Origin: an uncultured Verrucomicrobia subdivision 3 bacterium
GTDB lineage: Bacteria > Verrucomicrobiota > Verrucomicrobiia > Limisphaerales > UBA11358
Direction: 5' to 3'
Assembly: GCA_903918885.1 (NCBI GenBank)
Contig: CAIXFY010000072.1
Coordinates: 1-44,806, forward strand
DNA: 44,806 bases
Part shown: positions 1 to 44,806 of the stretch, in pieces
Numbering within the stretch: position 1 is the first letter of the stretch
Layout of the letters: every line of letters begins with the position of its first letter
Notes under the pieces: model-generated
The model's database searches: none
The model's input: only the letters and a program-made list of their open reading frames with translations
What the model was told of the DNA's origin: nothing
Program-made: the position numbers and the translations under genes

Positions 1-123
1 ATTCTACAGATTTTAAGCCTCACGCTCTTTGAGAAAACGCCCATTTTACAGGCGCTTGCTCAACTGCCACCTGCTACACAACCGCCAGACACCGAAAATC
101 ATCAATGTTTACTCGGTTTTTAA
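1..123 (+). mobile_element. 3' end of an IS4-like transposase gene (partial)
   Basis: Frame 1 is open from the first base to TAA at 121-123 and encodes 40 residues beginning ILQILSLTLFEKTP. This resembles the extreme C-terminus of IS4-family DDE transposases, where a leucine-rich helix with an LFEKTP-type motif precedes a short tail ending in a phenylalanine-rich stretch. The catalytic DDE residues would lie outside the window. The following CCGGACAGTAGTGA (125-138) could belong to the right terminal inverted repeat, but the left end is not visible, so the boundary is unproven. The family call rests on recall of the motif. Confidence 0.55.
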
Positions 124-190
124 ACCGGACAGTAGTGATTTTCCCTCTTCTTTTTTGGGGTTGTTAAACCACCCAAATTTTTAACAGATA

Positions 191-209
191 CACTAGGCAT
201 TGCCTAGTG
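191..209. promoter_or_regulatory. 19-bp perfect palindrome, candidate operator
   Basis: CACTAGGCA-T-TGCCTAGTG is a perfect 9-bp inverted repeat around one central base, directly upstream of the XRE-type regulator gene. The size and position fit a dimeric repressor operator, probably autoregulatory. There is no T-run after it, so it is not a typical terminator. The role as operator is inference. Confidence 0.5.
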
Positions 210-241
210 TTTTATTTCACAGCGAATGGCAAAGATTATGT

Positions 242-484
242 GTGCCATCGGTAAAACCAAAGCACTGCCGCCAAAGGTCACGACTTGGAAAAAATGTCGC
301 TGCCCTGCGGAAAAAGCGTGGATTGACACAAGAAATGCTTTCGGAAAAATCTGGCATCAGCACTTGGTATGTCCAGTCCATTGAAGCGGGCGTAAATTTC
401 CCAAGTCTGCCCATTCTGGCGAAGATTAAGACCGCTCTGGAATGCTCTTGGAATCGGCTTTTTGAAGATTGCGACAAGCCGTAA
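242..484 (+). CDS. XRE-family helix-turn-helix regulator, possibly frameshifted at its N-terminus
   Basis: The C-terminal 65 residues form a complete Cro/C1-type HTH: LGKNVAALRKKRGLTQ, a turn at SEKSGIS, then the recognition helix and SIEAGVNFPSLPIL. Such proteins bind operator DNA as dimers. The start is uncertain. A TTG at 200 lies inside the palindrome, GTG at 242 is a compromise, and ATG at 226 or 238 opens another frame (MAKIMCAIGKTKALPPKV) that looks like a natural N-terminus and would join the HTH after a +1 shift near 280. The gene may therefore be a slightly broken copy. It lies between transposase DNA and tiny genes of unknown function, as accessory-region regulators often do. Confidence 0.65.
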   Translation: MPSVKPKHCRQRSRLGKNVAALRKKRGLTQEMLSEKSGISTWYVQSIEAGVNFPSLPILAKIKTALECSWNRLFEDCDKP

Positions 485-578
485 TTAAACAATTAAAAAA
501 TCCCCTGAAGAAAACTTCACGCATTTATTCAAGCGACATTGACCCAAATGCTTTTGAAGAATCGTTTCAATCAAGCAG

Positions 579-842
579 TCATTTTTTACGCTGTCGCTCA
601 ATCTGTTTCCGTCTGGTGATGTATTGACGGGTTTTGGAAATCATCTGACGTAGTTTTTGAATTTCCATCTGCTTGCTGGCCATTTTATTTTGCAGTTTTT
701 CCAATTCGTATTCACCCGCCGATTCATCTAAAACCATTCCCGAATCAAACAACCGATAAATTTCCGCCGTGATAATGTCCAGCAGTTTGAAAATCAATTC
801 TGCATCATTTTTCGTGACTGGATTATTCTGGTTTGGATTCAT
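579..842 (-). CDS. small basic coiled-coil protein, unknown function
   Basis: The protein has 87 residues from ATG at 842. This start is preferred over ATG at 887 because a GGATGGGA purine stretch precedes it. Two halves are visible: a helical segment with acidic and leucine residues (AELIFKLLDIITAEIYRLF), and a long charged helix with regular hydrophobic spacing that ends in a very basic tail (RRKQIERQRKK). This suggests a short coiled coil that could bind nucleic acid or a partner. Its start overlaps the end of the 45-codon gene upstream by 20 nt, so the two are probably co-translated. It converges on the XRE regulator. I do not recognise the family. Confidence 0.5.
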   Translation of the reverse strand: MNPNQNNPVTKNDAELIFKLLDIITAEIYRLFDSGMVLDESAGEYELEKLQNKMASKQMEIQKLRQMISKTRQYITRRKQIERQRKK

Positions 843-960
843 ATTTTTTCCCATCCAGAAAACATTCCAAAAGTCTGTGGAATTCATCTTGGCTCAATTC
901 GTAAGTTTTATCGCCCAATGTTGCTTTGGTTTTCGTCTCGTTGGTCTTCATATTTTTCAT
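823..960 (-). CDS. tiny hypothetical protein (45 aa)
   Basis: An ORF from ATG at 960 to TAA at 823-825 encodes MKNMKTNETKTKATLGDKTY and continues through a helical stretch ending in DGKKYESKPE. An internal ATG at 951 is an alternative start. It is hydrophilic with no membrane segment or cysteine pair. Support comes from its 20-nt overlap with the next gene on the same strand, a typical arrangement for translationally coupled accessory genes. No function can be assigned. Confidence 0.4.
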   Translation of the reverse strand: MKNMKTNETKTKATLGDKTYELSQDEFHRLLECFLDGKKYESKPE

Positions 961-1359
961 TCAAGAATAAATAGCAACCGCGCCAACAAATCCGCGCAAA
1001 TCTTGAAACTTTCTTCCATCAATCAAACGCATCAGGACTGCGAAGGATTCTTAACAGATGAAACAACCCCAATTGACGCCATTATCGCGTGTAGAATTCC
1101 CAAATTTGGCAGACTGAAATGTTTTTAAGGCGACGGACGGGGATGTGTAAAAACGCCCAATCAAATCAGTGTGTGCAGAGTTATTGCCAGTCTAACATCC
1201 AGTCTAACACGAAAGCGTTTTATTCTAGCGGTCCTCGAAAAATCACGCAAAATCTTGAAAACGCCAAAATCAAAATATGAAGACAAAAACCGAAAAAACA
1301 CCAACAGATTCAACTAGATTTACAAGATTTGAAGAGCAAGAAAACTTCAATAAAAATAC
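961..1359. other. gene-poor AT-rich stretch with an 11-bp direct repeat
   Basis: No convincing gene is seen on either strand. CCAGTCTAACA occurs at 1187-1197 and again at 1199-1209, separated by one base. Together with the transposase end at the left edge and the tRNA remnant at 1360-1409, this looks like debris of integrated DNA. It could also hold the promoter for the leftward tiny genes, but no convincing -35/-10 pair is visible. Confidence 0.4.
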
Positions 1360-1409
1360 GCGCATAGACCACCTCAAAGTAGCGTGTCTGCCAATTCCAC
1401 CATATGCGC
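1360..1409 (-). pseudogene. tRNA-Leu(GAG) remnant lacking variable and T arms
   Basis: Read on the minus strand, the sequence starts GCGCATA-TG, then GTGGAATTGGCAGACAC (a leucine-type D arm), then GCTACTTTGAGGTGGT, an anticodon arm carrying GAG. Similarity stops in the 3' side of the anticodon stem. Immediately afterwards comes C-TATGCGC, a perfect 7-bp complement of the 5' acceptor strand (1403-1409 against 1360-1366). A deletion of roughly 35-40 nt that removed the variable and T arms would give exactly this. No CCA follows and the next base is G rather than the usual A73. A functional mini-tRNA is unlikely but cannot be excluded. Confidence 0.55.
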
Positions 1410-1456
1410 AACCGGGCTGAAAATCTTGCCTAATGATGATGTAGAAGCAAGTTTTT

Positions 1457-2665
1457 TCACCGGCCAAACAGCCAGTTCCAACCGCGCCAATGGTTCGGCT
1501 GCGTCGCGCTGAAGCCGCTGCCGTGCGGTTTGTCCAAATCAATCTGCAACAGCACGCTGATGGCGTTCGCCCCGCGCTCGCCGTCGCGCAGGGCGTTGAA
1601 ACCGTAGCCGTAGTTGACCATGAACCGGAATTTGTCCGACGGCGCGCGATACAAAATTCCCGCGCCGACGCCGCTGACGGAATTGCCCGACTGGCCGGTG
1701 CCGGGCAGATAATCAATCACCGCCGTGGCCGCGTTGAAATTCAAATTCCACCGCTGGTTCGGCGCAATGGGCAGCAGGTAACTGGCGTTCAGGATGGCGA
1801 ACTGGCGCGCGCTGAATTCCTGAAAAAAATAGCCGGGCAGCGACAGCGGATATTCCGCCGCGAGCGGGAGAAATCCGCCGAGGCGATAGGCGCTCAAACG
1901 GTCGGCGTTCACGGAGACGCCGGCGACCAGGCGCGCGGAAAAATTCTGTTTACTCTCCGGCAGCGTGTAGGACAGCGCGGCGGCGCTCCAAAAAAGATGC
2001 GTGGCCGACTCGATTTGCCGGTCGCCGTTGAAACCATATCTGCCGGGGTTCGCGCGGAACAGGCCTTCATACCAGACGGAAAGTTCCATCGCGAGTTCGG
2101 GAAACAGCGTCGGCTCAATGCCGCCGTAGCGCAAGCCGGTGCGCACGCTGAAGGTCGTCATGTCGCCGGGCGTCTTGAAATTCGCCGCGGTGTCGTCGTT
2201 GGCGCTGAAGAAGGAATAATGCGCCGCGCCGCGCAAAACCAGATTCAGCGGGATTTGGTCGTCCGGGTTGAACAGGTGATAAATGCTGGCGGAAATTTCG
2301 CCACCGTGGCCGTCAAAGGATTCGCGCTGGTTGTATTGACCCGCATCAATTTCGTTGTGGCCGTCCGCAAAACCGCCGCCCGCCGCGCCGATGGCAAAAT
2401 CCGTCTGCGGGCCGAGGCCGTGGACGAAGCCGAGTTCGGAATCCACGTAGACCGGCGCCAGCGCGAGGCGCAGCGTCAGGTTCGTGCGCAGAAAATCCGG
2501 CTGGTTGTGATAGTAAAACGCGTAGCCCGCCACCGGCGCGCGGCCTTCGAGCGGCTGGTTGTAACCGATTTGGATGAGGTCGCGCTTGACCGGATCAATC
2601 TGCGCGCCAGCGACGAGCGGGAGCGCAAGCATCAGCCAGCACCAGCTTTTCCTGATTCGCCGCAT
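1457..2665 (-). CDS. outer-membrane beta-barrel protein, unknown substrate
   Basis: The protein has 402 residues from ATG at 2665. That start gives a clean signal peptide: basic MRRIRK, hydrophobic CWLMLALPLVAG, cleavage near AQ. The upstream ATG at 2683 only adds six residues. The mature part alternates short amphipathic beta strands rich in Gly, Tyr and Phe with turns of Asp and Asn. The C-terminal third (YRLGGFLPLAAEYPLSLPGY, then YLLPIAPNQRWNLNFN) recalls the barrel of Omp85/BamA-like surface antigens, but no POTRA domain is present and the last residues (LFGR) are not a classic terminal strand. It diverges from carB; the two starts are 107 bp apart. Confidence 0.7.
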   Translation of the reverse strand: MRRIRKSWCWLMLALPLVAGAQIDPVKRDLIQIGYNQPLEGRAPVAGYAFYYHNQPDFLRTNLTLRLALAPVYVDSELGFVHGLGPQTDFAIGAAGGGFADGHNEIDAGQYNQRESFDGHGGEISASIYHLFNPDDQIPLNLVLRGAAHYSFFSANDDTAANFKTPGDMTTFSVRTGLRYGGIEPTLFPELAMELSVWYEGLFRANPGRYGFNGDRQIESATHLFWSAAALSYTLPESKQNFSARLVAGVSVNADRLSAYRLGGFLPLAAEYPLSLPGYFFQEFSARQFAILNASYLLPIAPNQRWNLNFNAATAVIDYLPGTGQSGNSVSGVGAGILYRAPSDKFRFMVNYGYGFNALRDGERGANAISVLLQIDLDKPHGSGFSATQPNHWRGWNWLFGR

Positions 2666-2752
2666 ATCAGATTGATAAAACAATCAGGCAGCGGCGGCAA
2701 GCGTGTTCGTTTCATACTTTCTGGACAGACGCCAAATTTTTCGGCTTAATCT

Positions 2753-2770
2753 GGCGAATTTAATTTCGCC
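2753..2770. promoter_or_regulatory. inverted repeat abutting the carB start
   Basis: GGCGAA-TTTAAT-TTCGCC is a perfect 6-bp inverted repeat ending two bases before the ATG at 2773. The central TTTAAT also resembles a -10 box, which would give an almost leaderless transcript. Binding here would block transcription or translation of the CarB half. This is inference from position only. Confidence 0.35.
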
Positions 2771-2772
2771 CG

Positions 2773-4563
2773 ATGTCATCACTCAACGCTGAAAAACTCG
2801 CCCAGGCCAAGTCGCTCGGATTTTCCGACCGGCAGATTGCTCACCTCACCGGCACGACCGAAGACGCCATCCGTGCTGAACGCAAACGCATCGGCCTCGT
2901 GCCGAGCTATCGCCTCGTAGACACCTGCGCCGCCGAGTTCGAGGCTTACACGCCGTATTATTATTCCACTTACGACCGCGGCGACGACGAAGTCAAAGGC
3001 AACACCGCGAAGAAGGTGATGATCCTCGGCGGCGGCCCGAACCGCATCGGCCAGGGCATTGAATTTGATTACTGCTGCGTCCACGCGGCGTTCGCGCTCA
3101 AGGAAGACGGCTTTGAAACCATCATGGTGAACTCAAATCCGGAAACGGTTTCGACGGATTACGACACGAGCGACAAATTATTTTTCGAACCGCTCACGTT
3201 GGAAGACGTGCTGCACATTTACGAACGCGAAAAATGCTGGGGAGCCATCGCGCAATTCGGCGGCCAGACGCCGCTGAACCTCGCGCTCGGCCTGCAGAAA
3301 AACGGCGTGAACATCATTGGCACCTCGCCGCAGAGCATCGAAATCGCGGAAGACCGCAAACTGTTCGCGGCGATGCTGAACAAGCTGAACATTCCGCAAC
3401 CGCCGAACGGCCTCGCCACGAATGGCGAAGAAGCGCTCGTCATCGCCAAACGGTTGACGTATCCCGTGCTGGTGCGTCCTTCCTTCGTGCTCGGTGGGCG
3501 CGCGATGCAGATCGTTTATTCCGACCACGAACTGCAGCACTACATGAAGTTCGCCGTCGAAGTTTCCTCCGATCGCCCGGTGTTGGTGGATAAATTTCTC
3601 GAAGATGCCACGGAAGTGGATGTGGACTGCATCGCGGACGTCGGCCTGCCGAACGGCGGCACGATCGTCATCGGCGGCATGTTGGAACACATCGAGTTTG
3701 CCGGCGTGCATTCCGGCGACGCCGCGATGGTGCTGCCGCCGCACACGCTCTCGCAAAAAGTCATCGGCATCATCCGCGACTACACGCACGCGATGGCGCG
3801 TGAGCTGAAAGTCGTCGGCCTGATGAACGTGCAATACGCCGTCAAAGGTGAGACCGTTTACGTCCTCGAAGTGAATCCCCGTGCCTCGCGCACCGTGCCA
3901 TTCACGAGCAAAGCCATCGGCAAACCGCTCGCAAAAATTGCTGCACGCGTCATGGCGGGCAAGACCTTGAAGGAGCTCAACTTCACTGAAGAGATCTGGA
4001 CGAAATATTGGGCCGTGAAGGAATCCGTTTTTCCGTTCAACAAATTTGTCGGCCAGGACATTTTGCTCTCTCCCGAAATGCGTTCCACCGGCGAAGTCAT
4101 GGGCCTCGATGCCGACCTCGGCGTGGCCTACGCCAAATCGCAGATGGCCGCGAATTCGCCATTGCCGCTGGCCGGCAAGGTTTTCATCAGCGTCAGCGAC
4201 ATGCACAAGCCCCACGTGGCCGAAGTTGCCAAATCGTTTGCCGACCTCGGTTTCGAGCTCGTCGCCACCAGCGGCACAGCAACGGTTTTGGAAAAAGCCG
4301 GATTGAAAGTGGAGCGCGTTTTGAAATTACAGGAAGGCCGCCCGAACGTCGTGGACTTGCTGAAAAACAAACAGCTGCAACTCGTCATCAACACCCCTGC
4401 CGGCCAAAGCCCGCGCGAAGATGAAGTAAAAATCCGCACCACCGCCGTCTATACCGGCACGCCGATCATGACAACATTGAGCGGTGCCAAAGCCGCCGTG
4501 CTCGGCATCGCTGCGCTGAAAAAATCCGGCTACGCCGTGAAGACGGTTCAGGAATATCACTAA
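2773..4563 (+). CDS. carB: carbamoyl-phosphate synthase large chain, C-terminal half as a separate gene
   Basis: The family makes carbamoyl phosphate from bicarbonate, ammonia or glutamine nitrogen and two ATP, for pyrimidines and arginine. This 596-residue protein equals roughly the second half of the usual 1,070-residue CarB. It has the end of the oligomerisation domain (residues 1-70, with VDTCAAEFEAYTPYYYSTY), a second synthetase core starting with GGGPNRIGQGIEFDYCC (86-102), an ATP-grasp with VNPRASRTVPF near 367, and a C-terminal MGS-like regulatory domain (from about 470). The first ATP-grasp half, which makes carboxyphosphate, is absent; upstream DNA is a divergent barrel gene. Split CarB is known in some archaea and bacteria, so this is probably a natural split. 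recQ follows after 15 nt. Confidence 0.9.
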   Translation: MSSLNAEKLAQAKSLGFSDRQIAHLTGTTEDAIRAERKRIGLVPSYRLVDTCAAEFEAYTPYYYSTYDRGDDEVKGNTAKKVMILGGGPNRIGQGIEFDYCCVHAAFALKEDGFETIMVNSNPETVSTDYDTSDKLFFEPLTLEDVLHIYEREKCWGAIAQFGGQTPLNLALGLQKNGVNIIGTSPQSIEIAEDRKLFAAMLNKLNIPQPPNGLATNGEEALVIAKRLTYPVLVRPSFVLGGRAMQIVYSDHELQHYMKFAVEVSSDRPVLVDKFLEDATEVDVDCIADVGLPNGGTIVIGGMLEHIEFAGVHSGDAAMVLPPHTLSQKVIGIIRDYTHAMARELKVVGLMNVQYAVKGETVYVLEVNPRASRTVPFTSKAIGKPLAKIAARVMAGKTLKELNFTEEIWTKYWAVKESVFPFNKFVGQDILLSPEMRSTGEVMGLDADLGVAYAKSQMAANSPLPLAGKVFISVSDMHKPHVAEVAKSFADLGFELVATSGTATVLEKAGLKVERVLKLQEGRPNVVDLLKNKQLQLVINTPAGQSPREDEVKIRTTAVYTGTPIMTTLSGAKAAVLGIAALKKSGYAVKTVQEYH

Positions 4564-4578
4564 TACAATCGGTTTCCG

Positions 4579-6744
4579 ATGAAAACTGATGCTGTCTTGC
4601 TGCCATTGCTCAAGCAGTATTTTGGGTTCACCTCCTTCCGTCCGTTGCAGGAAGAAATCATCCGCGATTCGCTCGCGGGTAAAGACACCTTCGCTTTGCT
4701 GCCGACGGGTGGCGGCAAGTCGCTCTGTTTCCAGCTCCCCGCACTGGCGCGTGACGGCCTTACGGTCGTGGTCTCGCCGCTCATCGCGTTGATGAAAGAT
4801 CAGGTGGATGCACTGCAAGCCAGCGGCATTGCGGCCACGTTTTTGAATTCGTCGCTCACGCAAGATGAATCCAAAAAACGTCTGCGCGGTTTGCACAATG
4901 GCGAATTTAAATTGCTCTACGTCGCGCCGGAGCGGTTGATGCTCTCCGGTTTTCTCACGGATCTGCAAAAGTGGAACGTGCAACTCATTGCCATTGATGA
5001 AGCGCATTGCATCAGCGAGTGGGGCCACGATTTTCGTCCCGAATACCGCCAGATTTCGCAACTGCGAAAACAATTCCCCGCCGTGCCGTTCATGGCGCTC
5101 ACCGCCACCGCCACCGGCCGCGTGCGCGAAGACATCGTCACGCACTTGAAACTACGCGAGCCGAAATGTTACGTCGCCAGCTTCAATCGTCCGAACCTGA
5201 CGTATCGCGTCATCGCCAAAAACAAACCGTTCGACCAGTTGTTTGAATTTCTCCGCGCGCGACCGAAGGAAAGCGGCATCGTGTATTGCCTCTCGCGCAA
5301 AGGCGCGGAAAGCGTGGCCGAACGGTTGAACGAAAACGGCATCAAGGCCAAACCGTATCACGCCGGCCTCACGCCCAAGGAGCGCAGCACACATCAGGAA
5401 TTATTTTTGCGCGACGATGTGCGCGTCGTCTGCGCGACCATTGCGTTCGGCATGGGCATCAACAAACCGAACGTGCGTTTCGTCGTCCACTACGATTTGC
5501 CGAAGAACATCGAAGGCTATTATCAGGAAACTGGTCGTGCCGGTCGCGACGGATTGCCGGGCGAATGTGTTTTGCTTTTCAGCGCTGGCGACGCGGTGAA
5601 ACAGACGATGTTCATTGATGACAAACCGAATCCGCAAGAACAGCAGATCGCGCGCGAGCAATTGCAGCAGATGGTTCACTATGCAGAATGCGCCGGCTGT
5701 CGGCGCAGCGAACTACTCGCGTATTTCGGCGAGGAATTTTTCGCCGACGGCTGCGATGCGTGTGATAACTGCCTTTCGCCGCGCGCCACGTTCGACGGCA
5801 CGCTGGCCGCGCAAAAGTTTTTGTCGTGCGTCTTTCGCATCCGCGAAAAAAACGGCTTTGGTGTCGGACTGAATCACGTCGTGGAAGTGCTCACCGGCGC
5901 GGACACGGAAAAGATTCGCAGTTGGAACCACGCGCAGCTTTCCACCTACGGCATTGGCAAGGAACACAGCCGCCCCGAATGGGCCGCCATCGGCCGCGAA
6001 CTCGTGCGGCTCGAATTTTTGCGGCAGACGACGGATAAATTCAGCGTATTGGAATTAACCAATGCTGGCGCGGCGATGCTCAAGTCGCGCGCCAAGGTCA
6101 CGCTGACCAAACCCGTCGCTGTGCCGGAAGCCAAGGTGCGTCACGTTGGTGAAATTGCATGCGACGAAACCTTGTTCGAGCGCCTGCGCGAACTGCGCAA
6201 GCGACTTGCGGACGAACGCGATGTGCCGGCCTATATCATCTTCTCCGACGTCGCCTTGCGCCAGATGGCGCGGAATTATCCCGAGAACGAGCGGGATTTC
6301 GCCCGCATCAGCGGCGTGGGCGAAAAGAAATTACGCGAGTTCGGCGAAGTATTTCTCACGGAAATCGCCCTGCATCTTGCCACGAATCCGCGCCAGATTT
6401 TTGCGGACGAATCATTCGTCGTTCCCATGGCGCAGCGCTCCAGCCTCGGCGACACCGCGCGCGAAACACTGCGCCGTTTTCGCGCGGGCGATTCACCGGC
6501 GGAAATCGCCAGCGCGCGCGGGCTGGTGGTCGGCACGATTTACGGCCATCTCGCCACCGCGATTGAGGCGGGCGAGGCGATTGACCTGGAACAGATTATT
6601 AGTGCCGAAGCGCAAACTGAAATCGCCGCCGCGTTCAAGCGCACCGGCTGGGGCAACATCGTCGGCGCGAGAGAATTGCTGGGTGAAAAATATGATTACG
6701 GTTTACTGCGGATTTTCCGCGCGGCGGCGAACATAAAAAGGTAG
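4579..6744 (+). CDS. recQ: ATP-dependent DNA helicase RecQ
   Basis: RecQ unwinds DNA 3' to 5' in recombination and replication-fork repair. The 721-residue protein has Walker A LLPTGGGKS (41-48), DEAH box IDEAHCISEWGHD (139-151), the helicase C domain with QETGRAGRDG, the zinc-binding region with cysteines in YAECAGC and GCDACDNC, a winged helix, and an HRDC domain (about 530-600). A C-terminal helix-turn-helix tail (GLVVGTIYGHL) is found in longer RecQ proteins. It starts 15 nt after carB and may be co-transcribed. Its TAG stop (6742-6744) lies inside the palindromic repeat at 6740-6793. Confidence 0.95.
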   Translation: MKTDAVLLPLLKQYFGFTSFRPLQEEIIRDSLAGKDTFALLPTGGGKSLCFQLPALARDGLTVVVSPLIALMKDQVDALQASGIAATFLNSSLTQDESKKRLRGLHNGEFKLLYVAPERLMLSGFLTDLQKWNVQLIAIDEAHCISEWGHDFRPEYRQISQLRKQFPAVPFMALTATATGRVREDIVTHLKLREPKCYVASFNRPNLTYRVIAKNKPFDQLFEFLRARPKESGIVYCLSRKGAESVAERLNENGIKAKPYHAGLTPKERSTHQELFLRDDVRVVCATIAFGMGINKPNVRFVVHYDLPKNIEGYYQETGRAGRDGLPGECVLLFSAGDAVKQTMFIDDKPNPQEQQIAREQLQQMVHYAECAGCRRSELLAYFGEEFFADGCDACDNCLSPRATFDGTLAAQKFLSCVFRIREKNGFGVGLNHVVEVLTGADTEKIRSWNHAQLSTYGIGKEHSRPEWAAIGRELVRLEFLRQTTDKFSVLELTNAGAAMLKSRAKVTLTKPVAVPEAKVRHVGEIACDETLFERLRELRKRLADERDVPAYIIFSDVALRQMARNYPENERDFARISGVGEKKLREFGEVFLTEIALHLATNPRQIFADESFVVPMAQRSSLGDTARETLRRFRAGDSPAEIASARGLVVGTIYGHLATAIEAGEAIDLEQIISAEAQTEIAAAFKRTGWGNIVGARELLGEKYDYGLLRIFRAAANIKR

Positions 6745-6793
6745 GGCGGTGCTGCGCCGCCGGATTCGGGCTGACCAGCAGGTCAGCCCTACC
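6740..6793. repeat. palindromic repeat, copy A
   Basis: The ends are GGTAGGGC (6740-6747) and GCCCTACC (6786-6793). Inside is a GC hairpin (GGCG...CGCC) and a perfect 9-bp hairpin, GGGCTGACC-AGCA-GGTCAGCCC. The element lies between the convergent recQ and msrB genes, provides the recQ stop codon, and could terminate transcription from both sides. Related copies are at 13740 and 19350. Confidence 0.85.
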
Positions 6794-6802
6794 ATCTAAA
6801 AT

Positions 6803-7348
6803 TTATTTCTTCTCGTCCATCTTCCACGTCAGAGCATTGGTGTCCGTGCCCAAATCTATTGACGCGGAATTGATGCAGTAACGCAGCCCTTTCGGGCCGG
6901 GGCCGTCGTCAAACACATGGCCGAGATGGCTGCCGCAGTTCGCACACAAAACTTCCGTGCGAACCATGCCAAAACTGGTGTCTTTGTGTTCGATCACTTT
7001 GCCCTGTGCGGCAATCTCCGAAAAACTTGGCCAGCCACAGTGTGAATCAAATTTATCGTCGGACTTGAACAAAATCTCACCACACGCTGCGCAGTGATAC
7101 TCGCCGGGCGTTTTCGTATCCCAGTATTTGCCAGTGAAGGCGCGCTCCGTGCCGGCTTCGCGCAGGACGTGATATTGTTCGGGCGTCAAAAGTTTGCGCC
7201 ATTCTTCTTCGGTGCGTTGGAGTGGGAATTTCATGGTGATGTCGTTGGTTGAATTGTTTCGCGCCGCCGGACTGTTCGCGGAATCCGCGCGGCAACCCGC
7301 CACCGTGAACAGCGCGGCCAGCAGGCAAAATTGCAAAGTTGTTTTCAT
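6803..7348 (-). CDS. msrB: peptide-methionine (R)-S-oxide reductase, lipoprotein form
   Basis: MsrB repairs oxidised methionine (R-sulfoxide) in proteins. The 181-residue precursor has a lipoprotein signal with lipobox VAGC (Cys19), placing it at the periplasmic face of a membrane. The catalytic domain follows: zinc pairs CAAC (86/89) and CANC (135/138), GWPSF (105-109), and the catalytic cysteine in RYCINS (Cys158). No MsrA domain is fused. The ATG overlaps the stop of the addB-like gene in an ATGA arrangement, so translation is probably coupled. Confidence 0.93.
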   Translation of the reverse strand: MKTTLQFCLLAALFTVAGCRADSANSPAARNNSTNDITMKFPLQRTEEEWRKLLTPEQYHVLREAGTERAFTGKYWDTKTPGEYHCAACGEILFKSDDKFDSHCGWPSFSEIAAQGKVIEHKDTSFGMVRTEVLCANCGSHLGHVFDDGPGPKGLRYCINSASIDLGTDTNALTWKMDEKK

Positions 7349-10300
7349 GGTTTTTCTTTCATCCGCAGCTCACGGAACTCATGCGTCCATTCATCCAGCC
7401 GACACGCCGCGCGGTAGTCACAATACTCGCAGGGCGTCTGGCCGCCCTTGCGATACGGATCCACTTCCGCAGCGCCGGTGAAAATCTTTTCACCGAGTCC
7501 GCGCAGCCGTTCCTCTACTCCGTCGAGCAGCCCGGTGAATTCCTTACAGGGAATCGCTTCCGCAGAGTTGGACGGCAATCCACCATCCTTGTTCAACCTA
7601 AAATTAAACTGATCGCCCTTGGTCACCTCACGCCGGTCAAACTTCCGCAGCTCGCCCGCGTCAAAGCGTCCGTTGTGACGATACGCCAGTTTTTTTGCGT
7701 CTGTGTCCGCCAGAATTTCCGCGCGCGAACCGCCGCTTTCAAATTTCCCGCGTAGGCTGACATAAAACGCGCCGGACGGAGTGATTTTGTCCGCGCCAAA
7801 AATACGGCTCGAGTTTTTCCAGTGCCGCAAAGCGCCGAGATACGCCAGCAATTGCAGTTGGATTCCGTTTTCGACCAGAAGCGGTTCCAGCTTTTTCCCG
7901 CCGGATTTGTAGTCCGTCACGACCGCCAACGCTTCGCCGGTAGCCGCCCGCGAGGACCGCCATAAGTCCACGCGGTCAATGCGCCCCTGCAACGCCAGCG
8001 TGCGGCCGCCGCCCAAGTCCAGCGCCCACGCGGGCGTCGCATCGTCGCGACCGCCAAAACCCAGTTCCGCCGCCGCCGGATCAAATTCATACTGGCTGTG
8101 CATCCAGCCGACGATGACCTCGACAAAATCCTGCAACGCCGCGGTCATTGCGCGGGCGGCGAACGCAGTCTCGGCGGAATCGCGAAACAAACCGTCGCGG
8201 TGCGATTCCATCTGCGCGGCGGCGATGGCGGCGATGCGCGCGCGCGCCTCCGCCGGCGTCAAATCGCGCCAGCGCTTGCCTTCGGCCTGCACTTGTTCGT
8301 GAAAAATCTTGAGCACATCGTGCTGAAAATTGCCGCGCTCGCGGGCGTCCAGCTCGAAAGTTTTCCGCTCGTTCGCGTGCAAGCCGACGCGCACAAAAAA
8401 CCGGAACGGACACGCGGCGAATTCCTCCAGCCGGCTGATGGAGGTTTTCAAAACCGGGCCGTAAATCTTTGCGGCCATCGCCGCCGAAAGATTTTCCTTT
8501 TCATCCGGCTCGTGCAATTGCCCGAGTTTTTCCGCCAGCAATTTCAGGCTGGGGATTTTCAGCAATCCGCTGTCGCCCGGAGTTTCCAGCAGTGGCTTGA
8601 CCAGTTCGCTGGCGTGTTCCGCCTCGTTCCAGTCTGGTGCGCCGGAAAAATCTTCCACCGCCAGCGCGGGGAAAATCCGCTGCAATTGCGCGATGAACGG
8701 CGACGGGTTCAGTGTTTTGCCATCGGCGTTCTGCCGGGCGAAAGTCAGCGCCAGCTTTTGATTCGCGCGCGTGCAGGCGATGTAGCCGAGGTAGCGTTCC
8801 CGGGAAATCTGGTCCAGCGGGCCGGCGCCAATCGCGGCATTTTGATTTTCCAATTCCTCGCGGTCACTGTTCATCAAAATCGCCGGCGCGGCGGGCGCGG
8901 CGGGGAAAATGGATTCGTTCACGCCCAACACGAGCGCGAATTTCAAATCGGGATTGCGCGCGCGATCCACCGCGCCAATCAACACTTCGTCCAGCGCTGG
9001 CGGAACGACGCCGACGGTCAGGTTGCCAAGGCCGGCTTCGAGAATCGGCAGCCAGTCGCGCAGCGGCAGCGCCTCGCGCGGAAACGCCAGCGCCAGATTT
9101 TCCAGCCACGAATTCATCTGCTGCCACACGGTCGCGTGGATTGCGGATTTTTCCTCATCGAGCGTCCAACTTTCCAGCGTGGTCTCCGCATCCAGCTCGC
9201 GCCACAAATCGCGCAGCGCAGCGGCAAGCTGTTCGCCGGTCGGCTGGAAATTGATTTTGGTGAACGCGGAATAAAAATTTTCAAACGGCGGGAAAATCTT
9301 TTCCCGCAGCCGCTCGGAATTTTCGTCCGGCAGCGGCTCGCGCCATTTTTTGCCGCGCCAGCCGAATTCCAGCGCGCGGTTTTCGAGGTCATCCAGCAGC
9401 TCTTCGCGCACGGTGCAAAAGCCGGCCTTGAGCGCGGCGAACCAGTCGTCGGCCCGCCAGTCGAACGCCACGGTGCGCAGCGCGTTGCGCGTCAACTCGG
9501 CGAGCGGGTGGTGCGCCACGCTTTCGCGGCGGTCGAGAAAGAACGGAATTTCGTAGCGGCGAAACACGCGGCACAGAACCTGATGATGCGTTTCCAGCGT
9601 GCGCACGAGCACGGCGCAATCGCGAAAACGATGGCCAGCGCGGACGAATTTCAAAATTTCGCGCGCGGCAAAAACGGCTTCGGCTTCGGGATCGGCACAG
9701 GCGGCAATCGAAATTTGGTTTGGGATTCGCGATTCGGGATTCGTGACCAGCGCCGTCCAAGATTCTTCGAGCAAATCCAAATCCGAATCCGGCGCAAAGC
9801 GGTTGGGGCCGGCGGCGCGTTCCAGCGGCCGGATTTTTTCAATGGTGCAACCGGGCACCGCGCCGATCAAATCGCGGCAGCGTTGAAAAGTTTTGCCGAT
9901 GGCGGACCAGACCGAAAGCCACGATTCCGGCGGCTCGGCATTTTTCAAACAGAAAGCCAGCGTCGCGTGCTGGCAAAACGGAATGACGGCGGTGAGCAAC
10001 GCCAATTCCTGCGGCGTCATTTCCGCAAAGCCATCGAGCCATAAGCACTCGATTTTGAATCTTGAATTCGGCTTTCCGGCTTCGGCTTTCAGCGCTTGCG
10101 TGGCGAAGTCCAGTAGGCAGTTGGCGTCCTGCAAACCGCGTTCGCGTAGCCAGTCCGCGTATTTTTCCGCAAGCAGCGCGAGATCGTGCAGTTTGTCACG
10201 CAGTTCGCGCCGCAGTTTTTCATCCGCCGCGAGCGCGCGGAGTTTGGCCGGGCCGAAGCGGTGCTGTTGCAATTCCGCGAGCAGCGTGCCGAGTTCCTGC

Positions 10301-10674
10301 GCGAAACCGGCGCGGCGTGCGCTACCGCGAAAAAGTTTCAGTTCGTCCGCGTGACGGCGAAGTAATGCGCGCAGCACCATCAATCGCCCTTCGGCGGAAA
10401 GAAGTTTTGGCGGCGCGAGTTGGAGTTCCTCGAATGCGAATTGTGCCAGCCGGTCGAAAGAAAAAATTCGCAGCCGCGTGAAGCCGGAAATTTCCCTACC
10501 GGAAAGCAACTGGCGTTCGATCTGGAAAGTAGCCTGTTTTGGCGCGAGCAGGACTAGCGGATCGCCGTCAGCGGCGGCGGCCAGCGCGGCACGCACTTCA
10601 GCGAGGCAGCGGAAAGTTTTTCCGCTGCCGGCGGGGCCGAGAAGGAAGCGCACTTGCACGGCGGAAGTTTTCAC
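7345..10674 (-). CDS. addB: AddB-like helicase/nuclease (PD-(D/E)XK, Fe-S)
   Basis: AddB works with AddA to process double-strand breaks before RecA loading. About 1,109 residues are read from GTG at 10674. A TTG at 10686 extends the frame into a low-complexity repeat and is less likely. Features are an N-terminal Walker A (LLGPAGSGKT, residues 11-20), a long UvrD/Rep-like body, and a RecB-type nuclease domain with VVTDYKSGGKKL. Four cysteines fit the AddB iron-sulfur cluster: one in EEFAACPFRFF and three in CEYCDYRAAC near the C-terminus. Two short patches (NPESRIPNQ; KPNSRFKIE) coincide with simple-repeat DNA. No addA is present in the window. Confidence 0.8.
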   Translation of the reverse strand: MKTSAVQVRFLLGPAGSGKTFRCLAEVRAALAAAADGDPLVLLAPKQATFQIERQLLSGREISGFTRLRIFSFDRLAQFAFEELQLAPPKLLSAEGRLMVLRALLRRHADELKLFRGSARRAGFAQELGTLLAELQQHRFGPAKLRALAADEKLRRELRDKLHDLALLAEKYADWLRERGLQDANCLLDFATQALKAEAGKPNSRFKIECLWLDGFAEMTPQELALLTAVIPFCQHATLAFCLKNAEPPESWLSVWSAIGKTFQRCRDLIGAVPGCTIEKIRPLERAAGPNRFAPDSDLDLLEESWTALVTNPESRIPNQISIAACADPEAEAVFAAREILKFVRAGHRFRDCAVLVRTLETHHQVLCRVFRRYEIPFFLDRRESVAHHPLAELTRNALRTVAFDWRADDWFAALKAGFCTVREELLDDLENRALEFGWRGKKWREPLPDENSERLREKIFPPFENFYSAFTKINFQPTGEQLAAALRDLWRELDAETTLESWTLDEEKSAIHATVWQQMNSWLENLALAFPREALPLRDWLPILEAGLGNLTVGVVPPALDEVLIGAVDRARNPDLKFALVLGVNESIFPAAPAAPAILMNSDREELENQNAAIGAGPLDQISRERYLGYIACTRANQKLALTFARQNADGKTLNPSPFIAQLQRIFPALAVEDFSGAPDWNEAEHASELVKPLLETPGDSGLLKIPSLKLLAEKLGQLHEPDEKENLSAAMAAKIYGPVLKTSISRLEEFAACPFRFFVRVGLHANERKTFELDARERGNFQHDVLKIFHEQVQAEGKRWRDLTPAEARARIAAIAAAQMESHRDGLFRDSAETAFAARAMTAALQDFVEVIVGWMHSQYEFDPAAAELGFGGRDDATPAWALDLGGGRTLALQGRIDRVDLWRSSRAATGEALAVVTDYKSGGKKLEPLLVENGIQLQLLAYLGALRHWKNSSRIFGADKITPSGAFYVSLRGKFESGGSRAEILADTDAKKLAYRHNGRFDAGELRKFDRREVTKGDQFNFRLNKDGGLPSNSAEAIPCKEFTGLLDGVEERLRGLGEKIFTGAAEVDPYRKGGQTPCEYCDYRAACRLDEWTHEFRELRMKEKP

Positions 10675-10697
10675 GCAAAGACGCAAAGGCGCAAAGG
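10671..10697. repeat. short GCAAAG tandem repeat
   Basis: Three near-identical units (ACGCAAAG, ACGCAAAGG, CGCAAAGG) overlap the 5' end of the addB-like gene. This type of ACGCAAAGACGCAAAGG motif is scattered between genes in many GC-rich bacteria. It makes the TTG start at 10686 doubtful. Confidence 0.6.
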
Positions 10698-10748
10698 AAT
10701 TTATTTCTCACCGGCATTCATTTCGTTAGGCTGCGTTCCGAACTGACG

Positions 10749-12230
10749 ATGAAAATCTCCATCAGCGAACTCATGGCGCGCAGCGGCGTGGCCTTCGGCA
10801 CAAGTGGCGCGCGCGGTCTGGCGACGGAAATGACTGACCTGGTCTGCTACGCCTACACGAAGGGCTTTTTGCAATATCTCGAAAGCATCGGCGAACTCAA
10901 GCGCGCCGGCGAGCGCGTCGCCGTTGGCGGTGATTTTCGACCCAGCACCGACCGCGTGATGGCCGCTGTCGCCCGTGCCGCCGCCGACATGAACTACGCG
11001 CCGGTGAATTGCGGCAAAGTGCCGTCGCCCGCCGTCGCACTGTTTGGGTTGGAAAATAATATTCCCGCCATCATGGTCACAGGCAGTCACATTCCCGACG
11101 ACCGCAACGGCATTAAATTCAACAAGGCCACCGGCGAAGTTTTGAAGGACGACGAAAAAGGCATGAGCAGCCAAATCGTCGAACTGGACGACGCGATATT
11201 CAATGCCATCGGTAATTTTGAGCAGCCGAAACCAGCGCCGGATGTTTCGCCCGTTGCCGGTGAAAATTATGTGATGCGCTACCTGAATTTTTTAAGCCAC
11301 GATGCGCTGAAAGGTTTGCGCGTCGGCGTTTACCAACATTCCGCCGTCGGTCGCGACGTGCTCGTGAAAATTCTGTCGCACCTCGGCGCGGAAGTAACGC
11401 CACTTGGCCGTTCGGAAAAATTCATTCCGGTGGACACCGAGGCGATCCGCCCCGAAGACGTGAAGTTGGCCCACGAATGGGCGGCGGCCGGCAAGTTTGA
11501 CGCGCTCGTTTCCGCCGATGGCGACAGTGACCGCCCACTCGTCAGCGATGAAAAAGGTGAATGGCTGCGCGGCGATGTGGCCGGGATTTTGTGCGCAAAA
11601 TTTCTCGCTGCCGATTCCATCAGCACGCCCGTGAGCTGCAACACCGCCGTGGAAAAATGCGGCTGGTTCCGCGAAATCCGCCGCACGCGCATCGGCTCGC
11701 CGTTCGTCATCGTCTCGATGAAACAAGCCACGGCGGCGGGCGCGCAACGCGTGGTCGGCTACGAGGCTAACGGCGGATTTTTGCTGAACTCGGACCTCGA
11801 GGCCGGCGGAAAATTTCTCCGCGCGCTGCCGACGCGCGACGCGGTGATTGTGATGCTCGGAATTTTGCTGCTGGCGAAATCACGGAAGAAAACAGTTTCA
11901 GAACTTGCCGCCGGTTTGCCGGCGCGGTTCACCGCGAGCGACCGGCTGAAAAATTTTGCGACGGACAAAAGTCAGGCGATTCTGGCGCGGTTCAGTTCCG
12001 GTTCTGAAGCCGCCGACAAAGCGGCGATTGAAAAAATGTTTGGCTCGATTTGCGGCGTTGCCACCGGCTTGAACCGCACCGATGGCCTACGCATAACCTT
12101 TGCCAACGAGGAAATCATCCACCTGCGTCCGTCCGGCAACGCGCCGGAGTTCCGCTGCTATGCGGAAGCCACCAGCGACGAGCGCGCGCGGGAAATCACG
12201 GCGCTGGCGCTGGCCAAAATCAGCGGGTGA
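10749..12230 (+). CDS. phosphohexomutase (phosphomannomutase/phosphoglucomutase)
   Basis: Enzymes of this alpha-D-phosphohexomutase family move phosphate between the 6 and 1 positions of mannose or glucose phosphate to feed nucleotide-sugar synthesis. The 493-residue protein has an N-terminal FGTSGARG, a phosphoserine loop TGSHIPDDRNG (Ser113, replacing the usual TASHNP), a metal loop DGDSDR (257-262), a sugar-binding loop GYEANGG, and the phosphate-binding RPSGNAPE (from 460). The specificity loop reads EANGG rather than GEXSGH, so mannose and glucose specificity cannot be separated. ATG at 10749 is chosen because the upstream extension is basic low-complexity shadow. It diverges from addB. 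Confidence 0.88.
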   Translation: MKISISELMARSGVAFGTSGARGLATEMTDLVCYAYTKGFLQYLESIGELKRAGERVAVGGDFRPSTDRVMAAVARAAADMNYAPVNCGKVPSPAVALFGLENNIPAIMVTGSHIPDDRNGIKFNKATGEVLKDDEKGMSSQIVELDDAIFNAIGNFEQPKPAPDVSPVAGENYVMRYLNFLSHDALKGLRVGVYQHSAVGRDVLVKILSHLGAEVTPLGRSEKFIPVDTEAIRPEDVKLAHEWAAAGKFDALVSADGDSDRPLVSDEKGEWLRGDVAGILCAKFLAADSISTPVSCNTAVEKCGWFREIRRTRIGSPFVIVSMKQATAAGAQRVVGYEANGGFLLNSDLEAGGKFLRALPTRDAVIVMLGILLLAKSRKKTVSELAAGLPARFTASDRLKNFATDKSQAILARFSSGSEAADKAAIEKMFGSICGVATGLNRTDGLRITFANEEIIHLRPSGNAPEFRCYAEATSDERAREITALALAKISG

Positions 12231-12326
12231 AATTTTTCATGGCTTCGTGGAATAGTCGCCCCACCGTTTCAGACTCGGTCAATTTCTGGCAGTAAAAATT
12301 GGCTTTTCCTTTTGGCGGATGTTTTC

Positions 12327-14957
12327 CTAGCTGAACAAATCCAGCTCCGGAGGCGGCGCGAGTTTTTTTAATTTCTCCCGATCCTGCTGGCGGCGCGGCT
12401 GGCGCACGTTGCCTTCCGGCGTGAGTTCGGATTCTTCCAAGTTACCGAGAATTTGTTTCGCGCGTTCCAAAACTTCCTTCGGCACGCCCGCCAGCCGCGC
12501 GACCTGGATGCCGTAACTTTTATCCGTGCCGCCCTCGACGATTTTGCGGAGAAAAACAATCTGGTCGTGCCGCTCGCGCACGGCGACGTTGAAATTTTTG
12601 ATGCGCGGCAGCCGCGCCGAAAGCTCGGTCAGTTCATGATAATGCGTGGCGAAAAGTGTTTTCGCGCCAACTTGATTGTGCAGAAATTCCACGATGCTCC
12701 ACGCGAGCGACAGGCCGTCGAACGTGCTCGTGCCGCGCCCGATTTCGTCCAGCACGATGAGGCTGCGCGCCGTGGCGTTGTTCAAAATATTCGCCGTCTC
12801 CGTCATCTCGACCATGAAGGTGGACTGGCCGCGCGACAAATCGTCGCTCGCACCGATGCGCGTGAAAATGCGGTCAACGAGATCAATCCGCGCTTCCGTC
12901 GCCGGCACAAAACTGCCCGTGTGCGCGAGCAGAGTGAGCAGCGCGACCTGCCGGATGTAAGTGGATTTGCCCGCCATGTTCGGCCCGGTGATCAGAGCGA
13001 TCTGGGGAATTTCGGATTTCGGATTTCGGATTTCGGATTTGTCCTTCGCGTCCGCAGATTTTTCAATCCACAATCCGCAATCCACAATCGCCAATCCAGT
13101 GTCATTCGGCACGAAGCGTTCCTCGACGAGCTGTTGTTCCAAAACCGGATGCCGGCCATCGCGGATTTGCAGCACGCCTTCATTGGCGACGTGCGGACGG
13201 CAGTAATTATGCAGCCGCGCGGTTTCCGCGAACGAGCCGAGCACATCCAATTGCGCCAGCGTGCTCGCGGTCTGCTGGATTTTCGGCAACTGGCCGAGGA
13301 CTTCTTCGCGCACGCGTTGGAACAATTCGTATTCCAGTTTCACGCTGCGTTCTTCCGCACCGAGGATTTTGCCTTCCATGTCCTTCAGCTCCGGCGTGAT
13401 GAACCGTTCGCCGTTCGCCACAGTCTGCTTGCGATGATAATGCGGCGGCACCTTGTCGAGATTGGATTTGGTGACCTCAATGTAATATCCAAAAACGGAG
13501 TTGAACCTCACTTTTAGCGAGGAAATGCCGGTGGCCGTGATTTCGTCCGCCTGCAGTTTGGCGATCCAATCCTTGCCGCTGCGTTGCGCGTTGCGGAGTT
13601 CGTCGAGCGCGGCGTCAAAGCCGTCGCGAATCATGCCGCCTTCCTTGATGGCCAACGGCGGCTCGTCCACGATGGCGCGGGAAATCAGCTCGACTAGGTC
13701 GGGCGATTCGGAGACTTGGCCATCGAGTTCGGAAATCAAGGTAGGGCGGTGCTGCTGCGCCGCCTCCGCGTCTTCACTCAACGAGGCAGAGCGGCAGCTC
13801 TGCCCTACCGTGCTCAAGGTTTGCTTCAACGCCGGAATTTGTTCGAGCGCGGTTCGCAGCGCAGCGAGGTCGCGCGCGTTGCCGCTGCCGGAACTCAAAC
13901 GACCGAGCGTGCGTTCCAAGTCGCGCACCTGCGCGAGTTGTTGGCGGAACGCGTCGAGGCCAAAGGAATTGTTGATGAAAGTCTCCACCGCATCCTGCCG
14001 CTGCCGGATTGGTTCCATCTTGGCGAGCGGTTGCGAAAGCCAGTTGCGCAGCAGCCGCGCGCCCATCGGCGTGACGGTCTTGTTGAGCGCGCCGTAAAGG
14101 CTGGCGTTGCGCGGGGCGTCGTGATGCTGCGGCTCGAGAATTTCCAGATGCCGCAGGGTAGTGTAGTCGAGCGTGAGAAAATCGCTGCGCTGATAAAACG
14201 AGATGCGCGTGAGATGCTTCACGTCGCGCCGCAGATTTTGCGTGAGATAATGCAGCGCGCCACCCGCCGCACCGATGGCAGCGGTCTTGTCCTTCAGGCC
14301 AAAGCCGTCGAGCGAGGCGACCTTGAACTGTTCCTTCACGGTGTAAAACGCGGTTTCCGGCGCGAACGTCCAGTCGTCGTAGCCGCTCAAAATCTGAAAT
14401 GCGCCGCGCAACAAATCGCGCAACGCCACCGCCTCGGTCGGGAAAATAATTTCAGCAGGGCGAAGACGCTCCAGCTCGGCAAGCAGCGCGGCATCGTTTT
14501 CGAGTTCCGTCGTCAGGAAATCGCCGGTGGTCAGATCCAGCAGCGCCAGGCCGAAACTTTTTCCCGACGGATAAACCGAAGCCAGGAAATTATTCCGCTC
14601 GGCGACCAGCATCCGTTCGTCGAAATGCGTGCCGGGCGAAAGGATTTGCGTGACCTCGCGGTTCACCAATTTGCCAGGTCGGGCTTCCTCGGTCTGATCA
14701 CAGATCGCCACCTTGCGACCGCTTTTCAAAATGCGGGCGATGTAGCCGTTGGCGGCGTGATGCGGCAGACCGCACATCGGCACGCCGTTACGCGCGGTGA
14801 GTGAAAGATTCAAAACTTGCGCGCCAGTTTGCGCGTCCTCAAAAAACATCTCGTAAAAATCGCCGAGGCGGAACAGCAGCAGCGCATCTTTCGGCAGTTC
14901 GCCTTTGATGCGGCGATACTGCGCCATCATCGGAGTGAGTTGGACTTCGGCGGACAT
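12327..14957 (-). CDS. mutS: DNA mismatch repair protein MutS
   Basis: MutS recognises mismatches and starts methyl-independent repair with MutL. The 876-residue protein starts at ATG 14957 with MSAEVQLTPMMAQY; a longer reading would overlap amt. It has the mismatch-binding motif GDFYEMFFEDA near the N-terminus, connector, lever and clamp, then Walker A TGPNMAGKST (657-666), Walker B with LIVLDEIGRGTST, and the HTH tail. Two stretches do not fit the family: about residues 383-406 are encoded by a palindromic repeat (13740-13809), and about 619-648, just before Walker A, by simple-repeat DNA with NPKSEIRNPKSEI-like residues. Both keep the frame, so the protein is probably functional. Confidence 0.95.
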   Translation of the reverse strand: MSAEVQLTPMMAQYRRIKGELPKDALLLFRLGDFYEMFFEDAQTGAQVLNLSLTARNGVPMCGLPHHAANGYIARILKSGRKVAICDQTEEARPGKLVNREVTQILSPGTHFDERMLVAERNNFLASVYPSGKSFGLALLDLTTGDFLTTELENDAALLAELERLRPAEIIFPTEAVALRDLLRGAFQILSGYDDWTFAPETAFYTVKEQFKVASLDGFGLKDKTAAIGAAGGALHYLTQNLRRDVKHLTRISFYQRSDFLTLDYTTLRHLEILEPQHHDAPRNASLYGALNKTVTPMGARLLRNWLSQPLAKMEPIRQRQDAVETFINNSFGLDAFRQQLAQVRDLERTLGRLSSGSGNARDLAALRTALEQIPALKQTLSTVGQSCRSASLSEDAEAAQQHRPTLISELDGQVSESPDLVELISRAIVDEPPLAIKEGGMIRDGFDAALDELRNAQRSGKDWIAKLQADEITATGISSLKVRFNSVFGYYIEVTKSNLDKVPPHYHRKQTVANGERFITPELKDMEGKILGAEERSVKLEYELFQRVREEVLGQLPKIQQTASTLAQLDVLGSFAETARLHNYCRPHVANEGVLQIRDGRHPVLEQQLVEERFVPNDTGLAIVDCGLWIEKSADAKDKSEIRNPKSEIPQIALITGPNMAGKSTYIRQVALLTLLAHTGSFVPATEARIDLVDRIFTRIGASDDLSRGQSTFMVEMTETANILNNATARSLIVLDEIGRGTSTFDGLSLAWSIVEFLHNQVGAKTLFATHYHELTELSARLPRIKNFNVAVRERHDQIVFLRKIVEGGTDKSYGIQVARLAGVPKEVLERAKQILGNLEESELTPEGNVRQPRRQQDREKLKKLAPPPELDLFS
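13012..13100. repeat. intragenic GGATTTC / CAATCC simple repeat in mutS
   Basis: Tandem GGATTTC units at about 13014-13040 are followed by CAATCCACAATCCGCAATCC-type units at 13067-13100. Read on the mutS strand they encode the unconserved IVDCGLWIEK and SEIRNPKSEIP stretch before the Walker A motif. No frameshift results. Confidence 0.75.
13740..13809. repeat. palindromic repeat, copy B, in frame inside mutS
   Basis: The ends are GGTAGGGC (13740-13747) and GCCCTACC (13802-13809), with an internal perfect hairpin GGCAGAGC-GGCA-GCTCTGCC next to the right end. It is the longest copy (70 bp). On the mutS strand it is read through without a stop and adds about 24 residues in the connector/lever region. 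Confidence 0.85.
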
Positions 14958-15056
14958 TCGGCGGGAAAAGTAAACGGATGCGCCAACAAAATCGAATAAG
15001 TTTTGCGCAAAGCCGGATATTGACACTGCGGCGCGGTTTTGTTGAACTTCGCCTCC

Positions 15057-16792
<1,736 letters not shown>

Positions 16793-16813
16793 TTTTTTAC
16801 CGGAGCAACTTCC

Positions 16814-16855
16814 AGCGTTGAAACGGTTCAAGCCGCTTCAACGCTTTTTATTTTT
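16814..16855 (+). terminator. intrinsic terminator of amt-glnK
   Basis: AGCGTTGAA (16814-16822) pairs perfectly with TTCAACGCT (16837-16845), followed by TTTTATTTTT. It lies 21 nt after the glnK stop and also faces the end of the convergent epimerase gene. Confidence 0.85.
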
Positions 16856-17739
16856 CAACCTTCGGCCGCCAGCCGCGCAATTTCTGACGCGTAACCCGCG
16901 CGGAAATCGGGAAAGCGGAATTCATATTTCAGCTCCGCGCGCAGCTTCGCGTTGCTCACGCGCTTGTTCGTCACGCCGCGCTTGCGCCAGACTTCGGCAT
17001 CCGCCGCGACTTTCGGTGGTAACGGCTGTTTCAATTCCGTTGCCAGCCAGGTAAAAAATTCCGCCTGACATGGCGGTGCATTGTCCGCCGCGTTGTAGAT
17101 TTCGGCGGGCGCGCCGCGTTCCAGCGCGGCGATGATGACGCCGATCAGATCGTCACGGTGAATCATGTTCAGCCAGCGCGAACCGTCGCCCTCGATGCGC
17201 GCCTCGCCGCGCAGGAACTGCTTGAACGAATGTCCGCGCGCCGGGCCGTAAATGCCGGCCACGCGTAGAATCACCACCGGGAATTTGCGTTCAGGCACGG
17301 CCGCCAGCAATAGTTTTTCCGTCTCCACCAAAACTTTCGCCGTCGCCGCTTCCGGTTCCGTCGGACTTTTTTCCGTCACGACCGCGCCGTCGTTTTGCGC
17401 GTAAACACTAGTGCTGCTGGTATAGACAAATTTTTTCAGCGGCGATTCCGCAAGCCACGCGAGCAGGTTCCGGTTGCCTTCGAGATAAACTTTCCGGTAA
17501 TCGTCCGCGCCGCCGCCGCCGGACGCGGTGCAGTTCGCCACCCAGTCAAAATCGCGCGGAAGATTTCTCAGCGAGTCCGGCCGGGTGACGTCCGCGTGGA
17601 GCGGCGTGATGCCGGCGGATTTTAATTCCGCTTCCGCCAGAACGCTGCGGCGCAGGCCAAAAACTTCGTGGCCTTGCCGAGCGAGTTCCGCGCCGAGCGG
17701 TAGGCCGACATATCCACAGCCGACAATCAAGATGCGCAT
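16855..17739 (-). CDS. NAD(P)-dependent epimerase/dehydratase-like SDR protein
   Basis: The protein has 294 residues from ATG at 17739, where a Rossmann start begins at once: MRILIVGCGYVGLPLG with GxGxxG at 7-12. An extended-SDR fold follows, with FVYTSSTSVYAQ (104-115), ILRVAGIYGP, and a C-terminal substrate region. The classic YxxxK pair is not clear (Tyr113 is present, but the expected lysine position reads TAK). Together with the short length this resembles the YeeZ-like group, whose substrates are poorly known. A sugar-nucleotide or other NAD-linked reaction is likely but unspecified. It lies downstream of ppx on the same strand. Confidence 0.75.
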   Translation of the reverse strand: MRILIVGCGYVGLPLGAELARQGHEVFGLRRSVLAEAELKSAGITPLHADVTRPDSLRNLPRDFDWVANCTASGGGGADDYRKVYLEGNRNLLAWLAESPLKKFVYTSSTSVYAQNDGAVVTEKSPTEPEAATAKVLVETEKLLLAAVPERKFPVVILRVAGIYGPARGHSFKQFLRGEARIEGDGSRWLNMIHRDDLIGVIIAALERGAPAEIYNAADNAPPCQAEFFTWLATELKQPLPPKVAADAEVWRKRGVTNKRVSNAKLRAELKYEFRFPDFRAGYASEIARLAAEG

Positions 17740-17750
17740 GCAGCCAATTA

Positions 17751-17810
17751 AATAAGGAAAACAGGAACGCAGGAACAAAAATCGTTTCCTGAATTCCTGC
17801 TTTCCTTATT
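17751..17810. repeat. long imperfect palindrome
   Basis: AATAAGGAAA-a-CAGGAA (17751-17767) pairs with TTCCTG-c-TTTCCTTATT (17794-17810), 16 of 17 positions, and inner GGAAC/GTTTCC bases can extend the stem. The right arm contains the TAA stop of the Ppx/GppA gene. A truncated arm-like sequence, CTTCTGCTTTCCTCATTC, is seen at 26459-26476 upstream of obgE. Confidence 0.7.
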
Positions 17811-18747
17811 CATTCATCACCGCCGCGAAGCGCAGGCCGCGCGTGCTGACGCGCAGTTCGGAAAAATCGAAATCCTCCATCAGCGCCTCATAAATCAGCA
17901 CGCCGGTGAGGATGACGTCCGCGCGCAGCTTCGGTAGGCCGGGGATTTCCTTGCGCTCGGCCAGCGGCAATCGCCAGAGTTTTTTGCGATGCGCTCGCAC
18001 CTGATCTAGCGTCAGCAGGGCGCTTTCGATTTTTTCACGGTCGAAACGATCCATTTTTTTTTCAATTTTGGCCAGAATGCTGGTCGTGCCACCAGTGCCG
18101 ACGAGGCGAACTTCGCCACGTTTTTTTTCCAACTCCAGTGCCGGCTCAAGCAGTGGCCAGACCTCGGTGTCGAAAAAACTTCTCACCCAGTCGCGGCACT
18201 TGGCGAACTCGCCGCGCGTCGGCGGATCGCTGAAGGAAAATTTTTCCATCAGCCGCACCGTGCCGAGCGGAAAACTATGGGTGAAACTTTTTTTCTGGCC
18301 GTGACCCAAAATAAATTCCGTGCTGCCACCCCCGACATCGAGCAGGAGCAGCGGATGTTTGGCGAGTTCCGCGTCGGTCGCCACGCCTTGAAACGCCCAA
18401 TCCGCCTCGCGTGCGCCGGTGATGATTTCCGTTTTCAAACCGCAGGCGCGAAAAATGGAATCCGTCAAATCGCGCGGATTCACGGCATCGCGAGCCGCGC
18501 TGGTGGCGATGACGCGCGGCGTTGTGGAATTTTTTTCGCGCGCGATTTCGGAGAATTCCCACACGGCCTCGGCGGTGCGGGCGATGGGTTCGGGCTGGAG
18601 CCGATGCGTTTCGTAGAAGCCCCTGCCAAGGCGCGTCTGCCGGCTTTCCTCATGCACAGGCGAAACCTCGCGGCCCGTCACATCAGCGACGAGCAGCTTG
18701 ACCGAGTTGGTTCCGACATCAATGACAGCGCGGCGAACAGAGGCCAT
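17806..18747 (-). CDS. exopolyphosphatase / pppGpp phosphatase (Ppx/GppA family)
   Basis: The family hydrolyses polyphosphate or pppGpp using an actin-like ATPase fold. The 313-residue protein from ATG 18747 has the first phosphate loop VIDVGTNSVKLLV, ATSAARDAVNP, the second phosphate loop LLLLDVGGGSTEFIL, and GTGGTTSILAKI. It lacks the long C-terminal domain of E. coli Ppx, as in many short homologues. The frame stays open far upstream, but that part overlaps the divergent sixA-like gene and is a shadow. Which substrate is used cannot be told from sequence. Confidence 0.88.
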   Translation of the reverse strand: MASVRRAVIDVGTNSVKLLVADVTGREVSPVHEESRQTRLGRGFYETHRLQPEPIARTAEAVWEFSEIAREKNSTTPRVIATSAARDAVNPRDLTDSIFRACGLKTEIITGAREADWAFQGVATDAELAKHPLLLLDVGGGSTEFILGHGQKKSFTHSFPLGTVRLMEKFSFSDPPTRGEFAKCRDWVRSFFDTEVWPLLEPALELEKKRGEVRLVGTGGTTSILAKIEKKMDRFDREKIESALLTLDQVRAHRKKLWRLPLAERKEIPGLPKLRADVILTGVLIYEALMEDFDFSELRVSTRGLRFAAVMNE

Positions 18748-18844
18748 TCCGCGAAGCATAGAAAATTTCCGCGGCCAGACCAAAGGGTAAATTGTGACAT
18801 TTCGTGGACATTGCCTTTGGCGCGGCAGAAGGTAAATTTCTGGC

Positions 18845-19354
18845 ATGAACCTTTTTCTCCTGCGCCATGGAATCGCGGTGGAACGCGAGGAATTTGACTT
18901 GGCCAGCGACGGATTGCGTCCGCTCACGGTGAAAGGCCGGCGCCAGCTCCGGCAAATCACCGTCGCATTGCGGAAGCTGAAGCTGGATTTCGATTTGATT
19001 CTATCCAGTCCACTCGTGCGCGCGCGGCAGACGGCGGAAATTGTGGCGGTGGAACTGAAATTGGAAAAACGCCTTTCCTTCGCCAACGAACTCAAACCCG
19101 GCGCCAGTCCAAAAATGCTTGTCCAAAAAATTTCCCACCAAAATCCGGCGGCAAATAACTTTTTGCTCGTCGGCCACGAACCAGATTTGAGCCAACTGAT
19201 TTCGCTGCTGGTAAACGGCGGGCCGGGACTGCAACTGGATTTCAAAAAGGGCGGGCTGGCGAAGCTGGAATTGGAAAATCTGCGCGCCGGCAAATGCGCG
19301 ACGCTCGCGTGGCTAATCACGCCGAAGCAGATGAAGCTGATGGGTGAATGGTAG
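18845..19354 (+). CDS. sixA: SixA-like phosphohistidine phosphatase
   Basis: SixA proteins remove phosphate from histidine in phosphotransfer proteins. The 169-residue protein has the histidine-phosphatase motif FLLRHGIA (catalytic His8), the arginine in SSPLVRARQTAE, and a second histidine in LLVGHEPDLS (His111). It is a minimal single-domain member. It is divergent from the Ppx/GppA gene with a 97-bp shared region. Its TAG stop at 19352-19354 belongs to repeat copy C. Target proteins are unknown; the kinases at 36453-41258 are candidates only by speculation. Confidence 0.88.
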   Translation: MNLFLLRHGIAVEREEFDLASDGLRPLTVKGRRQLRQITVALRKLKLDFDLILSSPLVRARQTAEIVAVELKLEKRLSFANELKPGASPKMLVQKISHQNPAANNFLLVGHEPDLSQLISLLVNGGPGLQLDFKKGGLAKLELENLRAGKCATLAWLITPKQMKLMGEW

Positions 19355-19405
19355 GGCGGCGCTGTCGCGCCGCCGGTTGAGGCAGAGCCGCAGCTCTGCC
19401 CTACC
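19350..19405. repeat. palindromic repeat, copy C
   Basis: The ends are GGTAGGGC (19350-19357) and GCCCTACC (19398-19405). It contains two perfect hairpins, GGCGGCGC-TGTC-GCGCCGCC and GGCAGAGC-CGCA-GCTCTGCC. It lies between the convergent sixA-like and dciA-like genes and provides the sixA-like stop codon. Confidence 0.88.
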
Positions 19406-19412
19406 GAAAACT

Positions 19413-19802
19413 TCACCCGATGCGGAAGGAGATTTTCTGGATGACTGACTTGCCGAAGCTGTTTTGCAGGCGCTCGATGATTTCCTTGCGGCGGTAGCGG
19501 ACGATTTCCGCGAGCCAGACGCTGCTGTCCACATTCACGAAGAGCGTGCCGTTTTTGTTCAGGCCGGCGGGCTGCGCGTGCGCGGTGATGACCGGGTCAA
19601 TCAGTGAGTTCCAAACCTTCACAACCTCGGCTTCGGCCTGGCGCGCGTCCAACCGCAACTCCTTCAGCAGCGCGGGCAACACCTCGCCGGGCAGACGCGC
19701 GGGCGTGGCGCGGGCGGCCTCCAGCGGCGCGTAATCCACGCCGCGCCATTGCGCGAGCACGCGCGAACGGGCGGCGGCGAAAGATTTTGATTTAGTCGCC
19801 AT
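19413..19802 (-). CDS. DciA-like protein (DUF721)
   Basis: DciA proteins help load the replicative helicase DnaB in bacteria lacking DnaC. The 129-residue protein from ATG 19802 has the typical organisation: a charged N-terminus, VWNSLIDPVITAHAQPAGL, the beta strand GTLFVNVDSSVWLAEI, and a C-terminal helix rich in Arg/Lys and Ile/Leu (RYRRKEIIERLQNSFG) followed by IQKISFRIG. The family call is from this W-(x)n-HA-P pattern and overall layout. A slightly longer start at 19814 is possible. Confidence 0.75.
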   Translation of the reverse strand: MATKSKSFAAARSRVLAQWRGVDYAPLEAARATPARLPGEVLPALLKELRLDARQAEAEVVKVWNSLIDPVITAHAQPAGLNKNGTLFVNVDSSVWLAEIVRYRRKEIIERLQNSFGKSVIQKISFRIG

Positions 19803-19850
19803 GACCGTGACCAATTAACCACAGGCGGGCGCGGTGAACACGGATTATTT

Positions 19851-22220
19851 TTACGGCCACAAAAAAACATCGCCCGCTTTCGCTTCGACCGGATGGGTTT
19901 TGCTGCCATAACGCACAACCGTCCGCTGGCCGAGCAGCGAGTGCAATCTAACTGAAGTCAGTCGGCCGTCTTTCCACGCGATGTCCACTTCAAATCCGCC
20001 GCGCGCCCGCAGGCCGGTGACTTTGCCAGCGGACCATTCTTGGGGCAGCGCGGGCAGCAGCACGATTTCGCCGTTCTGGCTTTGCAGCAGCATTTCCGCA
20101 ATGCCGGAAGCCGCGCCGAAGTTGCCGTCAATCTGGAACGGCGGACACGCATCAAGCAAGTTGGGATACATCCCGCCTCCGCGGGCGACTGTGGGCTTGA
20201 GCAGCAACTTCAACATCTGGTTCGCATGGTCGCCGTCAAGAAAACGCGCCCAGAGATTGATTTTCCAGCCCATGCTCCAGCCGGTCGCTTGGTCTCCGCG
20301 ATAAATCAGCGACTGCCGCGCGGCGGCGAAAAGATTGGTCTGCGTCGGCGTGATTTCGTTGCCGGGATACACCGCCCACAAATGCGAGACATGCCGGTGA
20401 TGATTTTTCGGATCGTCCTTGTCCTCCGTCCATTCCTGAAGCTGGCCGTATTGGCCAATTTGCAACGGCACGATTTCCGCCCGCATCCGGTCGAGCTGCG
20501 CGGCAAAGTCTGGATCGCGGCCAAGAATTCTGGCCGCCGCCGCCGTGTTGGCAAACAGCGCGCGGATGATTTCGTGATCCATCGTCGGCCCCATCACGAG
20601 GCCACCTTCTTCCGGCGAATTCGACGGGCCGCTGATTAATTTTCCAGTGATTGGATCGCGCGTAAGGTAATCGGTGAAAAATAGCGCGGCGTCGTGCATC
20701 AGCGGATACGCGCGCTCGGCGAGAAAAGTTTTGTCGCCAGTGAACAGATAATGTTCCCACAAACTTTGGCAGAGCCACGCGCCGCCGCTGACCCAGATGC
20801 CGTGGTTGCTGGCGTTGATGGGGGCCGTGCCGCGCCAGAGGTCAGTATTGTGGTGCAGCACCCAGCCACGCGCGCCGTAATGCGCCTGCGCAGTTTTGGC
20901 ACCGGTCACGGCGCAGTCGGCGATCATGTCGAACAACGGCTTGGTGCATTCGGGCAAATTCGCCACCTCGGCTGGCCAGTAATTCATCTCCGTGTTGATG
21001 TTCACCGTCCACTTGCTGTCCCACGGCGGATGCAACAAATCATTCCAGATGCCCTGTAAATTCGCCGGCTGGCCACCGGCCCGGCTGCTCGCGATGAGTA
21101 GGTAACGGCCGTATTGAAATGTCAGCGCCGCGAGATCGGGGTCATCACCACTGGCGAAATTCTTGAGCCGCTGATCCGTCGGCAATTTCGCCGCGTCGGT
21201 TTGCCCGAGGTCGAGCGATACGCGCTGGAACAACGTCTGGTAATCTTTTTCGTGCGCCGCCCGCAGCGTGGTGAAATTTTTTCCGGCCACGGCCGCCAGC
21301 GCCGTCTGGCAGCGCGCTGCCGGGTCGGCGCTGATGTCGTTGAAGTTTTTATAGCTCGTCGCCGCCGTGAGAATGAGCGTGGCTGAATCTGCGTTGGCAA
21401 CGGTGATGCCGGCATTGTTCACCGTCACCGTGCCGCCAGTGGTGGCGATTTGGATGCGCGCCTCAAATTTGACGCCGCCTTTTTCAACCTCGCCAAACAC
21501 CGCGAGCTGGTTGCCGTCGCGCATGACGGTCTGCGCGGATTTGTGCGGGCTGTCGAGCTTGGCGGTGAAATTCACCGCACCCTTCTTGTCCGCCGCCACG
21601 CGCCAGACAATGACTTGATCCGGAAACGAAGCAAAACATTCGCGCGTGAACTTCACATCGCCCGCGCGATAGCTCACATGCGCCACGCCGGAATCGAGAT
21701 CTAGGTCGCGGTGGTAATCGGTGAAATTGGTGCTACTGTTGAAAATGATGCGCAAATCGCCGCAGGGTTGATACGCCTTCTGTTTCAACGGCACGCTCAT
21801 GAATTCCCGTCCGCCAATGTCCTCAGCTGCTTTCTGTCTGGCGTGGGCGGCGGCGCGCTTTGCTTCTGCCTCGGTTGTTTTGCCAGCTATTTCCAACACG
21901 GCGGCTTCGCGTTCGAGTGCACGACCATCATTCAATAGCGTGCGCATCTGCGGCAAAAATTTCACCGCGCCGTCGTGCTGGTATTCATGCGGCTGGCCGG
22001 TCCAAAGCGTGCTTTCGTTGAACTGAATGTGTTCGTCACTCGCACCACCGAACACCATCGCACCGAGCCGTCCGTTGCCGATGGGCAGCGCCTCGGTCCA
22101 TTTGGTTGCAGGTTGCTCATACCAGAGTCGCAAATTTTGCGCGACGGCGCTCGGCTCAAGTAGAAGCGTCAGGCCAGCAAGAACAGAGCAGAATAACGGG
22201 CGGCAAAGTGCTAATTTCAT
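19851..22220 (-). CDS. secreted glycoside hydrolase family 95 (alpha-L-fucosidase type)
   Basis: GH95 enzymes are inverting 1,2-alpha-L-fucosidases or alpha-L-galactosidases that trim plant, algal or mucin glycans. The 789-residue precursor starts at ATG 22220, with signal peptide MKLALCRPLFCSVLAGLTLL ending near SAVAQ. The N-terminal domain begins LWYEQPATKWTEALPIGNGRL. The catalytic barrel shows VNINTEMNYWPAE near 408 (asparagines that assist the water), WEHYLFTGD near 490 (candidate general-acid Glu), and IDGNFGAASGIAEM near 700 (Asp of the DGNFG motif). The signal peptide puts it in the periplasm or outside the cell. No transporter or fucose catabolic genes lie beside it. Confidence 0.9.
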   Translation of the reverse strand: MKLALCRPLFCSVLAGLTLLLEPSAVAQNLRLWYEQPATKWTEALPIGNGRLGAMVFGGASDEHIQFNESTLWTGQPHEYQHDGAVKFLPQMRTLLNDGRALEREAAVLEIAGKTTEAEAKRAAAHARQKAAEDIGGREFMSVPLKQKAYQPCGDLRIIFNSSTNFTDYHRDLDLDSGVAHVSYRAGDVKFTRECFASFPDQVIVWRVAADKKGAVNFTAKLDSPHKSAQTVMRDGNQLAVFGEVEKGGVKFEARIQIATTGGTVTVNNAGITVANADSATLILTAATSYKNFNDISADPAARCQTALAAVAGKNFTTLRAAHEKDYQTLFQRVSLDLGQTDAAKLPTDQRLKNFASGDDPDLAALTFQYGRYLLIASSRAGGQPANLQGIWNDLLHPPWDSKWTVNINTEMNYWPAEVANLPECTKPLFDMIADCAVTGAKTAQAHYGARGWVLHHNTDLWRGTAPINASNHGIWVSGGAWLCQSLWEHYLFTGDKTFLAERAYPLMHDAALFFTDYLTRDPITGKLISGPSNSPEEGGLVMGPTMDHEIIRALFANTAAAARILGRDPDFAAQLDRMRAEIVPLQIGQYGQLQEWTEDKDDPKNHHRHVSHLWAVYPGNEITPTQTNLFAAARQSLIYRGDQATGWSMGWKINLWARFLDGDHANQMLKLLLKPTVARGGGMYPNLLDACPPFQIDGNFGAASGIAEMLLQSQNGEIVLLPALPQEWSAGKVTGLRARGGFEVDIAWKDGRLTSVRLHSLLGQRTVVRYGSKTHPVEAKAGDVFLWP

Positions 22221-22337
22221 TTTTTGAAATGGATGGAGCCACAAGTTACGGGCAGCGGCCAAGTTCGCGCAATGTCGGAATTGAAGTTGTTGGTCGTCGC
22301 TCGACAAAACATTTTCTCCGCGCCAGACTGTGCTTGC

Positions 22338-22946
22338 ATGGAAATGGCTTCCAATTCGCCGCTCGATTCGCTGTGGACAGAATATGGCCGCGCGTTCGCG
22401 GCGTGGGACGACCTCACGCTGGCGCGTTGGCTGGCGCAGACGCTCGGCCAATTTGAAGGCCGCGCGTGGCGGCTTTCGCATCCGCTCGTCGGCGCGTATC
22501 GCCTCGCGGCGCAAGTCGCGCACAGCCGACAAATCTGGCACAAACGCCTCGCCACCACGCCCGCCGCCTACGCGGAATCGCATTGCTGCCGTGCGCCGTT
22601 TCTGCCGTTGCTCACGCGCGATGCGAAGTCGGAAGGTTTAATCTGCCAACATTGCAACGAAATCCTCGTGCCGTTCGATGAGTTGTCCGCCGAATTTCGC
22701 GCGCTGCTGGAACCGTGGGCAAAAAATTACGAGCCGGTTCACGCCGTCGCGCATTGGGACGATCGTCAGCGGCGGAAAGTTGGTAATTATGACAATGCCT
22801 ACGAAAATGCGGCCTTGTCGGCAGAGAAATTACTGGCCGTTGCGGGCAGTGAAATCGCGCCGAAATTTCTGGATGCTTACGCCACTATCATTTGGGAAGA
22901 TCAGGACGAATGCTTGGAAGTGCGGCCGGAGGATGTGCGGTTCTGA
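22338..22946 (+). CDS. unknown protein with a CxxC motif
   Basis: About 202 residues from ATG 22338 (or 22344). It is rich in Trp, Ala and Arg. A central HCCRAPFLPLL stretch is followed by ICQHCNEILVPFDEL, a CxxC that could pair with the upstream Cys residues to hold zinc. Acidic ends (WEDQDECLEVRPEDV) suggest a soluble cytoplasmic protein. The frame is open further upstream to 22224, but that part crosses the divergent GH95 promoter region. The next gene starts 2 nt after its stop, so the two are co-transcribed. I do not recognise the family. Confidence 0.65.
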   Translation: MEMASNSPLDSLWTEYGRAFAAWDDLTLARWLAQTLGQFEGRAWRLSHPLVGAYRLAAQVAHSRQIWHKRLATTPAAYAESHCCRAPFLPLLTRDAKSEGLICQHCNEILVPFDELSAEFRALLEPWAKNYEPVHAVAHWDDRQRRKVGNYDNAYENAALSAEKLLAVAGSEIAPKFLDAYATIIWEDQDECLEVRPEDVRF

Positions 22947-22948
22947 AA

Positions 22949-23647
22949 ATGAAGACGATTTTAAAATGGTTTTTCGGCGCGCTGTTGCTGGTCATTTTGC
23001 TGGCGGTGATTTTTCTGCTGTCGCTGGACACGATTCTGCGCGTCACCGCCGAGAACCGCATCCGTGCCCAGACCGGCATGGGCGCGGAGATTGGGAAATT
23101 TCACCTCGGCCTGCTGGAGCCGGTGGTGAGCATTAAGGATTTTAAAATTTTCAATCCGCCGGAATTCGGCGGCACGCCGTTCCTGAACATTCCGGAAATC
23201 CACGTCGAATACGACCGCGACGCGCTGTTGAAGAATAAAATTCACCTCACGCTGGTGCGTTTCAATCTTGGCGAACTCGACATCGTGAAAAACGAAGCGG
23301 GCCAGACGAATATTTTTTCGCTCGGTCTCGCGCTGCCGCAGAAAGGCGCGGCGGACGGTAACAGCGTGCAACTGAAGGAATTCAAGCAGCGGACGGGGCT
23401 GGATTTTCAAGGCATTGACGCGCTGAATGCGTCCGTCGGCATCGCGCGGTTCATCGACTTGAAAGACCCGCGCAATAACCGCGAGCAGAAAATCGGCATC
23501 GATAATCTGGTGATGAAAAATGTCAAAACACAGAAAGACTTAGTTGGCCTGGCCGCAATAGTCGCGCTTCGCGGCAGCGATGTTTTCGGTGCTTTGGTTG
23601 ACCAAAAAGATTCTATTTCGGAAATAAAAAAAATCTTTAGATTCTGA
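22949..23647 (+). CDS. AsmA-like membrane-anchored protein
   Basis: The protein has 232 residues from ATG 22949. An N-terminal membrane anchor (WFFGALLLVILLAVIFLLSL) is followed by a periplasmic beta-rich domain that begins like AsmA/DUF748 proteins: an AENRIRAQTGM helix, IGKFHLGLLEPVVSIKDFKI, then FNPPEFGGTPFLNIPEIHVEY. Larger AsmA-like proteins act in lipid transport between the membranes; this one is much shorter, so any transport role is uncertain. It starts 2 nt after the CxxC protein. Confidence 0.7.
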   Translation: MKTILKWFFGALLLVILLAVIFLLSLDTILRVTAENRIRAQTGMGAEIGKFHLGLLEPVVSIKDFKIFNPPEFGGTPFLNIPEIHVEYDRDALLKNKIHLTLVRFNLGELDIVKNEAGQTNIFSLGLALPQKGAADGNSVQLKEFKQRTGLDFQGIDALNASVGIARFIDLKDPRNNREQKIGIDNLVMKNVKTQKDLVGLAAIVALRGSDVFGALVDQKDSISEIKKIFRF

Positions 23648-23722
23648 CTGGTTGGCACAAATCTCAATTGAATTGACTTTCCCGTTTTTGACTTCCCCGC
23701 CAATTCGGTTAATTTGGCTCCC

Positions 23723-24997
23723 ATGACTTTGACCGAACAGATGACGCAACTGGCGAAAAATGCCAAGGCTGCGTCGCGCGAACTTGCCAAGCTGACCACG
23801 GCGGAGAAAAACGCCTACCTGCTCGCGATGGCCACAGCGCTCGAACAAAATGCCGCCGCCATCAAAGATGCCAACGTGCTCGATATGGAGTTTGGCGCAA
23901 AGCACGGTCTCTCCGCCGCGATGCTCGACCGGCTCAAGCTCGACGACAAACGCATTGCAGGCATGGCGAAGGGGTTGCGCGAAGTCGCGGCGCTGCCGGA
24001 TCCGGTCGGGAAGATTCTCGACGAGCGCATCCGGCCCAACGGACTGAAGCTCCAGAAAATTTCCACGCCCATCGGCGTGGTGGTCATCATCTACGAATCG
24101 CGTCCTAACGTGACGGCGGACGCGGCAAGCCTGTGTTTCAAATCCGGTAACGCCACGATTCTGCGCGGCGGCAAGGAGGCCTTGAACTCGAATCAAATCA
24201 TCGCCAAGACAATGATTGATGCGGGCAAGATTGCTTGCAAAGGCTTTCCCGAACACGCCATTCAGGTCGTGCCCACGCCCGACCGCGAGGCGATTCCCAT
24301 TCTGCTTTCGCTTACGCAATACGTAGATCTCTGCATGCCCCGCGGCGGCGAAAGCCTCATTCGCGCCGTTGCCGATTGCTCAAGAGTTCCCGTCATTAAA
24401 CACTACAAAGGCGTCTGCCACGTTTTTGTAGATGCCGACGCCGATTTGAAGATGGCCGAAGAAATCGTGATGAACGCCAAAGTGCAGCGCCCCGGCGTGT
24501 GCAACGCGGCGGAAACCTTACTCGTGGACAAAACGGTGGCGAAAACTTTTTTACCTGCCGTCGCACAAAAGCTTGCGGCCAAGCATGTGAAGCTTTTTAC
24601 GGACGACGTGACGCAGGAATTGTTGAAAGGTGGTTCGTTCAATCTGCAGCTGGCGGCGGAACAGAACTGGTTCACCGAATACAACGATTACATTTTGAAC
24701 GTCCGCGTCGTAGATGGAGTGCAGACGGCGATTGATCACATCAATTTTTACGGCTCAGCGCACTCGGATAGCATCATCACGAAGAACGCGGCGCACGCGA
24801 AACAATTCCTGGCCGAGGTGGATTCGGCGGCGGTGTATTGGAACGCGAGCACGCGCTTCACCGATGGCGGCGAATTCGGCATGGGCGCGGAGATCGGCAT
24901 CAGCACCGACAAGATCGGCGCGCGCGGCCCGATGGGTCTGGACGAATTGACGACTTACAAATGGCTCGGGTTTGGCGACGGGCAAATTAGAACTTAA
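23723..24997 (+). CDS. proA: glutamate-5-semialdehyde dehydrogenase (gamma-glutamyl phosphate reductase)
   Basis: ProA reduces gamma-glutamyl phosphate with NADPH in the second step of proline synthesis. The 424-residue protein has the aldehyde-dehydrogenase fold with IGVVVIIYESRPNVTADAAS (NADP site), ILRGGKEALNSN, DLCMPRGGESLI, and the catalytic cysteine Cys260 in VQRPGVCNAAETLLV. The length matches the family. ATG 23723 is chosen; a TTG at 23714 adds three residues. TTGACT about 40 nt upstream and TAATTT about 9 nt before the ATG could be a promoter. proB is not in the window. Confidence 0.95.
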   Translation: MTLTEQMTQLAKNAKAASRELAKLTTAEKNAYLLAMATALEQNAAAIKDANVLDMEFGAKHGLSAAMLDRLKLDDKRIAGMAKGLREVAALPDPVGKILDERIRPNGLKLQKISTPIGVVVIIYESRPNVTADAASLCFKSGNATILRGGKEALNSNQIIAKTMIDAGKIACKGFPEHAIQVVPTPDREAIPILLSLTQYVDLCMPRGGESLIRAVADCSRVPVIKHYKGVCHVFVDADADLKMAEEIVMNAKVQRPGVCNAAETLLVDKTVAKTFLPAVAQKLAAKHVKLFTDDVTQELLKGGSFNLQLAAEQNWFTEYNDYILNVRVVDGVQTAIDHINFYGSAHSDSIITKNAAHAKQFLAEVDSAAVYWNASTRFTDGGEFGMGAEIGISTDKIGARGPMGLDELTTYKWLGFGDGQIRT

Positions 24998-25081
24998 CGA
25001 GTCCGAGCCAAAGATGCACACAGATGAATCATAGATGGAAAGCATGTTTGGCGACCCGTATTCATCCGCGGTTAAATTTTC
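24998..25081. repeat. degenerate intergenic repeat relic
   Basis: Between proA and mazG lie GATGCACACAGATGAATCATAGATGG and ATTCATCCGCGGTTAAA, pieces of the CACAGATGAA / TCATCCGCGGTTAA type that recur between genes in many GC-rich genomes. A similar scrap (TTAACCACAGG...AACACGGATTA) lies at 19815-19847. Too degenerate for boundaries. Confidence 0.4.
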
Positions 25082-25753
25082 ATGAAGAAAGAATCTGCAG
25101 TAACCGATTTACTCAAAGTCATGGCGAAGTTGCGCTCGCCCACGGGTTGTCCGTGGGATCGCGAGCAGTCGCACCTGACGCTACGCCGGCACGCGATTGA
25201 GGAAGTTTATGAGCTGATTGATGCCATCGATGCGCGCGACGACATCGAGATGGCGGAAGAATTGGGTGATTTGTTGTTGCAGGTGGTTTTTCATTGCCAG
25301 CTTGCGCGCGAACGCGGCGCGTTTGATTTTGAAAAGGTCACGCGGCATCTCGTGGAAAAACTAATCCGCCGTCATCCGCACGTTTTTGGAAAAACCAAAG
25401 TCAAAAATGTGGATGAGGTCTGGGCAAATTGGGAAAAAATCAAGAAGGCCGAGAAAGACGGAACGCATCTGGAGCGAAAATCGGCATTCGACGGAATTCC
25501 GAAGCATTTGCCGGCGCTATTGCGGGCGGAAAAACTTTTGAAGAAGGCGAGTAAGGCCGAAATCCTTGCAGACGGCAACCTTCCGAAGCGCAAACTAACC
25601 AAAACCGCAGTGGCGAAAGAGCTTTTTGAGTTGGCGGCGTTCGCACAAACACATGGCTGGTGTGCGGAAGAATTGTTGGCCGGGGAAATTAAGCTGCAAG
25701 AACGGCAGTTGCGCAGGAAGGAACAAGCCAATTTACCAAAAATCAGAAGTTGA
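25082..25753 (+). CDS. mazG: nucleoside triphosphate pyrophosphohydrolase MazG
   Basis: MazG hydrolyses (d)NTPs to the monophosphate and pyrophosphate, cleaning damaged nucleotides and affecting (p)ppGpp levels in E. coli. The 223-residue protein keeps the metal-binding helices: CPWDREQSHLTLRRHAIEE, EEVYELIDAID, and AEELGDLLLQVVFHCQLARE. RRHPHVFG and a shortened second repeat follow. It is about 40 residues shorter than E. coli MazG, mainly in the C-terminal half. Its stop overlaps the -35 region of the rplU promoter. Confidence 0.92.
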   Translation: MKKESAVTDLLKVMAKLRSPTGCPWDREQSHLTLRRHAIEEVYELIDAIDARDDIEMAEELGDLLLQVVFHCQLARERGAFDFEKVTRHLVEKLIRRHPHVFGKTKVKNVDEVWANWEKIKKAEKDGTHLERKSAFDGIPKHLPALLRAEKLLKKASKAEILADGNLPKRKLTKTAVAKELFELAAFAQTHGWCAEELLAGEIKLQERQLRRKEQANLPKIRS

Positions 25754-25777
25754 CAGCTTTGGGAAATCTGGTTTAAT
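25750..25777 (+). promoter_or_regulatory. sigma-70-type promoter of rplU-rpmA
   Basis: TTGACA (25750-25755), a 16-nt spacer and TTTAAT (25772-25777). The -35 is a perfect match and the -10 matches 5 of 6. It overlaps the mazG stop codon. CCCCG-n8-CGGGG follows at 25778-25795 and could be a small leader hairpin or a mazG terminator. Confidence 0.7.
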
Positions 25778-25805
25778 CCCCGACCCTTTGCGGGGAAATA
25801 ATTTT

Positions 25806-26117
25806 ATGTATGCTGTTTTAGAAACTGGTGGCAAGCAATACCGCGTTATCGCGGGTGACAAGCTCGAAATCGAACGCCTTGAAGTTGAGGCGGGCAAGCC
25901 GGTCACGTTTGACCGCGTGCTGCTCGTCAATAACGAAGGCAAACTTGCGGTCGGCGCGCCCACCGTTACCGGTGCGACCGTCGTGGCGGATGTCGTCGAA
26001 CACAAGCGCGGCGAGAAGAAACTCACTTTTAAGATGAAACGCCGCAAAGGTTATCACAAGACCATCGGCCATCGTCAGGAATTGACGGTTGTCAAAATCA
26101 CCGCCATCAACGCTTAA
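25806..26117 (+). CDS. rplU: 50S ribosomal protein L21
   Basis: L21 binds 23S rRNA in the large subunit. The 103-residue protein is typical: MYAVLETGGKQYRV at the start, a central variable region, KMKRRKGYHKTIGHRQ and a KITAI tail. It leads the conserved rplU-rpmA-obgE order. Confidence 0.97.
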   Translation: MYAVLETGGKQYRVIAGDKLEIERLEVEAGKPVTFDRVLLVNNEGKLAVGAPTVTGATVVADVVEHKRGEKKLTFKMKRRKGYHKTIGHRQELTVVKITAINA

Positions 26118-26136
26118 TTTTTAATCCACTAATTTT

Positions 26137-26391
26137 ATGGCACATAAAAAAGGTCAAGGTAGCGTAAAAAACGGACGCGATAGCAGAAGCAAGCGGCTGG
26201 GCATGAAAGAATTTGGCGGCACGATTGTCACGGCCGGCAGCATCATCGTTCGCCAGCGTGGCAGCAAGTTCGTTGCCGGTGTGAATGTCGGCACTGGTCG
26301 CGACTGGACGCTCTTTGCGCTCAAGGACGGAGCGGTGAAGTTCGACCAGAAGAGCCGTCGGGTGAACATCATTGCCACTGCGAAGAACTAA
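26137..26391 (+). CDS. rpmA: 50S ribosomal protein L27
   Basis: L27 reaches the peptidyl-transferase centre with its N-terminal tail. The 84-residue protein begins [20 protein letters not shown] with no Firmicutes-type cleavable prefix, then has [16 protein letters not shown] and [13 protein letters not shown]. It follows rplU by 19 nt and precedes the terminator at 26412. Confidence 0.97.
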
Positions 26392-26411
26392 ACGGCGGAA
26401 TCAAATTTCAA

Positions 26412-26438
26412 GGCGAGGCTTCGCGCCTCGCCTTTTTT
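26412..26438 (+). terminator. intrinsic terminator of rplU-rpmA
   Basis: GGCGAGGC-TTCGC-GCCTCGCC (26412-26432), a perfect 8-bp stem, followed by six T. This separates rpmA from obgE, which probably has its own promoter. Confidence 0.9.
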
Positions 26439-26486
26439 GTTTTTACGGATTGAGACGCTTCTGCTTTCCTCATTCCCATAACTTTC

Positions 26487-27692
26487 ATGTTTATTGACGA
26501 AATCAAAATCTACGCGCAGGCCGGCCACGGTGGCAAGGGCTGTGTGGCGTTCCATCGCGAAGCCTACATTACCAAGGGCGGGCCGAGCGGCGGCAACGGC
26601 GGACGCGGTGGCAGCGTTATTCTTCAGGCCGATCACGACCTGAACAATCTCATCCAGCAGTATTACGTTCCACGTCTCATCGCGCTCGGCGGCGAAGGCG
26701 GCATGGGCAAAGGCATGGACGGTCACGCGGGAAAAGATTTAATCGTCAAAGTTCCGTGCGGCACGCTCGTGTGGCAACTCAAGGACACCACTCCGCCCAT
26801 TGAGAAAAAAATGCGCCGCGATGACGACGAGGAAGAAGACGAAGAACAAAGCGAAAACATGATGCTCGGCACGAGCACGGGCAAGCGTCCGCTCTTCCGC
26901 ACGTCGCAGGGAAAATCGGCGCTGGAAATTGATTTGAGCAAGGATGCCGAGGACACGGAAAACACGCCGGACGGCATTGAAAACAAGGGCGAATTAGTCG
27001 CCGACCTCACGACGCACGGACAGCAATTTGTTTTGTGCAAAGGCGGACGCGGCGGCCTAGGCAATCGCAATTTCGCGACCGCGCGCCATCAGACGCCGCG
27101 TTTCGCACAACCGGGCGAACCCGGCTCGGAAGGCGAATATCTTTTGGAACTTCGCATTATGGCGGAGATCGGCCTAGTCGGTTATCCGAACGCCGGCAAG
27201 TCTACTTTGCTCACCGCGATTTCGCGTGCGCGGCCAAAAATTGCGGCGTATCCATTCACGACGTTGACGCCGCAGGTCGGCATCGTGGAATTTCTGCCGG
27301 ACTACAAGCGGTTGACCGTGTGCGACGTGCCCGGACTCATCGAAGGCGCACACAACAACGTCGGTCTCGGCCACGAATTTCTGCGCCACATCGAACGCTG
27401 CAAGATTATCGTGCTGCTCCTCGACATGGCGGGCACGGACAACCGCAAGCCGTGGGACGATTATAAGCAACTGCTCAAGGAACTGGAGCTTTACGATCCC
27501 GCGCTGCTGGAAAAAGACCGGCTCGTCGTCGCGAATAAAATGGATGAAGCCATCGCCGAAGAAAACTTGAAGCAGTTTAAAAAGAAATTTAAAAAAGTTT
27601 CCGTGCTGCCGATTTCCGCCGCGTTTGATCAGGGTTTGGAGAAATTTAAGCTGACTATTCGCGAGGCGGTGGAAGCAGCGGAAAAAGCTTAA
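26487..27692 (+). CDS. obgE: GTPase Obg/CgtA with an acidic insert
   Basis: Obg is an essential GTPase in 50S assembly and the stringent response. The 401-residue protein has the glycine-rich Obg fold (GPSGGNGGRGG, GGEGGMGKG) and G motifs: G1 GYPNAGKST (about 231), switch region PFTTLTPQVG, G3 DVPGLIEGA and G4 NKMDEA. Between about residues 100 and 167 the Obg domain carries an insert with RRDDDEEEDEEQ, a second acidic patch and predicted disorder, not found in the usual 340-residue core. There is no C-terminal OCT domain. Its last bases overlap the end of the convergent rsmD gene by 4 nt. Confidence 0.95.
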   Translation: MFIDEIKIYAQAGHGGKGCVAFHREAYITKGGPSGGNGGRGGSVILQADHDLNNLIQQYYVPRLIALGGEGGMGKGMDGHAGKDLIVKVPCGTLVWQLKDTTPPIEKKMRRDDDEEEDEEQSENMMLGTSTGKRPLFRTSQGKSALEIDLSKDAEDTENTPDGIENKGELVADLTTHGQQFVLCKGGRGGLGNRNFATARHQTPRFAQPGEPGSEGEYLLELRIMAEIGLVGYPNAGKSTLLTAISRARPKIAAYPFTTLTPQVGIVEFLPDYKRLTVCDVPGLIEGAHNNVGLGHEFLRHIERCKIIVLLLDMAGTDNRKPWDDYKQLLKELELYDPALLEKDRLVVANKMDEAIAEENLKQFKKKFKKVSVLPISAAFDQGLEKFKLTIREAVEAAEKA

Positions 27693-28261
27693 GCCAGTTC
27701 CAAAAAGCGCATCACGGTGTCGCCGTGCTTGAGCATTTTCACCTCTTTCCACGGCTCGACGAGCTCCAGCGTGTCGCGTTTCGTATGGCCAATCATCAAC
27801 CTTCCGCCGGGCGCGAGCAACTTTGGCAGACTAATATCGTCGAGCAATTGTTGAGCGAGTGAAGTGGAACGGCGGTTCACATTTTTTTCGCCGTAAGGCG
27901 GGTCGGCCAGAATCAAATCAAACTGTTTACCGCTTTCCACGAGTTGTTTCATCGCGGGAAAAACATCCTGCGTGCGCGTCTCCAAAATTTCGCCGTAGCC
28001 CGCCGCGACCGCGTTGCTGCGAATAAATTCCGCGTGGCGATGCGACTTCTCGATGCACAAAACCGAAGCCGCACCGCGACTCAGACATTCCAAACTCAAC
28101 GCACCGCTGCCGGCAAATAATTCGAGCACGCGTGCGTCCACCACGCGCGCGCCGAGCGAATTGAAGACGGCCTGCTTGACCAAATCTGGCGTGGGACGAA
28201 CGTCGAGTCCTTTGGGAACTTTCAGAATCCGCCGCGCTGCGTTGCCGCCAGTGATGCGCAT
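27689..28261 (-). CDS. rsmD: 16S rRNA m2G966 methyltransferase RsmD
   Basis: RsmD methylates guanine 966 of 16S rRNA with SAM. The 190-residue protein has RITGGNAARR at its start, RPTPDLVKQAVFNSL, the SAM motif VLELFAGSGALSLE and the catalytic ADPPYG. Length and motif order match the family. It is 5 nt downstream of the dienelactone-hydrolase-like gene on the same strand. Confidence 0.94.
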   Translation of the reverse strand: MRITGGNAARRILKVPKGLDVRPTPDLVKQAVFNSLGARVVDARVLELFAGSGALSLECLSRGAASVLCIEKSHRHAEFIRSNAVAAGYGEILETRTQDVFPAMKQLVESGKQFDLILADPPYGEKNVNRRSTSLAQQLLDDISLPKLLAPGGRLMIGHTKRDTLELVEPWKEVKMLKHGDTVMRFLELA

Positions 28262-28266
28262 GAAGT

Positions 28267-29040
28267 TTAATTAAAAGATTCGGCAAAGAACGTTTTCATG
28301 TCCGTCCACGAACGCTGGTCGGCGCGCGCGTTGTATTTTGCGCCGGGCGGATTGTCGTTCGCCATCGGCTGCGTGAAGCTGTGAACCGCGCCGCCGTATT
28401 TGATGAGCCGCCAGTCCACATCGGCGTCGCGCATTTCTTTTTCAAACGCCGCGAGGTCTTCCGGTTTCTCGAACGGATCGTCCGCGCCGTGGCACACGAG
28501 CACTTTGCATTTGATATTTTTGCCATCAGCGGGCGTGGGCGAATCCAATCCGCCGTGGAAGCTGACGACGCCGTTCAGTTCCGCGCCGCTGCGCGCGAGT
28601 TCCAGCACCGTCGTGCCGCCGAAACAATAGCCGATGGCCGCCACGCGCTTTGTGTCCACGAGCGGATTTTTCTTCAGCTCGGCCAGCCCGGCGTTCACGC
28701 GCTGGCGCAGCAACGCGCGGTCGGTCTTGTATTTCGTCGCTTCCGCGCCGGCCGCCGCGATGGATTGCGGGCGGATGCCCTTGCCGTAGATGTCCGCGCA
28801 AAACGCCTCATAGCCGAGGTGCGCGAGCATCGCCGCGCGATTCTCCTCGTAATCGGTCAGACCCATCCACTGATGCACGATGAGCACGCCAGGGCGCTTG
28901 CCGGAAAATGAATCGTCGTAGGCGAGATAACCCTCGAGCGTCGTGTCGCCCTGTTTGTATTCAATGGTCTTAGTCACCAGCTTTGCCTGCACAGACATCG
29001 CGCAAGTTACGGCGAGGAGCGAAAGTATTAATTTATTCAT
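28267..29040 (-). CDS. secreted dienelactone-hydrolase-like protein
   Basis: The alpha/beta-hydrolase family opens lactones or esters. The 257-residue precursor has a signal peptide (MNKLILSLLAVTCAMSVQA). The mature part has GYLAYDDSFSGKRPGVLIVH, the cysteine nucleophile elbow GYCFGGTTV, the acid in VCHGADDPF, and the histidine in GAVHSFTQP. The Cys-Asp-His triad is complete. Export is unusual for classical dienelactone hydrolases, so the substrate is probably a periplasmic ester and cannot be named. It is likely co-transcribed with rsmD. Confidence 0.88.
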   Translation of the reverse strand: MNKLILSLLAVTCAMSVQAKLVTKTIEYKQGDTTLEGYLAYDDSFSGKRPGVLIVHQWMGLTDYEENRAAMLAHLGYEAFCADIYGKGIRPQSIAAAGAEATKYKTDRALLRQRVNAGLAELKKNPLVDTKRVAAIGYCFGGTTVLELARSGAELNGVVSFHGGLDSPTPADGKNIKCKVLVCHGADDPFEKPEDLAAFEKEMRDADVDWRLIKYGGAVHSFTQPMANDNPPGAKYNARADQRSWTDMKTFFAESFN

Positions 29041-29113
29041 GCGGCTACTTTAACCGTTTTCGTGCCGATTGCCAATGACTTGACACCTTTCGCGCGACAC
29101 GGATGCTATCTTC

Positions 29114-29617
29114 GTGCAAATTCTTGAACCGCCCGACTCACATCATCTCGACGCCGCCATCGGCTGGCTCGGGCTGGGCTGCGCGGACGACTCGCGCGCT
29201 GAGCTGGAAAAAATTTCTGCCGTCAATCAACTGCATTCCGATGTGCTCGAAGTGCGCTGGACGATTTGCGCGCATGATCAGCGCTGGAACGACGCGCTGA
29301 CGATTGCGGAACTAGAATTACAAACCACGCCCGAAGAATCTTCCGGCTGGCTGCATCGCGCGTATGCGTTGCGCCGCGTGCGCGACGGCGGTTTGCCGCA
29401 GGCGTGGCGGGCATTGCTGCCGGCGGTGGAAAAATTTTCCACCGAACCGATCATTCCCTACAATCTCGCCTGCTACGCTTGTCAGTTGAACCAACTGACC
29501 GATGCGCGGACTTGGCTGTAACGCGCCGTAAAAATCGGCGACAAGGATGAAATCAAGAAAATGGCCCTGGCGGATGACGATTTGAAACCGCTGTGGCCGG
29601 AGATTGAAAAGTTCTAA
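29114..29617 (+). pseudogene. TPR-like protein interrupted by one in-frame TAA
   Basis: The frame starts at GTG 29114 and runs 135 codons to TAA at 29519-29521. The same frame then continues for 31 sense codons (RAVKIGDKDEIKKMALADDD onward) to TAA at 29615-29617. The joined 166-residue product is a smooth TPR-like helical repeat protein, with ACYACQLNQLTDARTWL before the stop and RAVKIGD after it, where a Glu codon (GAA to TAA) would fit. It is either a young nonsense mutation, a sequencing error or a readthrough site. The first 135 residues may still fold. Helical-repeat proteins of this kind usually bind partners; no specific role is known. Confidence 0.7.
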
Positions 29618-29626
29618 ATCAAAAAA

Positions 29627-29692
29627 GCCACCGAGGCACAGAGCGCACAGAGCCTGAATTTTCTCGGTGAACTCTGTGTCTCTGTGGCAAAA
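29627..29692. repeat. CACAGAG inverted repeat
   Basis: GCCACCGAGGCACAGAGCGC and ACAGAG on the left face CTCTGTGTCTCTGTGGC on the right, enclosing about 20 bases. The inner AACTCTGTG/CACAGAG pairing gives a long imperfect hairpin. It lies between the TPR-like pseudogene and the ABC ATPase gene. Confidence 0.6.
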
Positions 29693-29700
29693 TCATTCCA

Positions 29701-30510
29701 GTGAAAATTTCCCGACCCATTCTTGAAGTCGCCGATTTGTGCATCGTGCGCGACAGAACGGTGATTTTGCGCGATGTGGACTGGCGCGTGCGGCGCGGCG
29801 AGCATTGGGTGATTCTCGGCGCGAACGGTTCCGGCAAAACTTCGTTGTTGAGCGCGTTGACTGGTTATCTGATGCCGACGAGCGGCGAGATTTCCGTGCT
29901 GGGCGAAACTTACGGCGAATCTGATTGGCGCGAGCTTCGGAAACAAATCGGTCTCGTCAGTTCCTCCATCCGGCAAATGATGTCCGACGCCGAAACGGCG
30001 CTGGAAACGGTGGCGAGCAGCAAATACGCGATGATAGATTTCTGGGGGCGGTTGAGCCGCACCGATAAAATCACGGCGATGCGGCTCCTGAAGCAAATCG
30101 AATGCGAATATCTCGCCGACCGCGAATGGCGCGTCCTGTCGCAGGGCGAACGCCAGCGGGTTTTGATCGGCCGCGCGCTAATGGCCAAGCCGCGCGTGTT
30201 GATTTTGGACGAACCGTGCGCGGGGCTCGATCCGGCGGCGCGGGAACACTTTCTGCAATTTCTACAGCGGCTCGGCGCGCAAAAAAATTCGCCGACGCTA
30301 ATTTTTGTGACGCATCACGTCGAAGAAATCATGCCGGTGTTTTCGCACGTTTTGATTTTGAAAAATGGCGCGGTGCTGGCGGCGGGTGAAAAAATGACGG
30401 CCTTGACGGTAGACAATCTGGCGGCGGCTTTTGCGGCGAAGTTAAAGCTGCAATTAGCTGACGGCCGTTACGCGATGGACGTATCGTCAAAGCGCAGCAC
30501 GGTGGTTTGA
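29701..30510 (+). CDS. ABC transporter ATP-binding protein
   Basis: The protein has 269 residues from GTG 29701. It has Walker A GANGSGKTS (40-48), signature LSQGERQR, Walker B VLILDEPCAGLDP, and H-loop VTHHVEEI. The form is close to the YlmA/ModF-like stand-alone ATPases, with a C-terminal extension of about 40 residues. No permease or binding-protein gene is adjacent, so it either serves a transporter elsewhere or has a non-transport role. It converges on the gene ending at 30512. Confidence 0.85.
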   Translation: MKISRPILEVADLCIVRDRTVILRDVDWRVRRGEHWVILGANGSGKTSLLSALTGYLMPTSGEISVLGETYGESDWRELRKQIGLVSSSIRQMMSDAETALETVASSKYAMIDFWGRLSRTDKITAMRLLKQIECEYLADREWRVLSQGERQRVLIGRALMAKPRVLILDEPCAGLDPAAREHFLQFLQRLGAQKNSPTLIFVTHHVEEIMPVFSHVLILKNGAVLAAGEKMTALTVDNLAAAFAAKLKLQLADGRYAMDVSSKRSTVV

Positions 30511-30511
30511 T

Positions 30512-31933
30512 TTACACCGCCGGGGTTTTCTGCGCCCAGCCGAATAGCTGTTTGCCTTTGATGACTTCAAAGATTTGCGGCGGGATTAATTTGCTCAACG
30601 CCTCGTCGCCAGAATGGATTTTCGCCAGCACTTCGCCGGAATAAATCTTCAGCGCGTCGGCGTTGTAGTTTTTGATGTCCACGATGAACTGGTTGTCCAC
30701 GAGATGTTGGTAGAGGTGGCGCAGGTGCGGCGCGACATCGAGATTTTCGACGGTGAAAAGCTTGCCGGTCTTTTTGTCGAGCGAGGGATAGACGTAGAGC
30801 TTCGCGCCGTTTTTGAAGAGCTGGCCGAGGGATTCCATGAGGCCGCCGGGTAGGTCGGTGTAAAATTTTTCGTCCAGCACATCACGTAGACGCACTAGGC
30901 CGATGGGCAGGCCGATGGGTTTCTGCGTGTGTCGCGCAAGATAGGCGAGCAGGCGATGGTAACGGAGAAAGTTGGAGATTAACACCGGTTTGCCGAGCGC
31001 GCCGAGCGTGTCCACGCGGTCGAGAAAATCGCGGTGGTCAATCGCGTCGCCGACCTGTAACTGACGCAGCGTCATCTCGAACATGGCGACGGGCGTTTCC
31101 CCATGTAGCGCGGGTTCCTGAACGAACTGTTCCTGCGCGCGTTCCATCATGTCGAGCATCGGGTTGGTGATGGGACGAAAACTGCCGCGTTCGAGCAGGA
31201 CGGGTTTTTTGTAAAGGAGTTCGCTGGGGATGACCGTTTCACCATTGGCCGTGAACATGGCGGCTTCGGTGAGCCATTGTTCGACAAGCTGGAGCGCCAT
31301 GAGCCGGTTGTCCACGCCGGTGAAGGCCGGTCCAGAAAATTTAATCATGTCCACTTCCACGCGCTGGCTATTAAGACCGTCGAGCAGCGAACCAATGAGC
31401 CGCGCCGGTTCAATGTGCTGATAGAACGCGCCGTGAATCAGATTTACACCAATGATACCAACGGTTTCCTGCTGGCGCGGTGTTTCCCAATCCAGTAGCC
31501 GCACATGAATGATGATGGTGGAAGGATCGCCGTGCGGGTGCACCTGAAACTTGATACCGAGCCAACCCTGGCCTTCTTCGAGTCCGGGTCGCGCACCTTG
31601 TTTGGTGGCGACGGTGTTGGCGAAGGCAAAGAACGTGCACTTGTCACCGCGCGTTTTGTCGAGCCGCTTGAGGAGCAAATCAAATTCCAAATCCAACATC
31701 GCCTGCAGACGCTTGCGGCTGACGTAGCGTTCCGCTGCGCCGTAAATCGCGTCGCTCACGGCCATGTCGTAGGCGGAAATGGTTTTGGCCACGGTGCCTG
31801 ACGCCTTGCCGACGTGAAAAAACCAGCGAGCGACTTCCTGCCCAGCGCCAATTTCAGCGAATGTGCCGTAACGCTTGGCGTCGAGATTAATCTGGAGGGC
31901 TTTTTGGCCGGTGTTCAGCTTATCCGTGCTCAT
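30512..31933 (-). CDS. conserved soluble protein of unknown function
   Basis: The protein has 473 residues, with no signal peptide or membrane segment. Conserved-looking blocks are GTFAEIGAGQEVARWFFHVG, SGTVAKTISAYDM, RYVSRKRLQAML, and EVDMIKFSGPAFTGVDNRLM. It resembles a family that I recall in Bacteroidota and Chlorobiota genomes, with unhelpful or doubtful enzyme names, but I cannot verify this. No HxGH nucleotidyltransferase motif or other catalytic signature is visible. It diverges from the DAHP synthase gene. No function should be assigned. Confidence 0.8.
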   Translation of the reverse strand: MSTDKLNTGQKALQINLDAKRYGTFAEIGAGQEVARWFFHVGKASGTVAKTISAYDMAVSDAIYGAAERYVSRKRLQAMLDLEFDLLLKRLDKTRGDKCTFFAFANTVATKQGARPGLEEGQGWLGIKFQVHPHGDPSTIIIHVRLLDWETPRQQETVGIIGVNLIHGAFYQHIEPARLIGSLLDGLNSQRVEVDMIKFSGPAFTGVDNRLMALQLVEQWLTEAAMFTANGETVIPSELLYKKPVLLERGSFRPITNPMLDMMERAQEQFVQEPALHGETPVAMFEMTLRQLQVGDAIDHRDFLDRVDTLGALGKPVLISNFLRYHRLLAYLARHTQKPIGLPIGLVRLRDVLDEKFYTDLPGGLMESLGQLFKNGAKLYVYPSLDKKTGKLFTVENLDVAPHLRHLYQHLVDNQFIVDIKNYNADALKIYSGEVLAKIHSGDEALSKLIPPQIFEVIKGKQLFGWAQKTPAV

Positions 31934-32014
31934 ATCCTTGTGGCCGGAAAATACACAAAATCCGATGCGTGTCCAACAAGATGCGTTTCGACTTTCCGCA
32001 ACGCGAGTTGGTGC

Positions 32015-32020
32015 TATAAT
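32015..32020 (+). promoter_or_regulatory. consensus -10 box of the DAHP synthase gene
   Basis: A perfect TATAAT lies 8 nt before the ATG at 32029, which would start transcription at or within 2 nt of the start codon and give a leaderless mRNA. The -35 is weak: TCGACT at 31988-31993 is 21 nt away. No Shine-Dalgarno sequence is present. Confidence 0.5.
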
Positions 32021-32028
32021 TGTCGCCC

Positions 32029-33075
32029 ATGTATCGCACGCAGGATTTACACGTCAAAGAAATCGTTCCGCTGCTCTCGCCGCGCGCCATGAAAGCGTTA
32101 TCGCCCACGCCGGAGAAAGTAAACGACTTCGTGGCGCAGTCGCGCGACCGCGTCATCCGCATCTTGAACCAACAAGATTCGCGGCTACTCGTCGTCATCG
32201 GACCATGCTCGATTCACGATGAAAAATCGGCGTTGGAATACGCGACGCGCCTAGCGAAGTTACAAAAGGAGTTTGCCGATAAAATGGAAATCGTGATGCG
32301 CGTCTATTTTGAGAAACCGCGCACGACCATCGGCTGGAAGGGATTGGTCAACGATCCGCATCTCGACGGTTCGCAAGACATCGAAGCCGGTTTGAAAATC
32401 GCGCGCAAATTGCTGTTGCAAATCAACGCGCTTGGATTGTCGGCGGCGACGGAATTTCTCGACCCCATCGTGCCGCAATACATCGCCGACCTCATCACTT
32501 GGGCGGCCATCGGTGCGCGCACTACGGAATCGCAAACGCACCGCGAAATGGCGAGCGGCCTCTCGATGCCGGTCGGTTTGAAGAACGCCACGGACGGCAG
32601 CTTGCAGGTGGCGATTGACGCGATGGGCGCGACACGGCATCCGCATAGTTTTCTGGGCTTGAACGAAGACGGCGTGACGAGCATCGTCCGCACGAACGGC
32701 AACCCGAACGCGCACGTCGTCCTGCGCGGCGGTCGGGCGATGACGAACTACGACGCGGCGAGCATCGCGGCGGCGGAGCAGAAACTGGCCGCCGAAAAAC
32801 TGCCGCCGGTGCTGATGGTGGATTGCAGCCACGCGAACTCGGAAAAAAAATTCGCCAAGCAGGAGGAAGTCTGGCACAGCGTCATCGCGCAGCGCGCGGG
32901 CGGGACCAAATCGCTCATCGGGCTGATGGTGGAAAGCCATTTGAACGAGGGTAACCAGCCGATTCCGAAGAAAATTTCCGAACTACGCTACGGCGTGAGC
33001 ATCACCGATTCGTGCATCGGCTGGGAAACGACCGAGCGGATGCTGCGCTGGGGCTACGAGACGCTGAAGAAATAA
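32029..33075 (+). CDS. aroF: 3-deoxy-7-phosphoheptulonate synthase (class I)
   Basis: The enzyme condenses erythrose 4-phosphate and phosphoenolpyruvate, the first shikimate step. The 348-residue protein has LLVVIGPCSIHDEKSAL, MRVYFEKPRTTIGWKGLVND, SAATEFLDPIVPQYIADLI, TTESQTHREMASGLSMPVG, and VDCSHANSEK. These are the PEP- and metal-binding signatures of the AroF/G/H type. Which feedback inhibitor it senses is not readable. It begins after a strong -10 box and ends at a hairpin terminator (33090). Confidence 0.94.
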   Translation: MYRTQDLHVKEIVPLLSPRAMKALSPTPEKVNDFVAQSRDRVIRILNQQDSRLLVVIGPCSIHDEKSALEYATRLAKLQKEFADKMEIVMRVYFEKPRTTIGWKGLVNDPHLDGSQDIEAGLKIARKLLLQINALGLSAATEFLDPIVPQYIADLITWAAIGARTTESQTHREMASGLSMPVGLKNATDGSLQVAIDAMGATRHPHSFLGLNEDGVTSIVRTNGNPNAHVVLRGGRAMTNYDAASIAAAEQKLAAEKLPPVLMVDCSHANSEKKFAKQEEVWHSVIAQRAGGTKSLIGLMVESHLNEGNQPIPKKISELRYGVSITDSCIGWETTERMLRWGYETLKK

Positions 33076-33089
33076 TTTCCGCCAAAGTA

Positions 33090-33127
33090 AAATCCCCGCC
33101 GAAAGTTTTCAGCGGGGATTTTTGTTT
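33090..33127 (+). terminator. intrinsic terminator after the DAHP synthase gene
   Basis: AAATCCCCGC (33090-33099) pairs with GCGGGGATTT (33112-33121), a perfect 10-bp stem followed by a T-rich run. It faces the convergent FadL-type gene. Confidence 0.88.
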
Positions 33128-33133
33128 TGGATT

Positions 33134-34375
33134 TCAGAAGGCGTAATTGTAGGCCAGGGAAATCAGGTGGACATTGAAGCTGTATTTGCCGTGAATCGGA
33201 TTCGCAGGGTCGGTGATGTTGCGGTCGTTGTAGAAATCGAGGCCGTAAGCGGCTTCAAGCGAGCTGTGCCGGCCGTGCCAGCCGAGCCCGATGGTGAAGA
33301 CGTTTTGATTCGCGTCGGGGATGGTTGGCGAGAGGGTCGAGTCCGGCACGGGGCTTTCAAAGAACTGGTAGCCGGCGCGCAGCACCCAGTGGTCGGCGAA
33401 TTTCCAGTCGCCGCCAAAACCAACGGTGAAGGTGTCATGCCAGTTTTCCGGAATGGTTTGCGTGAGGTTGCCGACGGCGGGTAGCACGCCGGTGGTGATT
33501 CCCAGATTTTTGAACATCGAAAACTGCACCCATTCAACGTCGGATTCCAGACGGATTTTGTCCGTGAGCGCAATGCCGTAGCCGAGTTGAACGATGTTCG
33601 GATATTTGATCTGGCTGCCGAAGGAGGTAGGCGTGCCGGGGAAATTTTCCAACCGCGCCGTGCCGCTGTAATCCACAGTCATCGTGGAACGGTAGGTCAA
33701 TGCGAGGCGCTGGCGGTCGTCAATTTTCCAAGTGATGCCGAGGTTGCCGCCAACGCCGACGCCATCGCTGTCGCCATGGACTTCGGCACTCTGGGTTGCT
33801 GAGACGGGAAAAGCGAGCTGGCGGATTTCCAAATCCGACCACATGACATCCAGACCTACGCCGATTTGCAGGCGGTCGCATAGTTTGTAAGCGAAGGTCG
33901 GATTGATGTTGATGGTGGTGAGCTTGCCGAAATTGGCGGCGTTGTAGAGCGGGCCGCCCAGCTGGTAAGCCGATGAGCTTTTGTCCCACTGATTGCCCAA
34001 ACCGTAAGGCACGGTCACACCCAAACCGACGGCCATGCGGTCGTTGAGCGGGACGGTCGCAAAGAAATTCGGCAGCACCTTGATTGGGTGAATGGTGGAA
34101 GCGGACTCGCCGGTCGGTGATTTGTAATCCACGTTGATATAAATCACCGAAGGCGTCAGTTGCGCCTCGGTGTTGGTGATGTCGACAATGTTGGCCGGAT
34201 TGTTCTGCACCGCCGTGGCGTCGTCCACCTGCGCGATGCGGCCGCCGGAGCGCCCCAAATCGAACGCGCCGATGGTGGCATCGCGAAAGCCTTCAGCAAA
34301 GGCGCCGGTTGAAACCACCAGAACAGCGGTGGCCAGACTGAGTCGGAGAAGTGGGGTTTGCTTGTGGATTTTCAT
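33134..34375 (-). CDS. OmpP1/FadL/TodX-type outer-membrane transporter
   Basis: FadL-type barrels carry long-chain fatty acids or aromatics through the outer membrane. The 413-residue precursor from ATG 34375 has a signal peptide (SLATAVLVVSTGAFA), then the conserved N-terminal plug region (GAFDLGRSGGRIAQVDDATA, NNPAN), and a long barrel with alternating aromatic strands. The C-terminal strand ends in Phe (SLAYNYAF), typical for Bam-assembled porins. It diverges from the FabZ-like gene that starts the signalling cluster. An import role for a fatty acid-derived signal is conceivable but unsupported by anything except proximity. Confidence 0.85.
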   Translation of the reverse strand: MKIHKQTPLLRLSLATAVLVVSTGAFAEGFRDATIGAFDLGRSGGRIAQVDDATAVQNNPANIVDITNTEAQLTPSVIYINVDYKSPTGESASTIHPIKVLPNFFATVPLNDRMAVGLGVTVPYGLGNQWDKSSSAYQLGGPLYNAANFGKLTTININPTFAYKLCDRLQIGVGLDVMWSDLEIRQLAFPVSATQSAEVHGDSDGVGVGGNLGITWKIDDRQRLALTYRSTMTVDYSGTARLENFPGTPTSFGSQIKYPNIVQLGYGIALTDKIRLESDVEWVQFSMFKNLGITTGVLPAVGNLTQTIPENWHDTFTVGFGGDWKFADHWVLRAGYQFFESPVPDSTLSPTIPDANQNVFTIGLGWHGRHSSLEAAYGLDFYNDRNITDPANPIHGKYSFNVHLISLAYNYAF

Positions 34376-34549
34376 AGGTAAAACTGATTGGCTCCGCCGT
34401 GTTTTGAAACAACGGCCGGAAAAATGCAAGCAAAACATCCGGTAGAACCGGTATTCCGACCGCCAGTGGCCGGGCCGAGGCCCAAAGTGCCGATGCAAAT
34501 TTATTTTCAAAGCCATCGGTTTTGCACTATACAGAAGGCGGCTGAAATC
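34376..34549. promoter_or_regulatory. divergent control region before the FabZ-like gene
   Basis: CCGATG near 34492 and CATCGG near 34515 form an inverted repeat around an AT-rich core. TTGCACTATACA near 34521-34532 contains a TATACA that could be the -10 of the signalling cluster. There is no clear -35. Both assignments are weak. Confidence 0.3.
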
Positions 34550-35011
34550 ATGAATCAAAACCCGCTCACGCAAATGCCGGACACCGACAAGCGTCCGATT
34601 TATTTTCGCCCTCAATTGGAAGCCATGTTTCTGCCGGTGGAACAGATGCTGCAGATTGACCGGGTGACTTCCATCGATGGCAAGTGTTTGGTTTGCGAAA
34701 TGGATGTGCCTGGACATTGGGTTTTTCCGCTGCACTTTCCGACCGACCCCATATTCCCGGGCACACTTTTGATTGAAGCCGCTGGCCAAGCGGTGGCGGT
34801 CTGGGGCTGGCACGCCGGGCTACGCGGACGGCCGCGCTTAGTCAAAGTAGAAGCAAAGTTTGAAAGTCCGGTGCTGCCCGATGATCAAGTCGTTACATTT
34901 GTGGCATCGGTGCATCTGCGAAAAAACATATGTCTGGGCACCGTTGAACTTTTTGTGCGGGAGCGAAAAGTCGCCACCGTTACGGCGGTGATTATCATCG
35001 CTCCGTTTTAA
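34550..35011 (+). CDS. FabZ-like 3-hydroxyacyl-ACP dehydratase (hotdog fold)
   Basis: FabZ dehydrates 3-hydroxyacyl-ACP to trans-2-enoyl-ACP; relatives bind other acyl thioesters. The 153-residue protein from ATG 34550 keeps the catalytic histidine in PLHFPTDPIFPG (His62) and the catalytic glutamate in LLIEAAGQ (Glu76). It has a longer N-terminus than FabZ, AGQAVAVWGW in place of the usual AAQ helix, and ends in TVTAVIIIAPF. It starts the gene run 34550-39120 and is followed after 18 nt by the methyltransferase. Supplying or tailoring a 3-hydroxyacyl substrate for that protein is inference. Confidence 0.8.
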   Translation: MNQNPLTQMPDTDKRPIYFRPQLEAMFLPVEQMLQIDRVTSIDGKCLVCEMDVPGHWVFPLHFPTDPIFPGTLLIEAAGQAVAVWGWHAGLRGRPRLVKVEAKFESPVLPDDQVVTFVASVHLRKNICLGTVELFVRERKVATVTAVIIIAPF

Positions 35012-35029
35012 CTCGGGATTACGCCAGAT

Positions 35030-36460
35030 ATGAAAGCCGCCATTGCCGAATCAAAATTGCTGACAAGCCAGATTTCCTGTCGAAATAGTTCCGGACAAGA
35101 GATTCGGGCGACGCTGCTTCATTTCACCCGGTTTCGCGCGACCTTTGAAATCTACATCCCTTCCAGCGTGCTGCAGATGTCCGAGGTGCTGGAGAATTTC
35201 AAAATCATCCTCAACGATCAGGAAGTTTATTCAGGGCGGGCGGTGGTTAGCAATCTGGTCAACACGGGCAGTGCTATGGCCTGCGAAGTGACGCTCGACG
35301 ATCATTGGATAAACGCGAAATCGGCAGAGCGCAAAGGTGAAGCGTCCTTGCGCGAAGGCTTTGGTGAATTCTTACAACAATGGCAAAAGGTCTATAAAGT
35401 ATTGCCGGAATTCAAAGTCGTAATCGCGGATATGCGGTCGCTGTTGTCGGATATGCAACTGTGGATGGGACAGATTGAGTTGCAATTTGAGGCCGCCAAG
35501 AATGGAAACCGCGCGGGGAAGGAGCAACAAGCCGCCCACGAACTTGCTGGGCCAGCTATTGCGGCCATTGAGTCGTTGGGTGACCGGTTTGAAGAAATCA
35601 CCGGCCGACTGGAACAAGATTTGCGCCCGGCACACATGCATTTCACGCGCCGCAATCTTCATTCACTGTTGATGTGCTCCCCTTTTAGTCACCGCACTTT
35701 TCACAAGCCGCTGGGCTACGCGGGTGATTATGGGATGGTGAACATGATTTTACAAAATCCTTACCAGGGCGATTCATTGTATGCCAAAGTGGTGAACGCT
35801 TGGTTTCTCAACCAGCTTCCCGCGCAAGCCCATCGCAACCGTATCAAATATCTGAAAAGAAAACTGGTGGAGGAGATTCTGCGCACCCGGAATCAGTCGC
35901 GTCCGGCTCGGATTTTCAATCTAGGTTGTGGCCCAGCCCACGAGATTCAGGAATTCTTGGGCGAGAGCGATCTTTGTAACCATGCCCGGTTCACTTTGCT
36001 TGATTTCAACGAGGAGACCATCCAATACACGAGCCGCCTGTTGCAAGAAGCCAGCCGACGCTTTGAGCGCAGAACGTCCATTGAGATGCGCAAAAAAACC
36101 GTGCAGCAATTGCTCAAGGAAGCCATGCGCTGGGATAAAAATCCGACGACGGAAGAATATGATTTTATTTATTGCGCCGGTCTCTTCGACTATCTGCCGG
36201 ACAGCGTCTGCAAACAACTGGTGGAGGTTTTTTATCGGTTGCTTGCCCCCAACGGCCTACTGCTCGTGACTAATGTTGACGGCACGCGGCCCTTTCGCAA
36301 CAAGCTGGAATATATTCTCGATTGGAACCTGATTTACCGTAATGCGAAGGAATTATTTGATTTCCGACCCGATGCGGCATTGGGGGAAGCTTGCTTGGTT
36401 CAGTCCGACCTCACTTCGGTGAATGTATTTTTGGAAGTCAGAAAACCCCAAAATGCGTAG
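35030..36460 (+). CDS. PhcB-like PilZ/SAM-methyltransferase protein
   Basis: The protein has 476 residues in two parts. Residues 1-95 form a PilZ-like beta domain (VYSGRAVVSNLVNTGSAMA, CEVTLDDHW) without obvious RxxxR c-di-GMP residues. After a helical linker comes a class I methyltransferase with IFNLGCGPAHEIQEFLGE near 294-311, RFTLLDFNEETI, and FIYCAGLFDYLPD. This layout and the LPAQAHRNRIKYLKRKLVEE region match proteins called extracellular-factor or 3-hydroxypalmitate methyl ester biosynthesis, typified by Ralstonia PhcB. Its stop overlaps the next ATG by 8 nt. The product here is unknown; methylation of a hydroxy fatty acid is the hypothesis. Confidence 0.75.
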   Translation: MKAAIAESKLLTSQISCRNSSGQEIRATLLHFTRFRATFEIYIPSSVLQMSEVLENFKIILNDQEVYSGRAVVSNLVNTGSAMACEVTLDDHWINAKSAERKGEASLREGFGEFLQQWQKVYKVLPEFKVVIADMRSLLSDMQLWMGQIELQFEAAKNGNRAGKEQQAAHELAGPAIAAIESLGDRFEEITGRLEQDLRPAHMHFTRRNLHSLLMCSPFSHRTFHKPLGYAGDYGMVNMILQNPYQGDSLYAKVVNAWFLNQLPAQAHRNRIKYLKRKLVEEILRTRNQSRPARIFNLGCGPAHEIQEFLGESDLCNHARFTLLDFNEETIQYTSRLLQEASRRFERRTSIEMRKKTVQQLLKEAMRWDKNPTTEEYDFIYCAGLFDYLPDSVCKQLVEVFYRLLAPNGLLLVTNVDGTRPFRNKLEYILDWNLIYRNAKELFDFRPDAALGEACLVQSDLTSVNVFLEVRKPQNA

Positions 36461-37883
36461 CACGTCTCCCAGTCCAAGCGAAATTGATGCCGCCTATCAG
36501 GATTGGGATCGGACAGCCACCATCGCCAACTTCAAAGTCACCTGCTACCTCGGTCTGGTGCTGATGCCCGCCGGGACGGTTCTTGATTATTTTGTTTATC
36601 CGGACAGAGTCGTTGAATTCCTCAAGTTGCGCTTGCTGTGCGATGTGCTCATAGCGGGTTGGTTGAGTCTGTTAGCCACGCCTTTCGCCAAGAAACATTG
36701 TCGCAGTCTGGGTGTTGCTCTAGCGATGCTACCCGCCTTTTTTATTTCCCTGATGATTTATCGCATCCCGGGCGGCGCAAGTTCCCCTTACTATGCCGGT
36801 CTTAATCTGGTTCTACTCGCGGTGGGGTTTGTGATGAACTGGACATTCTTGGAAAGCCTTGTCGCCACGACTTTGATCATCATCATGTATCTGGCCGCCT
36901 GCTTGGCCAACGGTTCCATCCACCAGTTTGGCATTTTTTTTAACAATGTCTATTTCCTGAGCTTGACGGGAATCATCGTGGTTACCGGCCGATTTTTTCA
37001 CAGCAAAATCCGTTACAACGAATTTGCCTTCCGCTACCAGTTGGACCAAAGCAAACAGGAACTCGAATTCAGCAATAGCCAGCTCTCTGAAAAAAATACC
37101 GAGTTGGAAAAGGCCAACCGCGACATCCGCGAGGCTGAGGCCCAGCTCGTGCAGTCCGAAAAAATGGCTTCGCTCGGCTTGCTCGCCGCCAAAATCGCGC
37201 ACGAAATCCGCAATCCGCTCAATTACGCGCGCATGAATCTGGATACGCTGCGCAAGCGCTTTAAAAATCTGCCGCCGGAACAGCACGCCGAGGCGGGCGC
37301 CATCGTGGCGGACATGAGCGACGGCTTCACGCGCATAGACAGCATTGTATCCGACCTACTCACCTTCTCGCAACCCGGCGGGCAGGAGCCAGAGCCCGTT
37401 GATGTCGCGCATATTTTCAAAACCACCCTGCGCTATGTGGCCAATCAGTTAGAGGAAAAAAACATCCGCCTAGAGCAAAATCTGACGCTGGGGCATCTCA
37501 TTTGGGTCAACCGCCAACAGTTCAATCAGGTGCTGGTCAACCTGTTGGAAAACTCCATTGACGCGCTCAGCGCAAAAGAATTTTCCGGCGACGACCAACC
37601 CACGATCACCGTCTCCTGCCGCCTCGAAAACGACCGCCAGTTGATTTCCATTCGCGACAACGGTGCGGGCATTGACCCGCAGAATCTGGCGAAAATCTTT
37701 GATCCGTTCTTCACCACCAAGGACATCGGCAAGGGCACGGGCCTTGGCTTGAGCATTTGTTTCGGCATCGTCCGCGGCTACAGCGGAAACCTGCGCGTCG
37801 AGAGCGCGCCGGGGAAATTCTGCGAATTCATCATTGACCTACCCGCCAACGATCCGTCAAAGCCCGCCCATGGAAACGCCTAA
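36453..37883 (+). CDS. six-TM sensor histidine kinase (PhcS-like position)
   Basis: The protein has 476 residues from ATG 36453, overlapping the methyltransferase gene. Six membrane helices fill residues about 25-185, with short loops and no large periplasmic sensor, as in kinases that detect membrane-soluble ligands. A coiled coil follows, then the phosphoacceptor [14 protein letters not shown]-box [18 protein letters not shown], a F-box FDPFFTTKD and [10 protein letters not shown]. All catalytic boxes are intact. In Ralstonia, PhcS is the kinase encoded next to PhcB that senses the methyl ester; the same order is seen here. Ligand identity is inference. Confidence 0.88.
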
Positions 37884-39120
37884 CGATTACAAAAAATTCG
37901 GCATTCTTTATGTCGATGACGAGGAAAAGGCGCTCACCGCCTTCGCCCGCTATTTCAGCGACCAGTTCCGCGTGTTCACGGCGACCAATGCACAGGACGG
38001 CCTTAAATTGCTGGAAGAAAACGCCGCCGAAATCGGCATCCTGCTGACCGACCAATGGATGCCCGGCGAAAAGGGCGTGTGGCTGCTCGAGCGCGCGCGC
38101 GAACTCCATCCGCGCATCCTGCGCATCCTCGTCACCGCCAACCGCGACATGGAGGTAGCCATCCAGGCCGTTAACACCGGCGCGATTTACAAATATGTCA
38201 ACAAGCCGCTCGACCTCGCGCAGATGGAATTGGACTTCAAGCGCGGGCTGGACTTCTTCGCGTTGCAAGCGGAGCGCGACCAGTTGCTGCGCGAAAAAAT
38301 GTCCGTTATCCGCAACATGATGATTGCCGACCGTGTGGTCAGCCTCGGCCTGCTGGCCGCCGGATTGAGTCATCACATCAAAAACTCGATGGTCGCAGTA
38401 AAAACTTTCCTTGAACTCGCGCCACTCAAGATGGCCGAGGAAAAAGGCAATGGCGACAGCCTACGCGATCCGGATTTCTGGAGCGACTACCACAAAAACG
38501 TTCAGGAGCAGATTGAAAAAATCAACCACTTGCTTGGCGATTTGCGCACCGCCTCGGAAAACAAATCAGGGGAACCGTTCGCCGACCAGATTCAACTAAA
38601 GGCCGCCGTGGACAATTGTCTCGCGGGCTTGGCCAGTCAGCTCGCGACGCGGCGGATTGAGGTGAAAAATAATATTTCCGATTCACTGCCGCCCATGCAG
38701 GTGGACAAGCCGAAATTTGACCGCATGTTGGAATTGCTCGTGAAAGACGAACTGGCCATGCTGCCCGCCGGTAGTCAGATTTCGTTTTCGGCGCAAGTCC
38801 ACGACAAAGAGATGGCGATTGAGCTCACCGACAACGGCCCGGCACTGCCGCAAGAAGCCTTGCGCGTCGTGCTGGATCCCTTTGTCATCACCAGCGGCAA
38901 ACCCTCGGAATACGGCATCAATTTGATGGCCTGTTTTTTTATCGCCCACCATCATGGCGGCAAAATCGAGGCGCAAAATCTGCCCGGTATCGGCAACCGC
39001 TTCGTCATCCGTCTGCCGCTGCGGCCAGAAGTAACGACTGCCGGATCCGAAGACACGGCGTTTCTCAAGAAGGCGATGTTCAATGAAAAATTTTGGGACA
39101 AACTGATCTCCCAGAGTTGA
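37870..39120 (+). CDS. response regulator with a degenerate kinase-like tail (PhcR-like)
   Basis: The protein has 416 residues from ATG 37870, overlapping the kinase gene by 14 nt. The N-terminal receiver is complete: acidic pair in LYVDDEE, phosphoacceptor Asp61 in LLTDQWMPG, the Thr in LVTANRD and the Lys in VNKPLD. The second half looks like a histidine kinase but is damaged. LSHHIKNSM keeps the histidine (His168), while the N-box is replaced by LELLVKDEL, the DNGPALP box lacks the second glycine motif, and the GxGLGL loop reads SEYGINLM. It probably does not bind ATP and may act as a phosphorylation-controlled dimer or scaffold. Ralstonia PhcR also has a receiver followed by a kinase-like tail. 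Confidence 0.85.
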   Translation: METPNDYKKFGILYVDDEEKALTAFARYFSDQFRVFTATNAQDGLKLLEENAAEIGILLTDQWMPGEKGVWLLERARELHPRILRILVTANRDMEVAIQAVNTGAIYKYVNKPLDLAQMELDFKRGLDFFALQAERDQLLREKMSVIRNMMIADRVVSLGLLAAGLSHHIKNSMVAVKTFLELAPLKMAEEKGNGDSLRDPDFWSDYHKNVQEQIEKINHLLGDLRTASENKSGEPFADQIQLKAAVDNCLAGLASQLATRRIEVKNNISDSLPPMQVDKPKFDRMLELLVKDELAMLPAGSQISFSAQVHDKEMAIELTDNGPALPQEALRVVLDPFVITSGKPSEYGINLMACFFIAHHHGGKIEAQNLPGIGNRFVIRLPLRPEVTTAGSEDTAFLKKAMFNEKFWDKLISQS

Positions 39121-39230
39121 CGGGTGGAAATCGTATTTCCCTCAAGATTCCATTGACCTTTTGTTGGTTTCGGTAAAGGATAAGGGGCAGAAATGCCAAC
39201 TTCGCAAAATCAGTTTCGCCCAAACATCCG

Positions 39231-41258
39231 ATGAAAACGATTCTGGTCTTGTCCCCCCATCCCGACTTCGCCGAGGCCGTTCGCGCCTGTCTCGACGCCG
39301 AACAATATCGCGTCGTTCATCGCATCAATGTTGAGGAAGCTGAGCCGCTCGTGGTTCACGGACTCGCCGGGGCATGCATCCTCGACGCTGATTTGATGGG
39401 CGTGGAAAGCATCTGGACCATCGAACGCCTCCGCCGCCGCGACAAAAAATCCCCCATCATCGCCTACACCGAACTGACGGCGGCCGACTGGGAAGAAGAA
39501 GCGTTTCTCCACGGCGTCACGCATGTGCTGACCAAGCCCATCCGCGCGAAACTTTTGAATGCCGTTCTCAACCGCCTCTGGGCGGTGTCGGCGGCTCCGC
39601 GAGCGACTCAAGTTCCCACTGGTAACACCGCCATCTTCACCCGCGCCGCTGCGGATCCGGGTGCCGGCGAGCGCTTCGTGAACGCCTCGCAAACGCTCGA
39701 TGTTTTGCGTGATTTTTCCCCCATCCTCACACACTCGCTCGACGCCGAGGCGATGCTGAAACAGTTTCTGCAATTTCTCCGCGACATCTTGAGCGTCAAT
39801 CGCGCCGCGATTTTCCTGAACCGCCCGTGTTCGCCGCTCACCGAAGTCATTTCACCCGAAGACGCGCGGCGGCTGCGCTCGGCGGCGGCCATTGGCCTCG
39901 CGAACGGCCTGCTCGAACATTTTGAGCTGTCGCTTGATTCCGGCATCGGCGCGCAAGTCACCAAACTCGGCCGCATCCTCCGCCGCGACAGCGACGAGGC
40001 TCGCGCCGACGCCGAGGTGCAAAAGGAATTTGAACTGCTCGGCGCGCAGGTCGCCGTGCCGATTCCCAATCGCGATACGATTATCGGCGTCGCCATTTTC
40101 GACGGCCGCGTCACCGGCGAACCGCTGGTGAATGTGGAGCTGGAACTGATTTTCCATTTACTTGAACAGGTCGGCCTTGCGCTGCGCAACATCTGGCTGC
40201 ACGACCAGCTCGCGGGCAACCACGAAATGATGACCGACGTGCTGCGCGAATTGAACAGTGCGTGCATCGTGGTCGGCCGCGATTTAAAGGTGCTCCACGC
40301 CAACAAGTCGGCGCGGCGGCATTTCGGACGCAAGAACGAGCGCACCGGTAAATTGGAATTCAGCGACCTGCCGCCTTCGCTTGGTGGTAAGATTTATCAG
40401 GTGTTGAAGACCGGTGCGGCACTCGAGCCGTTCCGTTTCGAACCCGAAAATGCGCCGGGCACAGTGTATAAAGTTTCCGTGATTCCGTTCCAGCACGGTA
40501 ATTCGTCCGTGCCGGTTTCCGCGCTGCTCACCGCCGAGGATTTGTCCGAAAGCGAGCAGTTGAACCGGCTGGAGGTCGAGGCATCCAGCCTGCGCCTCAT
40601 TCGCTCCATGTCATATCGCTTGGTGAATGAAATCGGCAATGCCGTGGTTCCACTGTCCACGCACCACCAGCTTTTGAGCGAACATTTTGGCGATGAAGAG
40701 TTCCGCAAGTCGCTCGACACGGCGCTGGGCGAAGGCGTGCGCCGCATCATGCGGTTGAACAATCAAATGCGTTTCCTCGCGCGCGACGGCCATTTGGAAC
40801 AGGAAACTTTTGCCATCGGCACCTTGGTTGAAGAAGCCTATCAGGAAGCAATCAAACACCAGCCTACGAGCGGTGCGCAGTTGAAGTTTGAAAATTCCAG
40901 CAAGTCGCTCGTCGTGGTCGGCGACCGCGCGGCGTTGAAACACGCGCTTTCCGAAATCATGATTAATGCGCTGCAGGCCAATCCGCAGAATCCGAAGATT
41001 GGCGTGACGCTCAAACCCGCTGGCAATGGCGCTGAACGCTCCATAACCATCGAGGTCAACGACACTGGCGGTGGGTTCACCGTGGAGGCGGCCAAAAAAA
41101 TTCCCGCGCCGTTTTTCACCACCCGCAATGTCGGGCTCGGGCTCGGCCTCACGGTAAGCCAGAAAATCATCGAAACACACCACGGCAAGCTGGAAATCGT
41201 CCCCTCCGAATCCGGCGTGGTGCGCATGTCACTCCCAGTCGAAGCCGCTGCTGCTTAA
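39231..41258 (+). CDS. REC-GAF-PAS-HATPase protein lacking the phosphoacceptor histidine
   Basis: The protein has 675 residues. Domains are an atypical receiver (1-120; the usual acidic pair is replaced by LSPHPDF, candidate Asp52 or Asp54, Lys in TKPIR), a GAF (about 155-325), a PAS (about 340-440), a DHp-like helix pair and a HATPase. The helix where HExxN is expected reads RLVNEIGNAVVPL, so Asn replaces the phosphorylated His. The ATPase boxes are intact: EIMINALQAN, DTGGGF, GLGLGLTVSQ. It could phosphorylate another protein's histidine or sense nucleotides allosterically. It follows the PhcR-like gene after 110 nt on the same strand and ends at a terminator (41283). Confidence 0.85.
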   Translation: MKTILVLSPHPDFAEAVRACLDAEQYRVVHRINVEEAEPLVVHGLAGACILDADLMGVESIWTIERLRRRDKKSPIIAYTELTAADWEEEAFLHGVTHVLTKPIRAKLLNAVLNRLWAVSAAPRATQVPTGNTAIFTRAAADPGAGERFVNASQTLDVLRDFSPILTHSLDAEAMLKQFLQFLRDILSVNRAAIFLNRPCSPLTEVISPEDARRLRSAAAIGLANGLLEHFELSLDSGIGAQVTKLGRILRRDSDEARADAEVQKEFELLGAQVAVPIPNRDTIIGVAIFDGRVTGEPLVNVELELIFHLLEQVGLALRNIWLHDQLAGNHEMMTDVLRELNSACIVVGRDLKVLHANKSARRHFGRKNERTGKLEFSDLPPSLGGKIYQVLKTGAALEPFRFEPENAPGTVYKVSVIPFQHGNSSVPVSALLTAEDLSESEQLNRLEVEASSLRLIRSMSYRLVNEIGNAVVPLSTHHQLLSEHFGDEEFRKSLDTALGEGVRRIMRLNNQMRFLARDGHLEQETFAIGTLVEEAYQEAIKHQPTSGAQLKFENSSKSLVVVGDRAALKHALSEIMINALQANPQNPKIGVTLKPAGNGAERSITIEVNDTGGGFTVEAAKKIPAPFFTTRNVGLGLGLTVSQKIIETHHGKLEIVPSESGVVRMSLPVEAAAA

Positions 41259-41282
41259 ATAAAGCCGGAAATTTTGACAATA

Positions 41283-41319
41283 AAAAACCCGCAGGTTCAA
41301 ACCTGCGGGTTTTTGTTTT
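41283..41319 (+). terminator. intrinsic terminator of the signalling cluster
   Basis: AAAAACCCGCAGG (41283-41295) pairs with CCTGCGGGTTTTT (41302-41314), a perfect 13-bp stem with a six-base loop and a T-rich end. The symmetric A/T flanks let it work for the convergent ferredoxin gene too. Confidence 0.9.
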
Positions 41320-41328
41320 GGATTGAAA

Positions 41329-41559
41329 TCAGCCGTTGTCGCCAATGGCTTCCACGGGGCAGCCTTCTTTGGCTTCCTTGCAGCGGGCCTCCTCGTCGGG
41401 CGAGGCGGGTTGCTTGTAGACGAAAGTATACCCACCGTCTTCATTGCGCTTGAAATTATCCGGCGCCGTTTCGCGGCACAGGTCGCAGTCAATGCATTGG
41501 TTGTCAACGAAGTATTTTCCGGAAACGTTTTCGGGATATTTATTTGCGACGTCAGCCAT
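41329..41559 (-). CDS. single-cluster 4Fe-4S ferredoxin
   Basis: The protein has 76 residues. CIDCDLC gives Cys22, Cys25 and Cys28, and GCPVEAI supplies the fourth ligand Cys67 followed by the usual proline. Cys60 is extra and could form a disulfide with another cysteine or serve as an alternative ligand. Acidic and small, it is an electron carrier of the Fer4_13-like kind; partner enzymes are not in the window. Confidence 0.88.
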   Translation of the reverse strand: MADVANKYPENVSGKYFVDNQCIDCDLCRETAPDNFKRNEDGGYTFVYKQPASPDEEARCKEAKEGCPVEAIGDNG

Positions 41560-41680
41560 ATTATTATTTAAAAGTTAGGGCAGGATGATGGCTGGTTGGT
41601 TTAGGTTTGGCAAGCAAGATTGGAGGCGAATCTGAGTTAAAACTTTTAATTGATTTACAAATTAGCTACGATTCAAAGCT

Positions 41681-43099
41681 ATGCAAAGAAGCAATCTGCG
41701 CCATACCAAAATCGTTTCCACCCTTGGTCCGGCGACCGATTCCGCTGAGATGATTGGTAAGCTGATTGACGCCGGCGTTAATGTTTTCCGACTGAATATG
41801 TCCCACGCCCCGCATGACTGGGTGCGCCGCGTGTTCAATTCCATCCGTAGCGAATCGGCCAAGCGTTCGCGCCACACGGGCATCCTCATGGACACGCAAG
41901 GTCCGGCCATCCGCACGGGTGACATCGCTTCGCCGCTTGATCTGAAACCCGGACAAAAATTTACGCTCACCGTGCGCGGTGAAAAGTCCGAGGAGGAACA
42001 TTCCGTGGACGTGAATTACGAAAATTTCATCAACGACATCAGCGTCGGCGACGTAGTGCTGCTCGATAACGGCGCGATTGAAATGAAGGTGCTCGCCAAG
42101 TCCGGCAACAAGGTGGAATGCGAAGTTCTGACCGCCGGCACGCTCGGCAGTCGCCGCCACATCAATTTGCCCGGCGTGAAAGTTTCGCTCCCCGCGCTCA
42201 CCGCCAAGGACATCAAGGACGTGAAGCTCGGCCTCGAACTTGGAGTTGATTTTGTCGCGCTTTCATTCGTGCGCGAGGCACGCGACCTGTTGCAGCTCCG
42301 GGAACTTTTTGGCGACAAGCAGCCACAGCCGTTCGTAATCGCCAAAATCGAGGATCAGGAGGCGATTAAGAATCTCGAAGCCATCGTGCGCGAAGCCGAT
42401 GGCATTATGGTTGCGCGCGGCGATTTGGGCATTGAAATCCCCTACTACGAACTGCCCATCGTCCAGCGCCGCATCGGCAAGACCTGCCTGCGCATCGGCA
42501 AGCCCGTCATCGTCGCCACGCACATGCTCGAAAGCATGATTCATTCACCCATGCCCACGCGCGCCGAGGTCACCGACATCGCGAACGCCGTTTTTGAGGA
42601 AGCAGACGCCATCATGTTGAGCGGCGAAACCACCGTCGGTAAATATCCACTCAAGTGCATCGAAGTCTTCGACAAGATTGCCACGCGCATCGAGCGCAGC
42701 GGTAGCGCGCAATTTCACGAAGCGGCGGAACTGACCACCGCCCGTCAGAAACTTGTGAAAAGCGCCGTCGTCATGGCCAACGAACTCAAGGCCGCCGCCA
42801 TCGTCTCGTTCACGCGGCACGGCCACATGGCGCGCTACGCCGCTTGGATGCGCCCGCGCTATTCGCCGATTTACGCAATGTGCGACAACGACCGCTCCGC
42901 CAACGAACTCACCTTGAGCTGGGGCGTCACGCCGTTCGTCATGGAATTCGATTTCATCCAGCCGCAGAACACCATTGAAAGCGGACTGAAAAGTCTCGTC
43001 GCCGACGGCAAACTGAATCCGGGCGACACCGTCGTAATCATCGGCGCGATTTCCGTCGGCACTGAAATCGTGGATGCGGTGCAGATGCGCACGGTATAA
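41681..43099 (+). CDS. pyk: pyruvate kinase
   Basis: The enzyme converts phosphoenolpyruvate and ADP to pyruvate and ATP. The 472-residue protein has the substrate site (VFRLNMSHA, Arg37-Asn39-Ser41), QGPAIRTG, the catalytic lysine in IAKIEDQEAIKN, metal-binding VARGDLGIEI, and VATHMLESMIHSPMPTRAE. Most homologues read ATQMLESM, so the His at the Gln position is notable. The C-terminal allosteric domain is present. It has its own promoter region after the divergent ferredoxin gene and a strong terminator at 43118. Confidence 0.96.
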   Translation: MQRSNLRHTKIVSTLGPATDSAEMIGKLIDAGVNVFRLNMSHAPHDWVRRVFNSIRSESAKRSRHTGILMDTQGPAIRTGDIASPLDLKPGQKFTLTVRGEKSEEEHSVDVNYENFINDISVGDVVLLDNGAIEMKVLAKSGNKVECEVLTAGTLGSRRHINLPGVKVSLPALTAKDIKDVKLGLELGVDFVALSFVREARDLLQLRELFGDKQPQPFVIAKIEDQEAIKNLEAIVREADGIMVARGDLGIEIPYYELPIVQRRIGKTCLRIGKPVIVATHMLESMIHSPMPTRAEVTDIANAVFEEADAIMLSGETTVGKYPLKCIEVFDKIATRIERSGSAQFHEAAELTTARQKLVKSAVVMANELKAAAIVSFTRHGHMARYAAWMRPRYSPIYAMCDNDRSANELTLSWGVTPFVMEFDFIQPQNTIESGLKSLVADGKLNPGDTVVIIGAISVGTEIVDAVQMRTV

Positions 43100-43117
43100 A
43101 TGGAATTCGTTTAAAAC

Positions 43118-43157
43118 AAAACGCGCCGACAGAATTTTGTCGGCGCGTTTTTATTTT
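43118..43157 (+). terminator. intrinsic terminator of pyk
   Basis: AAAACGCGCCGACA (43118-43131) pairs with TGTCGGCGCGTTTT (43138-43151), a perfect 14-bp stem with loop GAATTT, then T-rich sequence. It lies between convergent pyk and nuoN and may serve both. Confidence 0.92.
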
Positions 43158-43167
43158 ACAGCTCAAA

Positions 43168-44628
43168 TTATTTTCCCAAGGCAGTCGCCGCGAGATTGGT
43201 GATGTTTAAAAGTATATTCGGACACAGGCCAATCCAGAAGATTCCTACGAGGCAGACCCAGATAGAAAGCTTCGCCGACGACGAAAGCTCGATAACGGAC
43301 AAATCACCCGCTTCCTTACTCCAATAAATCGCCCGAATGACTCCGAAATAATAGTAGAGCGAAATGATCACGCCCGCGAGCGCCGTGAAGGCGAGGCAAT
43401 AATAGCCGTGATTGCCGGTGGCCTGCGCGGTTTCAATCACCGCTTTGAGCAGCAAGAATTTTCCGAAGAAGCCGGCCAGCGGCGGAATGCCCGCGAGCGA
43501 CACCATCGCTATGGTCAGCGTGGCGGCGAGCAAAGGCGAACGCTGGTTCAAGCCAGCGAGACCGGAAATATCTTCCGTCGCCAGATGGCGCATAACCAAC
43601 GTGATAACGAAAAACGCCGCCATCACCGTGAACAAGTAACCGGCGAGATAATACATCAGTGCCGACTGTCCGCTCGCGTTCAATGCCGCCACGCCGAGCA
43701 ACAGGTAGCCGGCGTGGGCGATGCTGGAATAACCGAGCAGGCGTTTCAAATTCCGCTGCGGAATCGCGCAAAGATTTCCGTAAAGAATCGTGATGCCGGA
43801 AATGACGATGAGCAGGTTTGCCCAATGCGCCGTCACGCTTGGCACGGCGGTGAATAGCACGCGCAGGAGCAGAACAAATCCGGCGGCCTTGGAACCGATG
43901 GCGAGAAACGCGGTGGTCGGCGTCGGCGCGCCTTGATAAACGTCCGGTGCCCAGATTTGAAACGGGAACGCGGCGATCTTGAAGCCGAGTCCGACCAAAA
44001 CCAACAGCACGCCAAGCAGAAAAATCCGGCTGGTTTCAAACTGTGGCGCGACAGCGGCGAGTTTGGTGAAGTTGAGTTCACCGGTCGTGCCCCAAATCAG
44101 CGCGATGCCGAACACCATGAATGACGATGAGAGCGCGCCGAGAATCAGATATTTCACACCAGCTTCGAGCGATTGGAGTTTGCTGCGCTGGAAACTGACA
44201 AGGACGTAAAACGTGACCGTGATGAGTTCGATGGAAACGAACAGCATCGTGAAGTCGTTGGACGACGCGGCGAACAACATTCCCGCCAGCGCAAAAAGAA
44301 TGAGCGAATAATATTCCGCCACGCTCCCCTCGGCGAGTTTGTCGGCAAATTCTGCAGCCATGAACAGAACTAGAATCGCCGCGACAATGAAGAGTTGTTT
44401 GAAGAACAGCGACAGAGCGTCGTTGACGAACATACCGCCGAACGCGGTGCCGAATTGGCCGCAGCCGCCGTTGCCGCTCAAGCTCGTCACGAGCAGCACG
44501 CCCAGCGCCAAGATGGCCGCGTAGCCGATGTAGCGACGGCGCTCGGCAGGCACAAACAGATCGGCCAACATCAGCACGAGGCCGAGGCCGATCACCGAAA
44601 TTTCCAGCATGATCAGGGAGGAATTCAT
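43168..44628 (-). CDS. nuoN: NADH-quinone oxidoreductase subunit N
   Basis: NuoN is one of the antiporter-like, proton-pumping membrane subunits of complex I. The 486-residue protein has about fourteen helices. Signatures include the lysine/glutamate in FVSIELITVTFYVLVSFQR, KYLILGALSSSFMVFG, FKIAAFPFQIWAPDVYQGAP (TM7-8 region), and LLGYSSIAHAGYLLLG. It is the last gene of a nuo operon read leftward; its ATG overlaps the nuoM stop as ATGA. Confidence 0.95.
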   Translation of the reverse strand: MNSSLIMLEISVIGLGLVLMLADLFVPAERRRYIGYAAILALGVLLVTSLSGNGGCGQFGTAFGGMFVNDALSLFFKQLFIVAAILVLFMAAEFADKLAEGSVAEYYSLILFALAGMLFAASSNDFTMLFVSIELITVTFYVLVSFQRSKLQSLEAGVKYLILGALSSSFMVFGIALIWGTTGELNFTKLAAVAPQFETSRIFLLGVLLVLVGLGFKIAAFPFQIWAPDVYQGAPTPTTAFLAIGSKAAGFVLLLRVLFTAVPSVTAHWANLLIVISGITILYGNLCAIPQRNLKRLLGYSSIAHAGYLLLGVAALNASGQSALMYYLAGYLFTVMAAFFVITLVMRHLATEDISGLAGLNQRSPLLAATLTIAMVSLAGIPPLAGFFGKFLLLKAVIETAQATGNHGYYCLAFTALAGVIISLYYYFGVIRAIYWSKEAGDLSVIELSSSAKLSIWVCLVGIFWIGLCPNILLNITNLAATALGK

Positions 44629-44806
44629 TTGTTTTGCGCAACAAAATTTACTGCGGGCGCGCTTGGTGCGTTGGCCGTGACCATGTTGCCAGTTGCCAAG
44701 GCGACAATTTTCTGTGCGTCAGGATTGATTTTTTCCGTGAGCAATTTCGGCCAGAAACCGAACACCAACAAGCTCGCGAGGAGCAAAGCATAAGGCAATT
44801 TGCGCC
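44625..44806 (-). CDS. nuoM: NADH-quinone oxidoreductase subunit M, C-terminal end (partial)
   Basis: The open frame runs in from the right edge and ends at TGA 44625-44627. It encodes 59 residues with a final membrane helix (LPYALLLASLLVFGFWPKLL) and a soluble tail ending FVAQNK. Position directly before nuoN, the four-base ATGA overlap and the GFWPKLL ending fit NuoM. Everything upstream lies beyond the window. Confidence 0.85.
   Translation of the reverse strand, partial: RKLPYALLLASLLVFGFWPKLLTEKINPDAQKIVALATGNMVTANAPSAPAVNFVAQNK

What the first reader, a model, noticed from the sequence alone, without database searches (positions are those of the whole stretch)
34550..41258. Phc-like signalling cassette with a FabZ-like enzyme and three kinase-related proteins
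The sequence shows tight same-strand genes: FabZ-like dehydratase, PilZ-like/methyltransferase protein (18 nt later), six-TM kinase (8-nt overlap), receiver plus kinase-like tail (14-nt overlap), REC-GAF-PAS-HATPase (110-nt gap), then a terminator. In Ralstonia, phcB-phcS-phcR encode a methyltransferase, a kinase and a receiver with a kinase-like tail that make and sense 3-hydroxypalmitate methyl ester. A linked hotdog enzyme could shape the 3-hydroxyacyl substrate. The hypothesis is a fatty acid methyl ester quorum system in a probable Verrucomicrobiota. No LuxI, CqsA or PhcA-like regulator lies nearby.
Basis: partly seen in the sequence, partly recalled or inferred. Interest (0 to 1): 0.85.

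Follow-up and report, generated by a model that had tools for sequence, protein, structure and literature searches.

The report
Phc-like fatty-signal cassette beside FadL
A bacterium of a phylum far from Ralstonia carries the same kind of gene set that Ralstonia relatives use to make and sense a fatty-acid methyl ester signal, here beside an outer-membrane fatty-acid channel, which suggests that this chemical language is more widespread than known.

Summary
In detail: five tight same-strand genes and a strong terminator. The Phc reading survives most tests. The 476-aa methyltransferase matches a PhcB profile of 80 betaproteobacterial proteins end to end (397 bits). Cupriavidus PhcS, PhcR and PhcQ each find their best place in the whole genome inside this cassette; the PhcS match is reciprocal. 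The order synthase-kinase-receiver is kept in 26 of 29 related loci; the three misses lie at contig edges.

Corrections: the receiver protein is nearer PhcQ than PhcR and its kinase tail is degenerate. The FabZ-like gene is a rare accessory, close relatives in 2 of 40 genomes. The synthase's N-terminal domain has a PilZ-like fold.

Best reading: a Phc-like system, distinct from canonical Phc, that makes a long-chain fatty acyl methyl ester, takes it back through FadL and senses it with a membrane kinase. Chemistry and output are untested.

The parts
33134..34375 (-). OmpP1/FadL/TodX-family outer-membrane channel, divergent from the cassette (Met of MKIHKQT at 34375)
   Evidence: Pfam PF03349 216 bits, cut-off 29.7; start placed; linked to the methyltransferase in 25 of 30 loci
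34376..34549 (.). 174-nt divergent intergenic region between FadL and the FabZ-like gene; probable regulatory region for both (inference)
   Evidence: coordinates; no sigma-70 promoter-like match in it
34550..35011 (+). FabA/FabZ-like hotdog protein, 153 aa, with FabZ-type catalytic pair His62/Glu76 (pair recalled); accessory, close relative in 2 of 40 genomes
   Evidence: PF07977 67 bits; PDB hits FabA/FabZ; residues; distribution
35030..36460 (+). PhcB-like signal synthase: PilZ-like N-terminal domain, helical linker, class I SAM methyltransferase
   Evidence: PhcB HMM 397 bits over 11-460 of 463; tree; fold model and matches
35054..35326 (+). PilZ-like N-terminal domain of the synthase (canonical c-di-GMP motifs, recalled, not seen)
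36453..37883 (+). PhcS-like sensor kinase: hydrophobic sensor, HisKA with acceptor His, intact N, G1 and G2 boxes
   Evidence: reciprocal best hit with Cupriavidus PhcS
37870..39120 (+). PhcQ-type receiver plus linker with a kinase-like tail that has lost the N-box Asn (probable pseudokinase)
39231..41258 (+). REC-GAF-PAS-HATPase protein; in the window the acceptor His is Asn and the receiver's acidic pair is lost (by eye); ATP-site boxes intact
   Evidence: present in 14 of 29 related loci
41283..41314 (+). intrinsic terminator, 14-bp stem

Best explanation
The cassette is a Phc-like cell-cell signalling system of a probable verrucomicrobium. Shown by sequence: a PhcB homologue, a PhcS homologue and a PhcQ/PhcR-type receiver protein in phc order, beside a FadL-family channel. 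Inferred: the synthase methylates a long-chain (probably 3-hydroxy) fatty acid with SAM; in this lineage the FabZ-like enzyme adjusts the acyl pool; the ester leaves the cell and is taken back across the outer membrane through FadL; the membrane kinase senses it and passes phosphate from its HisKA His to the receiver Asp of the PhcQ-like protein. The dead kinase tail of that protein would act by protein contact on a downstream regulator, as PhcQ does on PhcA, while the REC-GAF-PAS-HATPase protein adds a second input or modulates phosphate flow. The PilZ-like domain of the synthase suggests that signal synthesis answers to a second input.
For: PhcB profile to window synthase 397 bits and PhcS profile to window kinase 281 bits, both over the whole length; PhcQ profile 155 bits over positions 11-187 of 330, PhcR profile 106 bits over its receiver. 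In the window's own genome Cupriavidus PhcS scores 214.8 bits here against 102.5 for the next place, PhcR 96.0 against 49.6, PhcQ 115.5 against 38.6, in a genome with 44 receiver matches. Reverse search: the window kinase's best place in Cupriavidus necator is phcS, 218.5 against 126.6 bits. Sensor part 56 of 185 aligned positions identical to PhcS, kinase part 83 of 238, acceptor His aligned. Receivers of PhcR, PhcQ and 27 proteins of this type (the window's and 26 of relatives) form one group, 100/98 support, apart from six other receivers of the genome. Gene order kept in 26 of 29 related loci; in 81 of 81 betaproteobacterial loci a kinase and at least one receiver follow phcB. FadL within 10 kb of 25 of 30 synthase loci; 29 of 29 synthase genomes have FadL, 4 of 11 genomes without synthase do, Fisher p 1.8e-5; within the genus 21 of 21 against 0 of 4. 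FadL takes up long-chain AHL signals in Sinorhizobium (PMC9938287, passages). PhcB makes 3-OH PAME/MAME and PhcS senses it (PMC8578825, PMC11960443, passages).
Against: No product, ligand or phenotype was tested. Identity to PhcB is about 35-38% in the 28 rows compared, low enough for a change of substrate. No FadL was found beside 80 betaproteobacterial phc loci, so its link is not part of the known system, and the association is not corrected for phylogeny; in the other families of the order alone it is 8 of 8 against 4 of 7, p 0.08. Five of 30 synthase loci have no FadL on their contig. No PhcA-like output was found: the genome has two LysR-type proteins and neither was shown to be PhcA. 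The receiver protein's tail is degenerate, its acceptor His is lost in 6 of 26 rows, and Pfam sees no DNA-binding domain in the block.
Confidence: 0.55

Rival explanations
1. A fatty-acid or lipid sensing system, not quorum sensing. FadL brings in exogenous long-chain fatty acids, the methyltransferase esterifies them inside the cell, and the kinase senses the ester or the acid as a nutrient or membrane-stress cue. No signal is exchanged between cells.
For: FadL-family channels import exogenous fatty acids and hydrocarbons (fatty acids recalled; hydrocarbons from the abstract start of PMC7728783 in a listing). In 20 of the 29 genomes with the synthase there is a single FadL gene, and in 16 of these 20 it is the one beside the synthase, so it may serve general uptake. 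The product has not been identified in any member outside betaproteobacteria (recalled; no search made for it).
Against: The whole-length homology to PhcB and PhcS, whose described role is to make and sense an excreted ester (PMC8578825, passages); no FadL was found beside the phc loci of betaproteobacteria.
Confidence: 0.27
2. The methyltransferase acts on another substrate (another small molecule or a protein) and the cassette is a signalling relay of unrelated output that merely shares ancestry with Phc.
Against: Linkage to FadL in 25 of 30 loci, and in two genomes to a 3-hydroxyacyl dehydratase-like enzyme, points to acyl chains.
Confidence: 0.13
3. Ordinary unlinked two-component genes that happen to lie beside a generic methyltransferase.
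For: Pfam sees only generic domains.
Against: Reciprocal best hit for the kinase, specific receiver clade, and gene order kept in 8 of the 9 sampled genera of the order that have the synthase (the ninth is cut by a contig edge) and in betaproteobacteria.
Confidence: 0.02

Closest known systems
Phc quorum sensing system (phcB-phcS-phcR-phcQ with phcA) of Ralstonia and Cupriavidus
   Same: Whole-length PhcB and PhcS homologues, a receiver protein of the PhcQ/PhcR clade, same order and strand.
   Different: One PhcQ-like receiver with a degenerate kinase tail in place of PhcR and PhcQ; an added REC-GAF-PAS-HATPase protein; a linked FadL; a FabZ-like gene in this lineage; no identified PhcA; another phylum. 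A published survey of 6,937 proteobacterial genomes describes phc as restricted to Betaproteobacteria and did not look outside Proteobacteria (PMC10653808, passages).
FadL-assisted uptake of long-chain AHLs in Sinorhizobium
   Same: An outer-membrane FadL serves the uptake of a long-chain acyl signal (PMC9938287, passages).
   Different: The signal there is an acyl-homoserine lactone; here the synthase is PhcB-like and FadL is encoded beside it.
FabZ/FabA 3-hydroxyacyl-ACP dehydratases
   Same: Hotdog family PF07977; FabZ-type His/Glu pair (pair recalled).
   Different: Well under the FabZ and FabA equivalog cut-offs (44.4 of 113 and 43.0 of 238 bits); the genome has another, weak match (29 bits) in a 492-aa frame on another contig, probably its housekeeping FabZ-type domain, not scanned.
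PilZ domain proteins

Membership tests
canonical Phc system | PhcB-type methyltransferase, whole length | tested here: met
   397 bits over 11-460 of 463 profile positions; both scan motifs present
canonical Phc system | PhcS sensor kinase with acceptor His (H230 in Ralstonia, PMC11960443, passages) | tested here: met
   281 bits over 9-443 of 445; reciprocal best hit; His aligned with His in 20 of the 20 PhcS rows aligned, of 81 held
canonical Phc system | PhcQ-type receiver | tested here: met
   155 bits over 11-187 of 330; sister to PhcQ receivers at 94/76, moderate support
canonical Phc system | separate PhcR with receiver and intact kinase domain | tested here: not met
   the receiver protein next to the kinase lacks the N-box Asn, as do 25 of 25 rows of its family with letters there (27 rows aligned), while 4 of 4 PhcR rows keep it
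canonical Phc system | PhcA LysR regulator | tested here: inconclusive
   two LysR_substrate proteins in the genome; PhcA itself was not recovered as a query
canonical Phc system | product is a 3-hydroxy fatty acid methyl ester | not testable with these tools
   needs chemistry
FadL family | PF03349 over its cut-off | tested here: met
   216.1 bits, cut-off 29.7
FabZ | NCBIfam equivalog score | tested here: not met
   44.4 of 113 bits
PilZ domain | PilZ fold | tested here: met
PilZ domain | c-di-GMP binding | not testable with these tools
   canonical motifs (recalled) not seen by eye in A3
LuxI, CqsA/LqsA systems | LuxI or CqsA/LqsA synthase beside the cassette | not tested
   no search was made for these families

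The most novel reading that the evidence does not exclude
A FadL-dependent fatty acyl methyl ester quorum system is widespread in an order of Verrucomicrobiota, with the outer-membrane channel as a built-in part, a PilZ-like gate on the signal synthase and a PhcQ-like pseudokinase as the output; betaproteobacterial Phc is a derived, FadL-less branch of this older family.
Probability: 0.3. Interest if true: 0.8.

Novelty: new variant of a known kind. Interest (0 to 1): 0.63.

Why it matters
A published survey of Proteobacteria places phc in Betaproteobacteria (PMC10653808, passages), where it governs large sets of genes. A homologous cassette that is common in an order of another phylum gives that phylum a concrete, testable candidate for a diffusible fatty signal. 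The FadL linkage suggests how a very hydrophobic ester could cross the outer membrane; the only paper in the searched library that holds both words FadL and phcB is on an unrelated subject by its title (listing). The PilZ-like fold in the synthase, in a domain that betaproteobacterial PhcB shares by alignment, suggests a link between signal synthesis and a second input.

Tried and rejected
Split-kinase idea: in the window the receiver-kinase protein keeps the acceptor His and lacks the ATP-site Asn, while the REC-GAF-PAS-HATPase protein has the reverse. Rejected as a general rule: in the 15 rows of the latter 11 have the His, and 3 of the 4 rows without it come from loci where the former has also lost its His.

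PhcS-PhcR fusion idea for the 892-966-aa kinases of 13 of 28 related loci: rejected, since the 12 of these receivers that entered the tree do not group with PhcR, and in 13 of 13 the second kinase part scores higher with the PhcS profile than the first.

Rows dropped in the receiver tree: 15 of 15 REC-GAF-PAS-HATPase receivers, 1 of 13 long cassette kinases and the receivers of two of the eight own-genome loci did not give a long enough match and are not in it.

PhcA: I tried to recover Cupriavidus PhcA from the region near phc. The one LysR gene that I looked at closely sits beside FAD-linked oxidase genes (by eye) and does not look like PhcA; the question stays open.

A fold comparison of the whole synthase put no methyltransferase of known ester chemistry clearly first; this excludes nothing. 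By sequence the best solved relative of the synthase is at E 0.005. No 16S was found in the window's own assembly.

FadL near betaproteobacterial phc loci was sought with a profile of nine FadL proteins from this order; a very distant FadL could be missed, and only 63 of the 80 loci have both 10-kb flanks.

PhcB-like proteins of other phyla were not sampled, and the nesting of PhcB inside this phylum's diversity may change with more taxa. A second, short synthase fragment of G014 (47.5 bits) was left out of the FadL count.
Full report
OBSERVATION. Pfam domains agree. NCBIfam has no equivalog over its cut-off in the rows shown: FabZ 44.4 of 113 bits for the hotdog protein, best methyltransferase 20.7 bits; for the three kinase-related proteins the best 25 of 85 to 99 families were listed. 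So annotation alone leaves the cassette unnamed.

SYNTHASE. The methyltransferase was found in 29 of 40 genomes of the genus and order, in 9 of 16 genera (the window's genome counted), and at 39% over 96% of its length on a Paraburkholderia graminis plasmid, where it heads a methyltransferase-kinase-receiver-receiver run of genes. A scan of named genomes with an alignment led by that protein gave 80 loci (the best of 572), all betaproteobacterial by title, among them Cupriavidus necator. The literature describes phcBSRQ in Cupriavidus (PMC2842291 and PMC2864759, passages), and four genes of that kind stand in that order in the necator loci L095 and L124. A profile of 80 such PhcB proteins (79 from the scan and the plasmid one; L101, split in two frames, was left out) matches the window protein over 11-460 of 463 positions with 397 bits. 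In a quick tree of 56 rows the window protein, its relatives and PhcB lie together, apart from five short methyltransferases without the N-terminal domain; no rRNA methyltransferase was included. PhcB (14 rows, support 100) nests among sequences of the window's phylum; its nearest rows are three proteins of other families of the same class (97). Rooting is by midpoint, the five short rows have long branches, many inner forks are weak, and other phyla were not sampled.

KINASE AND RECEIVERS. Cupriavidus PhcS, PhcR and PhcQ were searched against the window's whole genome. Each has its best place in the cassette, by 214.8 against 102.5, 96.0 against 49.6 and 115.5 against 38.6 bits. The genome has 44 receiver matches, so this is not a small choice. 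The window kinase searched against the Cupriavidus genome falls on phcS, 218.5 against 126.6 bits (position checked by arithmetic against L124's range). The sensor half is itself alike, 56 of 185 aligned positions, and the acceptor His aligns with His in 20 of 20 PhcS rows. A receiver tree of 71 rows puts PhcR, PhcQ and 27 of the 29 receiver-kinase rows in one group (100/98) apart from six other receivers of the genome, with the window type next to PhcQ (94/76, moderate; few columns). The two rows outside are the second receiver-kinases of L043 and L044. The receivers of the REC-GAF-PAS-HATPase proteins did not enter the tree. The tail of the PhcQ-like protein has lost the N-box Asn in 25 of 25 rows with letters there, against 4 of 4 PhcR rows that keep it; its acceptor His is kept in 20 of 26 rows, the window's among them. 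The REC-GAF-PAS-HATPase protein keeps its ATP-site boxes in 15 of 15 rows; its acceptor His is kept in 11 of 15 and is Asn in the window.

NEIGHBOURHOOD. In 29 related loci (28 other genomes, one with two copies) the kinase follows the synthase in 28, the receiver protein in 26, the REC-GAF-PAS-HATPase protein in 14; the loci without kinase or receiver (L042, L049, L067) are cut by a contig edge. In 13 of the 28 the kinase is 892-966 aa long and shows two kinase parts to the PhcS profile; Pfam on three of them shows kinase-receiver-kinase. A close relative of the hotdog protein lies beside the synthase only in the window and in G009, whose synthase is the nearest; weak matches (under 36 bits) occur in 39 of 40 genomes overall, many in frames of 445 aa or more.

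FADL. The gene upstream on the other strand is an OmpP1/FadL-family channel (216 bits), 174 nt from the hotdog gene. In the 40 genomes searched, FadL lies within 10 kb of the synthase in 25 of 30 loci, in 24 of these within 1.3 kb. The five misses are G029, G039, G019, G023 and G011, of which G023 has under 1 kb of contig upstream. 29 of 29 genomes with the synthase have FadL; of 11 without it 4 have one, two of these by weak partial matches (Fisher p 1.8e-5). In the genus the split is 21 of 21 against 0 of 4 (p 7.9e-5); in the other families of the order 8 of 8 against 4 of 7 (p 0.08). These tests treat genomes as independent, which they are not. Further out in the phylum 3 of 7 whole-length loci have a FadL-like gene in the stretch read. 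None of 80 betaproteobacterial loci has a FadL hit in the flank held, which is 10 kb on both sides for 63 of them. In Sinorhizobium FadL mediates uptake of long-chain AHLs (PMC9938287, passages). One paper of the library holds both words FadL and phcB, on an unrelated subject by its title.

DISTRIBUTION AND HOST. In 194 genomes drawn across the phylum 14 had a match at E 1e-3, of which 8, the window's included, are whole-length; of the other 7, all 7 have a kinase and 6 a receiver gene next to the synthase. So the cassette is dense in this order and patchy elsewhere. No 16S was found in the window's assembly, but the six 16S loci fetched from relatives (nine genomes had a match) all carry the EUB338-III site, which I recall as the Verrucomicrobia variant. 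A published survey of Proteobacteria describes phc as restricted to Betaproteobacteria (PMC10653808, passages). Two searches for phcB or quorum sensing with Verrucomicrobi* listed no report of such a system by title (2 of 2 listed, one of them opened at one passage, 10 of 122 listed).

MECHANISM. Shown: homology, order, intact catalytic boxes of the kinase, receiver residues of the PhcQ-like protein present by eye, degenerate tail, FadL linkage. Inferred: a fatty acyl methyl ester product, its passage through FadL, sensing by the kinase, phosphotransfer to the PhcQ-like receiver and output by protein contact, in the way PhcQ binds PhcA (PMC13320629, passages). I put homology to Phc at about 0.95, a fatty acyl ester product at about 0.6, and cell-cell signalling at about 0.55. 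It works like Phc as far as sequence can tell; it is not filed as canonical Phc because PhcR with a live kinase is missing and PhcA is not shown.

Noticed in passing
L043, L044, L045, L046, L047, L048, L050, L052, L053, L055, L058, L061, L065 (kinase gene): In 13 of 28 related loci the PhcS-like kinase is about 900 aa with two kinase parts and a receiver between them; the second kinase part is the more PhcS-like and the receiver is not of PhcR type.
   Followed up: partly
L175:3359-7223: A genome with a whole-length cassette (G229) has a second set: a 319-aa methyltransferase without the N-terminal domain, a PhcS-like kinase and a receiver-kinase protein.
   Followed up: no
L171, L173, L174 downstream of the synthase: More distant members of the class carry two or more receiver proteins after the long kinase, somewhat like phcQ and phcR; not tested by a tree.
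   Followed up: partly
L042 and L063 (G009): One relative has two synthase loci, each beside its own FadL; one of them has the FabZ-like gene.
   Followed up: partly
plasmid records: 102 Rhizobium plasmid records match the synthase; the listed ones do so at 24-27% identity over 62-70% of it. In the one opened (L041) no kinase or receiver gene is annotated next to it.
   Followed up: partly
window 1-2000: G+C drops to 0.467 against 0.53-0.61 in the other stretches of the window.
   Followed up: no
window 32020-33075 and 41681-44628: In several relatives the cassette also lies near DAHP synthase-like, pyruvate kinase-like and NuoN-like genes (by likeness of ORF starts), so this is probably an old chromosomal place in the genus.
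   Followed up: partly
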